From positions 1 to 32,479 of the IMG/VR virus record IMGVR_UViG_3300032224_000235: 32,479 bases of DNA; one strand, 5' to 3'. The notes under the pieces are model-generated. The model searched no databases, had not been told where the DNA came from, and saw only the letters and a list, made by a program, of their open reading frames with translations. This stretch comes from a virus. This document shows, piece after piece, positions 1 through 32,479 of this stretch. The position numbers and the translations under genes are program-made. Numbering within the stretch: position 1 is the stretch's first letter; each line of letters starts with the position of its first letter.

Positions 1-437
1 CCAATCATCTGATCCCACTCCATGTCTGCGGCATCCCAACCAAGAGCCTCCCAGTTATTCCTAAGCCACTTGTGCATCGTCCTGATCTTTAACTCAGATG
101 TACAGAACCTGGTCACCGGGTTGGGTAGGTAGTTGCGCTTCTTAATAATGGCCTCAAACGGCTCACCGTTGCGGCTGGCTGTGGCAAAGTTGACAGCTTC
201 ATACCCCACTTCATTGGTACGATATTCCAGCCAGTTGATGTTTACACCCCACTCCTGACCGCACCGCTCCACAAATCTAAGGGTATTTTCATGCTCTAAA
301 CCGGTGTTGGCGAAGCAAATGACGGCGTCTTTGGGTAACCCACCATGAGTTTCCAAGACCTTCCAAAGCATAAAGGCCGATGTTCTTCCGCCCGAAAAGG
401 ATATGGCGGTAGGGCCGTTAATACGAAATGCGTCCAT
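1..437 (-). CDS. PAPS reductase-family PP-loop protein (C-terminus cut by window edge)
   Basis: Reading leftward from ATG 435-437 the frame stays open to base 1, giving about 145 residues. The N-terminus has the PP-loop SFSGGRTSAF at residues 14-23, which binds ATP or adenylyl sulfate in the CysH/ATP-pyrophosphatase family. ICFANTG follows, and RFCTSELK, the family's cysteine-containing motif, lies further on. Together these identify the phosphoadenosine phosphosulfate reductase-like proteins common in phages. The start is supported by AAGGA a few bases upstream. Known relatives reduce PAPS or act in sulfur transfer; DndC of DNA phosphorothioation belongs to the same superfamily, and the phage role is not established. 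It lies downstream of the VRR-NUC gene in the same direction, separated by a strong terminator. Family assignment is firm; the substrate is not. Confidence 0.88.
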   Translation of the reverse strand, partial: MDAFRINGPTAISFSGGRTSAFMLWKVLETHGGLPKDAVICFANTGLEHENTLRFVERCGQEWGVNINWLEYRTNEVGYEAVNFATASRNGEPFEAIIKKRNYLPNPVTRFCTSELKIRTMHKWLRNNWEALGWDAADMEWDQMI

Positions 438-448
438 CGTTTTCCTTG

Positions 449-480
449 AAAAAGGGGGGTGGAACCGAAGCCCCACCCCT
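449..480 (-). terminator. Rho-independent terminator with UUCG tetraloop
   Basis: On the minus strand, GGGGTGGGGC and GTTCCACCCC form a 10-bp stem (two G-U pairs) around a TTCG loop, followed by CC and five T. The stem spans 456-479 and the T tract 453-449. It lies about 50 bases after the stop of the VRR-NUC gene and ends immediately before the Shine-Dalgarno sequence of the PP-loop gene. It could terminate the nuclease transcript or attenuate the downstream gene. Confidence 0.7.
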
Positions 481-530
481 AACCAACAAAAGAAGAACAT
501 GAACCGCAACTGCATAGCGGCACCACGATC

Positions 531-818
531 TTAACAACATTTCTTGAGCAGATCAATCGCCTCGTCCACAGAGTTGACTATGGCAACGATGCCACCCCGC
601 CACTCATCAAAGAACTTCTGCTCCGCCGGCGTTAGCCTTCTGGCAGACGGAACCTTCTGGCCATCCTTGACTTCCATCAGGATCGTTACCCCCCTAAACC
701 CTACAAGCAGGTCGGGTAAACCATTACCTTGGGTAACGATGCGGACAGTAGCCCCCATTGCGCGCAAGGCGGAAACAACCTGCTCTTGGTTGGCATCGAT
801 TCTGGCGGCATGTCGCAT
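531..818 (-). CDS. VRR-NUC-type nuclease, 95 aa
   Basis: A small single-domain protein with the virus-type replication-repair nuclease pattern. It has an N-terminal helix (DANQEQVVSALRAMG), the strand GLPDLLVG carrying Asp36, and ILMEVKDG carrying Glu49 and Lys51 of the PD-(D/E)XK site. LTPAEQKFFDEW follows, typical of phage VRR-NUC proteins. Such enzymes cut structured DNA, and stand-alone phage members are thought to help resolve replication or recombination intermediates. The start ATG 816-818 gives the usual N-terminus for the family. No Shine-Dalgarno is visible, and a TATAAT-like -10 box lies only 8 bases upstream, so the message may be leaderless. It is divergent from the recombination operon that begins at 898. 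Confidence 0.85.
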   Translation of the reverse strand: MRHAARIDANQEQVVSALRAMGATVRIVTQGNGLPDLLVGFRGVTILMEVKDGQKVPSARRLTPAEQKFFDEWRGGIVAIVNSVDEAIDLLKKCC

Positions 819-826
819 AGGTGACG

Positions 827-857
827 ATTATAACAGATAGTAGTTGAGCCGTTGCAA
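827..857 (-). promoter_or_regulatory. Leftward extended -10 promoter, predicted
   Basis: On the minus strand TGTTATAAT (835-827) is a perfect extended -10 element. A weak -35, TTGCAA (857-852), lies 19 bases upstream. Transcription would start at about 820, essentially at the start codon of the nuclease gene (818). Its -35 region sits beside the -35 of the rightward promoter, so the two could compete. Confidence 0.45.
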
Positions 858-872
858 TATGTGTGGTACATT
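844..872 (+). promoter_or_regulatory. Rightward sigma70-like promoter, predicted
   Basis: TTGAGC (844-849), a 17-base spacer and TACATT (867-872) match the sigma70 consensus at four of six positions in each box with ideal spacing. It lies 25 bases before the first gene of the rightward operon, whose Shine-Dalgarno (AGGAGAG) is at about 887-893. It is the only obvious promoter position for genes 898-4800. Confidence 0.45.
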
Positions 873-897
873 TCGTTCCCCAACAACAGGAGAGCAT

Positions 898-1146
898 ATG
901 AATACAAAAGAAAAAATAGAGGCATTGCGAATGATAGATGAGGGGAAATACTTAGCCCAAGAAGTTATAGAAGTATGCAAAGAGTCTGGCAAAGACGAAA
1001 GAGTTGCTGCCACCGCCTTGGCAATAGCCTATGGATCTATCTGCGTATTGGCTGAGATCCCTATGCACCAATCCATCTCAATGCTAATGAGCATATACAA
1101 ACAGACAGTTGTGATCAAGGAGCGTGACGATGGGAATCTGTCCTGA
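898..1146 (+). CDS. Hypothetical protein, first gene of the early operon, 82 aa
   Basis: I do not recognise this protein. It is predicted to be mostly helical and soluble, beginning MNTKEKIEALRMI with a charged helical middle and no membrane segment or zinc motif. The ATG at 898 is chosen because AGGAGAG precedes it at good spacing; an in-frame TTG at 844 overlaps the predicted promoter and is rejected. Its end overlaps the start of the next gene by 17 bases, consistent with translational coupling. As the promoter-proximal gene of a recombination operon it may be a regulator or host-takeover protein, but nothing in the sequence proves this. Confidence 0.7.
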   Translation: MNTKEKIEALRMIDEGKYLAQEVIEVCKESGKDERVAATALAIAYGSICVLAEIPMHQSISMLMSIYKQTVVIKERDDGNLS

Positions 1147-1345
1147 TTGCGGCCTGTTAAATCCAGATGACCTGCACACCTGTCCAGAGTACGAGGCCAA
1201 TCAAATAAAAGAACAAGCTCATCTAACGATCCCGCAAGAGATGATGATATTGCGTATGCGAGTCGAAGAACTTGAGCGCAGAGTGGCACAACACACTAAC
1301 CAACTAAAACCTTGGAACGAACATGATCCTTACAAACAAACATAA
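1130..1345 (+). CDS. Small zinc-ribbon-like protein, 71 aa
   Basis: The ATG at 1130 has AAGGAG seven bases upstream; the GTG at 1124 is less well placed. The N-terminus carries C4-P-D-C7-G followed by H16-T-C18-P, a compact set of possible zinc ligands. A helical, charged segment (MRVEELERRVAQ) that could form a coiled coil follows. The overall plan is a zinc knuckle followed by a dimerising helix. No enzyme signature is present. It overlaps both the upstream gene and the following nuclease gene (start 1323), so it is probably cotranslated with them. A nucleic-acid or protein adaptor role is plausible but not shown. Confidence 0.65.
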   Translation: MGICPDCGLLNPDDLHTCPEYEANQIKEQAHLTIPQEMMILRMRVEELERRVAQHTNQLKPWNEHDPYKQT

Positions 1346-2201
1346 CCTACCCCAGACATTTGTTAATGTCATTGAGCGGCCAACATACAGCAAGGGAAAG
1401 GCCCACCTGTCTGCCACCGAGATAATCAACAGCCCCCAGATCGTCACCCTCAAGCACAAGCATTGGGATGAGATTGAAGTTGATGCCAGTGAGATGGTCT
1501 GGTCACTGTTTGGTAGCGCAGTACACGGCATTCTTGAGCATGGCAAAGGCAAGAACCATATTGTTGAAGAACGTATGCACACAACCTTGGATGGCTGGAA
1601 TCTGTCTGGTGCCATTGACCTGCAAGAGGTTGATGAAGACGGCGGCATTCATATCCGCGACTACAAGGTAACGGGTGCATGGTCAGTCAGGAATGAAAAG
1701 CAAGACTGGCACGATCAGCTTAATGTCTATGCATGGCTGGTTGAAAAGGTCAAAGGCAAGCAGGTCAAGTCATTGCAGATCATTGCCATCATTCGGGACT
1801 GGGTTGCGCGTGAGGCCGCGGTCAAAGAAGACTATCCACAGGCACCCATTGCAACGATTGATATCCCACTGTGGGACATGGAAAAAAGAGAGGCTTTTGT
1901 TATGGAGCGGTTGAACCTCCACGCAACAGCTTACTTTGAAAGCGATTCAGGCGGTGAGTTGCCGGCCTGTACGCCAGAAGAAATGTGGGAGAAACCCACC
2001 AGCTACGCCGTTAAAAAAGAAGGCGGCGTTCGCGCCAAGAGTGTTCATGAGACACAAGAGTTGGCCGAGAAAGCCCTCCCCCCAAAGGGCTACTTCATTG
2101 AAGTCAGAGAAGGGGAAAGAACCCGCTGCGAAAAGTACTGCCAAGTCAGTCCATTCTGCAAGCAATACCAAACCTACAAACTGGAAAAGGAAGAATCATG
2201 A
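1323..2201 (+). CDS. Cas4/RecB-like PD-(D/E)XK exonuclease, 292 aa
   Basis: The order of motifs matches phage nucleases of the RecB/Cas4 class: FGSAVHGILE with His68, GAIDL with Asp99, IRDYKVT with Asp113 and Lys115, and a QLNVYAWL helix. The C-terminus has Cys269, Cys273 and Cys279 (R-C-E-x-x-C, F-C), with another cysteine in ELPAC around residue 218. A Cas4-like iron-sulfur cluster is therefore possible, although the usual N-terminal cysteine is missing. Such enzymes resect DNA ends, and in phages they pair with an annealing protein; here the ERF gene lies 300 bases downstream. The ATG at 1323 overlaps the previous gene by 23 bases with only a weak ribosome site, suggesting coupling. The nuclease family is well supported; substrate polarity is unknown. 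Confidence 0.85.
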   Translation: MILTNKHNLPQTFVNVIERPTYSKGKAHLSATEIINSPQIVTLKHKHWDEIEVDASEMVWSLFGSAVHGILEHGKGKNHIVEERMHTTLDGWNLSGAIDLQEVDEDGGIHIRDYKVTGAWSVRNEKQDWHDQLNVYAWLVEKVKGKQVKSLQIIAIIRDWVAREAAVKEDYPQAPIATIDIPLWDMEKREAFVMERLNLHATAYFESDSGGELPACTPEEMWEKPTSYAVKKEGGVRAKSVHETQELAEKALPPKGYFIEVREGERTRCEKYCQVSPFCKQYQTYKLEKEES

Positions 2202-2497
2202 TTGAATTAGAGCTGAACAAAGGCCAAGCTATTTTTCTTATGGAGGCGGTTAAACAACACGCCAGACAAATCACTGACCAAATAGCCAATTATTTGGAAG
2301 ACAAAATTACCTCCTTTGAAATGGAGCAAACGGCTGCTGAGAACTACGTTGCAAATCTTGAGCATGAAGTTGAGCAACTCACCAAGTTGCTTGCAGAACA
2401 GCAAACGCCAAAACAAAAAGCTGCTCCTTGGGGTTACAAGAAAGATGGCACACCTAAGAAATTGCCAGGCCGTCCACGTAAAGAAGGAAAAGTATGA
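2198..2497 (+). CDS. Hypothetical coiled-coil protein with AT-hook-like tail, 99 aa
   Basis: It starts in an ATGA overlap with the nuclease stop and has AAGGAAG upstream. Residues about 8-70 look continuously helical with heptad-like leucines (ENYVANLEHEVEQLTKLLAE). The C-terminus is basic and ends with LPGRPRKEGK; GRPRK resembles the core of an AT-hook, which binds the minor groove of AT-rich DNA. Placed between an exonuclease and an ERF annealing protein, it may be a DNA-binding or bridging accessory. The family itself is not one I recognise. It overlaps the ERF gene by four bases at its 3' end. Confidence 0.7.
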   Translation: MIELELNKGQAIFLMEAVKQHARQITDQIANYLEDKITSFEMEQTAAENYVANLEHEVEQLTKLLAEQQTPKQKAAPWGYKKDGTPKKLPGRPRKEGKV

Positions 2498-3192
2498 CAG
2501 TCCACAAGAAACTGATGCAAGCCCGCATCAAACTGCAAAACACAGAGTTGAAGAAGTCAGGCGAGAACAAGTTTGCTGGCTACAAATACTTTGAATTGGG
2601 CGACTTCCTACCCCAGACCATGCAGATCTTTTACGATCTGGAGTTGTGCAGCGTTATCACTTTTGACGCAGAGTACGCCCGGTTGTATATCACCGACACG
2701 GAAGATGGCACAACTATCACCATCACCTCACCCATGGCTGAGGCTAACCTCAAGGGTGCCCACCCCATCCAAAATCTTGGTGCCGTTGAGAGTTACCAAC
2801 GCCGTTACCTATGGGTAGCTGCAATGGAGGTGGTTGAGCATGACGTCATTGATGCGTCCTCTGGTTCTGAGCCGCCACCCAAGCCCACTCCACCACCTAT
2901 CCCCAAACAGGCGGCCAAAGTGGCAACGTTGCCAGCCAAGATTGAGGGCAAGGCCGGACCGTGGCAGTTGTCGATCACCTTGGATGACAACGCCGGGCTC
3001 CAGGACTGGTTAAATGTAGTGGTAGACGCTACACGCTTTGCACTCAATAACGCTAAGAGTGAGAAGGATGTTATGGACATCTTCAAAGTCAATCGGGTTA
3101 TCTTTGACCGCATGAAGGCAGAGTCACCCGAGGATCACGTTGCCATCTTAGGCGACTTCAAAAAACGCAAAGAAGCACTTCAAGGAGAATGA
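2494..3192 (+). CDS. erf: ERF-family single-strand annealing protein, 232 aa
   Basis: The N-terminal 120 residues match the Essential Recombination Function family: NKFAGYKYFELGDFLP (25-40), ITSPMAEANLKGAHPIQNLG (77-96) and ESYQRRYLWVAAME (99-112). ERF proteins bind single-stranded DNA as rings and anneal complementary strands for recombination and genome circularisation, as P22 Erf does. Residues 125-150 are a proline-rich linker in which a dispersed palindrome encodes VATLP (143-147). The C-terminal part is less conserved and probably regulatory. The gene starts in an ATGA overlap, with AGGAAAAGT before it. It sits directly upstream of a protein with an SSB-like tail, so nuclease, annealing and ssDNA-binding functions are all adjacent. 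Confidence 0.92.
   Translation: MTVHKKLMQARIKLQNTELKKSGENKFAGYKYFELGDFLPQTMQIFYDLELCSVITFDAEYARLYITDTEDGTTITITSPMAEANLKGAHPIQNLGAVESYQRRYLWVAAMEVVEHDVIDASSGSEPPPKPTPPPIPKQAAKVATLPAKIEGKAGPWQLSITLDDNAGLQDWLNVVVDATRFALNNAKSEKDVMDIFKVNRVIFDRMKAESPEDHVAILGDFKKRKEALQGE
2921..2934. repeat. Dispersed palindrome, exact copy 1 (in ERF linker)
   Basis: TGGCAACGTTGCCA, a perfect 14-bp palindrome with a G before it, lies inside the proline-rich linker of the ERF gene and is translated V-A-T-L-P. Exact copies also occur at 4804-4817, 9763-9776 and 11990-12003. Confidence 0.8.
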
Positions 3193-3193
3193 C

Positions 3194-3484
3194 ATGGCCA
3201 CTCAATATCCCAACAGCGGAAAGCTTTCCGACAACCGATACAAGGACAGCCCCAAGAAGCCAGACATGGTTGGGGAGATTGTTATGCAACGATCTGCCCT
3301 CAAGGAGTTGCTTGACGAACACGATGGCGATGACATTGTGATCAAGCTAAGTTCATGGAAGATGGAGGGTAACTACGGCCCTTGGATGCGATTGTCTTGG
3401 AACAATTACAAACCAAAAACTGAATTTGCTCCACCGCCCAAGCAAGCCCAGCAATCAATAAATGACCAAGATATTCCCTTCTGA
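3194..3484 (+). CDS. Putative ssDNA-binding or SSB-tail protein, 96 aa
   Basis: A small protein with an AAGGAG ribosome site, starting two bases after the ERF stop. The middle has VGEIVMQRSALKELLDEHDG and KLSSWKMEGNYGPWMRL, compatible with a short beta-rich domain. The extreme C-terminus is NDQDIPF. The D-x-D-I-P-F tip is the hallmark by which bacterial SSB proteins recruit repair and replication partners, and it is preceded by a flexible proline/glutamine linker as in SSB. The length is shorter than a canonical OB-fold SSB (about 110 residues plus tail), so the fold is not proven. Together with ERF and the exonuclease upstream, a phage SSB or SSB-mimic role is the best guess. Confidence 0.7.
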   Translation: MATQYPNSGKLSDNRYKDSPKKPDMVGEIVMQRSALKELLDEHDGDDIVIKLSSWKMEGNYGPWMRLSWNNYKPKTEFAPPPKQAQQSINDQDIPF

Positions 3485-3486
3485 TC

Positions 3487-3906
3487 ATGAAGACAAGTCA
3501 GTTTGAGGCAGTCAAGGTAGCCATTAAACAGGACAAGACGGGGTATGTACTTACCCTGTCTATCCACCCTGATGAGATACCCGAGGAAGTCATGCGCGAC
3601 TTTGTCGGTGCCAGGTATCAAGTGGTGATGGTTCGGTTAAACGGCGAAGAAAAGCCAATGAACCGATCCCACGAGTATGCCTACGACCCTGTCCGGCTGG
3701 CTGGAATGCTATGCCGGGACACCGAGTTTCACCGATTCCTTTTGGAAACAGGAAACATTTTGGAGGTCAGCGAAAAGGAAGTGGCCGACTGGATGCGATC
3801 TGAATTTGGCGTTGCCTCCAGATCAGAACTTAGGGACAACCCGGAAGCAGCAAAGCACCTACACACAATCAACGAGGAATACAAATTATGGAAATTAGGC
3901 GCTTAA
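3487..3906 (+). CDS. Conserved phage hypothetical protein, 139 aa
   Basis: The protein has a beta-strand-rich N-terminus (QFEAVKVAIKQDKTGYVLTLSIHPDEIPEEV) followed by ARYQVVMVRLNGEE and a helical C-terminal half with a conserved-looking LAGMLCRDTEFHRFL segment. It resembles unnamed proteins found beside recombination genes in other phages. No catalytic motif is visible. The ATG lies two bases after the previous stop with no clear Shine-Dalgarno, so translation probably depends on coupling to the SSB-tail gene. The reading frame ends 19 bases inside the next gene. A DNA replication or recombination accessory function is inferred only from position. Confidence 0.75.
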   Translation: MKTSQFEAVKVAIKQDKTGYVLTLSIHPDEIPEEVMRDFVGARYQVVMVRLNGEEKPMNRSHEYAYDPVRLAGMLCRDTEFHRFLLETGNILEVSEKEVADWMRSEFGVASRSELRDNPEAAKHLHTINEEYKLWKLGA

Positions 3907-4196
3907 TCCCTTACTCTGTCCACCTACCAGAGCCGCTCTACAAAAAGCTCAAGGCGGCGGCAGGTGAACGCAAAGCATCGGCTATGGTTCGGGATGCCAT
4001 TAACATCTTGGTTGAAGGAGCCAGCCCCTACAACAGTGGATACAACAAGGGCTTGCGCGATGCACAGGCCGTCATCAAATCCAACAAGGCAGCATCAGGC
4101 ATTGAGATCAACGGCAAGAACATTGGCACCGCTCTTGAGGCACAAATAGAAAAACTAATGATTAAGGAGAAGGCCAGTGGCAAGAAAAAAACCTGA
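3888..4196 (+). CDS. Ribbon-helix-helix DNA-binding protein, 102 aa
   Basis: Residues 7-45 fit a ribbon-helix-helix fold: a short strand (YSVHLPEPLY), helix A (KKLKAAAGERK) and helix B (ASAMVRDAINILVEGAS). This is the Arc/MetJ/CopG arrangement in which paired strands enter the major groove. The rest is a basic, helical C-terminal extension rich in lysine. AGGAA about ten bases upstream supports the ATG, and the start overlaps the previous gene by 19 bases. Such small repressors in early operons often control their own or the divergent promoter, so the 819-897 promoter region is a candidate target. No operator has been identified. Confidence 0.72.
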   Translation: MEIRRLIPYSVHLPEPLYKKLKAAAGERKASAMVRDAINILVEGASPYNSGYNKGLRDAQAVIKSNKAASGIEINGKNIGTALEAQIEKLMIKEKASGKKKT

Positions 4197-4377
4197 AGGC
4201 ATTGAACTCCTCAAAGCCAAGCGTGACCCTGTATCCATACAGGAAATCACTTTGCTGGATTGGTATGCCGCCTTCTCCCTACTGGCTTGCTCCACAGTGG
4301 CAACGCCAGAAGACGCAGCCAAGGATGCTTTTGACCGAGCAGAAGCTTGCTTGCAGGAGAGGGCTACGAGGATATGA
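4177..4377 (+). CDS. Hypothetical protein with GTG start, 66 aa
   Basis: A GTG start at 4177 is well supported by AAGGAGAAGG seven bases upstream. The protein begins MARKKPEGIELLKAKRDP, has a central tryptophan-containing helical segment (LLDWYAAFSLLA) and ends with an acidic, alanine-rich helix. No family is recognised and no enzyme motif is seen. It overlaps the RHH gene by 20 bases and the next gene by four bases (ATGA), so it belongs to the same cotranslated chain. Confidence 0.62.
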   Translation: MARKKPEGIELLKAKRDPVSIQEITLLDWYAAFSLLACSTVATPEDAAKDAFDRAEACLQERATRI

Positions 4378-4559
4378 AGTGCCCGCTATGCAACGCCCCC
4401 ACGGAGACAAAGAACACGGTCAACAACCAGAACGGCACCATCCGTAGACGCCGTGTTTGTTTTAATATGCACTGGTTTGCCACTGAAGAAAAACCTGTAA
4501 CCGAACCAAAGCTCAAAAGTGAAAAGAAACGAACAGAGACACCTGGACAAAGTAGCTGA
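4374..4559 (+). CDS. NrdR-like zinc-ribbon protein lacking the ATP-cone, 61 aa
   Basis: Starting at ATG 4374 (ATGA overlap, GAGG upstream), the protein begins MKCPLC and continues to the basic run RRRRVCF followed by H-W-F-A-T-E-E. This mirrors the N-terminal DNA-binding zinc ribbon of the ribonucleotide reductase repressor NrdR (MKCPxC ... RRRRxC ... RFTTxE). The second cysteine of the second pair is replaced by methionine, with a histidine next to it. The roughly 100-residue ATP-cone that senses nucleotides in NrdR is absent; instead there is a short lysine-rich tail. It may bind NrdR-type sites or simply be a nucleic-acid-binding ribbon. Confidence 0.65.
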   Translation: MKCPLCNAPTETKNTVNNQNGTIRRRRVCFNMHWFATEEKPVTEPKLKSEKKRTETPGQSS

Positions 4560-4800
4560 GATTGGGTGCATCCTTTGCCGGCATCTGGACTATGGCGCAA
4601 CCCCCGCGGAATTACACCACCCCAGAGGCCCGGCAGGGGGCGCACAGCGCGCCTCCAATTGGCTGGTAGTGCCACTATGCCCAGAACACCACCGAGGCGC
4701 GTCTGGGCTGCACGGCTTGGGGACCAAGGGTTTCTACACCCGATACAACCTAGCCGAGTGGGATTTGGTTGCCATGACCATAGAGGCGCTGGCCGGGTAA
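4519..4800 (+). CDS. Ref-like HNH nuclease (recombination enhancement family), 93 aa
   Basis: The pattern C17-x-x-C20, ELHHPRG (His33, His34), LCPEHHRG (Cys54, His57, His58) and GLHGLGTKGFY is characteristic of the phage P1 Ref-like family of HNH nucleases. Several members cut DNA in RecA-filament D-loops and stimulate recombination. The length of 93 residues corresponds to the globular domain alone, without the disordered N-terminal extension of P1 Ref. The start is GTG 4519 with no good Shine-Dalgarno, overlapping the previous gene by 41 bases. It is the last gene of the rightward operon and completes a recombination set with the exonuclease and ERF. Confidence 0.82.
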   Translation: MKRNEQRHLDKVAEIGCILCRHLDYGATPAELHHPRGPAGGAQRASNWLVVPLCPEHHRGASGLHGLGTKGFYTRYNLAEWDLVAMTIEALAG

Positions 4801-4802
4801 AA

Positions 4803-4818
4803 GTGGCAACGTTGCCAC
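4803..4818. repeat. Dispersed palindrome, exact copy 2, at convergent gene ends
   Basis: GTGGCAACGTTGCCAC, 16 bp and perfectly palindromic, fills the 19-base gap between the Ref-like gene and the end of the giant gene. It can fold as a 6-bp stem (GTGGCA/TGCCAC) with an ACGT loop. On the minus strand it is followed by TTTT, so it could act as a weak terminator for the long leftward late transcript; the rightward side has only a broken T tract. Confidence 0.75.
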
Positions 4819-4819
4819 C

Positions 4820-7800
4820 TTAGATCTTTGCAAACTCACGCATTTCTTTGAGATTAATGCCCTTAAGCATTTCCCTTTCAGCCTCACGCAAGTTTTTAAT
4901 CTGCCTTGCTTTCTCATCAGCCGGCATTTCAGAGTTGGTAATTTGAGTGATGGCCTGACGAATCTTGGTCAGGTTTCTAGCTATACCCTCAACAGCAGGT
5001 GCCAAGCCAAGACGATTGCGAACCGCTTCATCGGTGATGTAGTCCTCAATCTTGTCAGGGCTACGCTGTTTCAGATCGGCCAATGTGCTGCTTGCTTTGC
5101 CGGTCGCTTCCCGCAACTGGTAGAAATCCTTACGCAGTGCGCTTTCATATTCTTTGGAAATAAACCCGCTGGCGTTTGGCATCGTTGCAAAAGCATCTTG
5201 CAAGGAAAGCTCAGGCCGAGGAACGCTTTGATCACCGCGCAAAGTCCACAAGAACGGGTTGGTAGCGTACATAACCAATCCGCCAACAGAACCAAACATG
5301 CCACGAATAATGTGGTCAATTGCAATGGGCGACATAATGCCTGTGCTACCTAGCACTTTGCCAAGCTCAGAAGTGCTGTCAGTAAACTGCCGCTCTGTTT
5401 CCAGATTTTTTTGATACACACCAATCAGTGGTTTGTTTTGGAAGAAGTCGCGGTTAAACAAAACTTCAACAAACGGCTTGACCACTTGCGGCACAGCAGT
5501 GGGACTTAAAAACGCATTGGCCAAAACAGAAACCATTGACTCCCTAAACTTGCCGCCATCCTCATAACCGTTATCGGTCAACAGCAAATACGTATGCTCA
5601 GCTATTACCTTTGGCAACGTAAACAAATCTGACCGCAAAGGAAGACTCATGCCACCGCTACCAGGAATCATCAGCAAGCGGTCACGGGTAGGCGTGGGTT
5701 TGTTTAAGTAGTCTTCATCGTCGCCATTCATCATGGCGTACAAGATAGACAGAGTCATCACTGATGCAGTTGTACCAAACAAAACTTTGTAAGCTTCTGC
5801 CCTCTGGGTTGGGGATGTGCCAACACCAGTGATGGTCTTGTATGCCACTGTCTGAGCGGCAAGGTATGCATTAAAGAAGGGAATAAGCTGCCCGGCAAGA
5901 GCCAGCATCCGACTGCTACCTTTGCGCCGCACGTTGAATATCTCAAATGCTTTTTCCAAAGCTTCAGACTGCGACAATCCTTGCGCCTGAGCAGCTAAGT
6001 ATGTGGCCTGACGCACGGCATTGTCAGACGCCATAGCAATGTGGCTAAGGGCGTTTTTAATCTTGCCAAGCATTCCAGGCGGTGCTTTCAAACCGGCATA
6101 GACTTCTGCGTCATTTCTGACCATAGCAGACGTAAAGTCTCTGACGCCAACCACGCCAAAGTTCTTTAGCTCATTATGCGTCTTGCTTTTGTTTGCCAAT
6201 GTCAAAATAAATTCTTTGACAGCGCGCAACGGAATGCTAAGCGCGTGTTGGGGCTTTAGACCAGAAGAGAACATGGCCGCAAATGAATCCTGCGGGATCT
6301 GAGCCACAGCAAACATGGGGTACAACACAACCGACTGGCGTAAAAAATCGGCGGCTTTGGCGGCCCAACGAATCGTGGGAATAGAAACAGACTCCAGCCC
6401 TTGGAAAGCTTGCATAAACATGGGGTCTTCCATGCTAAAGAATGTTTCCTTGCCATCAATCCAAACGCTGATGACGTTGTTGCCATCCGTCTTGCTCTTG
6501 ACTTCGCTTCCCAAGCCAACGGCTTGAGCAGTCTTTGCAAGCGCAACAGCAGAGCGATTACGCACAGCCCGGTTGATGGAGTACTGAGTCCACCGCACCA
6601 TGTTGTCAAAGATATCGTTTACAGGGCGATCAGTGCCCTTGAGCCTGCGCTCTTTAGCTTGAACCTGCAAGCTACGCATAAACTCTTTTGGCCCCTTGCC
6701 TTCTTCAAGCTGGTCTTCACGATAGAACGGAACGTAGTCTGCATTGCTCAAAAGGAAATCAGCTTCCGCCTCAGTCCACAGTCCGCTATCAACCAATACC
6801 TTGACAGCATTGCCACGAATGCCATTCCAAATATCAACTGCGCCCGAAAGCTCAGGCATCAATTCAAACTGCGTCATGCCGGCACGAATGTCTTCATCCG
6901 TCATGTGGATGTACTTCTGCTTCATCTTCAGATTGGACGCCTTCTCGCTCAAAGTGCTGGCCTTAACGGCGTTGCCCTTCTGGCGTTCTTCAGCGGCCAT
7001 TGCACGCAACTCCGCCACCTCAGCATCAATCTGATCGTTGAAACGGATCAATGACTTTGTGCGCTTTGCTTCAAATGCGGTGTGAGAGATAAGTTGAATC
7101 TGCTCTTTGGTTAAACCATACTTGGCGGCAATCTCATCCAGCTTTTTGGAGAGATTCACGATGTTGTATTCGCTATCAACACCCTCCCACTTGCTCAACT
7201 CTTTGTTGAACCGAACGTCGCCCTTCATCAGGAACAAGTTTGAGATGGCGTCAGAGTGAACAGTCTGGCTGAGACTGACGTTCATTAGCGCGCCAATCTT
7301 TTCCTCTTGGCCAAGAGTGGACTCCATGATTGCCCGGCGAATCTGATTGTTCAGCGCGGCATCGCTAGAGAACGCATAGGTTTCAATCATGTCCGCGTAT
7401 CGACGGAATCCAGACTGTGCAGCCTCAGCCGTAGCCTTTGGATTGTCAACCGCGTTATCCCAAGATTGCCTCACACGCTGGATGTATCCTGGCTCTGGTG
7501 CCTTTGGCTCCCGGCCCATGCCAGCAAGAATCTCCAATGACTGTTCGCCAATAGGCGTAGGCGTAGGTGCGGCTTGCTTGGACAAGCTTTCAGATAAATA
7601 CGGAGCAACGGCAACATCTTGTGCGTCATACAACGCATCCATAATTGCTTGCTGCCTTGTCTTACCTTTGGCAACGCCATCAAGAATGGAAGATCGCACC
7701 TTGCTTGCATCAGCCGTAACCCTTGTATTGGGTGATACATGAGCCACAACACCCAACAATGGATTGAGTTTGGCGTCCGCAGCGGCACCAAGGAAGTGGA

Positions 7801-10800
7801 CCCTCTTGGGCTGTGCTTCACGCAAGAACTTAATCAGGTCATCCCTACTAACCGCTTTTGCGTTAGATGGAACACCAACAATAAAATCATCTCTACCAAG
7901 GGTATTGACAACCTCTTGGTAGGCTTGCGCCAAAGTTAAACCCCCTTTTTGAATGGGAATAATTGGCTGGCTCAGATTTCCAGTCAACTCGCCAGTTATC
8001 CAGTTCTTGTGCTTCTTGATCAAGTCCAATGAGCCACGCTGGTTGCCCACGATATCAGGCATTACAAAAAGCGGGCGAGGATAGTCGTTATCTTCGGCAA
8101 CGTTGAATTCTGCAATGGCACTTGTAATGTCATCGTACTTGGAAAGAATGGCATCAAAGTCCAGCGGCTTGGGCTGGTTGCCTTTAATCATTTGCCTAAA
8201 GTTACCAAATGCACCCGAGTCAACAAAGACTGGAACGCGAAAATCCACCACAGCATGAGCCATTGAATCAATTGCGTTCTTAGAAAGCAATCCAACATCC
8301 ACGCCAACTCCGCTGCTTTGATGTCCGCTTCTTGCATAGGCACCAGTTTCAAAATCAGATAGGCCGCTCATACCAGATGCATATCGAACCAAGTCCTTCT
8401 TGATCTTTTCCAGTGCAACGGCATCGCTGTCTTCACCAAACAAACCTTGTTGCATAAATAGACTTTGTTGCTGACCATCAGAAACACGTCCATCATTTGT
8501 GTCTGGCACAGCCCTTAACACAGGCTCTTGAATAGCAGTCTCAAGAACCATAGGTCCGGCACGGGAAGGCGCTGCACCAGCAGAAGGAATGTCTTCCTCG
8601 CCGTAGTATTCAATCATCCCGCGGGCATACACACGGTCACCCATTGCGGTGATTTCATCCGCATATTTAATTGCACGACCAAGAGCATCAACAAACAGAT
8701 GCTCCCTCTTGGGATTAAACGCAAGCTCAATGCCGTCAAAGTTAGGATCGCCTATGCGAACAAACTGCCCATCTGCGCTGCCCATTGGGGACTTCTTACG
8801 ACCTGTAGCAATTTCAGCACGTTCAGCTTGGTCAATCTTAAAGTGAACATTCTTAATCGTGATGTTGGGCGCGTACTTCAGCACTGGGTTATTGAAAAAA
8901 CCCTTAGAGTTTTCAATGCCAGAGCGAGTGCCCTTGTGGATAGATTGAATTGGCAAACCACTAGGCGGGAAAATCTTCTTGCTTGCTTCACGGATAGGCA
9001 CATCCAGACGGACGCCAACGTAATCGCCCGGCTCAATCTTTGATCCCTTGCCCTCAACTCTTGCGCCCTTGGCATGCATAGCCAAAGCCCGCTGGAACAT
9101 ATCGTCCGTGACTTGCGGCATATCAGACGAGCTACGCTTTTGATACAAAGGCGACTGATCAGCGCGAATGTAGAAACCTTCAGCCCGCTTTTGCAAGTTG
9201 TCTTCAATTGCGGCTTGCTGCATGAACAAGCTTTGCTGTTGACTAATGGAAACGTTGCCACTTGGCTCATCAATGATTGGCTTGATTTGCCCCTCGCCTT
9301 GTCCCATCAAACGGGCAGCAGTAGGCGCAGTGCCAGCACGAGCAGGCGCATCTTCCTCGCCATAGTATTCAATGTTGCCCCTGGCAAAAGCACGGCCAGC
9401 AACGATTGTTGCTTCATCAACGTACTTGACCGCACGGCCCATTGCGTCAACAAACAGATGCTCACGGAAAGGGTTAAACCTTAACTCAATGCCGTCAAAG
9501 TTTGGTTGATCGGTTTTAACAATCTGGCCATCGGCGCTACCCATCTTGGACTTAAATTCTCTACCTTCAGCAATTGCCTCGCGTGTGGTTTGGCGAATCT
9601 TGAAATAGACATTCTTAAGCGTAGCAACGGGCAAATAGGTTTGCACATCGCCAGAGAAGAACCCGGCACCCTTTTCATGCAACGACTCTTTGCCTTGATG
9701 CACAGCCAGTAGGTTTGCATCCTTGATGTTCAAATCTTGACGCAAGCCAACATATGCCCCATTGGCAACGTTGCCACGTTCTTGCATGATCTTCCGGGCG
9801 GTTGCGTTTCTTGCAATGGCCGCAGCAGTCTGTTCTTTGGTTGGATACTTGATATCTTCTGCACTACGCTTCTGATACAGCGGAGAATTCTTTGCATCAA
9901 AGAAGAACCCTTCGCGTCGTACCTCAAGCGTGTCTTGCATCACAGGCGTTGATCTCTGGAACAAAGCCTGCTGCCTCATGGGCACGGGCTTAGCCTTTTG
10001 TACGGGCGCAGGTTTTCCAAGAGAGTACGTCTGCGAAACCATTTCGTTTTGCAAATACTCCGTATCAAGATCAAGCAAACCTTCAGTGGTACGCACCAAA
10101 CGATCCAAGGCCGTCTCAAATGGCTTGGCCATCCCAATAAGCTTGCGAACCAAGTCAATCAACTGGCTGAATACAGTCTTGTCGCCAACCTTGATCTCGC
10201 TCAAGTACTTCTGGAATTCCTTGTCGTTCATACCCCATGAGATCAACTCATCTGGAGTTGCAAGAACGTTGTTAATCCGCTTGTAGTACCGCTCCAGAAC
10301 GGGCGGCAACTTACCAGTCTTGGCATCCGCGTTGTACTTGCGGACAACAGTGTTAAACAACTCATTCAAATCTTTGATGAGCGGATGGTTGGGCGGCAAG
10401 AATTTAGTGGATGTGCGCGTTGCCACATGAAGCAACTCATGCAGTAATGTGTCATAGGTCATCCCAGATGGATAACCTCTTTGGTCAACAAAGACAGGCG
10501 CGCCATTGAGGAATACTGTTACATTTGTGCCTTCTTTGCCCCACAAAAAATGGGTAACGCCTTCAGCGCCACTGAGCATACTGCTTCGCTCATTGCCGCC
10601 TTGTACTTCAAAGTTAAAAGTAACGCCACGACCTTGCAACTCTTTGAGCATGGTCAGTGTTTTGTTTGCCGTCAGTTTGGCAAATGGATTGGGAGCATTG
10701 TTGACCGCCCACTGAGCGGCCTCAATCATTGTCTTACCCGTCAACTCTTTTTGCATCTTTGCTTGCTTAGAGTTAACAACGCTCATAACCGCTTTGGTTA

Positions 10801-13000
10801 TTCTGCCCGGGCCTTTTTGTGAATATAAAGCATCTTGCTTTAGATCGCGGCTTGTTGCCGCATACAAGGCATTTTGATATGCGCCCTTGAATTCTTCAAT
10901 GCTTGCATTTGGCATGTTTTCGCTTAGCTCTTCTCTGAAGCTATCAACGTCTACACCAATAGAGCGTGCATCATCCTCAAGGTCACGCAAACCTGCCTCT
11001 GTAAGTTCTCCACGAGGTTGCTCAGCCATTTGGCCAAGCTCATAGTTGGCCGCGGGAATAGAAGTTAAATTCTCAATCCGACTCTTTAACTCTTCTTTCT
11101 GATTTTGCAAAGCGCGCAAACGAACAGCAGACTCTTCGTTAATGTTTTCCCCGTTGCGCAACTTTTCAGCAATGTGTTCTATTGCCGTTTGCGAGTCAAA
11201 GTTTTCATTTTGTTCCATGCCAATCTTGGCACGATTGTCAAACGGCAAGTACTCATCCAACGCACCATCTGCAACTAGATCCTCCAACAATGCGCCCTGT
11301 CCCTTTGGGTTATACAACTGACGCAACCGCTTGTTGTCTTTATCAATGTCGGCCAAAGAGAAGGCTCCCGGACGATCTATCAACTTGCCTTTTAAATAAG
11401 AAAACAAATTTCCTTTGCCGGCTTGAGCTTCCTTTAGGTTTTTGTTAACCAATGCCAAGCCTGATCGTAAATCAGCAATCTCTTGCTTCTCTTCTGGAGG
11501 AGTTTCAAATAGAGTCTCACCACGCGGCTTCTTCTGTCCCCGCTCCGCCGGAACAAACTCAGGAGCCTCTGCCTCTATTAATTCAGCTTGCTTTATTGGA
11601 TCAGCCGTGGAAATTTCGTTAGCCTTTGCACGAGGCACGCCAAGCTCTTCCAGCGCCCTTTGCTGGGAAATAGTTTGCATTACCGGGTCTGCACTGAAGA
11701 CAGTCTTCATTACCCGGTTTATGGCTGCTTTGCGGGCGCCTTCATCTTTTTTAATTTGCGCCGCTTGATCAGCCCTGGCTTGGGTAATGATCTGCTGATT
11801 GGCGTCCGGCATACCGGTAAAGCCCGGCAAGCCAGCAACCCTAGCCCCTTGAGCCTGACGTTGCTCTTGCAATGCCTGTTGCTCAAATTGCTGAACATCA
11901 GCCTGCTCTTGCAACCTGGCCTGCTCTTCCATTGCTGCTTCACGGCGTAATTGAGTAGCCTGATCGGCTGTAAATCCGGCGGGAGAGGGTGGCAACGTTG
12001 CCACTTGCTCAGGAGTTTGTTGCTCCGGGGCAACGGGTGGAGCCTGCTCAGGCTTCAACAAATCCATGCCCGGACGGCGCTCAATATCAGGCGCACCACC
12101 CAAAACACGAGCGGCTGCACCGCCAACACCACCAACCGCAGCAGCACCAAAGAAAGCTTCTTTGTACTCCCGCTTGGCGTCTTCTGTATCCAAAGGAAGA
12201 CCGGCCTGCCAACGCTCTGCAATTTGCTCAATCACCTCAGTTGGTGCCTCGGCAAGAATGCCTAAGCCCGCCCCAGTTGCCGCCCTACCAGCAACAGATG
12301 CACCCGTCCGCTTAGCCAGTTCAGCAAGGGCACCCTCACCCAAAACTTTGGCAGGAACTTTGGTCAAACCAAGGGCAAATCTATCGGCAAAATAACCAAG
12401 AGGCGCAGTTGCCGCGGCCACAGCAGCTGCCTTGCCGGGTGCTAAGGTTTCACCAGTAGCTCCCTCTTGAGCTTGACGCTGCATGAATTGGCCAAACTGT
12501 TGCAAGCCATACGTTCCCAAGCCGGCAAGCGGGCCAACAATAGGTGCGGCAGGCCCGGACAGTGCGGCGGCACCAGCACCAACCGCCAAAGGCGCGGCCA
12601 TGCTTGGCGCACTTTGCAGTATCTGTTCGGCCACATACGTGGGAAATTTCTTAAGCGCCTCAATAGCGCCTTCTTTGCCGTAGGTTTGCTCTAGCTCTTC
12701 CCAGGTGGTAGGCATTGGGCCTTCCTTGGGTTGAGCCGCTTCTCTACGAATATCAGCGGCTTGCTGACCAGCTTGCTCTTTCATCCCAATAGCAGACTTC
12801 AAGCCAAGCCCTATACCGGCAACGCTTTCAACTGGCTCTTCCAAGCCACGTTTCGCCGCAGCCTTAGCCCGCTGAAGAAACGTTGGCTCTTCTTTTGGTC
12901 GCTTTAGGATGTCATTTTCAATGGCATCAATGATGTCCTTCTGGGACATTTCGTCAGGAAATCTAACCTGACCAACCCCCGGTACATTGACTATGGGCAT
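4820..13000 (-). CDS. Giant polyvalent protein, 2726 aa, with zincin, TGT-like and LPD38-like regions
   Basis: A single uninterrupted frame, started at ATG 12998-13000 with AAGGA upstream. Regions in order: VPGVGQVRFPDEMS at 6-19, an opening seen in phage ejection and polyvalent proteins; hydrophobic Gly/Ala-rich stretches at about 130-170, 190-215 and 235-300 that could cross or coat membranes; a Gln-rich coil at 345-385; the zinc-peptidase motif HELLH at 854-858 with Glu918 a likely third ligand; two related modules at about 1025-1475; a TGT/DpdA-like barrel at about 1535-1785; and a long helical C-terminus from about 1830 resembling LPD38 (LYPMFAVAQIPQDS near 2226). Such proteins in phages and plasmids are thought to enter the recipient with the DNA and counter host defences. 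It is the last gene of the late transcript. Confidence 0.88.
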   Translation of the reverse strand: MPIVNVPGVGQVRFPDEMSQKDIIDAIENDILKRPKEEPTFLQRAKAAAKRGLEEPVESVAGIGLGLKSAIGMKEQAGQQAADIRREAAQPKEGPMPTTWEELEQTYGKEGAIEALKKFPTYVAEQILQSAPSMAAPLAVGAGAAALSGPAAPIVGPLAGLGTYGLQQFGQFMQRQAQEGATGETLAPGKAAAVAAATAPLGYFADRFALGLTKVPAKVLGEGALAELAKRTGASVAGRAATGAGLGILAEAPTEVIEQIAERWQAGLPLDTEDAKREYKEAFFGAAAVGGVGGAAARVLGGAPDIERRPGMDLLKPEQAPPVAPEQQTPEQVATLPPSPAGFTADQATQLRREAAMEEQARLQEQADVQQFEQQALQEQRQAQGARVAGLPGFTGMPDANQQIITQARADQAAQIKKDEGARKAAINRVMKTVFSADPVMQTISQQRALEELGVPRAKANEISTADPIKQAELIEAEAPEFVPAERGQKKPRGETLFETPPEEKQEIADLRSGLALVNKNLKEAQAGKGNLFSYLKGKLIDRPGAFSLADIDKDNKRLRQLYNPKGQGALLEDLVADGALDEYLPFDNRAKIGMEQNENFDSQTAIEHIAEKLRNGENINEESAVRLRALQNQKEELKSRIENLTSIPAANYELGQMAEQPRGELTEAGLRDLEDDARSIGVDVDSFREELSENMPNASIEEFKGAYQNALYAATSRDLKQDALYSQKGPGRITKAVMSVVNSKQAKMQKELTGKTMIEAAQWAVNNAPNPFAKLTANKTLTMLKELQGRGVTFNFEVQGGNERSSMLSGAEGVTHFLWGKEGTNVTVFLNGAPVFVDQRGYPSGMTYDTLLHELLHVATRTSTKFLPPNHPLIKDLNELFNTVVRKYNADAKTGKLPPVLERYYKRINNVLATPDELISWGMNDKEFQKYLSEIKVGDKTVFSQLIDLVRKLIGMAKPFETALDRLVRTTEGLLDLDTEYLQNEMVSQTYSLGKPAPVQKAKPVPMRQQALFQRSTPVMQDTLEVRREGFFFDAKNSPLYQKRSAEDIKYPTKEQTAAAIARNATARKIMQERGNVANGAYVGLRQDLNIKDANLLAVHQGKESLHEKGAGFFSGDVQTYLPVATLKNVYFKIRQTTREAIAEGREFKSKMGSADGQIVKTDQPNFDGIELRFNPFREHLFVDAMGRAVKYVDEATIVAGRAFARGNIEYYGEEDAPARAGTAPTAARLMGQGEGQIKPIIDEPSGNVSISQQQSLFMQQAAIEDNLQKRAEGFYIRADQSPLYQKRSSSDMPQVTDDMFQRALAMHAKGARVEGKGSKIEPGDYVGVRLDVPIREASKKIFPPSGLPIQSIHKGTRSGIENSKGFFNNPVLKYAPNITIKNVHFKIDQAERAEIATGRKKSPMGSADGQFVRIGDPNFDGIELAFNPKREHLFVDALGRAIKYADEITAMGDRVYARGMIEYYGEEDIPSAGAAPSRAGPMVLETAIQEPVLRAVPDTNDGRVSDGQQQSLFMQQGLFGEDSDAVALEKIKKDLVRYASGMSGLSDFETGAYARSGHQSSGVGVDVGLLSKNAIDSMAHAVVDFRVPVFVDSGAFGNFRQMIKGNQPKPLDFDAILSKYDDITSAIAEFNVAEDNDYPRPLFVMPDIVGNQRGSLDLIKKHKNWITGELTGNLSQPIIPIQKGGLTLAQAYQEVVNTLGRDDFIVGVPSNAKAVSRDDLIKFLREAQPKRVHFLGAAADAKLNPLLGVVAHVSPNTRVTADASKVRSSILDGVAKGKTRQQAIMDALYDAQDVAVAPYLSESLSKQAAPTPTPIGEQSLEILAGMGREPKAPEPGYIQRVRQSWDNAVDNPKATAEAAQSGFRRYADMIETYAFSSDAALNNQIRRAIMESTLGQEEKIGALMNVSLSQTVHSDAISNLFLMKGDVRFNKELSKWEGVDSEYNIVNLSKKLDEIAAKYGLTKEQIQLISHTAFEAKRTKSLIRFNDQIDAEVAELRAMAAEERQKGNAVKASTLSEKASNLKMKQKYIHMTDEDIRAGMTQFELMPELSGAVDIWNGIRGNAVKVLVDSGLWTEAEADFLLSNADYVPFYREDQLEEGKGPKEFMRSLQVQAKERRLKGTDRPVNDIFDNMVRWTQYSINRAVRNRSAVALAKTAQAVGLGSEVKSKTDGNNVISVWIDGKETFFSMEDPMFMQAFQGLESVSIPTIRWAAKAADFLRQSVVLYPMFAVAQIPQDSFAAMFSSGLKPQHALSIPLRAVKEFILTLANKSKTHNELKNFGVVGVRDFTSAMVRNDAEVYAGLKAPPGMLGKIKNALSHIAMASDNAVRQATYLAAQAQGLSQSEALEKAFEIFNVRRKGSSRMLALAGQLIPFFNAYLAAQTVAYKTITGVGTSPTQRAEAYKVLFGTTASVMTLSILYAMMNGDDEDYLNKPTPTRDRLLMIPGSGGMSLPLRSDLFTLPKVIAEHTYLLLTDNGYEDGGKFRESMVSVLANAFLSPTAVPQVVKPFVEVLFNRDFFQNKPLIGVYQKNLETERQFTDSTSELGKVLGSTGIMSPIAIDHIIRGMFGSVGGLVMYATNPFLWTLRGDQSVPRPELSLQDAFATMPNASGFISKEYESALRKDFYQLREATGKASSTLADLKQRSPDKIEDYITDEAVRNRLGLAPAVEGIARNLTKIRQAITQITNSEMPADEKARQIKNLREAEREMLKGINLKEMREFAKI
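7646..8398 (-). other. TGT/DpdA-like barrel domain within the giant protein
   Basis: Residues about 1535-1785 carry the ordered motifs of the tRNA-guanine transglycosylase superfamily: VFVDSGAF with Asp1594, FVMPDIVG with Asp1649, IIPIQKG with Gln1684, DFIVGVPS, VHFLG and VTADASKVR with Asp1764. In TGT enzymes equivalent acidic residues perform base exchange and the glutamine binds the deazaguanine. DpdA relatives do this on DNA. The assignment rests on motif order and spacing read by eye, without alignment. Confidence 0.55.
9247..9260. repeat. Dispersed palindrome, one-mismatch copy
   Basis: TGGAAACGTTGCCA differs from the palindrome by one base in the left arm. It lies in the linker between the two duplicated modules of the giant protein and encodes G-N-V on the minus strand. 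Confidence 0.45.
9763..9776. repeat. Dispersed palindrome, exact copy 3
   Basis: TGGCAACGTTGCCA lies within the first duplicated module of the giant gene. Here it is read in a different frame (G-N-V-A-N) from the VATLP copies, so shared peptide selection cannot explain all copies. Confidence 0.7.
11989..12004. repeat. Dispersed palindrome, exact copy 4
   Basis: GTGGCAACGTTGCCAC, the full 16-bp form, lies in a proline-rich linker of the giant protein and encodes V-A-T-L-P from residue 333, the same peptide as in the ERF linker. Confidence 0.75.
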
Positions 13001-13008
13001 GGCAATCC

Positions 13009-15471
13009 TTAACGCAATGATCTGGTTTTAATATCATAGTCCAAGATGCCTTCATTGCCGCCCGGATCAACGTTATGAACGCTTTTGTAAAGCTCTCTGT
13101 ATCGTTTATTTGCAAGCAACTTCATTTGTGCATCAGCATCGACTTGGGCTTTCATGGCGTCTGTATATGCACCTTTTTTGTCTGCAATAAGCCTCTTTAC
13201 CATTAAATCTTCCATCTTATCTAGACTCTTGGCGTCAGCAATTTTTTGTTTTTGCACCATTCCTTCGGTACGCAAACGAATAGCCTCTCTGTCTTTAAAA
13301 CTCTTTTGTTCAAGCGCAGCTGTACTTGCTCTTTCTTTAGCCTCAAGCTGCGCCCTTTGAATCTCACGCAAAGGCCCGTACTTCTCCATAGCCAACTGAC
13401 CAGAAAGAATGTCACGCTCTTCCTGCGCCCGCTGAGCAGCAGACCTTTGGAAGGTGGCAATACCTTGCTGTGCGCCCTGACCAATGTTGGCCGAGGCATA
13501 GGGTGATGTACCACCCATCATGCCAAAACCGGCAGAAAGTAACGCCATGTAATTGTCAATCTCGCGCTGTTGTTTGCTGGCAGCAGATCGTTCGGCAAGA
13601 AGCTTCTCAAGGCCGCTTAGTTCTTTAGCGCCTTCTTCCTTCTTGACTGCGCCAGCTTCTTTATTTTCAGCCATTTGCATTTGGCCTGAAACTAAATCTG
13701 CCTGTTCCTGAGACACGGCTTCATTTGCACCTTGCAAAACTGATTTGCGCTCATCTTCATTTTCACGCGCTACATCTTCTTGATCTCTTGCGTAAGCAGT
13801 GTTGGCACCTCTCAAGGTTTCTTGAGTTTGCATGGTTGGCATAACATTTCTTGCCAACCAATTTTTTGCAAATTCTTCCCGAGCGCCAGGACTTAGTTTG
13901 CGCTTTTTTTCGTCAGCGTCTTCAATGCGTTTAATTTCTGAAGCAATCTTATCTTCAATTGTTAACGGCTTCATAGGAAGCAGCTTCTCATTAGTTGTAA
14001 TGGTAGGGGGCATATCTCTGCGACGAGCAAGCTCCTCATCCTCATTTGCATTTAGCGTGCTTGGAGTCAATGCCATAAGCCCAAGAGAGGCGGGAGATAA
14101 ACGTGATGCAGCGGCACCAGCCCTACCAGCCAATGCTTTAATCTTGTCCATATAAGACAAACCAGCAGAAACTTCGGCTGGAGCGGCGGCAGCAGGAGCC
14201 GCAGGATTGGCACTAAATGCTGCTCTTAATTGCTCCATACGCAATCGACGAGCAGCCTCTTCACGTATCTTCTTGGCTTCATCAGAAACATCATAAGCCG
14301 TGATTCCGGCTTTGGCTGGGGCAGAGGCAGCTGAATTAGCGGGCATGGCCGAGAATGCGGCACGAGCATCACCAATCTTCATTTGACGCCGAGCATATTC
14401 ACGAGCCTCTTCAGGAGTCATGTTAAATATGTCGCCCAAACCACCGCCAGCCAAGCCAATAATGCCGCCATTAGCCAAACCTTGAATGTAGTTCCTTGTC
14501 TCCGCAGGTAGTTTGCTAGGGTCAGCCCCAGCCATCAACCATTTGTCAGTGTTACCCGGCCCCCAGTTGTAGGCAATAGCAGCCAACTTGGAGTCTTTAT
14601 ATCGCGCTTGCATAGCCTTTAGATAGTCGCGGCCAACACGGGCCATCTCATCAGGACTGTTATCTTGAGCGGGCCTAACGCCAAAGCCAGGATCACGCTG
14701 AGTGCCGGGCATGACTTGCATCTCACCTTGAGCGCCCTTGGGCGAGGTCAGCAAATTATTGTCTTTGTCATAGCGCTGACCACGGCTTTCCTTGTGCAAA
14801 ACATGCTTGAGCAAACGATCATCCACCCCGGTGGCAGGCTGCTCAGTACGAATGTTAGAAAGCAATTCTGGACTGATACCACCAACAGGTGAGTACACGG
14901 CTTCTTTTTCCCGGCCAACAGTCCGAGCAGGCATACCCTCTTCTTTGGCGGTTGCAGACTCGCGCATATATTTGGCAAGCAATGGAATACTAGTAGATGG
15001 CGTCGATACCTCTGACTCGCCCATATCTTCATCGCCCGACTCTTCTTCTTCTGGATTTTGCTCTTCATCCATGCTGGCTAAGAGAGCGCGCACATAGTCC
15101 ATCTCATCGTCGTCTTCATCGCCTAAATATTGAGACGCCATGTCAGACATGCTGGTGCCGCCACCGGCAAAGGCAACGATGCCACCATTTGCATAAGACT
15201 CTTCATCAGACAGGTTTGTAGGCAATGCGGGAATGCCGGCTGTTGCTTGAGCATGTTGCATAACCTGATCTGCAATGGTTGGCTGTGGCCCCTGCTGTTG
15301 TTGCTGCATTCGTTGAGAAGCCATCTTTGCTTTTTGAGCATCAGTAACTTTTTGATTGAGCAAAGGAATGCCAATAAAAGACGGAATAGTCCCATTTTGA
15401 ATAGCCGTTTGCAACTGCGGAATGGACAACTTTTCAGCCATGCGGGCTTTGGTGTCAAGACTATTAATCAT
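13009..15471 (-). CDS. Virion protein with soluble lytic transglycosylase domain, 820 aa
   Basis: Residues about 220-325 form an SLT-type transglycosylase domain: HVLHKESRG with the probable catalytic Glu228, KGAQGEMQVMPGT, and AAIAYNWGPGNT. Such domains cut peptidoglycan from inside the virion during DNA entry, as T7 gp16 does. Upstream are YANGGIVAFAGGG (93-105) and a very acidic stretch (about 117-150); after the domain comes LANGGIIGLAGGG (332-344). The C-terminal half is a long charged helical region with the segment LLSAGFGMMGGTSPYAS and probable coiled coils. The ATG overlaps the previous stop (TAATG) and has AGAGGTG before it. It lies eight bases ahead of the giant gene, suggesting that both products are ejected. 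Confidence 0.87.
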   Translation of the reverse strand: MINSLDTKARMAEKLSIPQLQTAIQNGTIPSFIGIPLLNQKVTDAQKAKMASQRMQQQQQGPQPTIADQVMQHAQATAGIPALPTNLSDEESYANGGIVAFAGGGTSMSDMASQYLGDEDDDEMDYVRALLASMDEEQNPEEEESGDEDMGESEVSTPSTSIPLLAKYMRESATAKEEGMPARTVGREKEAVYSPVGGISPELLSNIRTEQPATGVDDRLLKHVLHKESRGQRYDKDNNLLTSPKGAQGEMQVMPGTQRDPGFGVRPAQDNSPDEMARVGRDYLKAMQARYKDSKLAAIAYNWGPGNTDKWLMAGADPSKLPAETRNYIQGLANGGIIGLAGGGLGDIFNMTPEEAREYARRQMKIGDARAAFSAMPANSAASAPAKAGITAYDVSDEAKKIREEAARRLRMEQLRAAFSANPAAPAAAAPAEVSAGLSYMDKIKALAGRAGAAASRLSPASLGLMALTPSTLNANEDEELARRRDMPPTITTNEKLLPMKPLTIEDKIASEIKRIEDADEKKRKLSPGAREEFAKNWLARNVMPTMQTQETLRGANTAYARDQEDVARENEDERKSVLQGANEAVSQEQADLVSGQMQMAENKEAGAVKKEEGAKELSGLEKLLAERSAASKQQREIDNYMALLSAGFGMMGGTSPYASANIGQGAQQGIATFQRSAAQRAQEERDILSGQLAMEKYGPLREIQRAQLEAKERASTAALEQKSFKDREAIRLRTEGMVQKQKIADAKSLDKMEDLMVKRLIADKKGAYTDAMKAQVDADAQMKLLANKRYRELYKSVHNVDPGGNEGILDYDIKTRSLR

Positions 15472-17096
15472 TATGCGGCACCTCTATTCATGGTGTTATA
15501 TAAACCCAAGCCGGCGATACCCGCCGTACCCAATCCAGCAACTTGAGACAGAGTGCTGGGGGCAGCTTGATAAGTTTGAGCCGTAGTTGCCTGCATTGGA
15601 AGTCCGCGTAGCAAGTTGCTCATGTTACCCAACTGCATCATTGGGTATTGTTGAGCCGTACCGTAATCTTGAATCTGCTGATTGATCTTGGCCTGCTCCA
15701 TAGCCTGCTGTTGACCACCTGCTTGTTGCTGCAATCCAATGTTTCCAACCTGCTGGCCGTACATAGTTTGGCCCAGTTGACCCAATTGGCCCGCTGCGGA
15801 CAGCCCGGTTTGCAATCCTTGCATACCCAAACCTGCGCCGTACTGACGAGATTGCTCCCCAGCTTGTTGCCCAGCCAGCCCATACTGTGCACGTTGCTGA
15901 GCAGCAGTCATGCCTTGACCAGCACCAAATTGACGAGACTGTTCACCTAATTGTTGCGCGGTCATGCCTTGCTGTTGATTGGCCAACTGTGCTTGGAGGT
16001 TTTGCCCAGCGCCAAGTTGTTGAGTTTGTAACAGCGCACCAAGATTTTGCTGGCCTACGTTGTAACCCATCTGCTGATTAGCAAGCTGAGACTGAAGGTT
16101 TTGCCCTGCGCCCAGTTGTTGTATGCCCAATTGAGCGCCAAGATTCTGCTGGCCCACAGTAAGACCCGCGCCTTGGTTGGCCAACTGTGCTTGCAAATTA
16201 GCCTGTTGCTGGGCGTTGAATTGCTGCTGAGCGTTTTGAAACGCGGCGTTCTGCCCGGATGCTTGGATATCGCCTTTTTGAATGGCTAAGTTACGAGCGG
16301 CTTCTGCATCCATGATGGCGGCACGAGAACCACCAAACGCGCCAGATCGAGTAGCTTGTCCAGCACGCTGCGTTCCTGCAATGTCCCCTTGACGCTGTGC
16401 TTCACGTTGCTGAATGTCCACCACATTCTGCATGTAGGGATTCATATACTGACTGACATTCTGGCCCGTGTAATCTTGGGTACCCACCTGTTGGGCTGGG
16501 TCCATTTGATATTGTTGTAGCCCAGGCGCATTTACATCTGACGGCCCTTGCATCTTATAATTTTGCAACCCAGGCGCATTAACTTGTTGGGCGTTAAATT
16601 GCCCGGCTTGATAATTTTGCGGAGCTTGGAACTGATTATCAAACTGCCCTGCTTGGTAGTTTGCCCCCATGGCGCGTTGCCCAGCCAAACCCGCCAGACC
16701 AGACGCTGTGTCCAACTGTGGAGCAGTTCCAAGTTGGCCAATCTGTTTAAAAGCGTTTTGTTGTAATGGTTGAAACCCAGCAAAATAACTGTTTGGGTCA
16801 GAACTAAACGGCTGGTACGGCTTGATCGTAGTTGGGGTCATTGCCCCAGTCACCGGATCTTTGTCGTAGTTGTAAACTTGCTGTTGAGCAGAACCCAACA
16901 TGGTTTCTACATACGGCTTTGCATACTCAGGAATATTGGTGTTTTGTACCGTAGTTTGAGTAGGTTGAGCTTGTGGTGCTGGACCGCCGCCACCGCCACC
17001 ACCATAAATAATGCGGCCACCCTCTTTACGAGTAACGCCATCTCCGAGCATCTCGCCCAAAGCATACAATTCTTGACGAGAAAAACTTGTTTTCAT
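15471..17096 (-). CDS. Gln/Gly-rich repetitive virion protein, 541 aa
   Basis: After a short N-terminal segment (GGRIIYGGGGGGG near 27-39, then PEYAKPYVETML) most of the protein is a low-complexity repeat of glutamine, alanine, glycine, asparagine and leucine. Recurrent units are QLGAGQNLQ, QLANQQ, VGQQNLG and GEQSRQ(F/Y)GAG. This composition is typical of extended internal or ejection proteins of short-tailed phages rather than enzymes. It is followed by the transglycosylase gene (TAATG overlap) and preceded by a GNAT gene (ATGA overlap, AGAGGTG ribosome site), placing it in the ejection-protein block. The precise role is unknown; a tail or internal-core structural role is inferred. Confidence 0.75.
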   Translation of the reverse strand: MKTSFSRQELYALGEMLGDGVTRKEGGRIIYGGGGGGGPAPQAQPTQTTVQNTNIPEYAKPYVETMLGSAQQQVYNYDKDPVTGAMTPTTIKPYQPFSSDPNSYFAGFQPLQQNAFKQIGQLGTAPQLDTASGLAGLAGQRAMGANYQAGQFDNQFQAPQNYQAGQFNAQQVNAPGLQNYKMQGPSDVNAPGLQQYQMDPAQQVGTQDYTGQNVSQYMNPYMQNVVDIQQREAQRQGDIAGTQRAGQATRSGAFGGSRAAIMDAEAARNLAIQKGDIQASGQNAAFQNAQQQFNAQQQANLQAQLANQGAGLTVGQQNLGAQLGIQQLGAGQNLQSQLANQQMGYNVGQQNLGALLQTQQLGAGQNLQAQLANQQQGMTAQQLGEQSRQFGAGQGMTAAQQRAQYGLAGQQAGEQSRQYGAGLGMQGLQTGLSAAGQLGQLGQTMYGQQVGNIGLQQQAGGQQQAMEQAKINQQIQDYGTAQQYPMMQLGNMSNLLRGLPMQATTAQTYQAAPSTLSQVAGLGTAGIAGLGLYNTMNRGAA

Positions 17097-17506
17097 ATTT
17101 TCACCTCTACTACGGTGTAGCGTTCAGCAAACCCATACCTCTTCCACAGACGGGCAATTGATTCCCGTACTGCACCTTGAATCTTTGTTGCACCCATACT
17201 GCGCAAAACATTTTTTAATTGCTCAAATGTGTCATCATTTGAAATTAATTTACCGCCAATTGCCGTTACAAAAGCAACCCGATCATTGGGGTAATTTGCA
17301 AAAGATATGGTCGCCGCACCATGCACATTCTTTTCTTCATCAGAAGCCACCAATAAAACCCACTGACCCAGTGCCACATACATTTTTATTTGGTCTAACG
17401 AATAATCGTTACCATTAAATTTTTGGGCAGCAGCAATATGCTCTTCGACCAAAGGCCAAGTTTGAGCAACAAACTGCTGCGGTACGTGCTGGACTAAAAG
17501 ATTCAT
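17093..17506 (-). CDS. GNAT-like acetyltransferase-fold protein, 137 aa
   Basis: The sequence order fits a compact GNAT fold: an N-terminal helix (WPLVEEHIAAAQKF), strands around WVLLVAS and HGAATISFA, then RVAFVTAIGGK and the C-terminal ESIARLWKRYGFAERYTVVEV, the typical end of N-acetyltransferase domains. The canonical acetyl-CoA loop (Q/RxxGxG/A) is not clear, so catalysis may be lost. T7-like phages carry a comparable small GNAT-like protein (gp13) beside their internal virion genes, and this gene has the same setting. ATGA overlaps link it to both neighbours, so translation is probably coupled. Confidence 0.7.
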   Translation of the reverse strand: MNLLVQHVPQQFVAQTWPLVEEHIAAAQKFNGNDYSLDQIKMYVALGQWVLLVASDEEKNVHGAATISFANYPNDRVAFVTAIGGKLISNDDTFEQLKNVLRSMGATKIQGAVRESIARLWKRYGFAERYTVVEVKI

Positions 17507-18564
17507 GCCGGAACGTATTTGCGCGGATTAATTTGACGGCCTTGCATACTTTTTCCTGTGCGGGCTACGCGGACTTTATCCATCATCTTGTACAACTGTT
17601 TTGCCCCGGCATCAGTGGAGCCGTTGCCAAGATGGGATACCACATCAGCAGGTACAACAAACTCGCCATCAGCTAAACGGGCAGGTTGTTTGTTGCTTAT
17701 GGTTGCAGGAATGCTGTCGCTCATGCCATCTCCTGGGCCTTTGAGCATGCGCCCACCATCTGAATAACCACCCAAGCTGGCAATGCCGCCTTCAGCATAC
17801 GAATATCTAGTGGGCGTATATGGCGTAGGTTGAGAGGTTGTGGTTGGAGTATATCGACTTGGGTCATATTGAAACTTACTTAACGGGCCAGAATACTTTT
17901 CTTGTGGCGGCGTTCCGTATTTATTCTTGTCAGCATTTAAAGCTTGGAGTGCGCCATACCCTATACCAGCATATCGAAGTTCTTTGGGGATAGAGCTATA
18001 CGCTTTCATAACGGACTCAAAAGCGCTTGGCCCACCTTGGTTACCCATTTTGAGTAACTCTTGATTTTGGCCAAGCTCTGAGGATGCCAAATCAAATTCA
18101 GAAGGAAACATGCTTGCATTGGCAAGTGAACTTGCGCTTTCAGTGCCAGCTCCTGGGAATTGACTAAACCCGGAACCACCGTAATTTGCGCCTTCAGCCG
18201 CATTCAACGCATCAAATGCTGCGGCATTTGTTCCTGCTCCACCAGCCACATTAACAGCCGCACCATTCATTAAAGGATTGTTTCCAACGCCGGCATCTTT
18301 AAACGCATTAACTATTTGATCATAAGCCGCAGGATTTGCCGTTTGTAGTGTTGGTGTTAGTGAGCTTAAACCAGGAACGGCGGGTGCTTCTGGGATCATC
18401 CCCATAGCCGTGCCATCTCCCAATCCAGTTAGTGACGCAATCCCGGCGGCGGTTCCAGCGCCTGTGCCAGCAAGTCCCATGGCCTCACCAACACCTCCAA
18501 CGCCCATATCAAACGCGCCGGTTTCAAGTAGAACTTCTGCTGCGGGTGCTTCAAATCCAGACAT
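17503..18564 (-). CDS. Phage structural protein with GGI/GGR C-terminal motifs, 353 aa
   Basis: The N-terminal two thirds is glycine/alanine-rich and probably flexible. The C-terminal third has a distinctive conserved block: YAEGGIASLGG (256-266), SDGGRMLKGPGDGMSDSIPA, ARLADGEFVVPADVVSHLG and a lysine/arginine-rich end (KSMQGRQINPRK). This block is shared by many uncultured phage proteins next to ejection genes. AGGAG seven bases before the ATG gives a strong ribosome site, in contrast to the coupled genes downstream. It lies between a short hypothetical and the GNAT gene. A virion assembly or ejection role is inferred from context; no enzyme signature is present. Confidence 0.75.
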   Translation of the reverse strand: MSGFEAPAAEVLLETGAFDMGVGGVGEAMGLAGTGAGTAAGIASLTGLGDGTAMGMIPEAPAVPGLSSLTPTLQTANPAAYDQIVNAFKDAGVGNNPLMNGAAVNVAGGAGTNAAAFDALNAAEGANYGGSGFSQFPGAGTESASSLANASMFPSEFDLASSELGQNQELLKMGNQGGPSAFESVMKAYSSIPKELRYAGIGYGALQALNADKNKYGTPPQEKYSGPLSKFQYDPSRYTPTTTSQPTPYTPTRYSYAEGGIASLGGYSDGGRMLKGPGDGMSDSIPATISNKQPARLADGEFVVPADVVSHLGNGSTDAGAKQLYKMMDKVRVARTGKSMQGRQINPRKYVPA

Positions 18565-18599
18565 GTGGATCTCCTAATATATTGTCAAATGGTATCATG

Positions 18600-18926
18600 T
18601 TAGACCTTTATCCGCAAAGGGTAGCTGGTTGCCACACCGCCCGAAGTATCGTAGTAAATGTCACCAGAACGCAGGTTGGCAAAGTCAGCTTGCGTTGGCA
18701 GGCTGATAACGGATTGTCCGGGTGTAGTGAGACTTGGTTGGGCAAATGTCATACCCGACACCACCCCGGTAGTCCCAACGCCAGCAGACGCAAAAACGGC
18801 AGGAGTAGGGCTGTTTATTTGGTTGAAATATAGCCGCAGAATGTTCATAAATTGCTCTTGATATTGAGCACTGTATTGATCTGGAGCCGATGGCAGGCGC
18901 GGGGGAGTAACGGTTTTAAATCCCAT
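18600..18926 (-). CDS. Conserved phage hypothetical protein, 108 aa
   Basis: The ATG at 18924-18926 is preceded by GGGAGGAG and lies one base after the stop of the upstream tail gene; a longer in-frame start further upstream overlaps that gene by more than 130 bases and is rejected. The protein begins MGFKTVTPPRLPSAPDQYS followed by a helix QEQFMNILRLYFNQINSP, then a Ser/Thr/Val-rich part ending DIYYDTSGGVATSYPLRI. Similar short proteins follow the large tail protein gene in related phages. The LRLYFNQI helix and beta-rich tail suggest a small tail-structure component, but the function is unknown. Confidence 0.72.
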   Translation of the reverse strand: MGFKTVTPPRLPSAPDQYSAQYQEQFMNILRLYFNQINSPTPAVFASAGVGTTGVVSGMTFAQPSLTTPGQSVISLPTQADFANLRSGDIYYDTSGGVATSYPLRIKV

Positions 18927-18927
18927 G

Positions 18928-21027
18928 TCATCTCCTCCCATCCGGGCGAATGTCAATACGAGGAGCGCCCAGTTGCCACTGCACACCCAGCCCATCCGTT
19001 GCTGACCCTGTGGTTCCAGAACTGACCTTGAACGCCATCTGCCGCCCACGTATTCGAACATAGACCTGCTGGGTGAACTGCTGCACGCTGTACGTAATCT
19101 GATTTTGGTAGTTCTGGGTGCTTACCACTGCCGGGTCGTTCGAGTTTCCGTATGCCGCACCAGGGAAAGTCCGAGGCAAAGCAGTGAAATACGCAGTCGG
19201 CTGGTTAACGTTAGAGCCGTCAAACGTCAGGTCAGGGATTAAACGCCACACAAACCCAAAGTTGTTGCCATCCCCAATGTCAAAGTCAGATGACTGCACA
19301 TTGGCCACAATTGGAGTAGGTGGGTTAACCGTGCCATCATCTACGCCATTTTCGTGATAAACCAGTAGCGCGTTTGAACTGCCGCCAGCAGCGCCATAGG
19401 TAACTGCCATAGGAAATTGACGTAGCGCACTGTCCAACCACGCTGTTCTACCTTGATAGGCCGTACCTGTGTAGTTTGACCAATCGCCGTAGTACCAAAC
19501 GTTATCTAAATAGTTGTATATAACATAGCGGTCAACCACGTTTGAATTGGAAGAACAATATTGCCACCAAACTTCGTTGTAGCCCTCATTGGTTCCCGCA
19601 ACAAATTGGAAAGATTGGGAGATGTTTATGTCTGTGTACACATACTCACGCAACGTAGATGGCAACGTTTCCACCCGGCCTGAGTACATATAAAACTTAT
19701 CCAACCCCATCCAATATGTGATGTTGTTGGCTGTGGCTACTGCATTGGGGCCAGCAATAGAGATGTTGTCGCCCAGAATCTGAAAGCTCCACACATAGGG
19801 CGGGCCTAAATACTGCATAGAGTAGATTGTGGAATCCGTAAACACCAAAATTTCTTGCCGGGTTTGTTGAGCCGTAATAATGGACGATCCGTGGCTTAAC
19901 CTGTAATCTCCCGCTTGGTTGGTAATGGCGGGTGTCCAAACCAACAAATTTTCTTGGTCAGACCAACGTATTTGCATGGGGTCTAGCGTTGCGGTGGCAT
20001 ACACCCCGGTTGGATCATTTGTGCCAAAAGCAACTGTGAATCGACTGGCGTCCGACACCAACACAAAATTGCATACCGTTGGACAAGTGGAGTCCGCATC
20101 CCAATAAGCAACACTGTTCTGCGTGTTGGTGTTACTGGCATTAACCACTTGAGCGCGGTTAAAGATGGTTGGGTTTGAATCCGCTACCCAGTAGTAGATT
20201 GCCCCGCCACGAGGGTTAAACACCAAGTTTTGACCGTAGTTTGATTGGCTCCAAGTGCGCAGTTGCAGTCCAATACCAAGACCTGCGGGAGCTGCTGCGC
20301 CCCATCCTGGACCACCTGTGTAACTGCCCCACACACCTGCACCCCAGCCCACACCCACGGTGTACACATCCCCACCTGTTGTGATTTGAAAGGCAAACGA
20401 GGCTGCGCCAGTGGTTCCCGCAGTCACCGTAACGGCAGATGAAACGTAGACCTGTATAGAGAACTGAGAGCTACTAATATAAGTAATTTGAAATTCTGCA
20501 TTAAGGTTTGCGGCAGGGATGCCGTTGACCGCACTGGCTACCCCAGAAATGGTTACGAAATCGTTTGTCTGCCCGTTGTAACCAGAGACGTTACATTTCA
20601 CCGTTACATACCGGGCGGTGCCTGACGAAGAAGCAGTCGTAGTAAAAGCATTGGAAGCAACACTGACTGCTGCGGGAGGAATACCCGTTATGGGAGTCAC
20701 ATCATAAAAGTTACCACCTGGGCCGTTTTGGATGTAGTACTTGAGATTGGTACCCATTGCCAACAAGTTATAGCCAGAAAGAGTAACCCAGTTCCACATG
20801 GCGCGGCATACGCCCCACAGCGTTCCCGTTGTTGGATATGTAATGCTAGTGGTTGTGCCTGCAACATCAGTAGATAAAGCACCATTGTCTTTTGCCCAAC
20901 CGCCAATTTTTTCTGGTTGTCCCGAACGGAAACGCACCTTGTTGGTTTGCCACCAGCCACCTTCATTGGCGTAGTTGGTGTTTTCTCGGTTTGTCCCCGC
21001 CCTAAACGCAAGCTTCTGTAAAGGCAT
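18928..21027 (-). CDS. Large tail protein, P22 gp10 / tail-tube-B-like, 699 aa
   Basis: The N-terminus (MPLQKLAFRAGTNRENTNYAN then GWWQTNKVRFRSGQPEKIGGW) defines a frequent phage family in which a beta-strand-rich protein caps or extends the short tail. The long body is rich in Trp, Tyr, Thr and Gly repeats with segments such as TYWMGLDKFYMYSGRVETLPS and VIYNYLDNVWYYGDW, as in packaged-DNA stabilisation (P22 gp10) and T7 gp12-like proteins. The C-terminus is QQVYVRIRGRQMAF. A good Shine-Dalgarno (AGGAATC) overlaps the endolysin stop. It carries a one-mismatch copy of the dispersed palindrome at 19660-19673. Structural assignment is fairly sure; which of the two tail roles is not. Confidence 0.78.
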   Translation of the reverse strand: MPLQKLAFRAGTNRENTNYANEGGWWQTNKVRFRSGQPEKIGGWAKDNGALSTDVAGTTTSITYPTTGTLWGVCRAMWNWVTLSGYNLLAMGTNLKYYIQNGPGGNFYDVTPITGIPPAAVSVASNAFTTTASSSGTARYVTVKCNVSGYNGQTNDFVTISGVASAVNGIPAANLNAEFQITYISSSQFSIQVYVSSAVTVTAGTTGAASFAFQITTGGDVYTVGVGWGAGVWGSYTGGPGWGAAAPAGLGIGLQLRTWSQSNYGQNLVFNPRGGAIYYWVADSNPTIFNRAQVVNASNTNTQNSVAYWDADSTCPTVCNFVLVSDASRFTVAFGTNDPTGVYATATLDPMQIRWSDQENLLVWTPAITNQAGDYRLSHGSSIITAQQTRQEILVFTDSTIYSMQYLGPPYVWSFQILGDNISIAGPNAVATANNITYWMGLDKFYMYSGRVETLPSTLREYVYTDINISQSFQFVAGTNEGYNEVWWQYCSSNSNVVDRYVIYNYLDNVWYYGDWSNYTGTAYQGRTAWLDSALRQFPMAVTYGAAGGSSNALLVYHENGVDDGTVNPPTPIVANVQSSDFDIGDGNNFGFVWRLIPDLTFDGSNVNQPTAYFTALPRTFPGAAYGNSNDPAVVSTQNYQNQITYSVQQFTQQVYVRIRGRQMAFKVSSGTTGSATDGLGVQWQLGAPRIDIRPDGRR
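19660..19673. repeat. Dispersed palindrome, one-mismatch copy in tail gene
   Basis: TGGCAACGTTTCCA differs from the palindrome by one base in the right arm and encodes V-E-T-L-P on the minus strand, close to the VATLP peptide of two exact copies. Confidence 0.45.
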
Positions 21028-21035
21028 TTTGATTC

Positions 21036-21512
21036 CTATGACAAGAACATGGCGCGTTCGTCAATTCGACGGTTTTGCAGCCCTTTGAGTATTTTCCCAC
21101 CAGCCATGCAATACTTCAAGAGTTCTTCCGCAGCACCCGCTTTATCGCCCCGAAGCAGCTTTTGACGAAGCGTTGAACGCTGGAGTGTTCCAAGACCGAC
21201 ATTAAAACTAAAGCTGACAAGGCCATCAAACATACCTTGTGTAAGGGGAACGGGGCAAAACTGAGCAACTCCACGCTCGAACCTTGCAAGATCAAACCTG
21301 AGAATCCCATCTACTTCTTCCTTTGAAAAAACACGGCTATCTTCTGGGCGAAGCGGGTAATCTCCTCTTTGATCCATTGGTATCTTAGCTTGGTCTGGGT
21401 AAAGTACATGTCCAACTCCTATTGTCCAAAGCAATGCTGGGCACCGATACGGCTTGTACCGAATGCCCTCGTGGTGGCAGATGACCTTGATGGCCTCTGG
21501 GCTGACGTTCAT
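21036..21512 (-). CDS. Endolysin, GH24 T4-lysozyme-type muramidase, 158 aa
   Basis: The GH24 catalytic arrangement is complete: Glu15, then eight residues to Cys24, then five residues to Thr30 (HHEGIRYKPYRC-PALLWT), the E-8-(D/C)-5-T pattern. GVGH follows immediately. Further family features are LTQGMFDGLVSFSFNVG and LLKYCMAGGK, and the C-terminus NRRIDERAMFL matches phage lysozymes. The enzyme cleaves peptidoglycan at the end of infection. No signal peptide or signal-anchor is present, so export depends on the holin encoded at 22136-22639. The start lies in an ATGA overlap with the 205-residue gene and has only a weak ribosome site. Confidence 0.92.
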   Translation of the reverse strand: MNVSPEAIKVICHHEGIRYKPYRCPALLWTIGVGHVLYPDQAKIPMDQRGDYPLRPEDSRVFSKEEVDGILRFDLARFERGVAQFCPVPLTQGMFDGLVSFSFNVGLGTLQRSTLRQKLLRGDKAGAAEELLKYCMAGGKILKGLQNRRIDERAMFLS

Positions 21513-22126
21513 ATCATCCGAACCCTACCGCCTGCGCGGTAATCTGATGGCAATTCAACACTACCCCCCATTGCCATTTTTAACGGATTTATACTGTGTT
21601 GCAAATTATCTATGCCGGGACGATAGCCGCTCCTACCCCCAACAAGCGGCAACACTTTTTCAATCTGACTTCCAATATGGAACTTGCCTTTTGTTCCAGC
21701 AGGGCTTTCACCCACTCCAAAACGAGAACTTTGCATAAGTTCTATGGGGTGTAAACCTTCTTTAGGCACTGCCGAAATGGGCACAGTAGCCACAATATCG
21801 CCAACTTTTTCTTTTCGTTTGGGATGCGCCTGCGTCATTTGTACTTGAACCGCGCTAAGTTTTCCGTCTTCGTCCATTTGTGGCAAAAGCCGCGTGCCAA
21901 TATGTTCGTTTGCCATCCAGTCTTGGATTGTTAATGCGCTTTTGGGGTCTGCATAAAAAGTCTTTGATGATCTTGGTTGCATCTGCTGACCAGTCCCTGG
22001 CATGTTTGACGGCTCACGGTATCCAGTAGTGCTGGCATCTGGGTGGGCTGCGTATATAGACCCGCGTTTGCCCGTAAAGTAGTGGGTGGCATCTTCTAAA
22101 CCAGCAAGGGGTGCGTACTCTTCCAT
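21509..22126 (-). CDS. Hypothetical phage protein with GGS/GGR C-terminal motif, 205 aa
   Basis: The protein lies between holin and endolysin in the late transcript and has a good ribosome site (AAGGATG). Most of it is polar with mixed strands (GDIVATVPISAVPKEGLHP); the C-terminus ends MAMGGSVELPS then YRAGGRVRMI. That ending is similar to the GGI/GGR blocks of the other virion proteins in this module. A segment such as FYADPKSALTIQDWMANEHIG may be a globular core. I do not recognise an enzymatic family. The C-terminal similarity suggests that it is part of, or associated with, the virion rather than a lysis protein. Confidence 0.7.
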   Translation of the reverse strand: MEEYAPLAGLEDATHYFTGKRGSIYAAHPDASTTGYREPSNMPGTGQQMQPRSSKTFYADPKSALTIQDWMANEHIGTRLLPQMDEDGKLSAVQVQMTQAHPKRKEKVGDIVATVPISAVPKEGLHPIELMQSSRFGVGESPAGTKGKFHIGSQIEKVLPLVGGRSGYRPGIDNLQHSINPLKMAMGGSVELPSDYRAGGRVRMI

Positions 22127-22135
22127 ATCACATCC

Positions 22136-22639
22136 TTATTTCTTGAACGCCTGACCGCCAAACCAGAAGCTCACGATACAAGCCCAGATGATCTGGGTGT
22201 CAGCGTCCCACAATTGGTTCAGCGCCACATCAAATGCAACATTGGTATGCCAAGCGTAATAGAAGCCAAACACCTCTACAAACATGAACATGGCAAACAT
22301 GCCATAGGTAATGACGCTTCTGGTGGCCGCACGCATATTGATAACCCATGTGCTGGCCCCTTGGCCCAGGGCTATATCGTGTGCATACAGGGCTTGGCGC
22401 TCCTGCATGGCTGTCTGTGCGTTGGTGACCTCTGCGTTGATCTGAATCTGCTCAGTCTGGATGTGTTCTATACGCTCCTGCGCTTCCAAACCAGCTTTCT
22501 TGAGCGTCAGTTCCCGTTCAGTCTGCATGGCGGCAAGTGCCAACTCATGCTTTTTGTCGGCCCGGTCTTGAAAGAATTCAAGGATTTTTGGGAGTCCGCC
22601 CATCAGAAAGCTGATGAGGGATGAGAACAGGGTTAGCAT
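22136..22639 (-). CDS. Holin, GTA-type 3-TM family, 167 aa
   Basis: An N-terminal hydrophobic segment (LTLFSSLISFLMGGLPKIL, 2-20), a long glutamine/glutamate-rich helix from 30 to about 90 that includes KKHELALAAM, and two C-terminal membrane segments (108-130 and 149-164, ending FWFGGQAF) match the 3-TM holin family associated with gene-transfer agents. It would make the membrane lesion that releases the soluble endolysin. The ATG at 22637-22639 is chosen because AAAGGA precedes it; an in-frame TTG seven codons upstream lacks a site. Its start overlaps the end of the preceding membrane-protein gene by 62 bases. An alternative reading as a generic membrane protein is less likely given the lysozyme nearby. 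Confidence 0.75.
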   Translation of the reverse strand: MLTLFSSLISFLMGGLPKILEFFQDRADKKHELALAAMQTERELTLKKAGLEAQERIEHIQTEQIQINAEVTNAQTAMQERQALYAHDIALGQGASTWVINMRAATRSVITYGMFAMFMFVEVFGFYYAWHTNVAFDVALNQLWDADTQIIWACIVSFWFGGQAFKK

Positions 22640-22928
22640 CTTTTTTCCTTTCGTCTTCAATCTGCTTGCGCAGTTTTTCGGTTTTTTCCATTTGCGCTTT
22701 GGCTTCGCGCTTCACCACCATTGTGTCCACATACAGCATCCCCACCAGAGGAATCATCAGCACAAAAACCAGCGCAAACAAGATCAGGACAAAAAGGTAT
22801 CCAAACGACCCCGATGATGAAGACTGATTATCCACATTAGGCATATCAGGTATCCGGTTACGAAAACCACCACCACCGTTTCCAGCGCCCTGTCCAGTAT
22901 CTGATTTTTTAACCTTTGTCGCCGCCAT
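22578..22928 (-). CDS. Single-TM protein with coiled coil, i-spanin-like topology, 116 aa
   Basis: A Gly/Ser-rich N-terminus is followed by one strong membrane segment (FGYLFVLILFALVFVLMIPL, about 43-62) and then a charged helix (KREAKAQMEKTEKLRKQIEDE, part of 73-94), the layout of an inner-membrane spanin. The reading frame overlaps the upstream gene by 145 bases and the holin gene by 62 bases. A later in-frame ATG at 22842-22844 would shorten the first overlap to 61 bases and still keep the membrane segment. The 144 bases between its neighbours would otherwise be empty, which supports a real gene. No outer-membrane lipoprotein partner was found, so a spanin role is tentative. Confidence 0.55.
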   Translation of the reverse strand: MAATKVKKSDTGQGAGNGGGGFRNRIPDMPNVDNQSSSSGSFGYLFVLILFALVFVLMIPLVGMLYVDTMVVKREAKAQMEKTEKLRKQIEDERKKDANPVLIPHQLSDGRTPKNP

Positions 22929-23353
22929 GCTTTTACCCGCTTTTCGTACAGTTCACGAGCCGCTTGTTCCGATTTCTGATCCAAGAGCCGCTGGTACTCT
23001 TCTACGATGTCACGCCACATATCGGGCATTCCCATCTCCCAGCGCACCATTTTCTCAAGATCAGCGTAAAACTGCTTGGTCTGCCGCAGATACATCACAT
23101 TGTCTATGGCTTGTGTGGCAAGATCGTCTTTGATACCTTTCTTCTGATTGTCTTCCCGTTGAACTTCTGCTTTCTCATGGCTGGCTTCCAACTCTGCGTG
23201 GCCTTTGAAGAAGCTTGACAGTGCGCCGCCAACTTCAGTGGTGATCTTTGACAGATCATTGCCAGTCTTCTTCAGGTCTTGATAAACGGCAACGCACCCT
23301 TTTATGCCTTCATAGGCTCCCTTGCAGAGTGCGAATGCCGTGATCGGATCAAT
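22784..23353 (-). CDS. Membrane-anchored hypothetical protein with probable ATT start, 189 aa
   Basis: The frame is open from the stop at 23357-23359 and contains no ATG, GTG or TTG until residue 55. An ATT at 23351-23353 is preceded by AAAGGG at a six-base spacing, and the resulting N-terminus, (M)DPITAFALCKGAYEGIKGC, reads as real protein. A central, strongly charged helical region (EKAEVQREDNQKKG, MPDMWRDIVEEYQRLLDQ) leads to a C-terminal membrane segment (ETVVVVFVTGYLICLMWIIS, about 158-177). Similar proteins beginning DPxTA are found beside lysis genes in other phages. It follows the first fiber gene by ten bases. The role is unknown; a membrane or lysis-related function is inferred from neighbours. 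Confidence 0.68.
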   Translation of the reverse strand: MDPITAFALCKGAYEGIKGCVAVYQDLKKTGNDLSKITTEVGGALSSFFKGHAELEASHEKAEVQREDNQKKGIKDDLATQAIDNVMYLRQTKQFYADLEKMVRWEMGMPDMWRDIVEEYQRLLDQKSEQAARELYEKRVKAWRRQRLKNQILDRALETVVVVFVTGYLICLMWIISLHHRGRLDTFLS

Positions 23354-23363
23354 TTGTTACCCT

Positions 23364-24854
23364 TTAACTCAATTCAACCCAAGTACCTAGCGTAAACCCG
23401 CTACCGCCTACTACAGTGTCTACCTTGTATGTACTCCCACTGGGAATAATGGCAGATATGCTTGCAGTATTGTTTGCACTACCGTTTCTGCCTTGAGAAG
23501 ACGCAATAAGACTATCTATATAAAAATAAAAGAACGTTGATGAAGACGAGTTATTTAAAGAAATCAAAACTTGAATTGGTCTACCCGTGCTGTTGGTGTA
23601 CGTTGTATCAAGCGCTCTGGACGGAGCGCTCCAAGTCTGAGATGCGCCAATTGGTATGGCAGCAGTAGCAAGACCAGCAACACCCACAGCCCCGGCAGCT
23701 ACAGCATTGGCAGTTGTTGCCGTCGTAGCAGTCGTTGCATTAGTGGCGTTTGTTGCGTTGGTGGCGTTTGTGGCGGAGGCAACAGACTGAGAAGCAATGT
23801 TGCTAGACGTTATAAACGACCCGCCCGAAGCTGGGTTTGTAGCATAGGTTGAGTTGGTAGCGTTCGTAGCGTTTGTGGCATTTGTGGCGTTGGTAGCAGA
23901 GGCAACAGACTGAGAGCCAATGTTGCTCGATGTTATAAATGAACCACCAGATGCCGGGTTTGTGGCATAAGTTGAATTGGTTGCATTTGTTGCATTTGTT
24001 GCATTGGTGGCGTTTGTAGCCGAAGTGGCACTTGTGGCGGTGGCAGCGTTGCCAGAAATAGAAATGCCCCATGTACCCGACGCACCTGTGCCTGTCAATG
24101 TAGGCGCGTAGCTGTTGTAGTTACCTGTAGTTAAACCGTTTGTGGCTGTAGCCGCATTGCCAGAAATGCTAATACCCCAAGTACCCGACGCCCCCGTGCC
24201 TGTCAGCGTAGGTGCATAGCTGTTGTAATTGCCTGTAGTCAGTCCGTTTGTAGCCGTGGCAGCGTTGCCAGAGATGTTAATACCCCAAGTGCCAGATGCG
24301 CCCGTACCCGTGGGGGCTGGAACATCCGTACCAATGGTTAACCCTAAGTTTGTTCTTGCGCTGGCTGCTGTGGTTGCGCCCGTACCACCATTGGCAACGG
24401 CCAAAGTACCTGTCAGATTGGCTGCTTGCAGTTCATAGAAATTGGTTGCATCAGACCAGACCATGATTTTGGAGCCATTGGTAACCGTAACTCCAGTACC
24501 CGCTGCTGTGGTATTACCAATCACAGTCGAGTTGTAGATGGTCAACGAGTATCCGCTGTTGTTCCAAATAATATATGCCTTGGAGTTTGGCGGCGCATAG
24601 ACAGCAAAAGCCGCCCCAGTCGTAGTAGTGAACCGCAACATGGCGTACACGGCTTGGTTGTTTGCTGCCGTGGACGTTGGGCCGTTGGTGTATGTCAGAG
24701 CTTGACTGGCGGCGGTGACGCTAACCGTCTGATACCCGGCAACCGAAGAGTCCAGCACATAGGCCAAGTTGTTGTTGGTTGTATCCCCCCACGTACCCGC
24801 TTGGGCGCCGTTGGTGATGAGTTCAATCCGCAGATTTGATGAATACGTACTCAT
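23364..24854 (-). CDS. Repetitive tail fiber protein, 496 aa
   Basis: The N-terminus (MSTYSSNLRIELITNGAQAG then TWGDTTNNNL) is a common fiber or tail-tip attachment region. It is followed by a fiber-like stretch with the ANGGTGATTAASARTNLGL motif found in many phage fibers. Three copies of a 36-residue unit (GTGASGTWGI..ISGNAATATN) come next, then two copies of a 41-residue unit (STYATNPASGGSFITSSNI) joined by runs of NAT triplets. The end (TYTNSTGRPIQVLISLNN onward) is non-repetitive and may bind the receptor. The strong ribosome site AAGGAAAACC precedes ATG. It is the last of the fiber genes in the transcript. Confidence 0.83.
   Translation of the reverse strand: MSTYSSNLRIELITNGAQAGTWGDTTNNNLAYVLDSSVAGYQTVSVTAASQALTYTNGPTSTAANNQAVYAMLRFTTTTGAAFAVYAPPNSKAYIIWNNSGYSLTIYNSTVIGNTTAAGTGVTVTNGSKIMVWSDATNFYELQAANLTGTLAVANGGTGATTAASARTNLGLTIGTDVPAPTGTGASGTWGINISGNAATATNGLTTGNYNSYAPTLTGTGASGTWGISISGNAATATNGLTTGNYNSYAPTLTGTGASGTWGISISGNAATATSATSATNATNATNATNATNSTYATNPASGGSFITSSNIGSQSVASATNATNATNATNATNSTYATNPASGGSFITSSNIASQSVASATNATNATNATNATTATTATTANAVAAGAVGVAGLATAAIPIGASQTWSAPSRALDTTYTNSTGRPIQVLISLNNSSSSTFFYFYIDSLIASSQGRNGSANNTASISAIIPSGSTYKVDTVVGGSGFTLGTWVELS
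23728..24330 (-). repeat. Tandem DNA repeats of 108 and 123 bp in fiber gene
   Basis: A 108-bp unit recurs with the GCCAGA core at 24051, 24159 and 24267. A 123-bp unit recurs with the core GGCAACAGACTGAGA at 23778 and 23901. Between them lie 9-bp repeats encoding N-A-T. Copies differ at third codon positions, so they are not very recent duplications, but the frame is always kept. Confidence 0.8.
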
Positions 24855-24863
24855 TGGTTTTCC

Positions 24864-25790
24864 TTATTGAACAACTTCTGTCCATGTGGGGGTTTGCGTG
24901 TCATTGATTTGAGTCCACTGGGAGTTGTCAGGTGCCCAAGTGTTGTTGTACTGACCTGCTATGGACACATCCCCAAACACTAAACCACCAAATGTGGCTA
25001 CATCGCTGATTGTCACCGTTGCAGGGATGCTTGTCCAGCCTGGAGACTGATCGTCATCTATCGGCTCCCAGAGCAGTCGGCGCACAAAGGCATCAGCCGC
25101 AGTGACGGATTCCTGAACGGACGCCAAGACTGTGGCGGCTGTGGTTACTGTGTCTGTGGCAGTGACAGACTCGCTGACAAAGCAAATGGCTGTGTGTTTG
25201 GATGCGGTAGTGTCGGCAGCGGACGCGGCTTCGCTGACTGCGGTTGGGAACATGGTTTTTGATGACGGCGTGTCTGTGGCGGTGCTTGTCTCAGATACCG
25301 CGCAGGGGTAAACAAAAATGGCCCCAACGGCATCCGTTGCCGTAGCAGTTTCAGCAACCCGAGGAGTAAACACAGCGCCAGCAGCAATGGTATCAGAGGC
25401 CGAGGCAGTGTCGGAGGTGGACACGGCGTAGGTTGGCAGACTGGAGGGTGAGTCTGTGGCTGTAGCGGTTTCGCTGACAGCCGTGCCAAATGTGGCCTTG
25501 GAGGAGATTGAGTCTGTGGCTGTGGCTGTGTTGCTGGTGGCAGCATTGACTGTTACAAGGGAGGCTGTGCTGTCCGTGGCGGTAGCGGTTTCGCTGACCG
25601 CTGAGTTGATTTGGAAGCTGGACGCCGTGGTGTCTGTGGCTGTTGCCGTGTCGGCAAAGTTGGTGGCAAAGGTAGCAGCAGAAGCTGTGGAGTCGGTGGC
25701 AGTGGCAGTTTCAGCAACTTCACAAGCGAAGAAGTTTCCCGCCGCCGCAGCGAACGGTGCTTGAGCAAATGCCGCCGCTCCAAAGATCAT
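24864..25790 (-). CDS. Fiber-like protein with eleven 20-residue repeats, 308 aa
   Basis: The N-terminus MIFGAAAFAQAPFAAAA matches a frequent phage opening of the FGAxAFAxxPFA type. Residues 25-244 are eleven uninterrupted repeats of exactly 20 residues with the consensus V-S-E-T-A-T-A-T-D-(S/T) followed by ten variable residues. The remaining 60 residues have repeated tryptophans (PGWTSIP, WAPDNSQWTQI, TPTWTEV) and may be a tip domain. The repeats imply an elongated beta-structured shaft. The start is an ATGA overlap with the 53-residue gene, without its own ribosome site. A receptor-contact or tail appendage role is inferred from composition and from the surrounding fiber genes. Confidence 0.75.
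   Translation of the reverse strand: MIFGAAAFAQAPFAAAAGNFFACEVAETATATDSTASAATFATNFADTATATDTTASSFQINSAVSETATATDSTASLVTVNAATSNTATATDSISSKATFGTAVSETATATDSPSSLPTYAVSTSDTASASDTIAAGAVFTPRVAETATATDAVGAIFVYPCAVSETSTATDTPSSKTMFPTAVSEAASAADTTASKHTAICFVSESVTATDTVTTAATVLASVQESVTAADAFVRRLLWEPIDDDQSPGWTSIPATVTISDVATFGGLVFGDVSIAGQYNNTWAPDNSQWTQINDTQTPTWTEVVQ
25059..25718 (-). repeat. Eleven in-frame 60-bp repeats, no indels
   Basis: Each 60-bp unit encodes the VSETATATD-type motif. Units differ in the second half but keep exact length over 660 bases. This indicates structural constraint on a 20-residue period. Confidence 0.8.
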
Positions 25791-25948
25791 TGCACGGTTT
25801 CAGGTTTAGGTTCTTCTTTGGGCACTTGGGGGTCGGCCTGCGCCTTGATCTCAAGCATCAGCGCCATTGCATTGGTCTTGGCAGGAAGTTCCCCCAAAGC
25901 CCCAAGGATCATGTTTACAGCGTCAATTGGCAGTTCCAGTTTAATCAT
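25787..25948 (-). CDS. Small fiber-cassette protein (MIKLELP type), 53 aa
   Basis: The short protein (MIKLELPIDAVNMILGALGE, then KTNAMALMLEIKAQADPQVP) is a known phage-type small ORF located among tail fiber genes of T7-like and related phages. ATGA overlaps tie it to both flanking fiber genes, and GGAGT in the fiber 3' end is its ribosome site. A longer in-frame ORF reaching 26023 uses an upstream start inside the fiber gene and is not convincing. The sequence predicts two amphipathic helices. The function is unknown; a fiber-assembly accessory is possible. Confidence 0.72.
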   Translation of the reverse strand: MIKLELPIDAVNMILGALGELPAKTNAMALMLEIKAQADPQVPKEEPKPETVQ

Positions 25949-27123
25949 GCTGACTCCAGTGCAGTGATACGGGCGGTGAGGGTTGTGATGAGGGCTTGTT
26001 GTTCTTGGATGGCTTTGATGCACAAAGACACCATGTTGCCGTAACTCAAAGCATCGGGCGAACCATCATCTGCATATTGCACAAATTGTGTTAGTCCAGA
26101 ATCGTGAACTTCTTCTGCAATCAAGCCAGCAAATACTTTATTCCCGTCAAATATTCCTTTGCCTTTGTATGTAACTGCTCTAAGTTTTAGAACATCGGCA
26201 ATGCCAAAAGTTGCATCTTGAACATCTGTTTTATATTTCAAAGATGATGTTGAGCGAAACAGTGCGCCATCAGACCCAACAACCATGTTTGCGCCAGAAC
26301 CAGACGCATTGTTGTAAGGCGAGTTTGCGGCAACACCAGTTTTGAAATAGCCTGTACTGATGATATCAAGCAATATAGTGCCTGATGAATTTTTGGCAAC
26401 ATATGAAGATGTAGTTCCATCAGATGTGGCGCTTTTGGCTAAAACTCTTCCTGCCGCACTTGTATCCCCCACCAGCAAGTTACCGCTGGAGTCGATAAGC
26501 ATTCTGGTTGCGCTATTTGTTTCATCATATATTGCTAAACCAGCATTGCTTAAGCCGGGTGTGCCACCAACAATCGTAAAATCAGCCCCGCCCGTGTTTC
26601 TAATGCGTATGCGAGTATTTGATTGGTCATTGCCAACTGCGGATATTGCGTATGCACCGCCCGCTGTGTTTAAAGAAACCAACCTACCATAAGTACTTGG
26701 ACTTGTAGTACCAACACCCAAGTTACCGCTGGTGTCGATACGGGCACGCTCTGTTCCTGTGGTTGCAAAAGCCAATATACCTGTACCAGACTGCGCATCA
26801 AAAGTGTGTGTGTCACCTGAGTTAGTTGTTGTGCTACTTTTAATAGCCAATTGACGAGCTACATTGTCGCCACCACCACCTAAGAAATATGTGCCAACGG
26901 TAGAACGAAACACATCAATACGAGCCGCTGGAGAAGTATTACCAATACCCACATTCCCGCTTGCATCCGTCACCAGATTGCCGTTGCCCACATTGAGCGT
27001 GTCTGTGCTGGCATCCCCAAGGATGGTGTTGCCTGTGGTGGTCAGGTTAACAAGGGTTTCTGTGCCTGTGTTTGTAAGTCCTGGGGTGGTGATCCCAGTG
27101 GTTCCGTCTAGCGTGATCGCCAT
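25945..27123 (-). CDS. Tail fiber with C-terminal S74 intramolecular chaperone, 392 aa
   Basis: The N-terminus (MAITLDGTTGITTPGL) is an attachment-type sequence found at the start of many phage fibers. The middle has repeated DxSGNxGxGTTSP-like motifs (DASGNVGIGNTSP, DTSGNLGVGTTSP, DSSGNLLVGDTS) typical of trimeric beta-helices. The last 103 residues are a peptidase S74 chaperone: S291-x-x-x-L-K296 (catalytic Ser/Lys dyad), FAGLIAEEV, and a closing coiled coil (EQQALITTLTARITALES). In this family the chaperone trimerises the fiber and cleaves itself off before the serine. AAGGAGC gives a good ribosome site. The gene follows the MSLTKTTT gene directly. Confidence 0.9.
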   Translation of the reverse strand: MAITLDGTTGITTPGLTNTGTETLVNLTTTGNTILGDASTDTLNVGNGNLVTDASGNVGIGNTSPAARIDVFRSTVGTYFLGGGGDNVARQLAIKSSTTTNSGDTHTFDAQSGTGILAFATTGTERARIDTSGNLGVGTTSPSTYGRLVSLNTAGGAYAISAVGNDQSNTRIRIRNTGGADFTIVGGTPGLSNAGLAIYDETNSATRMLIDSSGNLLVGDTSAAGRVLAKSATSDGTTSSYVAKNSSGTILLDIISTGYFKTGVAANSPYNNASGSGANMVVGSDGALFRSTSSLKYKTDVQDATFGIADVLKLRAVTYKGKGIFDGNKVFAGLIAEEVHDSGLTQFVQYADDGSPDALSYGNMVSLCIKAIQEQQALITTLTARITALESA

Positions 27124-27125
27124 GG

Positions 27126-27380
27126 TTATGCTCCTTGTGATTGTGCCGCCACTTGAGCCTGATACGCCGCAATGACTTCAGCAGTCCAAGCCACATTGCA
27201 GATTGCAACGACATTGGCAGGGATGCCCGTCAAGTCTTGACCCGGCGTGAGGCTTGAGCGGTGGTAGGTCTTGCTCAGTTCGTTGCCGTCTTCCATGATG
27301 CGGGTGGCTTCACGGTACAAGACGACGCCGTTCTCGCAAACAGTGATTTGATCGATGGTGGTGGTTTTGGTGAGTGACAT
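27126..27380 (-). CDS. Small phage tail-cassette protein (MSLTKTTT type), 84 aa
   Basis: The start ATG 27378-27380 has AAAGGA at appropriate spacing; an upstream extension (MDWSSWTQP) is rejected. MSLTKTTTIDQI, then LYREATRIMEDG, ELSKTYHRSSLTPGQD and AWTAEVIAAYQAQVAAQ match a common small phage protein that is usually annotated as hypothetical and sits beside fiber genes. The fold is probably a small beta-domain with a C-terminal helix. Its position directly before the S74 fiber suggests a fiber-associated or assembly role, which is not demonstrated. Confidence 0.75.
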   Translation of the reverse strand: MSLTKTTTIDQITVCENGVVLYREATRIMEDGNELSKTYHRSSLTPGQDLTGIPANVVAICNVAWTAEVIAAYQAQVAAQSQGA

Positions 27381-27441
27381 GGTGTGTTCCTTTGGTTGTG
27401 TCCAGCTTGACCAATCCAATCAAGCTAATGAACTCTTGGGG

Positions 27442-28383
27442 TTAATTTAATGTAATGTATGAATATGTGATGTTGTAAAAACTAAATGTTGCGCCTAAAT
27501 TACCTGCTGCAATAAGTCCTAAATATCCACTGTTACTAAACTGTTGAATCTCTAATGTTGTACTGCCTGACGATTGAGGACACATAATGGTTGTCCCAAC
27601 GGCTGGGACTCCTCCAGAGCCAAGTTCCCATCGGCAAGTTGCCGTTGCATTTATAGCGTTTACCTCAAAAGGCAATCCACCTACATTGATAGTCCCAGAT
27701 AGCGTTCCCTTTGATACGCTTACTGCACCTAAAGTAACGTATACAAATCTGCCTATTTTTATATAAGATCCAGTAAAAGTACCTCCACCGTTTGACCCAG
27801 AAGTCGCTGTAACTGTAGGAGTGAAAGTCCCCTCTTCATAATCATCTAGTGTGTTTGCGTTAGATGATGCTGATTGAGTTGCGGGGAATTGAACGCCAAT
27901 CCCCGATGTGGCTGGAGTAACTGTCCCAAGAGAAATGCTACCAGCAGTTGCAATTGCGCCCGAATCTGCCATCCTAAACTTGTACGCCGCAGCACCGGAG
28001 TTGTAAACGCTTAATGGCGAATAACTGTTGTTTGTTGTGTTTTGTGCAAACTGTATTAACAAACCGGAATTACCAAAACCAGACAAAGAAGCATTACTGT
28101 TTGTGAAAACTGCACAGGAGGCATTATTGGCTTGGCTAATGCTAAATGTATTATTAACATCAAACTGAAGCGCACTACCCGTGGTCAGCACCTTGGAGCC
28201 GTTGAGATAAGCCACGCCGTTGGCTATGCCGCCTGTGACTGTGGGTGCGTTGGTAAACGACACCGCTTGGCTTGCGTCAATGGAGATCGCCGTTGTCCCA
28301 GCGGTTTGGATGTTTAACACCCCGCTTGTGTCAGCAGTCGTTACTACCCCGGCGGATGTAGATGCGTTGATTGATGAGGCCAT
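27442..28383 (-). CDS. Tail fiber protein with exchanged C-terminus, 313 aa
   Basis: The ATG at 28381-28383 has AAAGGAGCC upstream and forms a TAATG overlap with the preceding gene. The N-terminus (MASSINASTSAGVVTTADTS, GVLNIQTAG) is Ala/Ser/Thr-rich and resembles an attachment domain. The C-terminal half carries NTLDDYEEGTFTPTV followed by GRFVYVTLGAVSVSKGT and a beta-rich tip, a module shared by fibers of many unrelated phages. The 3' two thirds of the gene are visibly richer in A/T than the 5' third, consistent with domain exchange. Lineage-specific receptor binding is inferred. Confidence 0.8.
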   Translation of the reverse strand: MASSINASTSAGVVTTADTSGVLNIQTAGTTAISIDASQAVSFTNAPTVTGGIANGVAYLNGSKVLTTGSALQFDVNNTFSISQANNASCAVFTNSNASLSGFGNSGLLIQFAQNTTNNSYSPLSVYNSGAAAYKFRMADSGAIATAGSISLGTVTPATSGIGVQFPATQSASSNANTLDDYEEGTFTPTVTATSGSNGGGTFTGSYIKIGRFVYVTLGAVSVSKGTLSGTINVGGLPFEVNAINATATCRWELGSGGVPAVGTTIMCPQSSGSTTLEIQQFSNSGYLGLIAAGNLGATFSFYNITYSYITLN

Positions 28384-28592
28384 TATGCGGCTCCTTTGGG
28401 ATACTTGGCTTTGACTGCTTGGCAAGCGGCGATGTATGCATCAATCTGCGCTTGGTCACCCTTTACTACCGCATCAAGATAATCCGTGATTGGTGGATAT
28501 TCTTGCTGACGCTTTGCTTTGTACGCATTGGCTTCCGCTTGTGCGGAAAATAATGCGATTTGTTCTTCGGTGAAAATTGATGCGTTTTCCAT
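28383..28592 (-). CDS. Small fiber-cassette protein, 69 aa
   Basis: Starting at ATG 28590-28592 (GGAG seven bases upstream) rather than at the ATG four codons earlier, which lacks a ribosome site, the protein begins MENASIFTEEQIALFSAQ. RQQEYPPITDYLDAVVKGD, QAQIDAYIAACQAVKAKYPK and a short end follow. The EYPPIxDYLDxVVKGD segment is frequent in phage tail-fiber neighbours. It looks like an all-helical, soluble protein and may be a fiber assembly or connector factor. The stop overlaps the next start by one base. Confidence 0.75.
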   Translation of the reverse strand: MENASIFTEEQIALFSAQAEANAYKAKRQQEYPPITDYLDAVVKGDQAQIDAYIAACQAVKAKYPKGAA

Positions 28593-28612
28593 TGTGTTCT
28601 CCATTGTGTTTT

Positions 28613-29791
28613 TTAACCCGTACCGGCGCTACCAAGACGAGTCAATGCGTAACTAAAATTTGTGGTTTTTCCAGCCGAAACATATAAATTGCTTGCGTCA
28701 AGCGTAAAAGTAAAACTGTACCCGCCAGTGTTTAGAAGAAGATTGGATGCCATTACGGTAACTCCGTAAGCACCAAAACCCTTTGAGATATGCAATAGCC
28801 ATGCTCCCTCCCAGCCGCCATCCAAACTATTTGAGCCAGATGCGACGACCATAACCATGCCTGATGTCAATGTGTTATTGATACGCCATATTGAACCAGT
28901 TGTACATATAGCCACTGCGGCTCCACCGCCAGTTAAGCTTACACTTGCCCCAGCATAAGTAGCACTGCCTTTATCGTCATAAAAGCCCGGAGCATTGCCA
29001 TCCCCATCAGACAGCACAATCTTGTTGCTTTCTGTGCGAATGTCTATGCTGTATTGGTTGCCGTTGAAGCCGCCAATGATGGTGTTCTTAGCACCAGAAG
29101 TAACGGAGTATCCAGCGCCAGAACCGATAAAAGTATTTGCCGCACCAGTGGTGCTATATCCTGCTTGATTGCCAAAATATGCACCAAAGTTACCAGTACT
29201 CAAATATCCCGCTTGATAGCCAAATGCCGCTACTTGAGTGCCCGTTACATTTGAATACCCCGCTTGATAACCCACAGCAGTGTTGTTTGAGGCTGTGGTG
29301 TTGGAGAGGAGGGCATCTTTACCCATAGCTGTGTTAGATGACCCTGTGGTATTCAACACTAAAGAGTTTTGGCCCAAAGACGAATTTCCAGTTGCTGTAG
29401 TTGTATCTCTTCCAGAGCCTGAACCTACTGCTGTATTTAAGCCCCCTGTACTAAATTTAAGCGCCCGATAACCAATCGCTGTATTTGAAGATGCTGTCGT
29501 ATTACTAAATAACGACTCCGTTCCCAATGCTATATTTTCAGAACCACTCGTATTAGCCGCCAAAGCACTAGCACCCACCGCAGTGTTGGCGGATACAGCA
29601 CCTGCGCCACGGCCTACGGTAACCCCTTGAACCGTGATGTCGCTTGTGGTGGTAAGGGTGGTGATTGTCCCGCCACCAACGGCCATAACCCCCGATGTAG
29701 ACGGCAAGGTCACAGTCACAGTACCAGCCACTGCTGGTGCGGAGAGCGTTACAGCGCCGCTAGTGTCTCCTGATACGATCACACTTGACAT
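28613..29791 (-). CDS. Tail fiber with YadA-head-like beta-helix repeats, 392 aa
   Basis: After a Val/Thr-rich N-terminal region (MSSVIVSGDTSGAVTLSAPA) residues about 65-240 contain repeats of about 17 residues of the form N-T-A-(V/I/M)-G-x-x-(A/S)-L-x-x-N-T-(T/S)-x-S-S, for example NTAVGASALAANTSG and NTAMGKDALLSNTTA. This is the pattern of left-handed beta-roll heads in trimeric adhesins (YadA_head type). The C-terminal 110 residues are a separate beta domain. A ribosome site (AAAGGA) precedes the ATG. The A/T-rich 3' end contrasts with the 5' end. A trimeric adhesive fiber is the best interpretation. Confidence 0.82.
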   Translation of the reverse strand: MSSVIVSGDTSGAVTLSAPAVAGTVTVTLPSTSGVMAVGGGTITTLTTTSDITVQGVTVGRGAGAVSANTAVGASALAANTSGSENIALGTESLFSNTTASSNTAIGYRALKFSTGGLNTAVGSGSGRDTTTATGNSSLGQNSLVLNTTGSSNTAMGKDALLSNTTASNNTAVGYQAGYSNVTGTQVAAFGYQAGYLSTGNFGAYFGNQAGYSTTGAANTFIGSGAGYSVTSGAKNTIIGGFNGNQYSIDIRTESNKIVLSDGDGNAPGFYDDKGSATYAGASVSLTGGGAAVAICTTGSIWRINNTLTSGMVMVVASGSNSLDGGWEGAWLLHISKGFGAYGVTVMASNLLLNTGGYSFTFTLDASNLYVSAGKTTNFSYALTRLGSAGTG

Positions 29792-29806
29792 ATTAAATCC
29801 TTTGTA

Positions 29807-30619
29807 TCACAACACAACCCAGCGTGAGCCGCTGGAAACAGTAACCACAGCACCGCTTGCCACCGTAATTGGCCCTGCCGATGAGCCTGAGTACCCCGCC
29901 GCAATGGTGTAGCTGGTAGCCACCGTCAAACTGTTCACCACAATTCCGTTGCTTGCCACTGGCACTCTGGCTTGCAATTCACCCGTTGAGGGCTTGTACA
30001 GCAGGGAGGCGTTGCCCGTATATAAAGTGGAAGCGTTGCCAGTCGTGACGCTGGAAAACACTGGATATAAATTACTTGCCGTGCTTGTGTCGTTGGAGAT
30101 CACCGCCCCGCCCAGGAGCGTCCAGTTTGCGCCGTCATATCCCTCATACTGGGACAACGTGCTGTTCCAACGAATCTTGCCCACTGCGCCCGTGGGCCGT
30201 TGACCTGTTGTACCCGCTGAAATCTGCAACGCACCCGTGGAAGTGAACGATGAATCGCCCGTAGCCGCAAGGATACCTACGTTGACCGTAGTCCCCGCAG
30301 AGTCTATGTACACCGCCCGTTCAGCAGGCTGGGTGACAAACACATCCTTTGACCCCGCAGCAAAATTTACCAGCGAACCTGAGTTGCTAGAAGCCAGAAC
30401 AGTTGTACGAGAAAGTAAGTTACCTGCTGTGGTGTACGTACCAATACCTACTTCCCACTCGCCTGTGATTACGTTGGCAATGGTGTAGTACGTGCTGTTG
30501 TTGTTTGCAACGCCAGCAAGAAAAGTCTGAAAGCCCGTGTACGCGCCACCAAGCGTTACAGAGCCAGTGCCTGTAGTGGTGGTAGTTTCCCTTACCCGGT
30601 CTGCAAGAATTAGTGCCAT
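29807..30619 (-). CDS. Tail fiber/adhesin, 270 aa, conserved N-terminal module
   Basis: The N-terminus MALILADRVRETTTTTGTGS then GFQTFLAGVANN, EWEVGIGTYTTAGN, LSRTTVLASSN and DVFVTQPAERAV is a well-conserved module in phage fibers and baseplate-proximal proteins. The C-terminal half (GKIRWNSTLSQYEGYDGANW) is a fiber domain that often interacts with glycans. AAGGAAC in the 3' end of the endonuclease gene is its ribosome site. It is the first fiber gene after the small structural block in transcription order and the most conserved, so it may anchor the other fibers to the tail. Confidence 0.82.
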   Translation of the reverse strand: MALILADRVRETTTTTGTGSVTLGGAYTGFQTFLAGVANNNSTYYTIANVITGEWEVGIGTYTTAGNLLSRTTVLASSNSGSLVNFAAGSKDVFVTQPAERAVYIDSAGTTVNVGILAATGDSSFTSTGALQISAGTTGQRPTGAVGKIRWNSTLSQYEGYDGANWTLLGGAVISNDTSTASNLYPVFSSVTTGNASTLYTGNASLLYKPSTGELQARVPVASNGIVVNSLTVATSYTIAAGYSGSSAGPITVASGAVVTVSSGSRWVVL

Positions 30620-30621
30620 TT

Positions 30622-31209
30622 TTAATAGTTCCTTTTTAGGTAGTCAGCGGCAGCAGCCAACGTACTGGGACTGTCTTTTGCAAAACCAAGCATCGTGTTG
30701 CAAGAATTACAAACATGCCCCCTTATTTTCCCAGAAATATGGCAATGATCTACCACAAGTTTTTCTTTGACTCCGCAAATTTCACAATTTTTTACATTGT
30801 TTTTTGCAAAATGCGTTGCTTCTTCTTTAGAAAATCCGTAGGAACGCATATAGCGTCGTACTTGTTGTTTTGCATTTTTGCAGGGGTCGCAATAATGGTA
30901 TAGCCCATCAACCGAACTTTTAAGAAGCTTAAATACAGAAGCGGTTTTTTCTTCTTTACAGCAGCTACAAAGTTTTGTAGCGGGGATATTTTTTATTGCG
31001 ATTTTTACTTTTTGTCTGTATTTTGCTTGTTCGATTTTTCTACATTCTTTACAAACCGGGTATTTACCGTCTGTGCGAGTTGTGTCCCCAGTAAAAGCAA
31101 ATAACGGTTTACTTGTACTGCATTTATTGCAAAATTTTAATTGACACGTATGAGTACCTAGCTCCTCAGAGCCAGCTACAGAAGTAGCAGGCAGATACTC
31201 GAGTGCCAT
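30622..31209 (-). CDS. Recombination endonuclease VII-type HNH enzyme with extra zinc ribbons, 195 aa
   Basis: The C-terminal domain is endonuclease VII-like: C142-x-x-C145, LVVDHCHISG (Asp154, His155, His157), IRGHVCNSCN (Cys167, Cys170, Asn171). Before it are two more zinc ribbons, Cys27/30 with Cys53/56 and Cys81/84 with Cys107/110. Similar free-standing enzymes in phages often act as homing endonucleases. The gene is much richer in A/T than its neighbours and interrupts a run of structural and fiber genes. AGGAG precedes the ATG, and the following fiber gene uses a ribosome site inside this gene's end. Confidence 0.85.
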   Translation of the reverse strand: MALEYLPATSVAGSEELGTHTCQLKFCNKCSTSKPLFAFTGDTTRTDGKYPVCKECRKIEQAKYRQKVKIAIKNIPATKLCSCCKEEKTASVFKLLKSSVDGLYHYCDPCKNAKQQVRRYMRSYGFSKEEATHFAKNNVKNCEICGVKEKLVVDHCHISGKIRGHVCNSCNTMLGFAKDSPSTLAAAADYLKRNY

Positions 31210-31212
31210 AGA

Positions 31213-31392
31213 TCATGCTCCTGTCAGTTGAGACTCTTCAAACCAACGTTGTTGAGTTGCGCCATCAGTGTCCGTCCATTCAATCAGATATGAAAACACA
31301 CCATCTTCGCTCATACGCAGAGCAAGCACTGGGCCTTGAGGGATGACTGCGACCGCCTTAACAACGTCGCCTTTTTTGAAAGTTGTTGCCAT
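31213..31392 (-). CDS. Small conserved phage protein, 59 aa
   Basis: This short frame (MATTFKKGDVVKAVAVIP, then QGPVLALRMSEDG, YLIEWTDTDGATQQRWF and EESQLTGA) resembles small phage proteins with an SH3-like beta-barrel pattern, as in KGDVV and YLIEW. The start follows the stop of the upstream structural gene by two bases, and its 3' end supplies the AGGAG ribosome site of the endonuclease gene. Its codon composition looks like the neighbouring structural genes rather than the A/T-rich endonuclease. A role in tail assembly is possible; none is shown. Confidence 0.72.
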   Translation of the reverse strand: MATTFKKGDVVKAVAVIPQGPVLALRMSEDGVFSYLIEWTDTDGATQQRWFEESQLTGA

Positions 31393-31394
31393 GA

Positions 31395-31973
31395 TTAACC
31401 TGCCAAGCTCAGAGTGTAGGTAACGGAAAGAGTGTCGCCCGAGACAACGGCGCGGTCCCCAGGAGAACTGAAGTCAGCGGCTGAGTACAGCGTACCAGTC
31501 GTACCACTCTTGGTGCTGTTACTGGTCAGGAACGCTCCGCCCACAGTGGTTGTGCCGTTGATACTGAATGAGGCCGGGGAAGCTGAATTGGTGGCTACCG
31601 AGGGGTTAGCAGTCGTAGGGGTTCCAATCGTGCAAGCAGGCCGTGTGGCTTGGCTGTAGGCCACAACTTCAGTCCAACCCGCATGGGAAGACATGGTGTC
31701 ACCAGCGGCGGGGTTGTTAGAAGCTGCCGCGCCATATAGACCAATATACCAAGCTGCGGTGTACGCACTGCCCGTGAAGTACTTGGCGTTCATGTCTTGC
31801 AACCCAACGTTGACCACCAGATTGGGGGCTTCGTCTTCCCACTTCAAGTTTCCTTGTGCATCATGGCACTGGATTTTGTACACGCCTTTTGCGCTTGCGC
31901 TATCAGCGGCAGAGCCACCAGCAACCAAGCTGCTTGAGGCAACATCTTTGGATTTAACTTTATCATTGAACAT
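31395..31973 (-). CDS. Phage structural protein, tail-associated, 192 aa
   Basis: The start has AAGGAGCGACC upstream. The N-terminus (MFNDKVKSKDVASSSLVAGG) and the order QGNLKWEDEAPNLVVNVGLQ, YTAAWYIGLYGAA, AGDTMSSHAGWTE, FSINGTTTVGGAFLTSN and SGDTLSVTYTLSLAG match a widely distributed phage virion protein of unknown exact role. Regular beta-strands and conserved aromatic residues suggest a compact beta-sandwich. It lies between the small SH3-like protein and the 140-residue structural protein in a tightly spaced block, consistent with tail or capsid accessory proteins. Confidence 0.78.
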   Translation of the reverse strand: MFNDKVKSKDVASSSLVAGGSAADSASAKGVYKIQCHDAQGNLKWEDEAPNLVVNVGLQDMNAKYFTGSAYTAAWYIGLYGAAASNNPAAGDTMSSHAGWTEVVAYSQATRPACTIGTPTTANPSVATNSASPASFSINGTTTVGGAFLTSNSTKSGTTGTLYSAADFSSPGDRAVVSGDTLSVTYTLSLAG

Positions 31974-31982
31974 GGTCGCTCC

Positions 31983-32405
31983 TTAAACAAGCCGAATGAG
32001 TGCCGATGTGCTTGTGTTTGCAGGCATCGTCACGGTGAAAGTTGAACTGGATGTTTTGTTAGACCCAAAGTCTAAGACGCACACAGCGCCATTGGCCCCG
32101 GCCTTGTAAATCAAAGCGCCCCTGGCAGTAATTACACCCGTCCACGCCGGAGATGAGAAATTAATATATGTGGTACTTCCAGATGGAGTTGTATCTGTAC
32201 TAACCGTAGCTGTTACCACCTGCCCGCCAGCAACGTAATTGCCACCAGACGCCTCACCAGTAGCGGTATACGCCGTTGTAGTTTGGTCTAGCGTGGCAGC
32301 GTTGGTATACAAGGCCAAGTAAAAGGTGTTTGACGAAAAGTTAAACGACCCAGTTACCAACCCCGACCGAAGCGTGTTGCAACTGAAGTTGCCTGTAAAT
32401 GCCAT
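31983..32405 (-). CDS. Phage structural protein, beta-rich, 140 aa
   Basis: The sequence order NTFYLALYTNAATLDQTTTA, YTATGEASGGNY, ITARGALIYKAG, VCVLDFGSNKTSSSTFTV and LIRLV is a frequent phage virion protein family found near tail genes. It is rich in Thr, Ser and aromatic residues with no signal peptide. The ATG overlaps the preceding stop (TAATG) and has only GGGG as a weak ribosome site, so coupling is likely. The function is inferred to be a small tail or decoration component; the family name is not known to me. Confidence 0.78.
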   Translation of the reverse strand: MAFTGNFSCNTLRSGLVTGSFNFSSNTFYLALYTNAATLDQTTTAYTATGEASGGNYVAGGQVVTATVSTDTTPSGSTTYINFSSPAWTGVITARGALIYKAGANGAVCVLDFGSNKTSSSTFTVTMPANTSTSALIRLV

Positions 32406-32479
32406 TAGCGTACCCCGTTATTTTGTGGCAACGGCGCTTGCCGATACTGACCACTGCGGTATGCATCACTACGCTCCAA
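32405..32479 (-). CDS. C-terminal end of an unidentified protein, partial
   Basis: The frame enters at the right edge and ends at TAA 32405-32407 in a TAATG overlap with the 140-residue gene. Only 24 residues are present (ending PLPQNNGVR). Position and overlap indicate a member of the same late structural block; no family can be assigned. Confidence 0.6.
   Translation of the reverse strand: MERSDAYRSGQYRQAPLPQNNGVR

Follow-up and report, generated by a model that had tools for sequence, protein, structure and literature searches.

This locus raises the question of whether neighbouring, otherwise unrelated phage proteins can share one short glycine-containing motif and, if so, what such a motif might do for them. 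The window, that is, the whole stretch of 32,479 nucleotides analysed here, was originally predicted to encode four virion-associated proteins with one recurring motif, and every string quoted in that prediction is present in the window's proteins. One directional motif, with the consensus [MYF]-A-x-G-G-[IVL]-x-x-[FL]-x-x-GG, accounts for three of these strings, two in the 820-aa protein and one in the 353-aa protein. Its strict form ([YFLM][AS].GG[IVLM]) is absent from the 541-aa and 205-aa proteins, so recurrence is supported for two of the four (Table 1).

Table 1. Positions in the window of the proteins, motif copies and segments discussed in the text.
Feature	Position	Strand	Details
2726-aa giant protein	4820..13000	-	closes the module; LPD38 1e-18; no strict motif
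820-aa protein with SLT domain	13009..15471	-	PF01464 1.4e-12
Motif copy 2	14440..14478	-	LANGGIIGLAGGG; residues 332-344 of the 820-aa protein, directly C-terminal of the SLT domain
Motif copy 1	15157..15195	-	YANGGIVAFAGGG; residues 93-105 of the 820-aa transglycosylase-type protein
541-aa Gln/Gly-rich protein	15471..17096	-	leader EGGRIIYGGGG from residue 25
353-aa protein	17503..18564	-	presumed ejection module; 423 relatives among viral stretches matched by pattern (the 80 best retained)
Conserved C-terminal segment of the 353-aa protein	17506..17748	-	MLKGPGDGMSDSIPA...DGEFVVPADVV; related to tape-measure C-terminal segments
Motif copy 3	17749..17799	-	YAEGGIASLGGYSDGGR; residues 256-272 of the 353-aa protein
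699-aa virion structural protein	18928..21027	-	phrog_3287, 9.7e-47; serves as anchor, lies upstream of the module
205-aa protein	21509..22126	-	C-terminal tail MAMGGSVELPSDYRAGGRVRMI; MAMGGSVELPSDYRAGGRV from residue 184

With within-protein shuffles as the null, the strict form occurs five times in the 36 window ORFs (0.59 expected; at least five in 1 of 1000 shuffles), and the strict form with the second GG occurs three times (0.028 expected; 0 of 1000 shuffles); for the window and the related loci alike, ORFs were called by a simple script that takes the longest ORF instead of by a gene finder, and some are spurious. The four named proteins contain four strict copies (0.165 expected; 0 of 5000 shuffles), three from the 820-aa protein and one from the 353-aa protein; the 353-aa protein alone reaches its single copy in 279 of 5000 shuffles. 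As for the string in the 541-aa protein, GGR[IV] occurs within the first 90 residues in just 16 of the 89 members of its cluster, a GGGG run is present in 73, and several different leaders precede the run; because of this distribution EGGRIIYGGGG looks like a lineage-specific leader joined to poly-glycine, and its identification with the motif is unsupported. The 205-aa protein has a single relative, with which it is 90% identical and shares the tail.

The 820-aa protein has the domain that characterizes lytic transglycosylases (SLT, PF01464, residues 207–313; 47.6 bits, cut-off 21.3). This stretch matches a virion structural protein family (phrog_19855, 4.6e-24) and proteins annotated as DNA transfer protein in C130_2 and IME_EC2, and the best Foldseek matches of the model are Slt enzymes (E 0.018, probability 1.00), with none at E <= 0.001. 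The model is laid out as N-terminal helices, a low-confidence linker with the motif, the SLT domain, the second motif and long helices. Copy 1 lies wholly in residues 78–123 and 10 of the 13 residues of copy 2 lie in residues 335–349, all with pLDDT < 50, as are the segments that hold 13 of the 17 residues of copy 3; the motif-bearing segments are probably disordered, as judged from models that are low-confidence overall (mean pLDDT 55.4 and 67.0) and in which low pLDDT may also mean modelling failure. In 38 aligned transglycosylase-type proteins, retrieved with a motif-containing query, A94, G96, G97, I98, G104 and G105 do not vary, that is, the motif supplies six of the seven invariant columns of an alignment with a mean column identity of 19%. 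Of 48 listed relatives, 37 were aligned and 11 dropped, nine of these belonging to the 541-type cluster (fused or long).

The 353-aa protein ends in a segment homologous to the C-terminal segment of tape-measure proteins (FADGG..GPGTGxSDSI.A...GEY). Its C-terminus matches three MinM2-group records at 2e-14 (353-type relatives occur in MinM2, Pag-Yong1 and Pra-JY27) and five further records at 2e-5 to 6e-5, two of which are annotated as tape measure (2e-5 and 6e-5); in a wider match (E 0.04 to 7), 46 of the 60 records listed, out of 138, are annotated as tape measure and 14 are not. FADGG or FANGG also stands upstream of the tape-measure-like segment in L163, L166 and L169. Unlike tape-measure proteins, which are long, mostly helical and determine the length of the tail, the 353-aa protein is short, its longest predicted helix has 22 residues in a low-confidence model, and it is encoded in a module of podovirus-like order. 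Its C-terminus matches 107 proteins, the window protein included; 60 relatives were listed, and in the 50 proteins aligned (49 relatives and the window protein) G259, G260, Y267, G270 and G271 are invariant. Solved structures returned for the family were confined to 2-isopropylmalate synthases (E 0.09 to 0.13), and across 41 distinct pairs of 353-type and transglycosylase-type proteins the forms of the motif do not covary.

Among 1724 ORFs from 161 related viral loci and the window, the motif occurs 272 times and the reversed pattern 28 times; with the second GG the counts are 119 and 1 (the loci overlap by contig, and identical proteins were counted once). Most copies are internal (244), with 21 within 15 residues of the N-terminus and seven within 30 of the C-terminus. 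Judged from these sequences, the motif is selected at the protein level. An origin in the DNA (a repeat, recombination or a regulatory site) was rejected because the 143 distinct contexts of [MYF]A.GGI are spread over 124 different 18-nucleotide words; its two glycine codons are GGC or GGT in 134 and 127 of the 143, with GGG and GGA less common than across the ORFs at large. An internal start codon at the MA of the motif was likewise rejected, because ATG, the commonest codon there (82 of 143), is replaced by TAT, TAC or TTT in the other 61.

Against named phages, tblastn of the motif-only peptide gave one match (E 7), that of the L177 protein gave none, and that of the L064 protein gave 684 records, the listed rows of which cover only residues 111–322, the SLT region. 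The motif is not described, by exact string included, in the literature searched, which mostly does not extend to subscription papers. In IMG/VR, where each pattern was sampled as the 120 matches listed per scan, A.GGIVAF is in frame in 114 of the 120, compared with 56 of 120 for the reversed peptide. Where a same-strand downstream ORF is present, one of at least 700 aa is found for 55 of 82 listed matches (0 of 38 reversed), and a GPGxSDxIxA protein lies within six upstream genes for 28 of the 49 listed matches with enough upstream ORFs (0 of 33 such reversed matches); the upstream genes contain 84 motif copies and 6 reversed, the other genes 3 and 9. At least five in-frame matches (L187, L197, L267, L277 and L289) seem by eye unrelated to the others among the 114. 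An N-domain profile fails to detect 83 of the 114, yet their layout looks similar, so much of the sharing of the motif may be descent.

The original prediction would be undercut by an equal frequency of the motif in non-virion phage proteins; we made this comparison as inside versus outside the presumed ejection module, a stricter split because 'outside' includes other virion genes, and found the motif enriched inside. In pieces of 12 related contigs (each piece <=20 kb, <=60 kb per contig, with ORFs cut at piece borders), the module contains 29 copies in 50,630 aa and the remainder 12 in 163,642 aa, that is, 5.7 versus 0.73 per 10,000 aa; five of these 12 outside copies belong to four head-module proteins with a C-terminal tag, and the remaining seven approximate the reversed background of five. 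The 12 contigs came from 16 searched, eight of which had a match (13 matches, 1 for the reversed control). In 80 loci anchored on the 699-type gene, 98 copies occur in 259 proteins downstream (8 reversed) and 11 in 553 proteins upstream (4 reversed). The motif is not universal among ejection proteins, because three phage regions found via the SLT domain (L164, L165 and L168) contain 1, 0 and 0 strict copies, the single one in an ORF antisense to annotated genes. As to whether its carriers are unrelated, transglycosylase-type and 353-type proteins form separate BLAST clusters, and the motif is also present in further clusters and in an extra gene that, in relatives, separates the 353-type gene from the 137-type gene; for the 541-aa and 205-aa proteins this part of the prediction lacks support.

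Gene order and domains lead us to infer that the products of the module are virion proteins, and those with the motif are probably injected with the DNA. The genes follow a tail-side structural protein, include an SLT domain and end with a giant closing protein, as do those for the internal (ejection) proteins of short-tailed phages; the ejection role is deduced from these genes, with no PHROG or Pfam match of the window's proteins named as a T7 or P22 ejection protein. Residues 362–524 of the 699-aa protein match a solved chain (9nwi_Y; one entry, six chains; 1.6e-13). No head genes were recognised in the window.

RTX calcium-binding repeats are tandem nonapeptides, GGxGxDxUx; inspection of the window strings and of column frequencies revealed no such tandem nonapeptides with GxD. 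A closer likeness is to the capsid targeting sequence (CTS) that several internal virion proteins of T4 have in common, in that here too one short sequence is common to several protein families (353-type, transglycosylase-type and others). The first ten residues of T4 IPIII suffice for head incorporation and CTS fusions bring foreign proteins into the head (PMC9026906). The CTS is N-terminal and is removed by the prohead protease, whereas the motif is mostly internal: 21 of 272 copies, and none of the three in the window, are near the N-terminus. Family 1 encapsulin targeting peptides (consensus SDGSLGIGSLKRS) dock cargo into an HK97-fold shell (PMC8346489); these are C-terminal, a position that only the seven copies near a C-terminus approach, and by eye a few module proteins have encapsulin-like terminal tails such as MARGGIASLLRRR. 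For the motif, a partner on the tail side is no less likely than encapsulin-type docking to the shell.

Taken together, the sequences suggest a shared docking tag rather than chance. Our leading explanation, to which we give a little under an even chance, is that the motif acts as a peptide on a tether, by which its carriers dock onto one and the same partner, located in the tail or at the portal vertex; both partner and function are inferred. One to three copies would sit on probably disordered tethers of the presumed ejection proteins, whose genes lie between those of the 699-aa structural protein and the giant protein. These copies would bind one common partner within the particle, most probably located at the tail or the portal vertex; candidates are the adjacent 699-aa protein, the portal and one of the other ejection proteins. 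Such binding would recruit ejection proteins that are otherwise unrelated and keep them in the exit channel up to the moment of DNA release. The resemblance of the 353-aa C-terminus to tape-measure segments would place this partner in the tail lumen rather than on the capsid wall. Because the conserved residues are invariant within disorder-like segments and the copies may be internal, N-terminal or C-terminal, we tentatively favour docking or packaging over processing and polymer contact.

The sharing could instead be descent, the motif being the conserved turn in a small domain missed by the AlphaFold models and present in a few very divergent families with no common partner. This is unlikely, though it deserves serious attention: by eye, 34 printed scan matches, selected for a motif at residues 85–165, have a helix-like N-terminal start, a Pro/Gln/Met-rich linker and then the motif, and the copies in the 353 family keep a constant location, with a further GG[ILVM] no more than 45 residues before GG[RK]..GPG in 94 of 97 anchored proteins. 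A single inherited domain is harder to reconcile with copies on either side of the SLT domain in the 820-aa protein, copies at the N- and C-termini of other module proteins, and the very low pLDDT of the segments. Homotypic assembly, in which GG-spaced stretches of different ejection proteins stack to form a trans-envelope tube, would suit closely spaced tandem copies (e.g., GGIVAF..GG and GGIASLGGYSDGGR); of 106 proteins (>200 aa) with the 353 segment, 26 have two strict copies and nine have three. We doubt it rather strongly, given that 53 of the 106 have one copy and 18 none and that no strands are predicted at the motif.

Cleavage by a maturation protease at or beside the double glycine would be compatible with a highly conserved, probably accessible motif and with the proteolytic maturation of T4 internal proteins (PMC9026906); invariant residues spread across 12 positions (residues 94–105), and N-terminal copies that would leave little to remove, make it improbable. 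We judge comparably poor the prospects of membrane or cell-wall contact, in which a hydrophobic patch rich in glycine would ease the entry of ejected proteins into the envelope: copies such as GGIVAFAGGG have this character, but the second half of the 353-aa copy is hydrophilic (SDGGR) and acidic residues often follow the transglycosylase-type motif (DGGE, EGGE). Composition or chance within glycine-rich linkers probably accounts for the 541-aa string; as a general explanation it is scarcely credible in view of the column invariance in the 38-protein alignment and of the reversed-pattern and shuffle controls, which apply to all but the 541-aa and 205-aa strings.

A second tag, C-terminal GG...RADGIAxRGKTRGxxx, occurs in related and other viral contigs on proteins that have unrelated bodies. 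The tag peptide has no tblastn match in named phages and is undescribed in the literature searched (again mostly without subscription papers), and no solved structure matches a relative's capsid protein.

A broader reading, which we regard as rather doubtful, is that many IMG/VR tailed phages use portable virion addresses, A-x-GG-I on disordered tethers for ejection proteins and the C-terminal tail for small proteins whose genes lie near that of the capsid, with receptors in the capsid or the portal vertex reading both, such that any protein could be loaded by gaining a tag. If it is the most conserved part of its carriers, the motif would be a handle for finding such proteins by sequence and for naming the receptor, and it might allow foreign cargo to be packed into phage particles in the way already achieved with the T4 targeting sequence. 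If true, the docking explanation would link the ejection proteins of podovirus-like modules to tape-measure proteins.

The motif is real and conserved. The window (32,479 bases) comprises one virus record in its entirety. All of the strings that the original prediction had read as one short motif in four neighbouring proteins are found in the window, and its strict form ([YFLM][AS].GG[IVLM]) occurs five times in the 36 window ORFs (0.59 copies expected from shuffles): three times in the 820-aa transglycosylase-type protein and once each in the 353-aa protein and a 392-aa repeat-rich protein. The claim of a shared motif thus stands for its core, the 820-aa and 353-aa proteins; it is not supported for the 541-aa string, and the 205-aa string is unproven as a copy of the motif. 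Neither of these two proteins contains a strict copy. We found no description of the A-x-GG-I motif in the literature searched, which covers part of the field.

In 1724 different ORFs from the window and 161 viral loci that were reached via relatives of the 820-, 353-, 205-, and 699-aa proteins, the strict motif occurs 272 times in 205 proteins, vs 28 times for the same pattern read backwards (the reversed control); when a second GG is required two to six residues later, the counts are 119 and 1. A chance origin is, in our judgment, very improbable. The column frequencies of 236 distinct contexts give the consensus [MYF]-A-x-G-G-[IVL]-[AVS]-[ADS]-[LF]-x-x-G-G, in which the first six positions are set by the seed pattern and the final two carry the weakest signal. 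At the DNA level, the motif is encoded by varied words (124 different among 143 contexts); therefore, selection is on the protein level.

The alignment of 38 transglycosylase-type proteins has a mean column identity of 19%, and its sole invariant columns are G79, A94, G96, G97, I98, G104, and G105; the motif accounts for six of these seven, with a bias toward its invariance because the query that found these relatives contained it. In the 353 family (50 proteins aligned), the invariant residues are G259, G260, Y267, G270, and G271, together with much of the C-terminal segment. In AlphaFold models, the window copies are located wholly or largely in segments with pLDDT below 50; in the 820-aa model, the N-terminal domain is predicted well and the SLT domain partly. 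Given the low overall confidence of the two models (mean pLDDT of 55.4 and 67.0), they indicate, short of proof, that the motif segments are disordered.

On the minus strand, repeat-rich proteins that appear fibre-like by eye are followed by a lysozyme (PF00959), the 699-aa virion structural protein (phrog_3287), and then proteins of 353, 137, 541, 820 (SLT domain), and 2726 aa (LPD38); judged by gene order and domains, the run from the 353-aa to the 2726-aa gene resembles a module for ejection proteins. Among the window genes identified here, none was recognised as encoding a terminase, portal or capsid protein. In 80 loci anchored on the 699-type gene, 98 copies (8 reversed) per 117,160 aa are found downstream and 11 (4 reversed) per 112,573 aa upstream, with a maximum two genes downstream, the usual place of the 353-type gene (43 copies per 20,991 aa). 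In pieces of 12 larger related contigs, the module contains 29 copies (2 reversed; 79 ORFs, 50,630 aa), vs 12 (5 reversed; 817 ORFs, 163,642 aa) outside. By BLAST cluster, the carriers are 70/87 (353), 9/12 (820), 17/89 (541), and 1/124 (699); several motif-bearing proteins of the 541 cluster additionally match the N-terminal domain of the transglycosylase-type proteins, to which they appear to be fused. In some relatives, extra motif-bearing genes lie between the 353-type and 137-type genes, where the window has none; in some phages the motif is N-terminal (MAGGGVA...), other phages have it at the C-terminus (MARGGIASLLRRR, FAEGGITSLVDKE), and L028 has it at each end.

Features located in the window and in fetched viral loci (L numbers)
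Feature	Location	Strand	Remark
Giant 2726-aa protein	window 4820-13000	-	two stretches match Phage_L5_gp82 (PF25735); LPD38 at C-terminus
541-aa family leaders	window 16983-17096, and relatives	-	several N-terminal leaders (SRRELYA..., FFxGPR..., WLTGQ..., MNILDM...) before poly-Gly run
496-aa protein	window 23364-24854	-	long NATNATNAT repeat runs; duplicated TGTGASGTWGISISGNAATATN units
392-aa protein	window 28613-29791		putative fibre protein
Extra gene(s)	L031:10416-12215; L034:4269-6596; L066:2525-4138; L037:2876-3919; L028:10470-11252		with motif
Tagged proteins	L419:9502-9846, 10533-11495, 11504-12004	+	shared tail
Tagged proteins	L429:15027-15707, 15716-16147	+	shared tail
Tagged proteins	L438:7584-7898, 7900-8409, 8596-9153	-	shared tail
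Tagged protein, contig G001	L097:239-514		across border of fetched piece
Tail-scan sample	L446-L565		sampled stretches

The C-terminus of the 353-aa protein matches eight named phage records: three in the MinM2 group (2e-14), four Caulobacter phages (2e-5; one annotated as tape measure), and DSL-LC04 (6e-5; annotated as tape measure), which belongs to a set of metagenome-assembled lake phages (PMC10611076). A 37-aa peptide spanning the motif and the segment matched 138 records; tape measure is the annotation of 46/60 among the matches listed, each weak singly (E 0.04 to 7 for all 60). The 759-aa protein of DSL-LC04 contains FANGGIASL, and a protein of 645 aa two genes further contains MANGGIVQRF; in MinM2, the 353-type protein has the non-strict YAEGGALRA, and a 533-aa protein two genes further has one strict copy. 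The context is FADGG...GPGTGRSDSI in Dinoroseobacter R26L and Morganella Henu15, and FATGGRIKGPGTGTSDSIP, with no strict copy, in Pseudomonas Gregale. The regions examined in phages reached via SLT contain one (SR18), zero (C130_2), and zero (ParMal1) strict copies, the lone copy in an ORF opposite to the annotated genes; the motif is thus not a universal feature of ejection proteins.

A second tag was found in relatives with head genes, where small proteins encoded downstream of the gene for the major head protein (phrog_371 at 1.2e-21 in the one protein tested) share a C-terminal tail, GG...[RK][AG]DG[IC]AxRGKT[RK]Gxxx (e.g., KMASGGMTASRRADGIASRGKTKCKMY), on mostly unrelated bodies. A viral-contig scan for D-G-I-A-x-R-G-x-T-x-G gave at least 120 stretches; the 120 sampled (1810 ORFs) contain 211 copies of a wider pattern and none of its reverse, with exactly three residues following in 150/211 copies and GG within the preceding 28 residues in all 211. 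Two to five copies per contig are present in 64/108 sampled contigs with a match, and among 149 same-contig pairs of tagged proteins, one has bodies that are detectably related (those shorter than 30 aa were not comparable). Across the sampled contigs, the bodies form 80 clusters; the two largest (49 and 43 proteins) are recurring families that form much of the sample. The window ORFs lack this tag, as do the fetched pieces of six of the 12 contigs (1-3 copies in the other six). Of the six whose pieces lack it, G001 has a tagged protein across the border of the fetched sequence, and three have a 309-aa capsid variant. Five of these six contigs retain strict ejection-motif copies in module proteins apart from the giant one, so the two tags can be separated.

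An independent viral-contig scan for DNA encoding A.GGIVAF gave at least 120 stretches; of 120 sampled, 114 fall in frame within an ORF, vs 56/120 for the reversed peptide. A downstream same-strand ORF of at least 700 aa is present in 55 of the 82 sampled matches that have any same-strand ORF downstream (control 0/38); where four or more ORFs lie upstream (49 matches), 28 have a GPGxSDxIxA protein within the six upstream genes (control 0/33). Those six genes contain 84 motif copies vs 6 reversed; all remaining genes contain 3 vs 9. The printed matches share a layout by eye (helix-like start, Pro/Gln/Met-rich linker, motif), so distant descent is possible. For the 114 in-frame matches, a motif-free profile of the N-terminal domain detects 16 at E < 1e-3 and 11 further at E up to 1, finds no match in 83, and had too short an upstream sequence in four. 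Shared descent with an unseen fold is, in our estimate, unlikely, with a real minority chance.

The residues are invariant in segments that appear disordered, the position varies, and the motif is used repeatedly; together, these traits resemble a docking peptide. Homotypic assembly is a rival that we consider doubtful; that the motif is a processing site is improbable, and membrane contact a shade more so. In T4, ten residues can direct a protein into the head (PMC9026906). Ejection proteins are described as packaged in the procapsid, with locations assigned either above the portal or throughout the head (PMC8954989). Our tentative preference, held at somewhat under even chances, is that the motif would dock the presumed ejection proteins onto a single partner at the tail or portal vertex.
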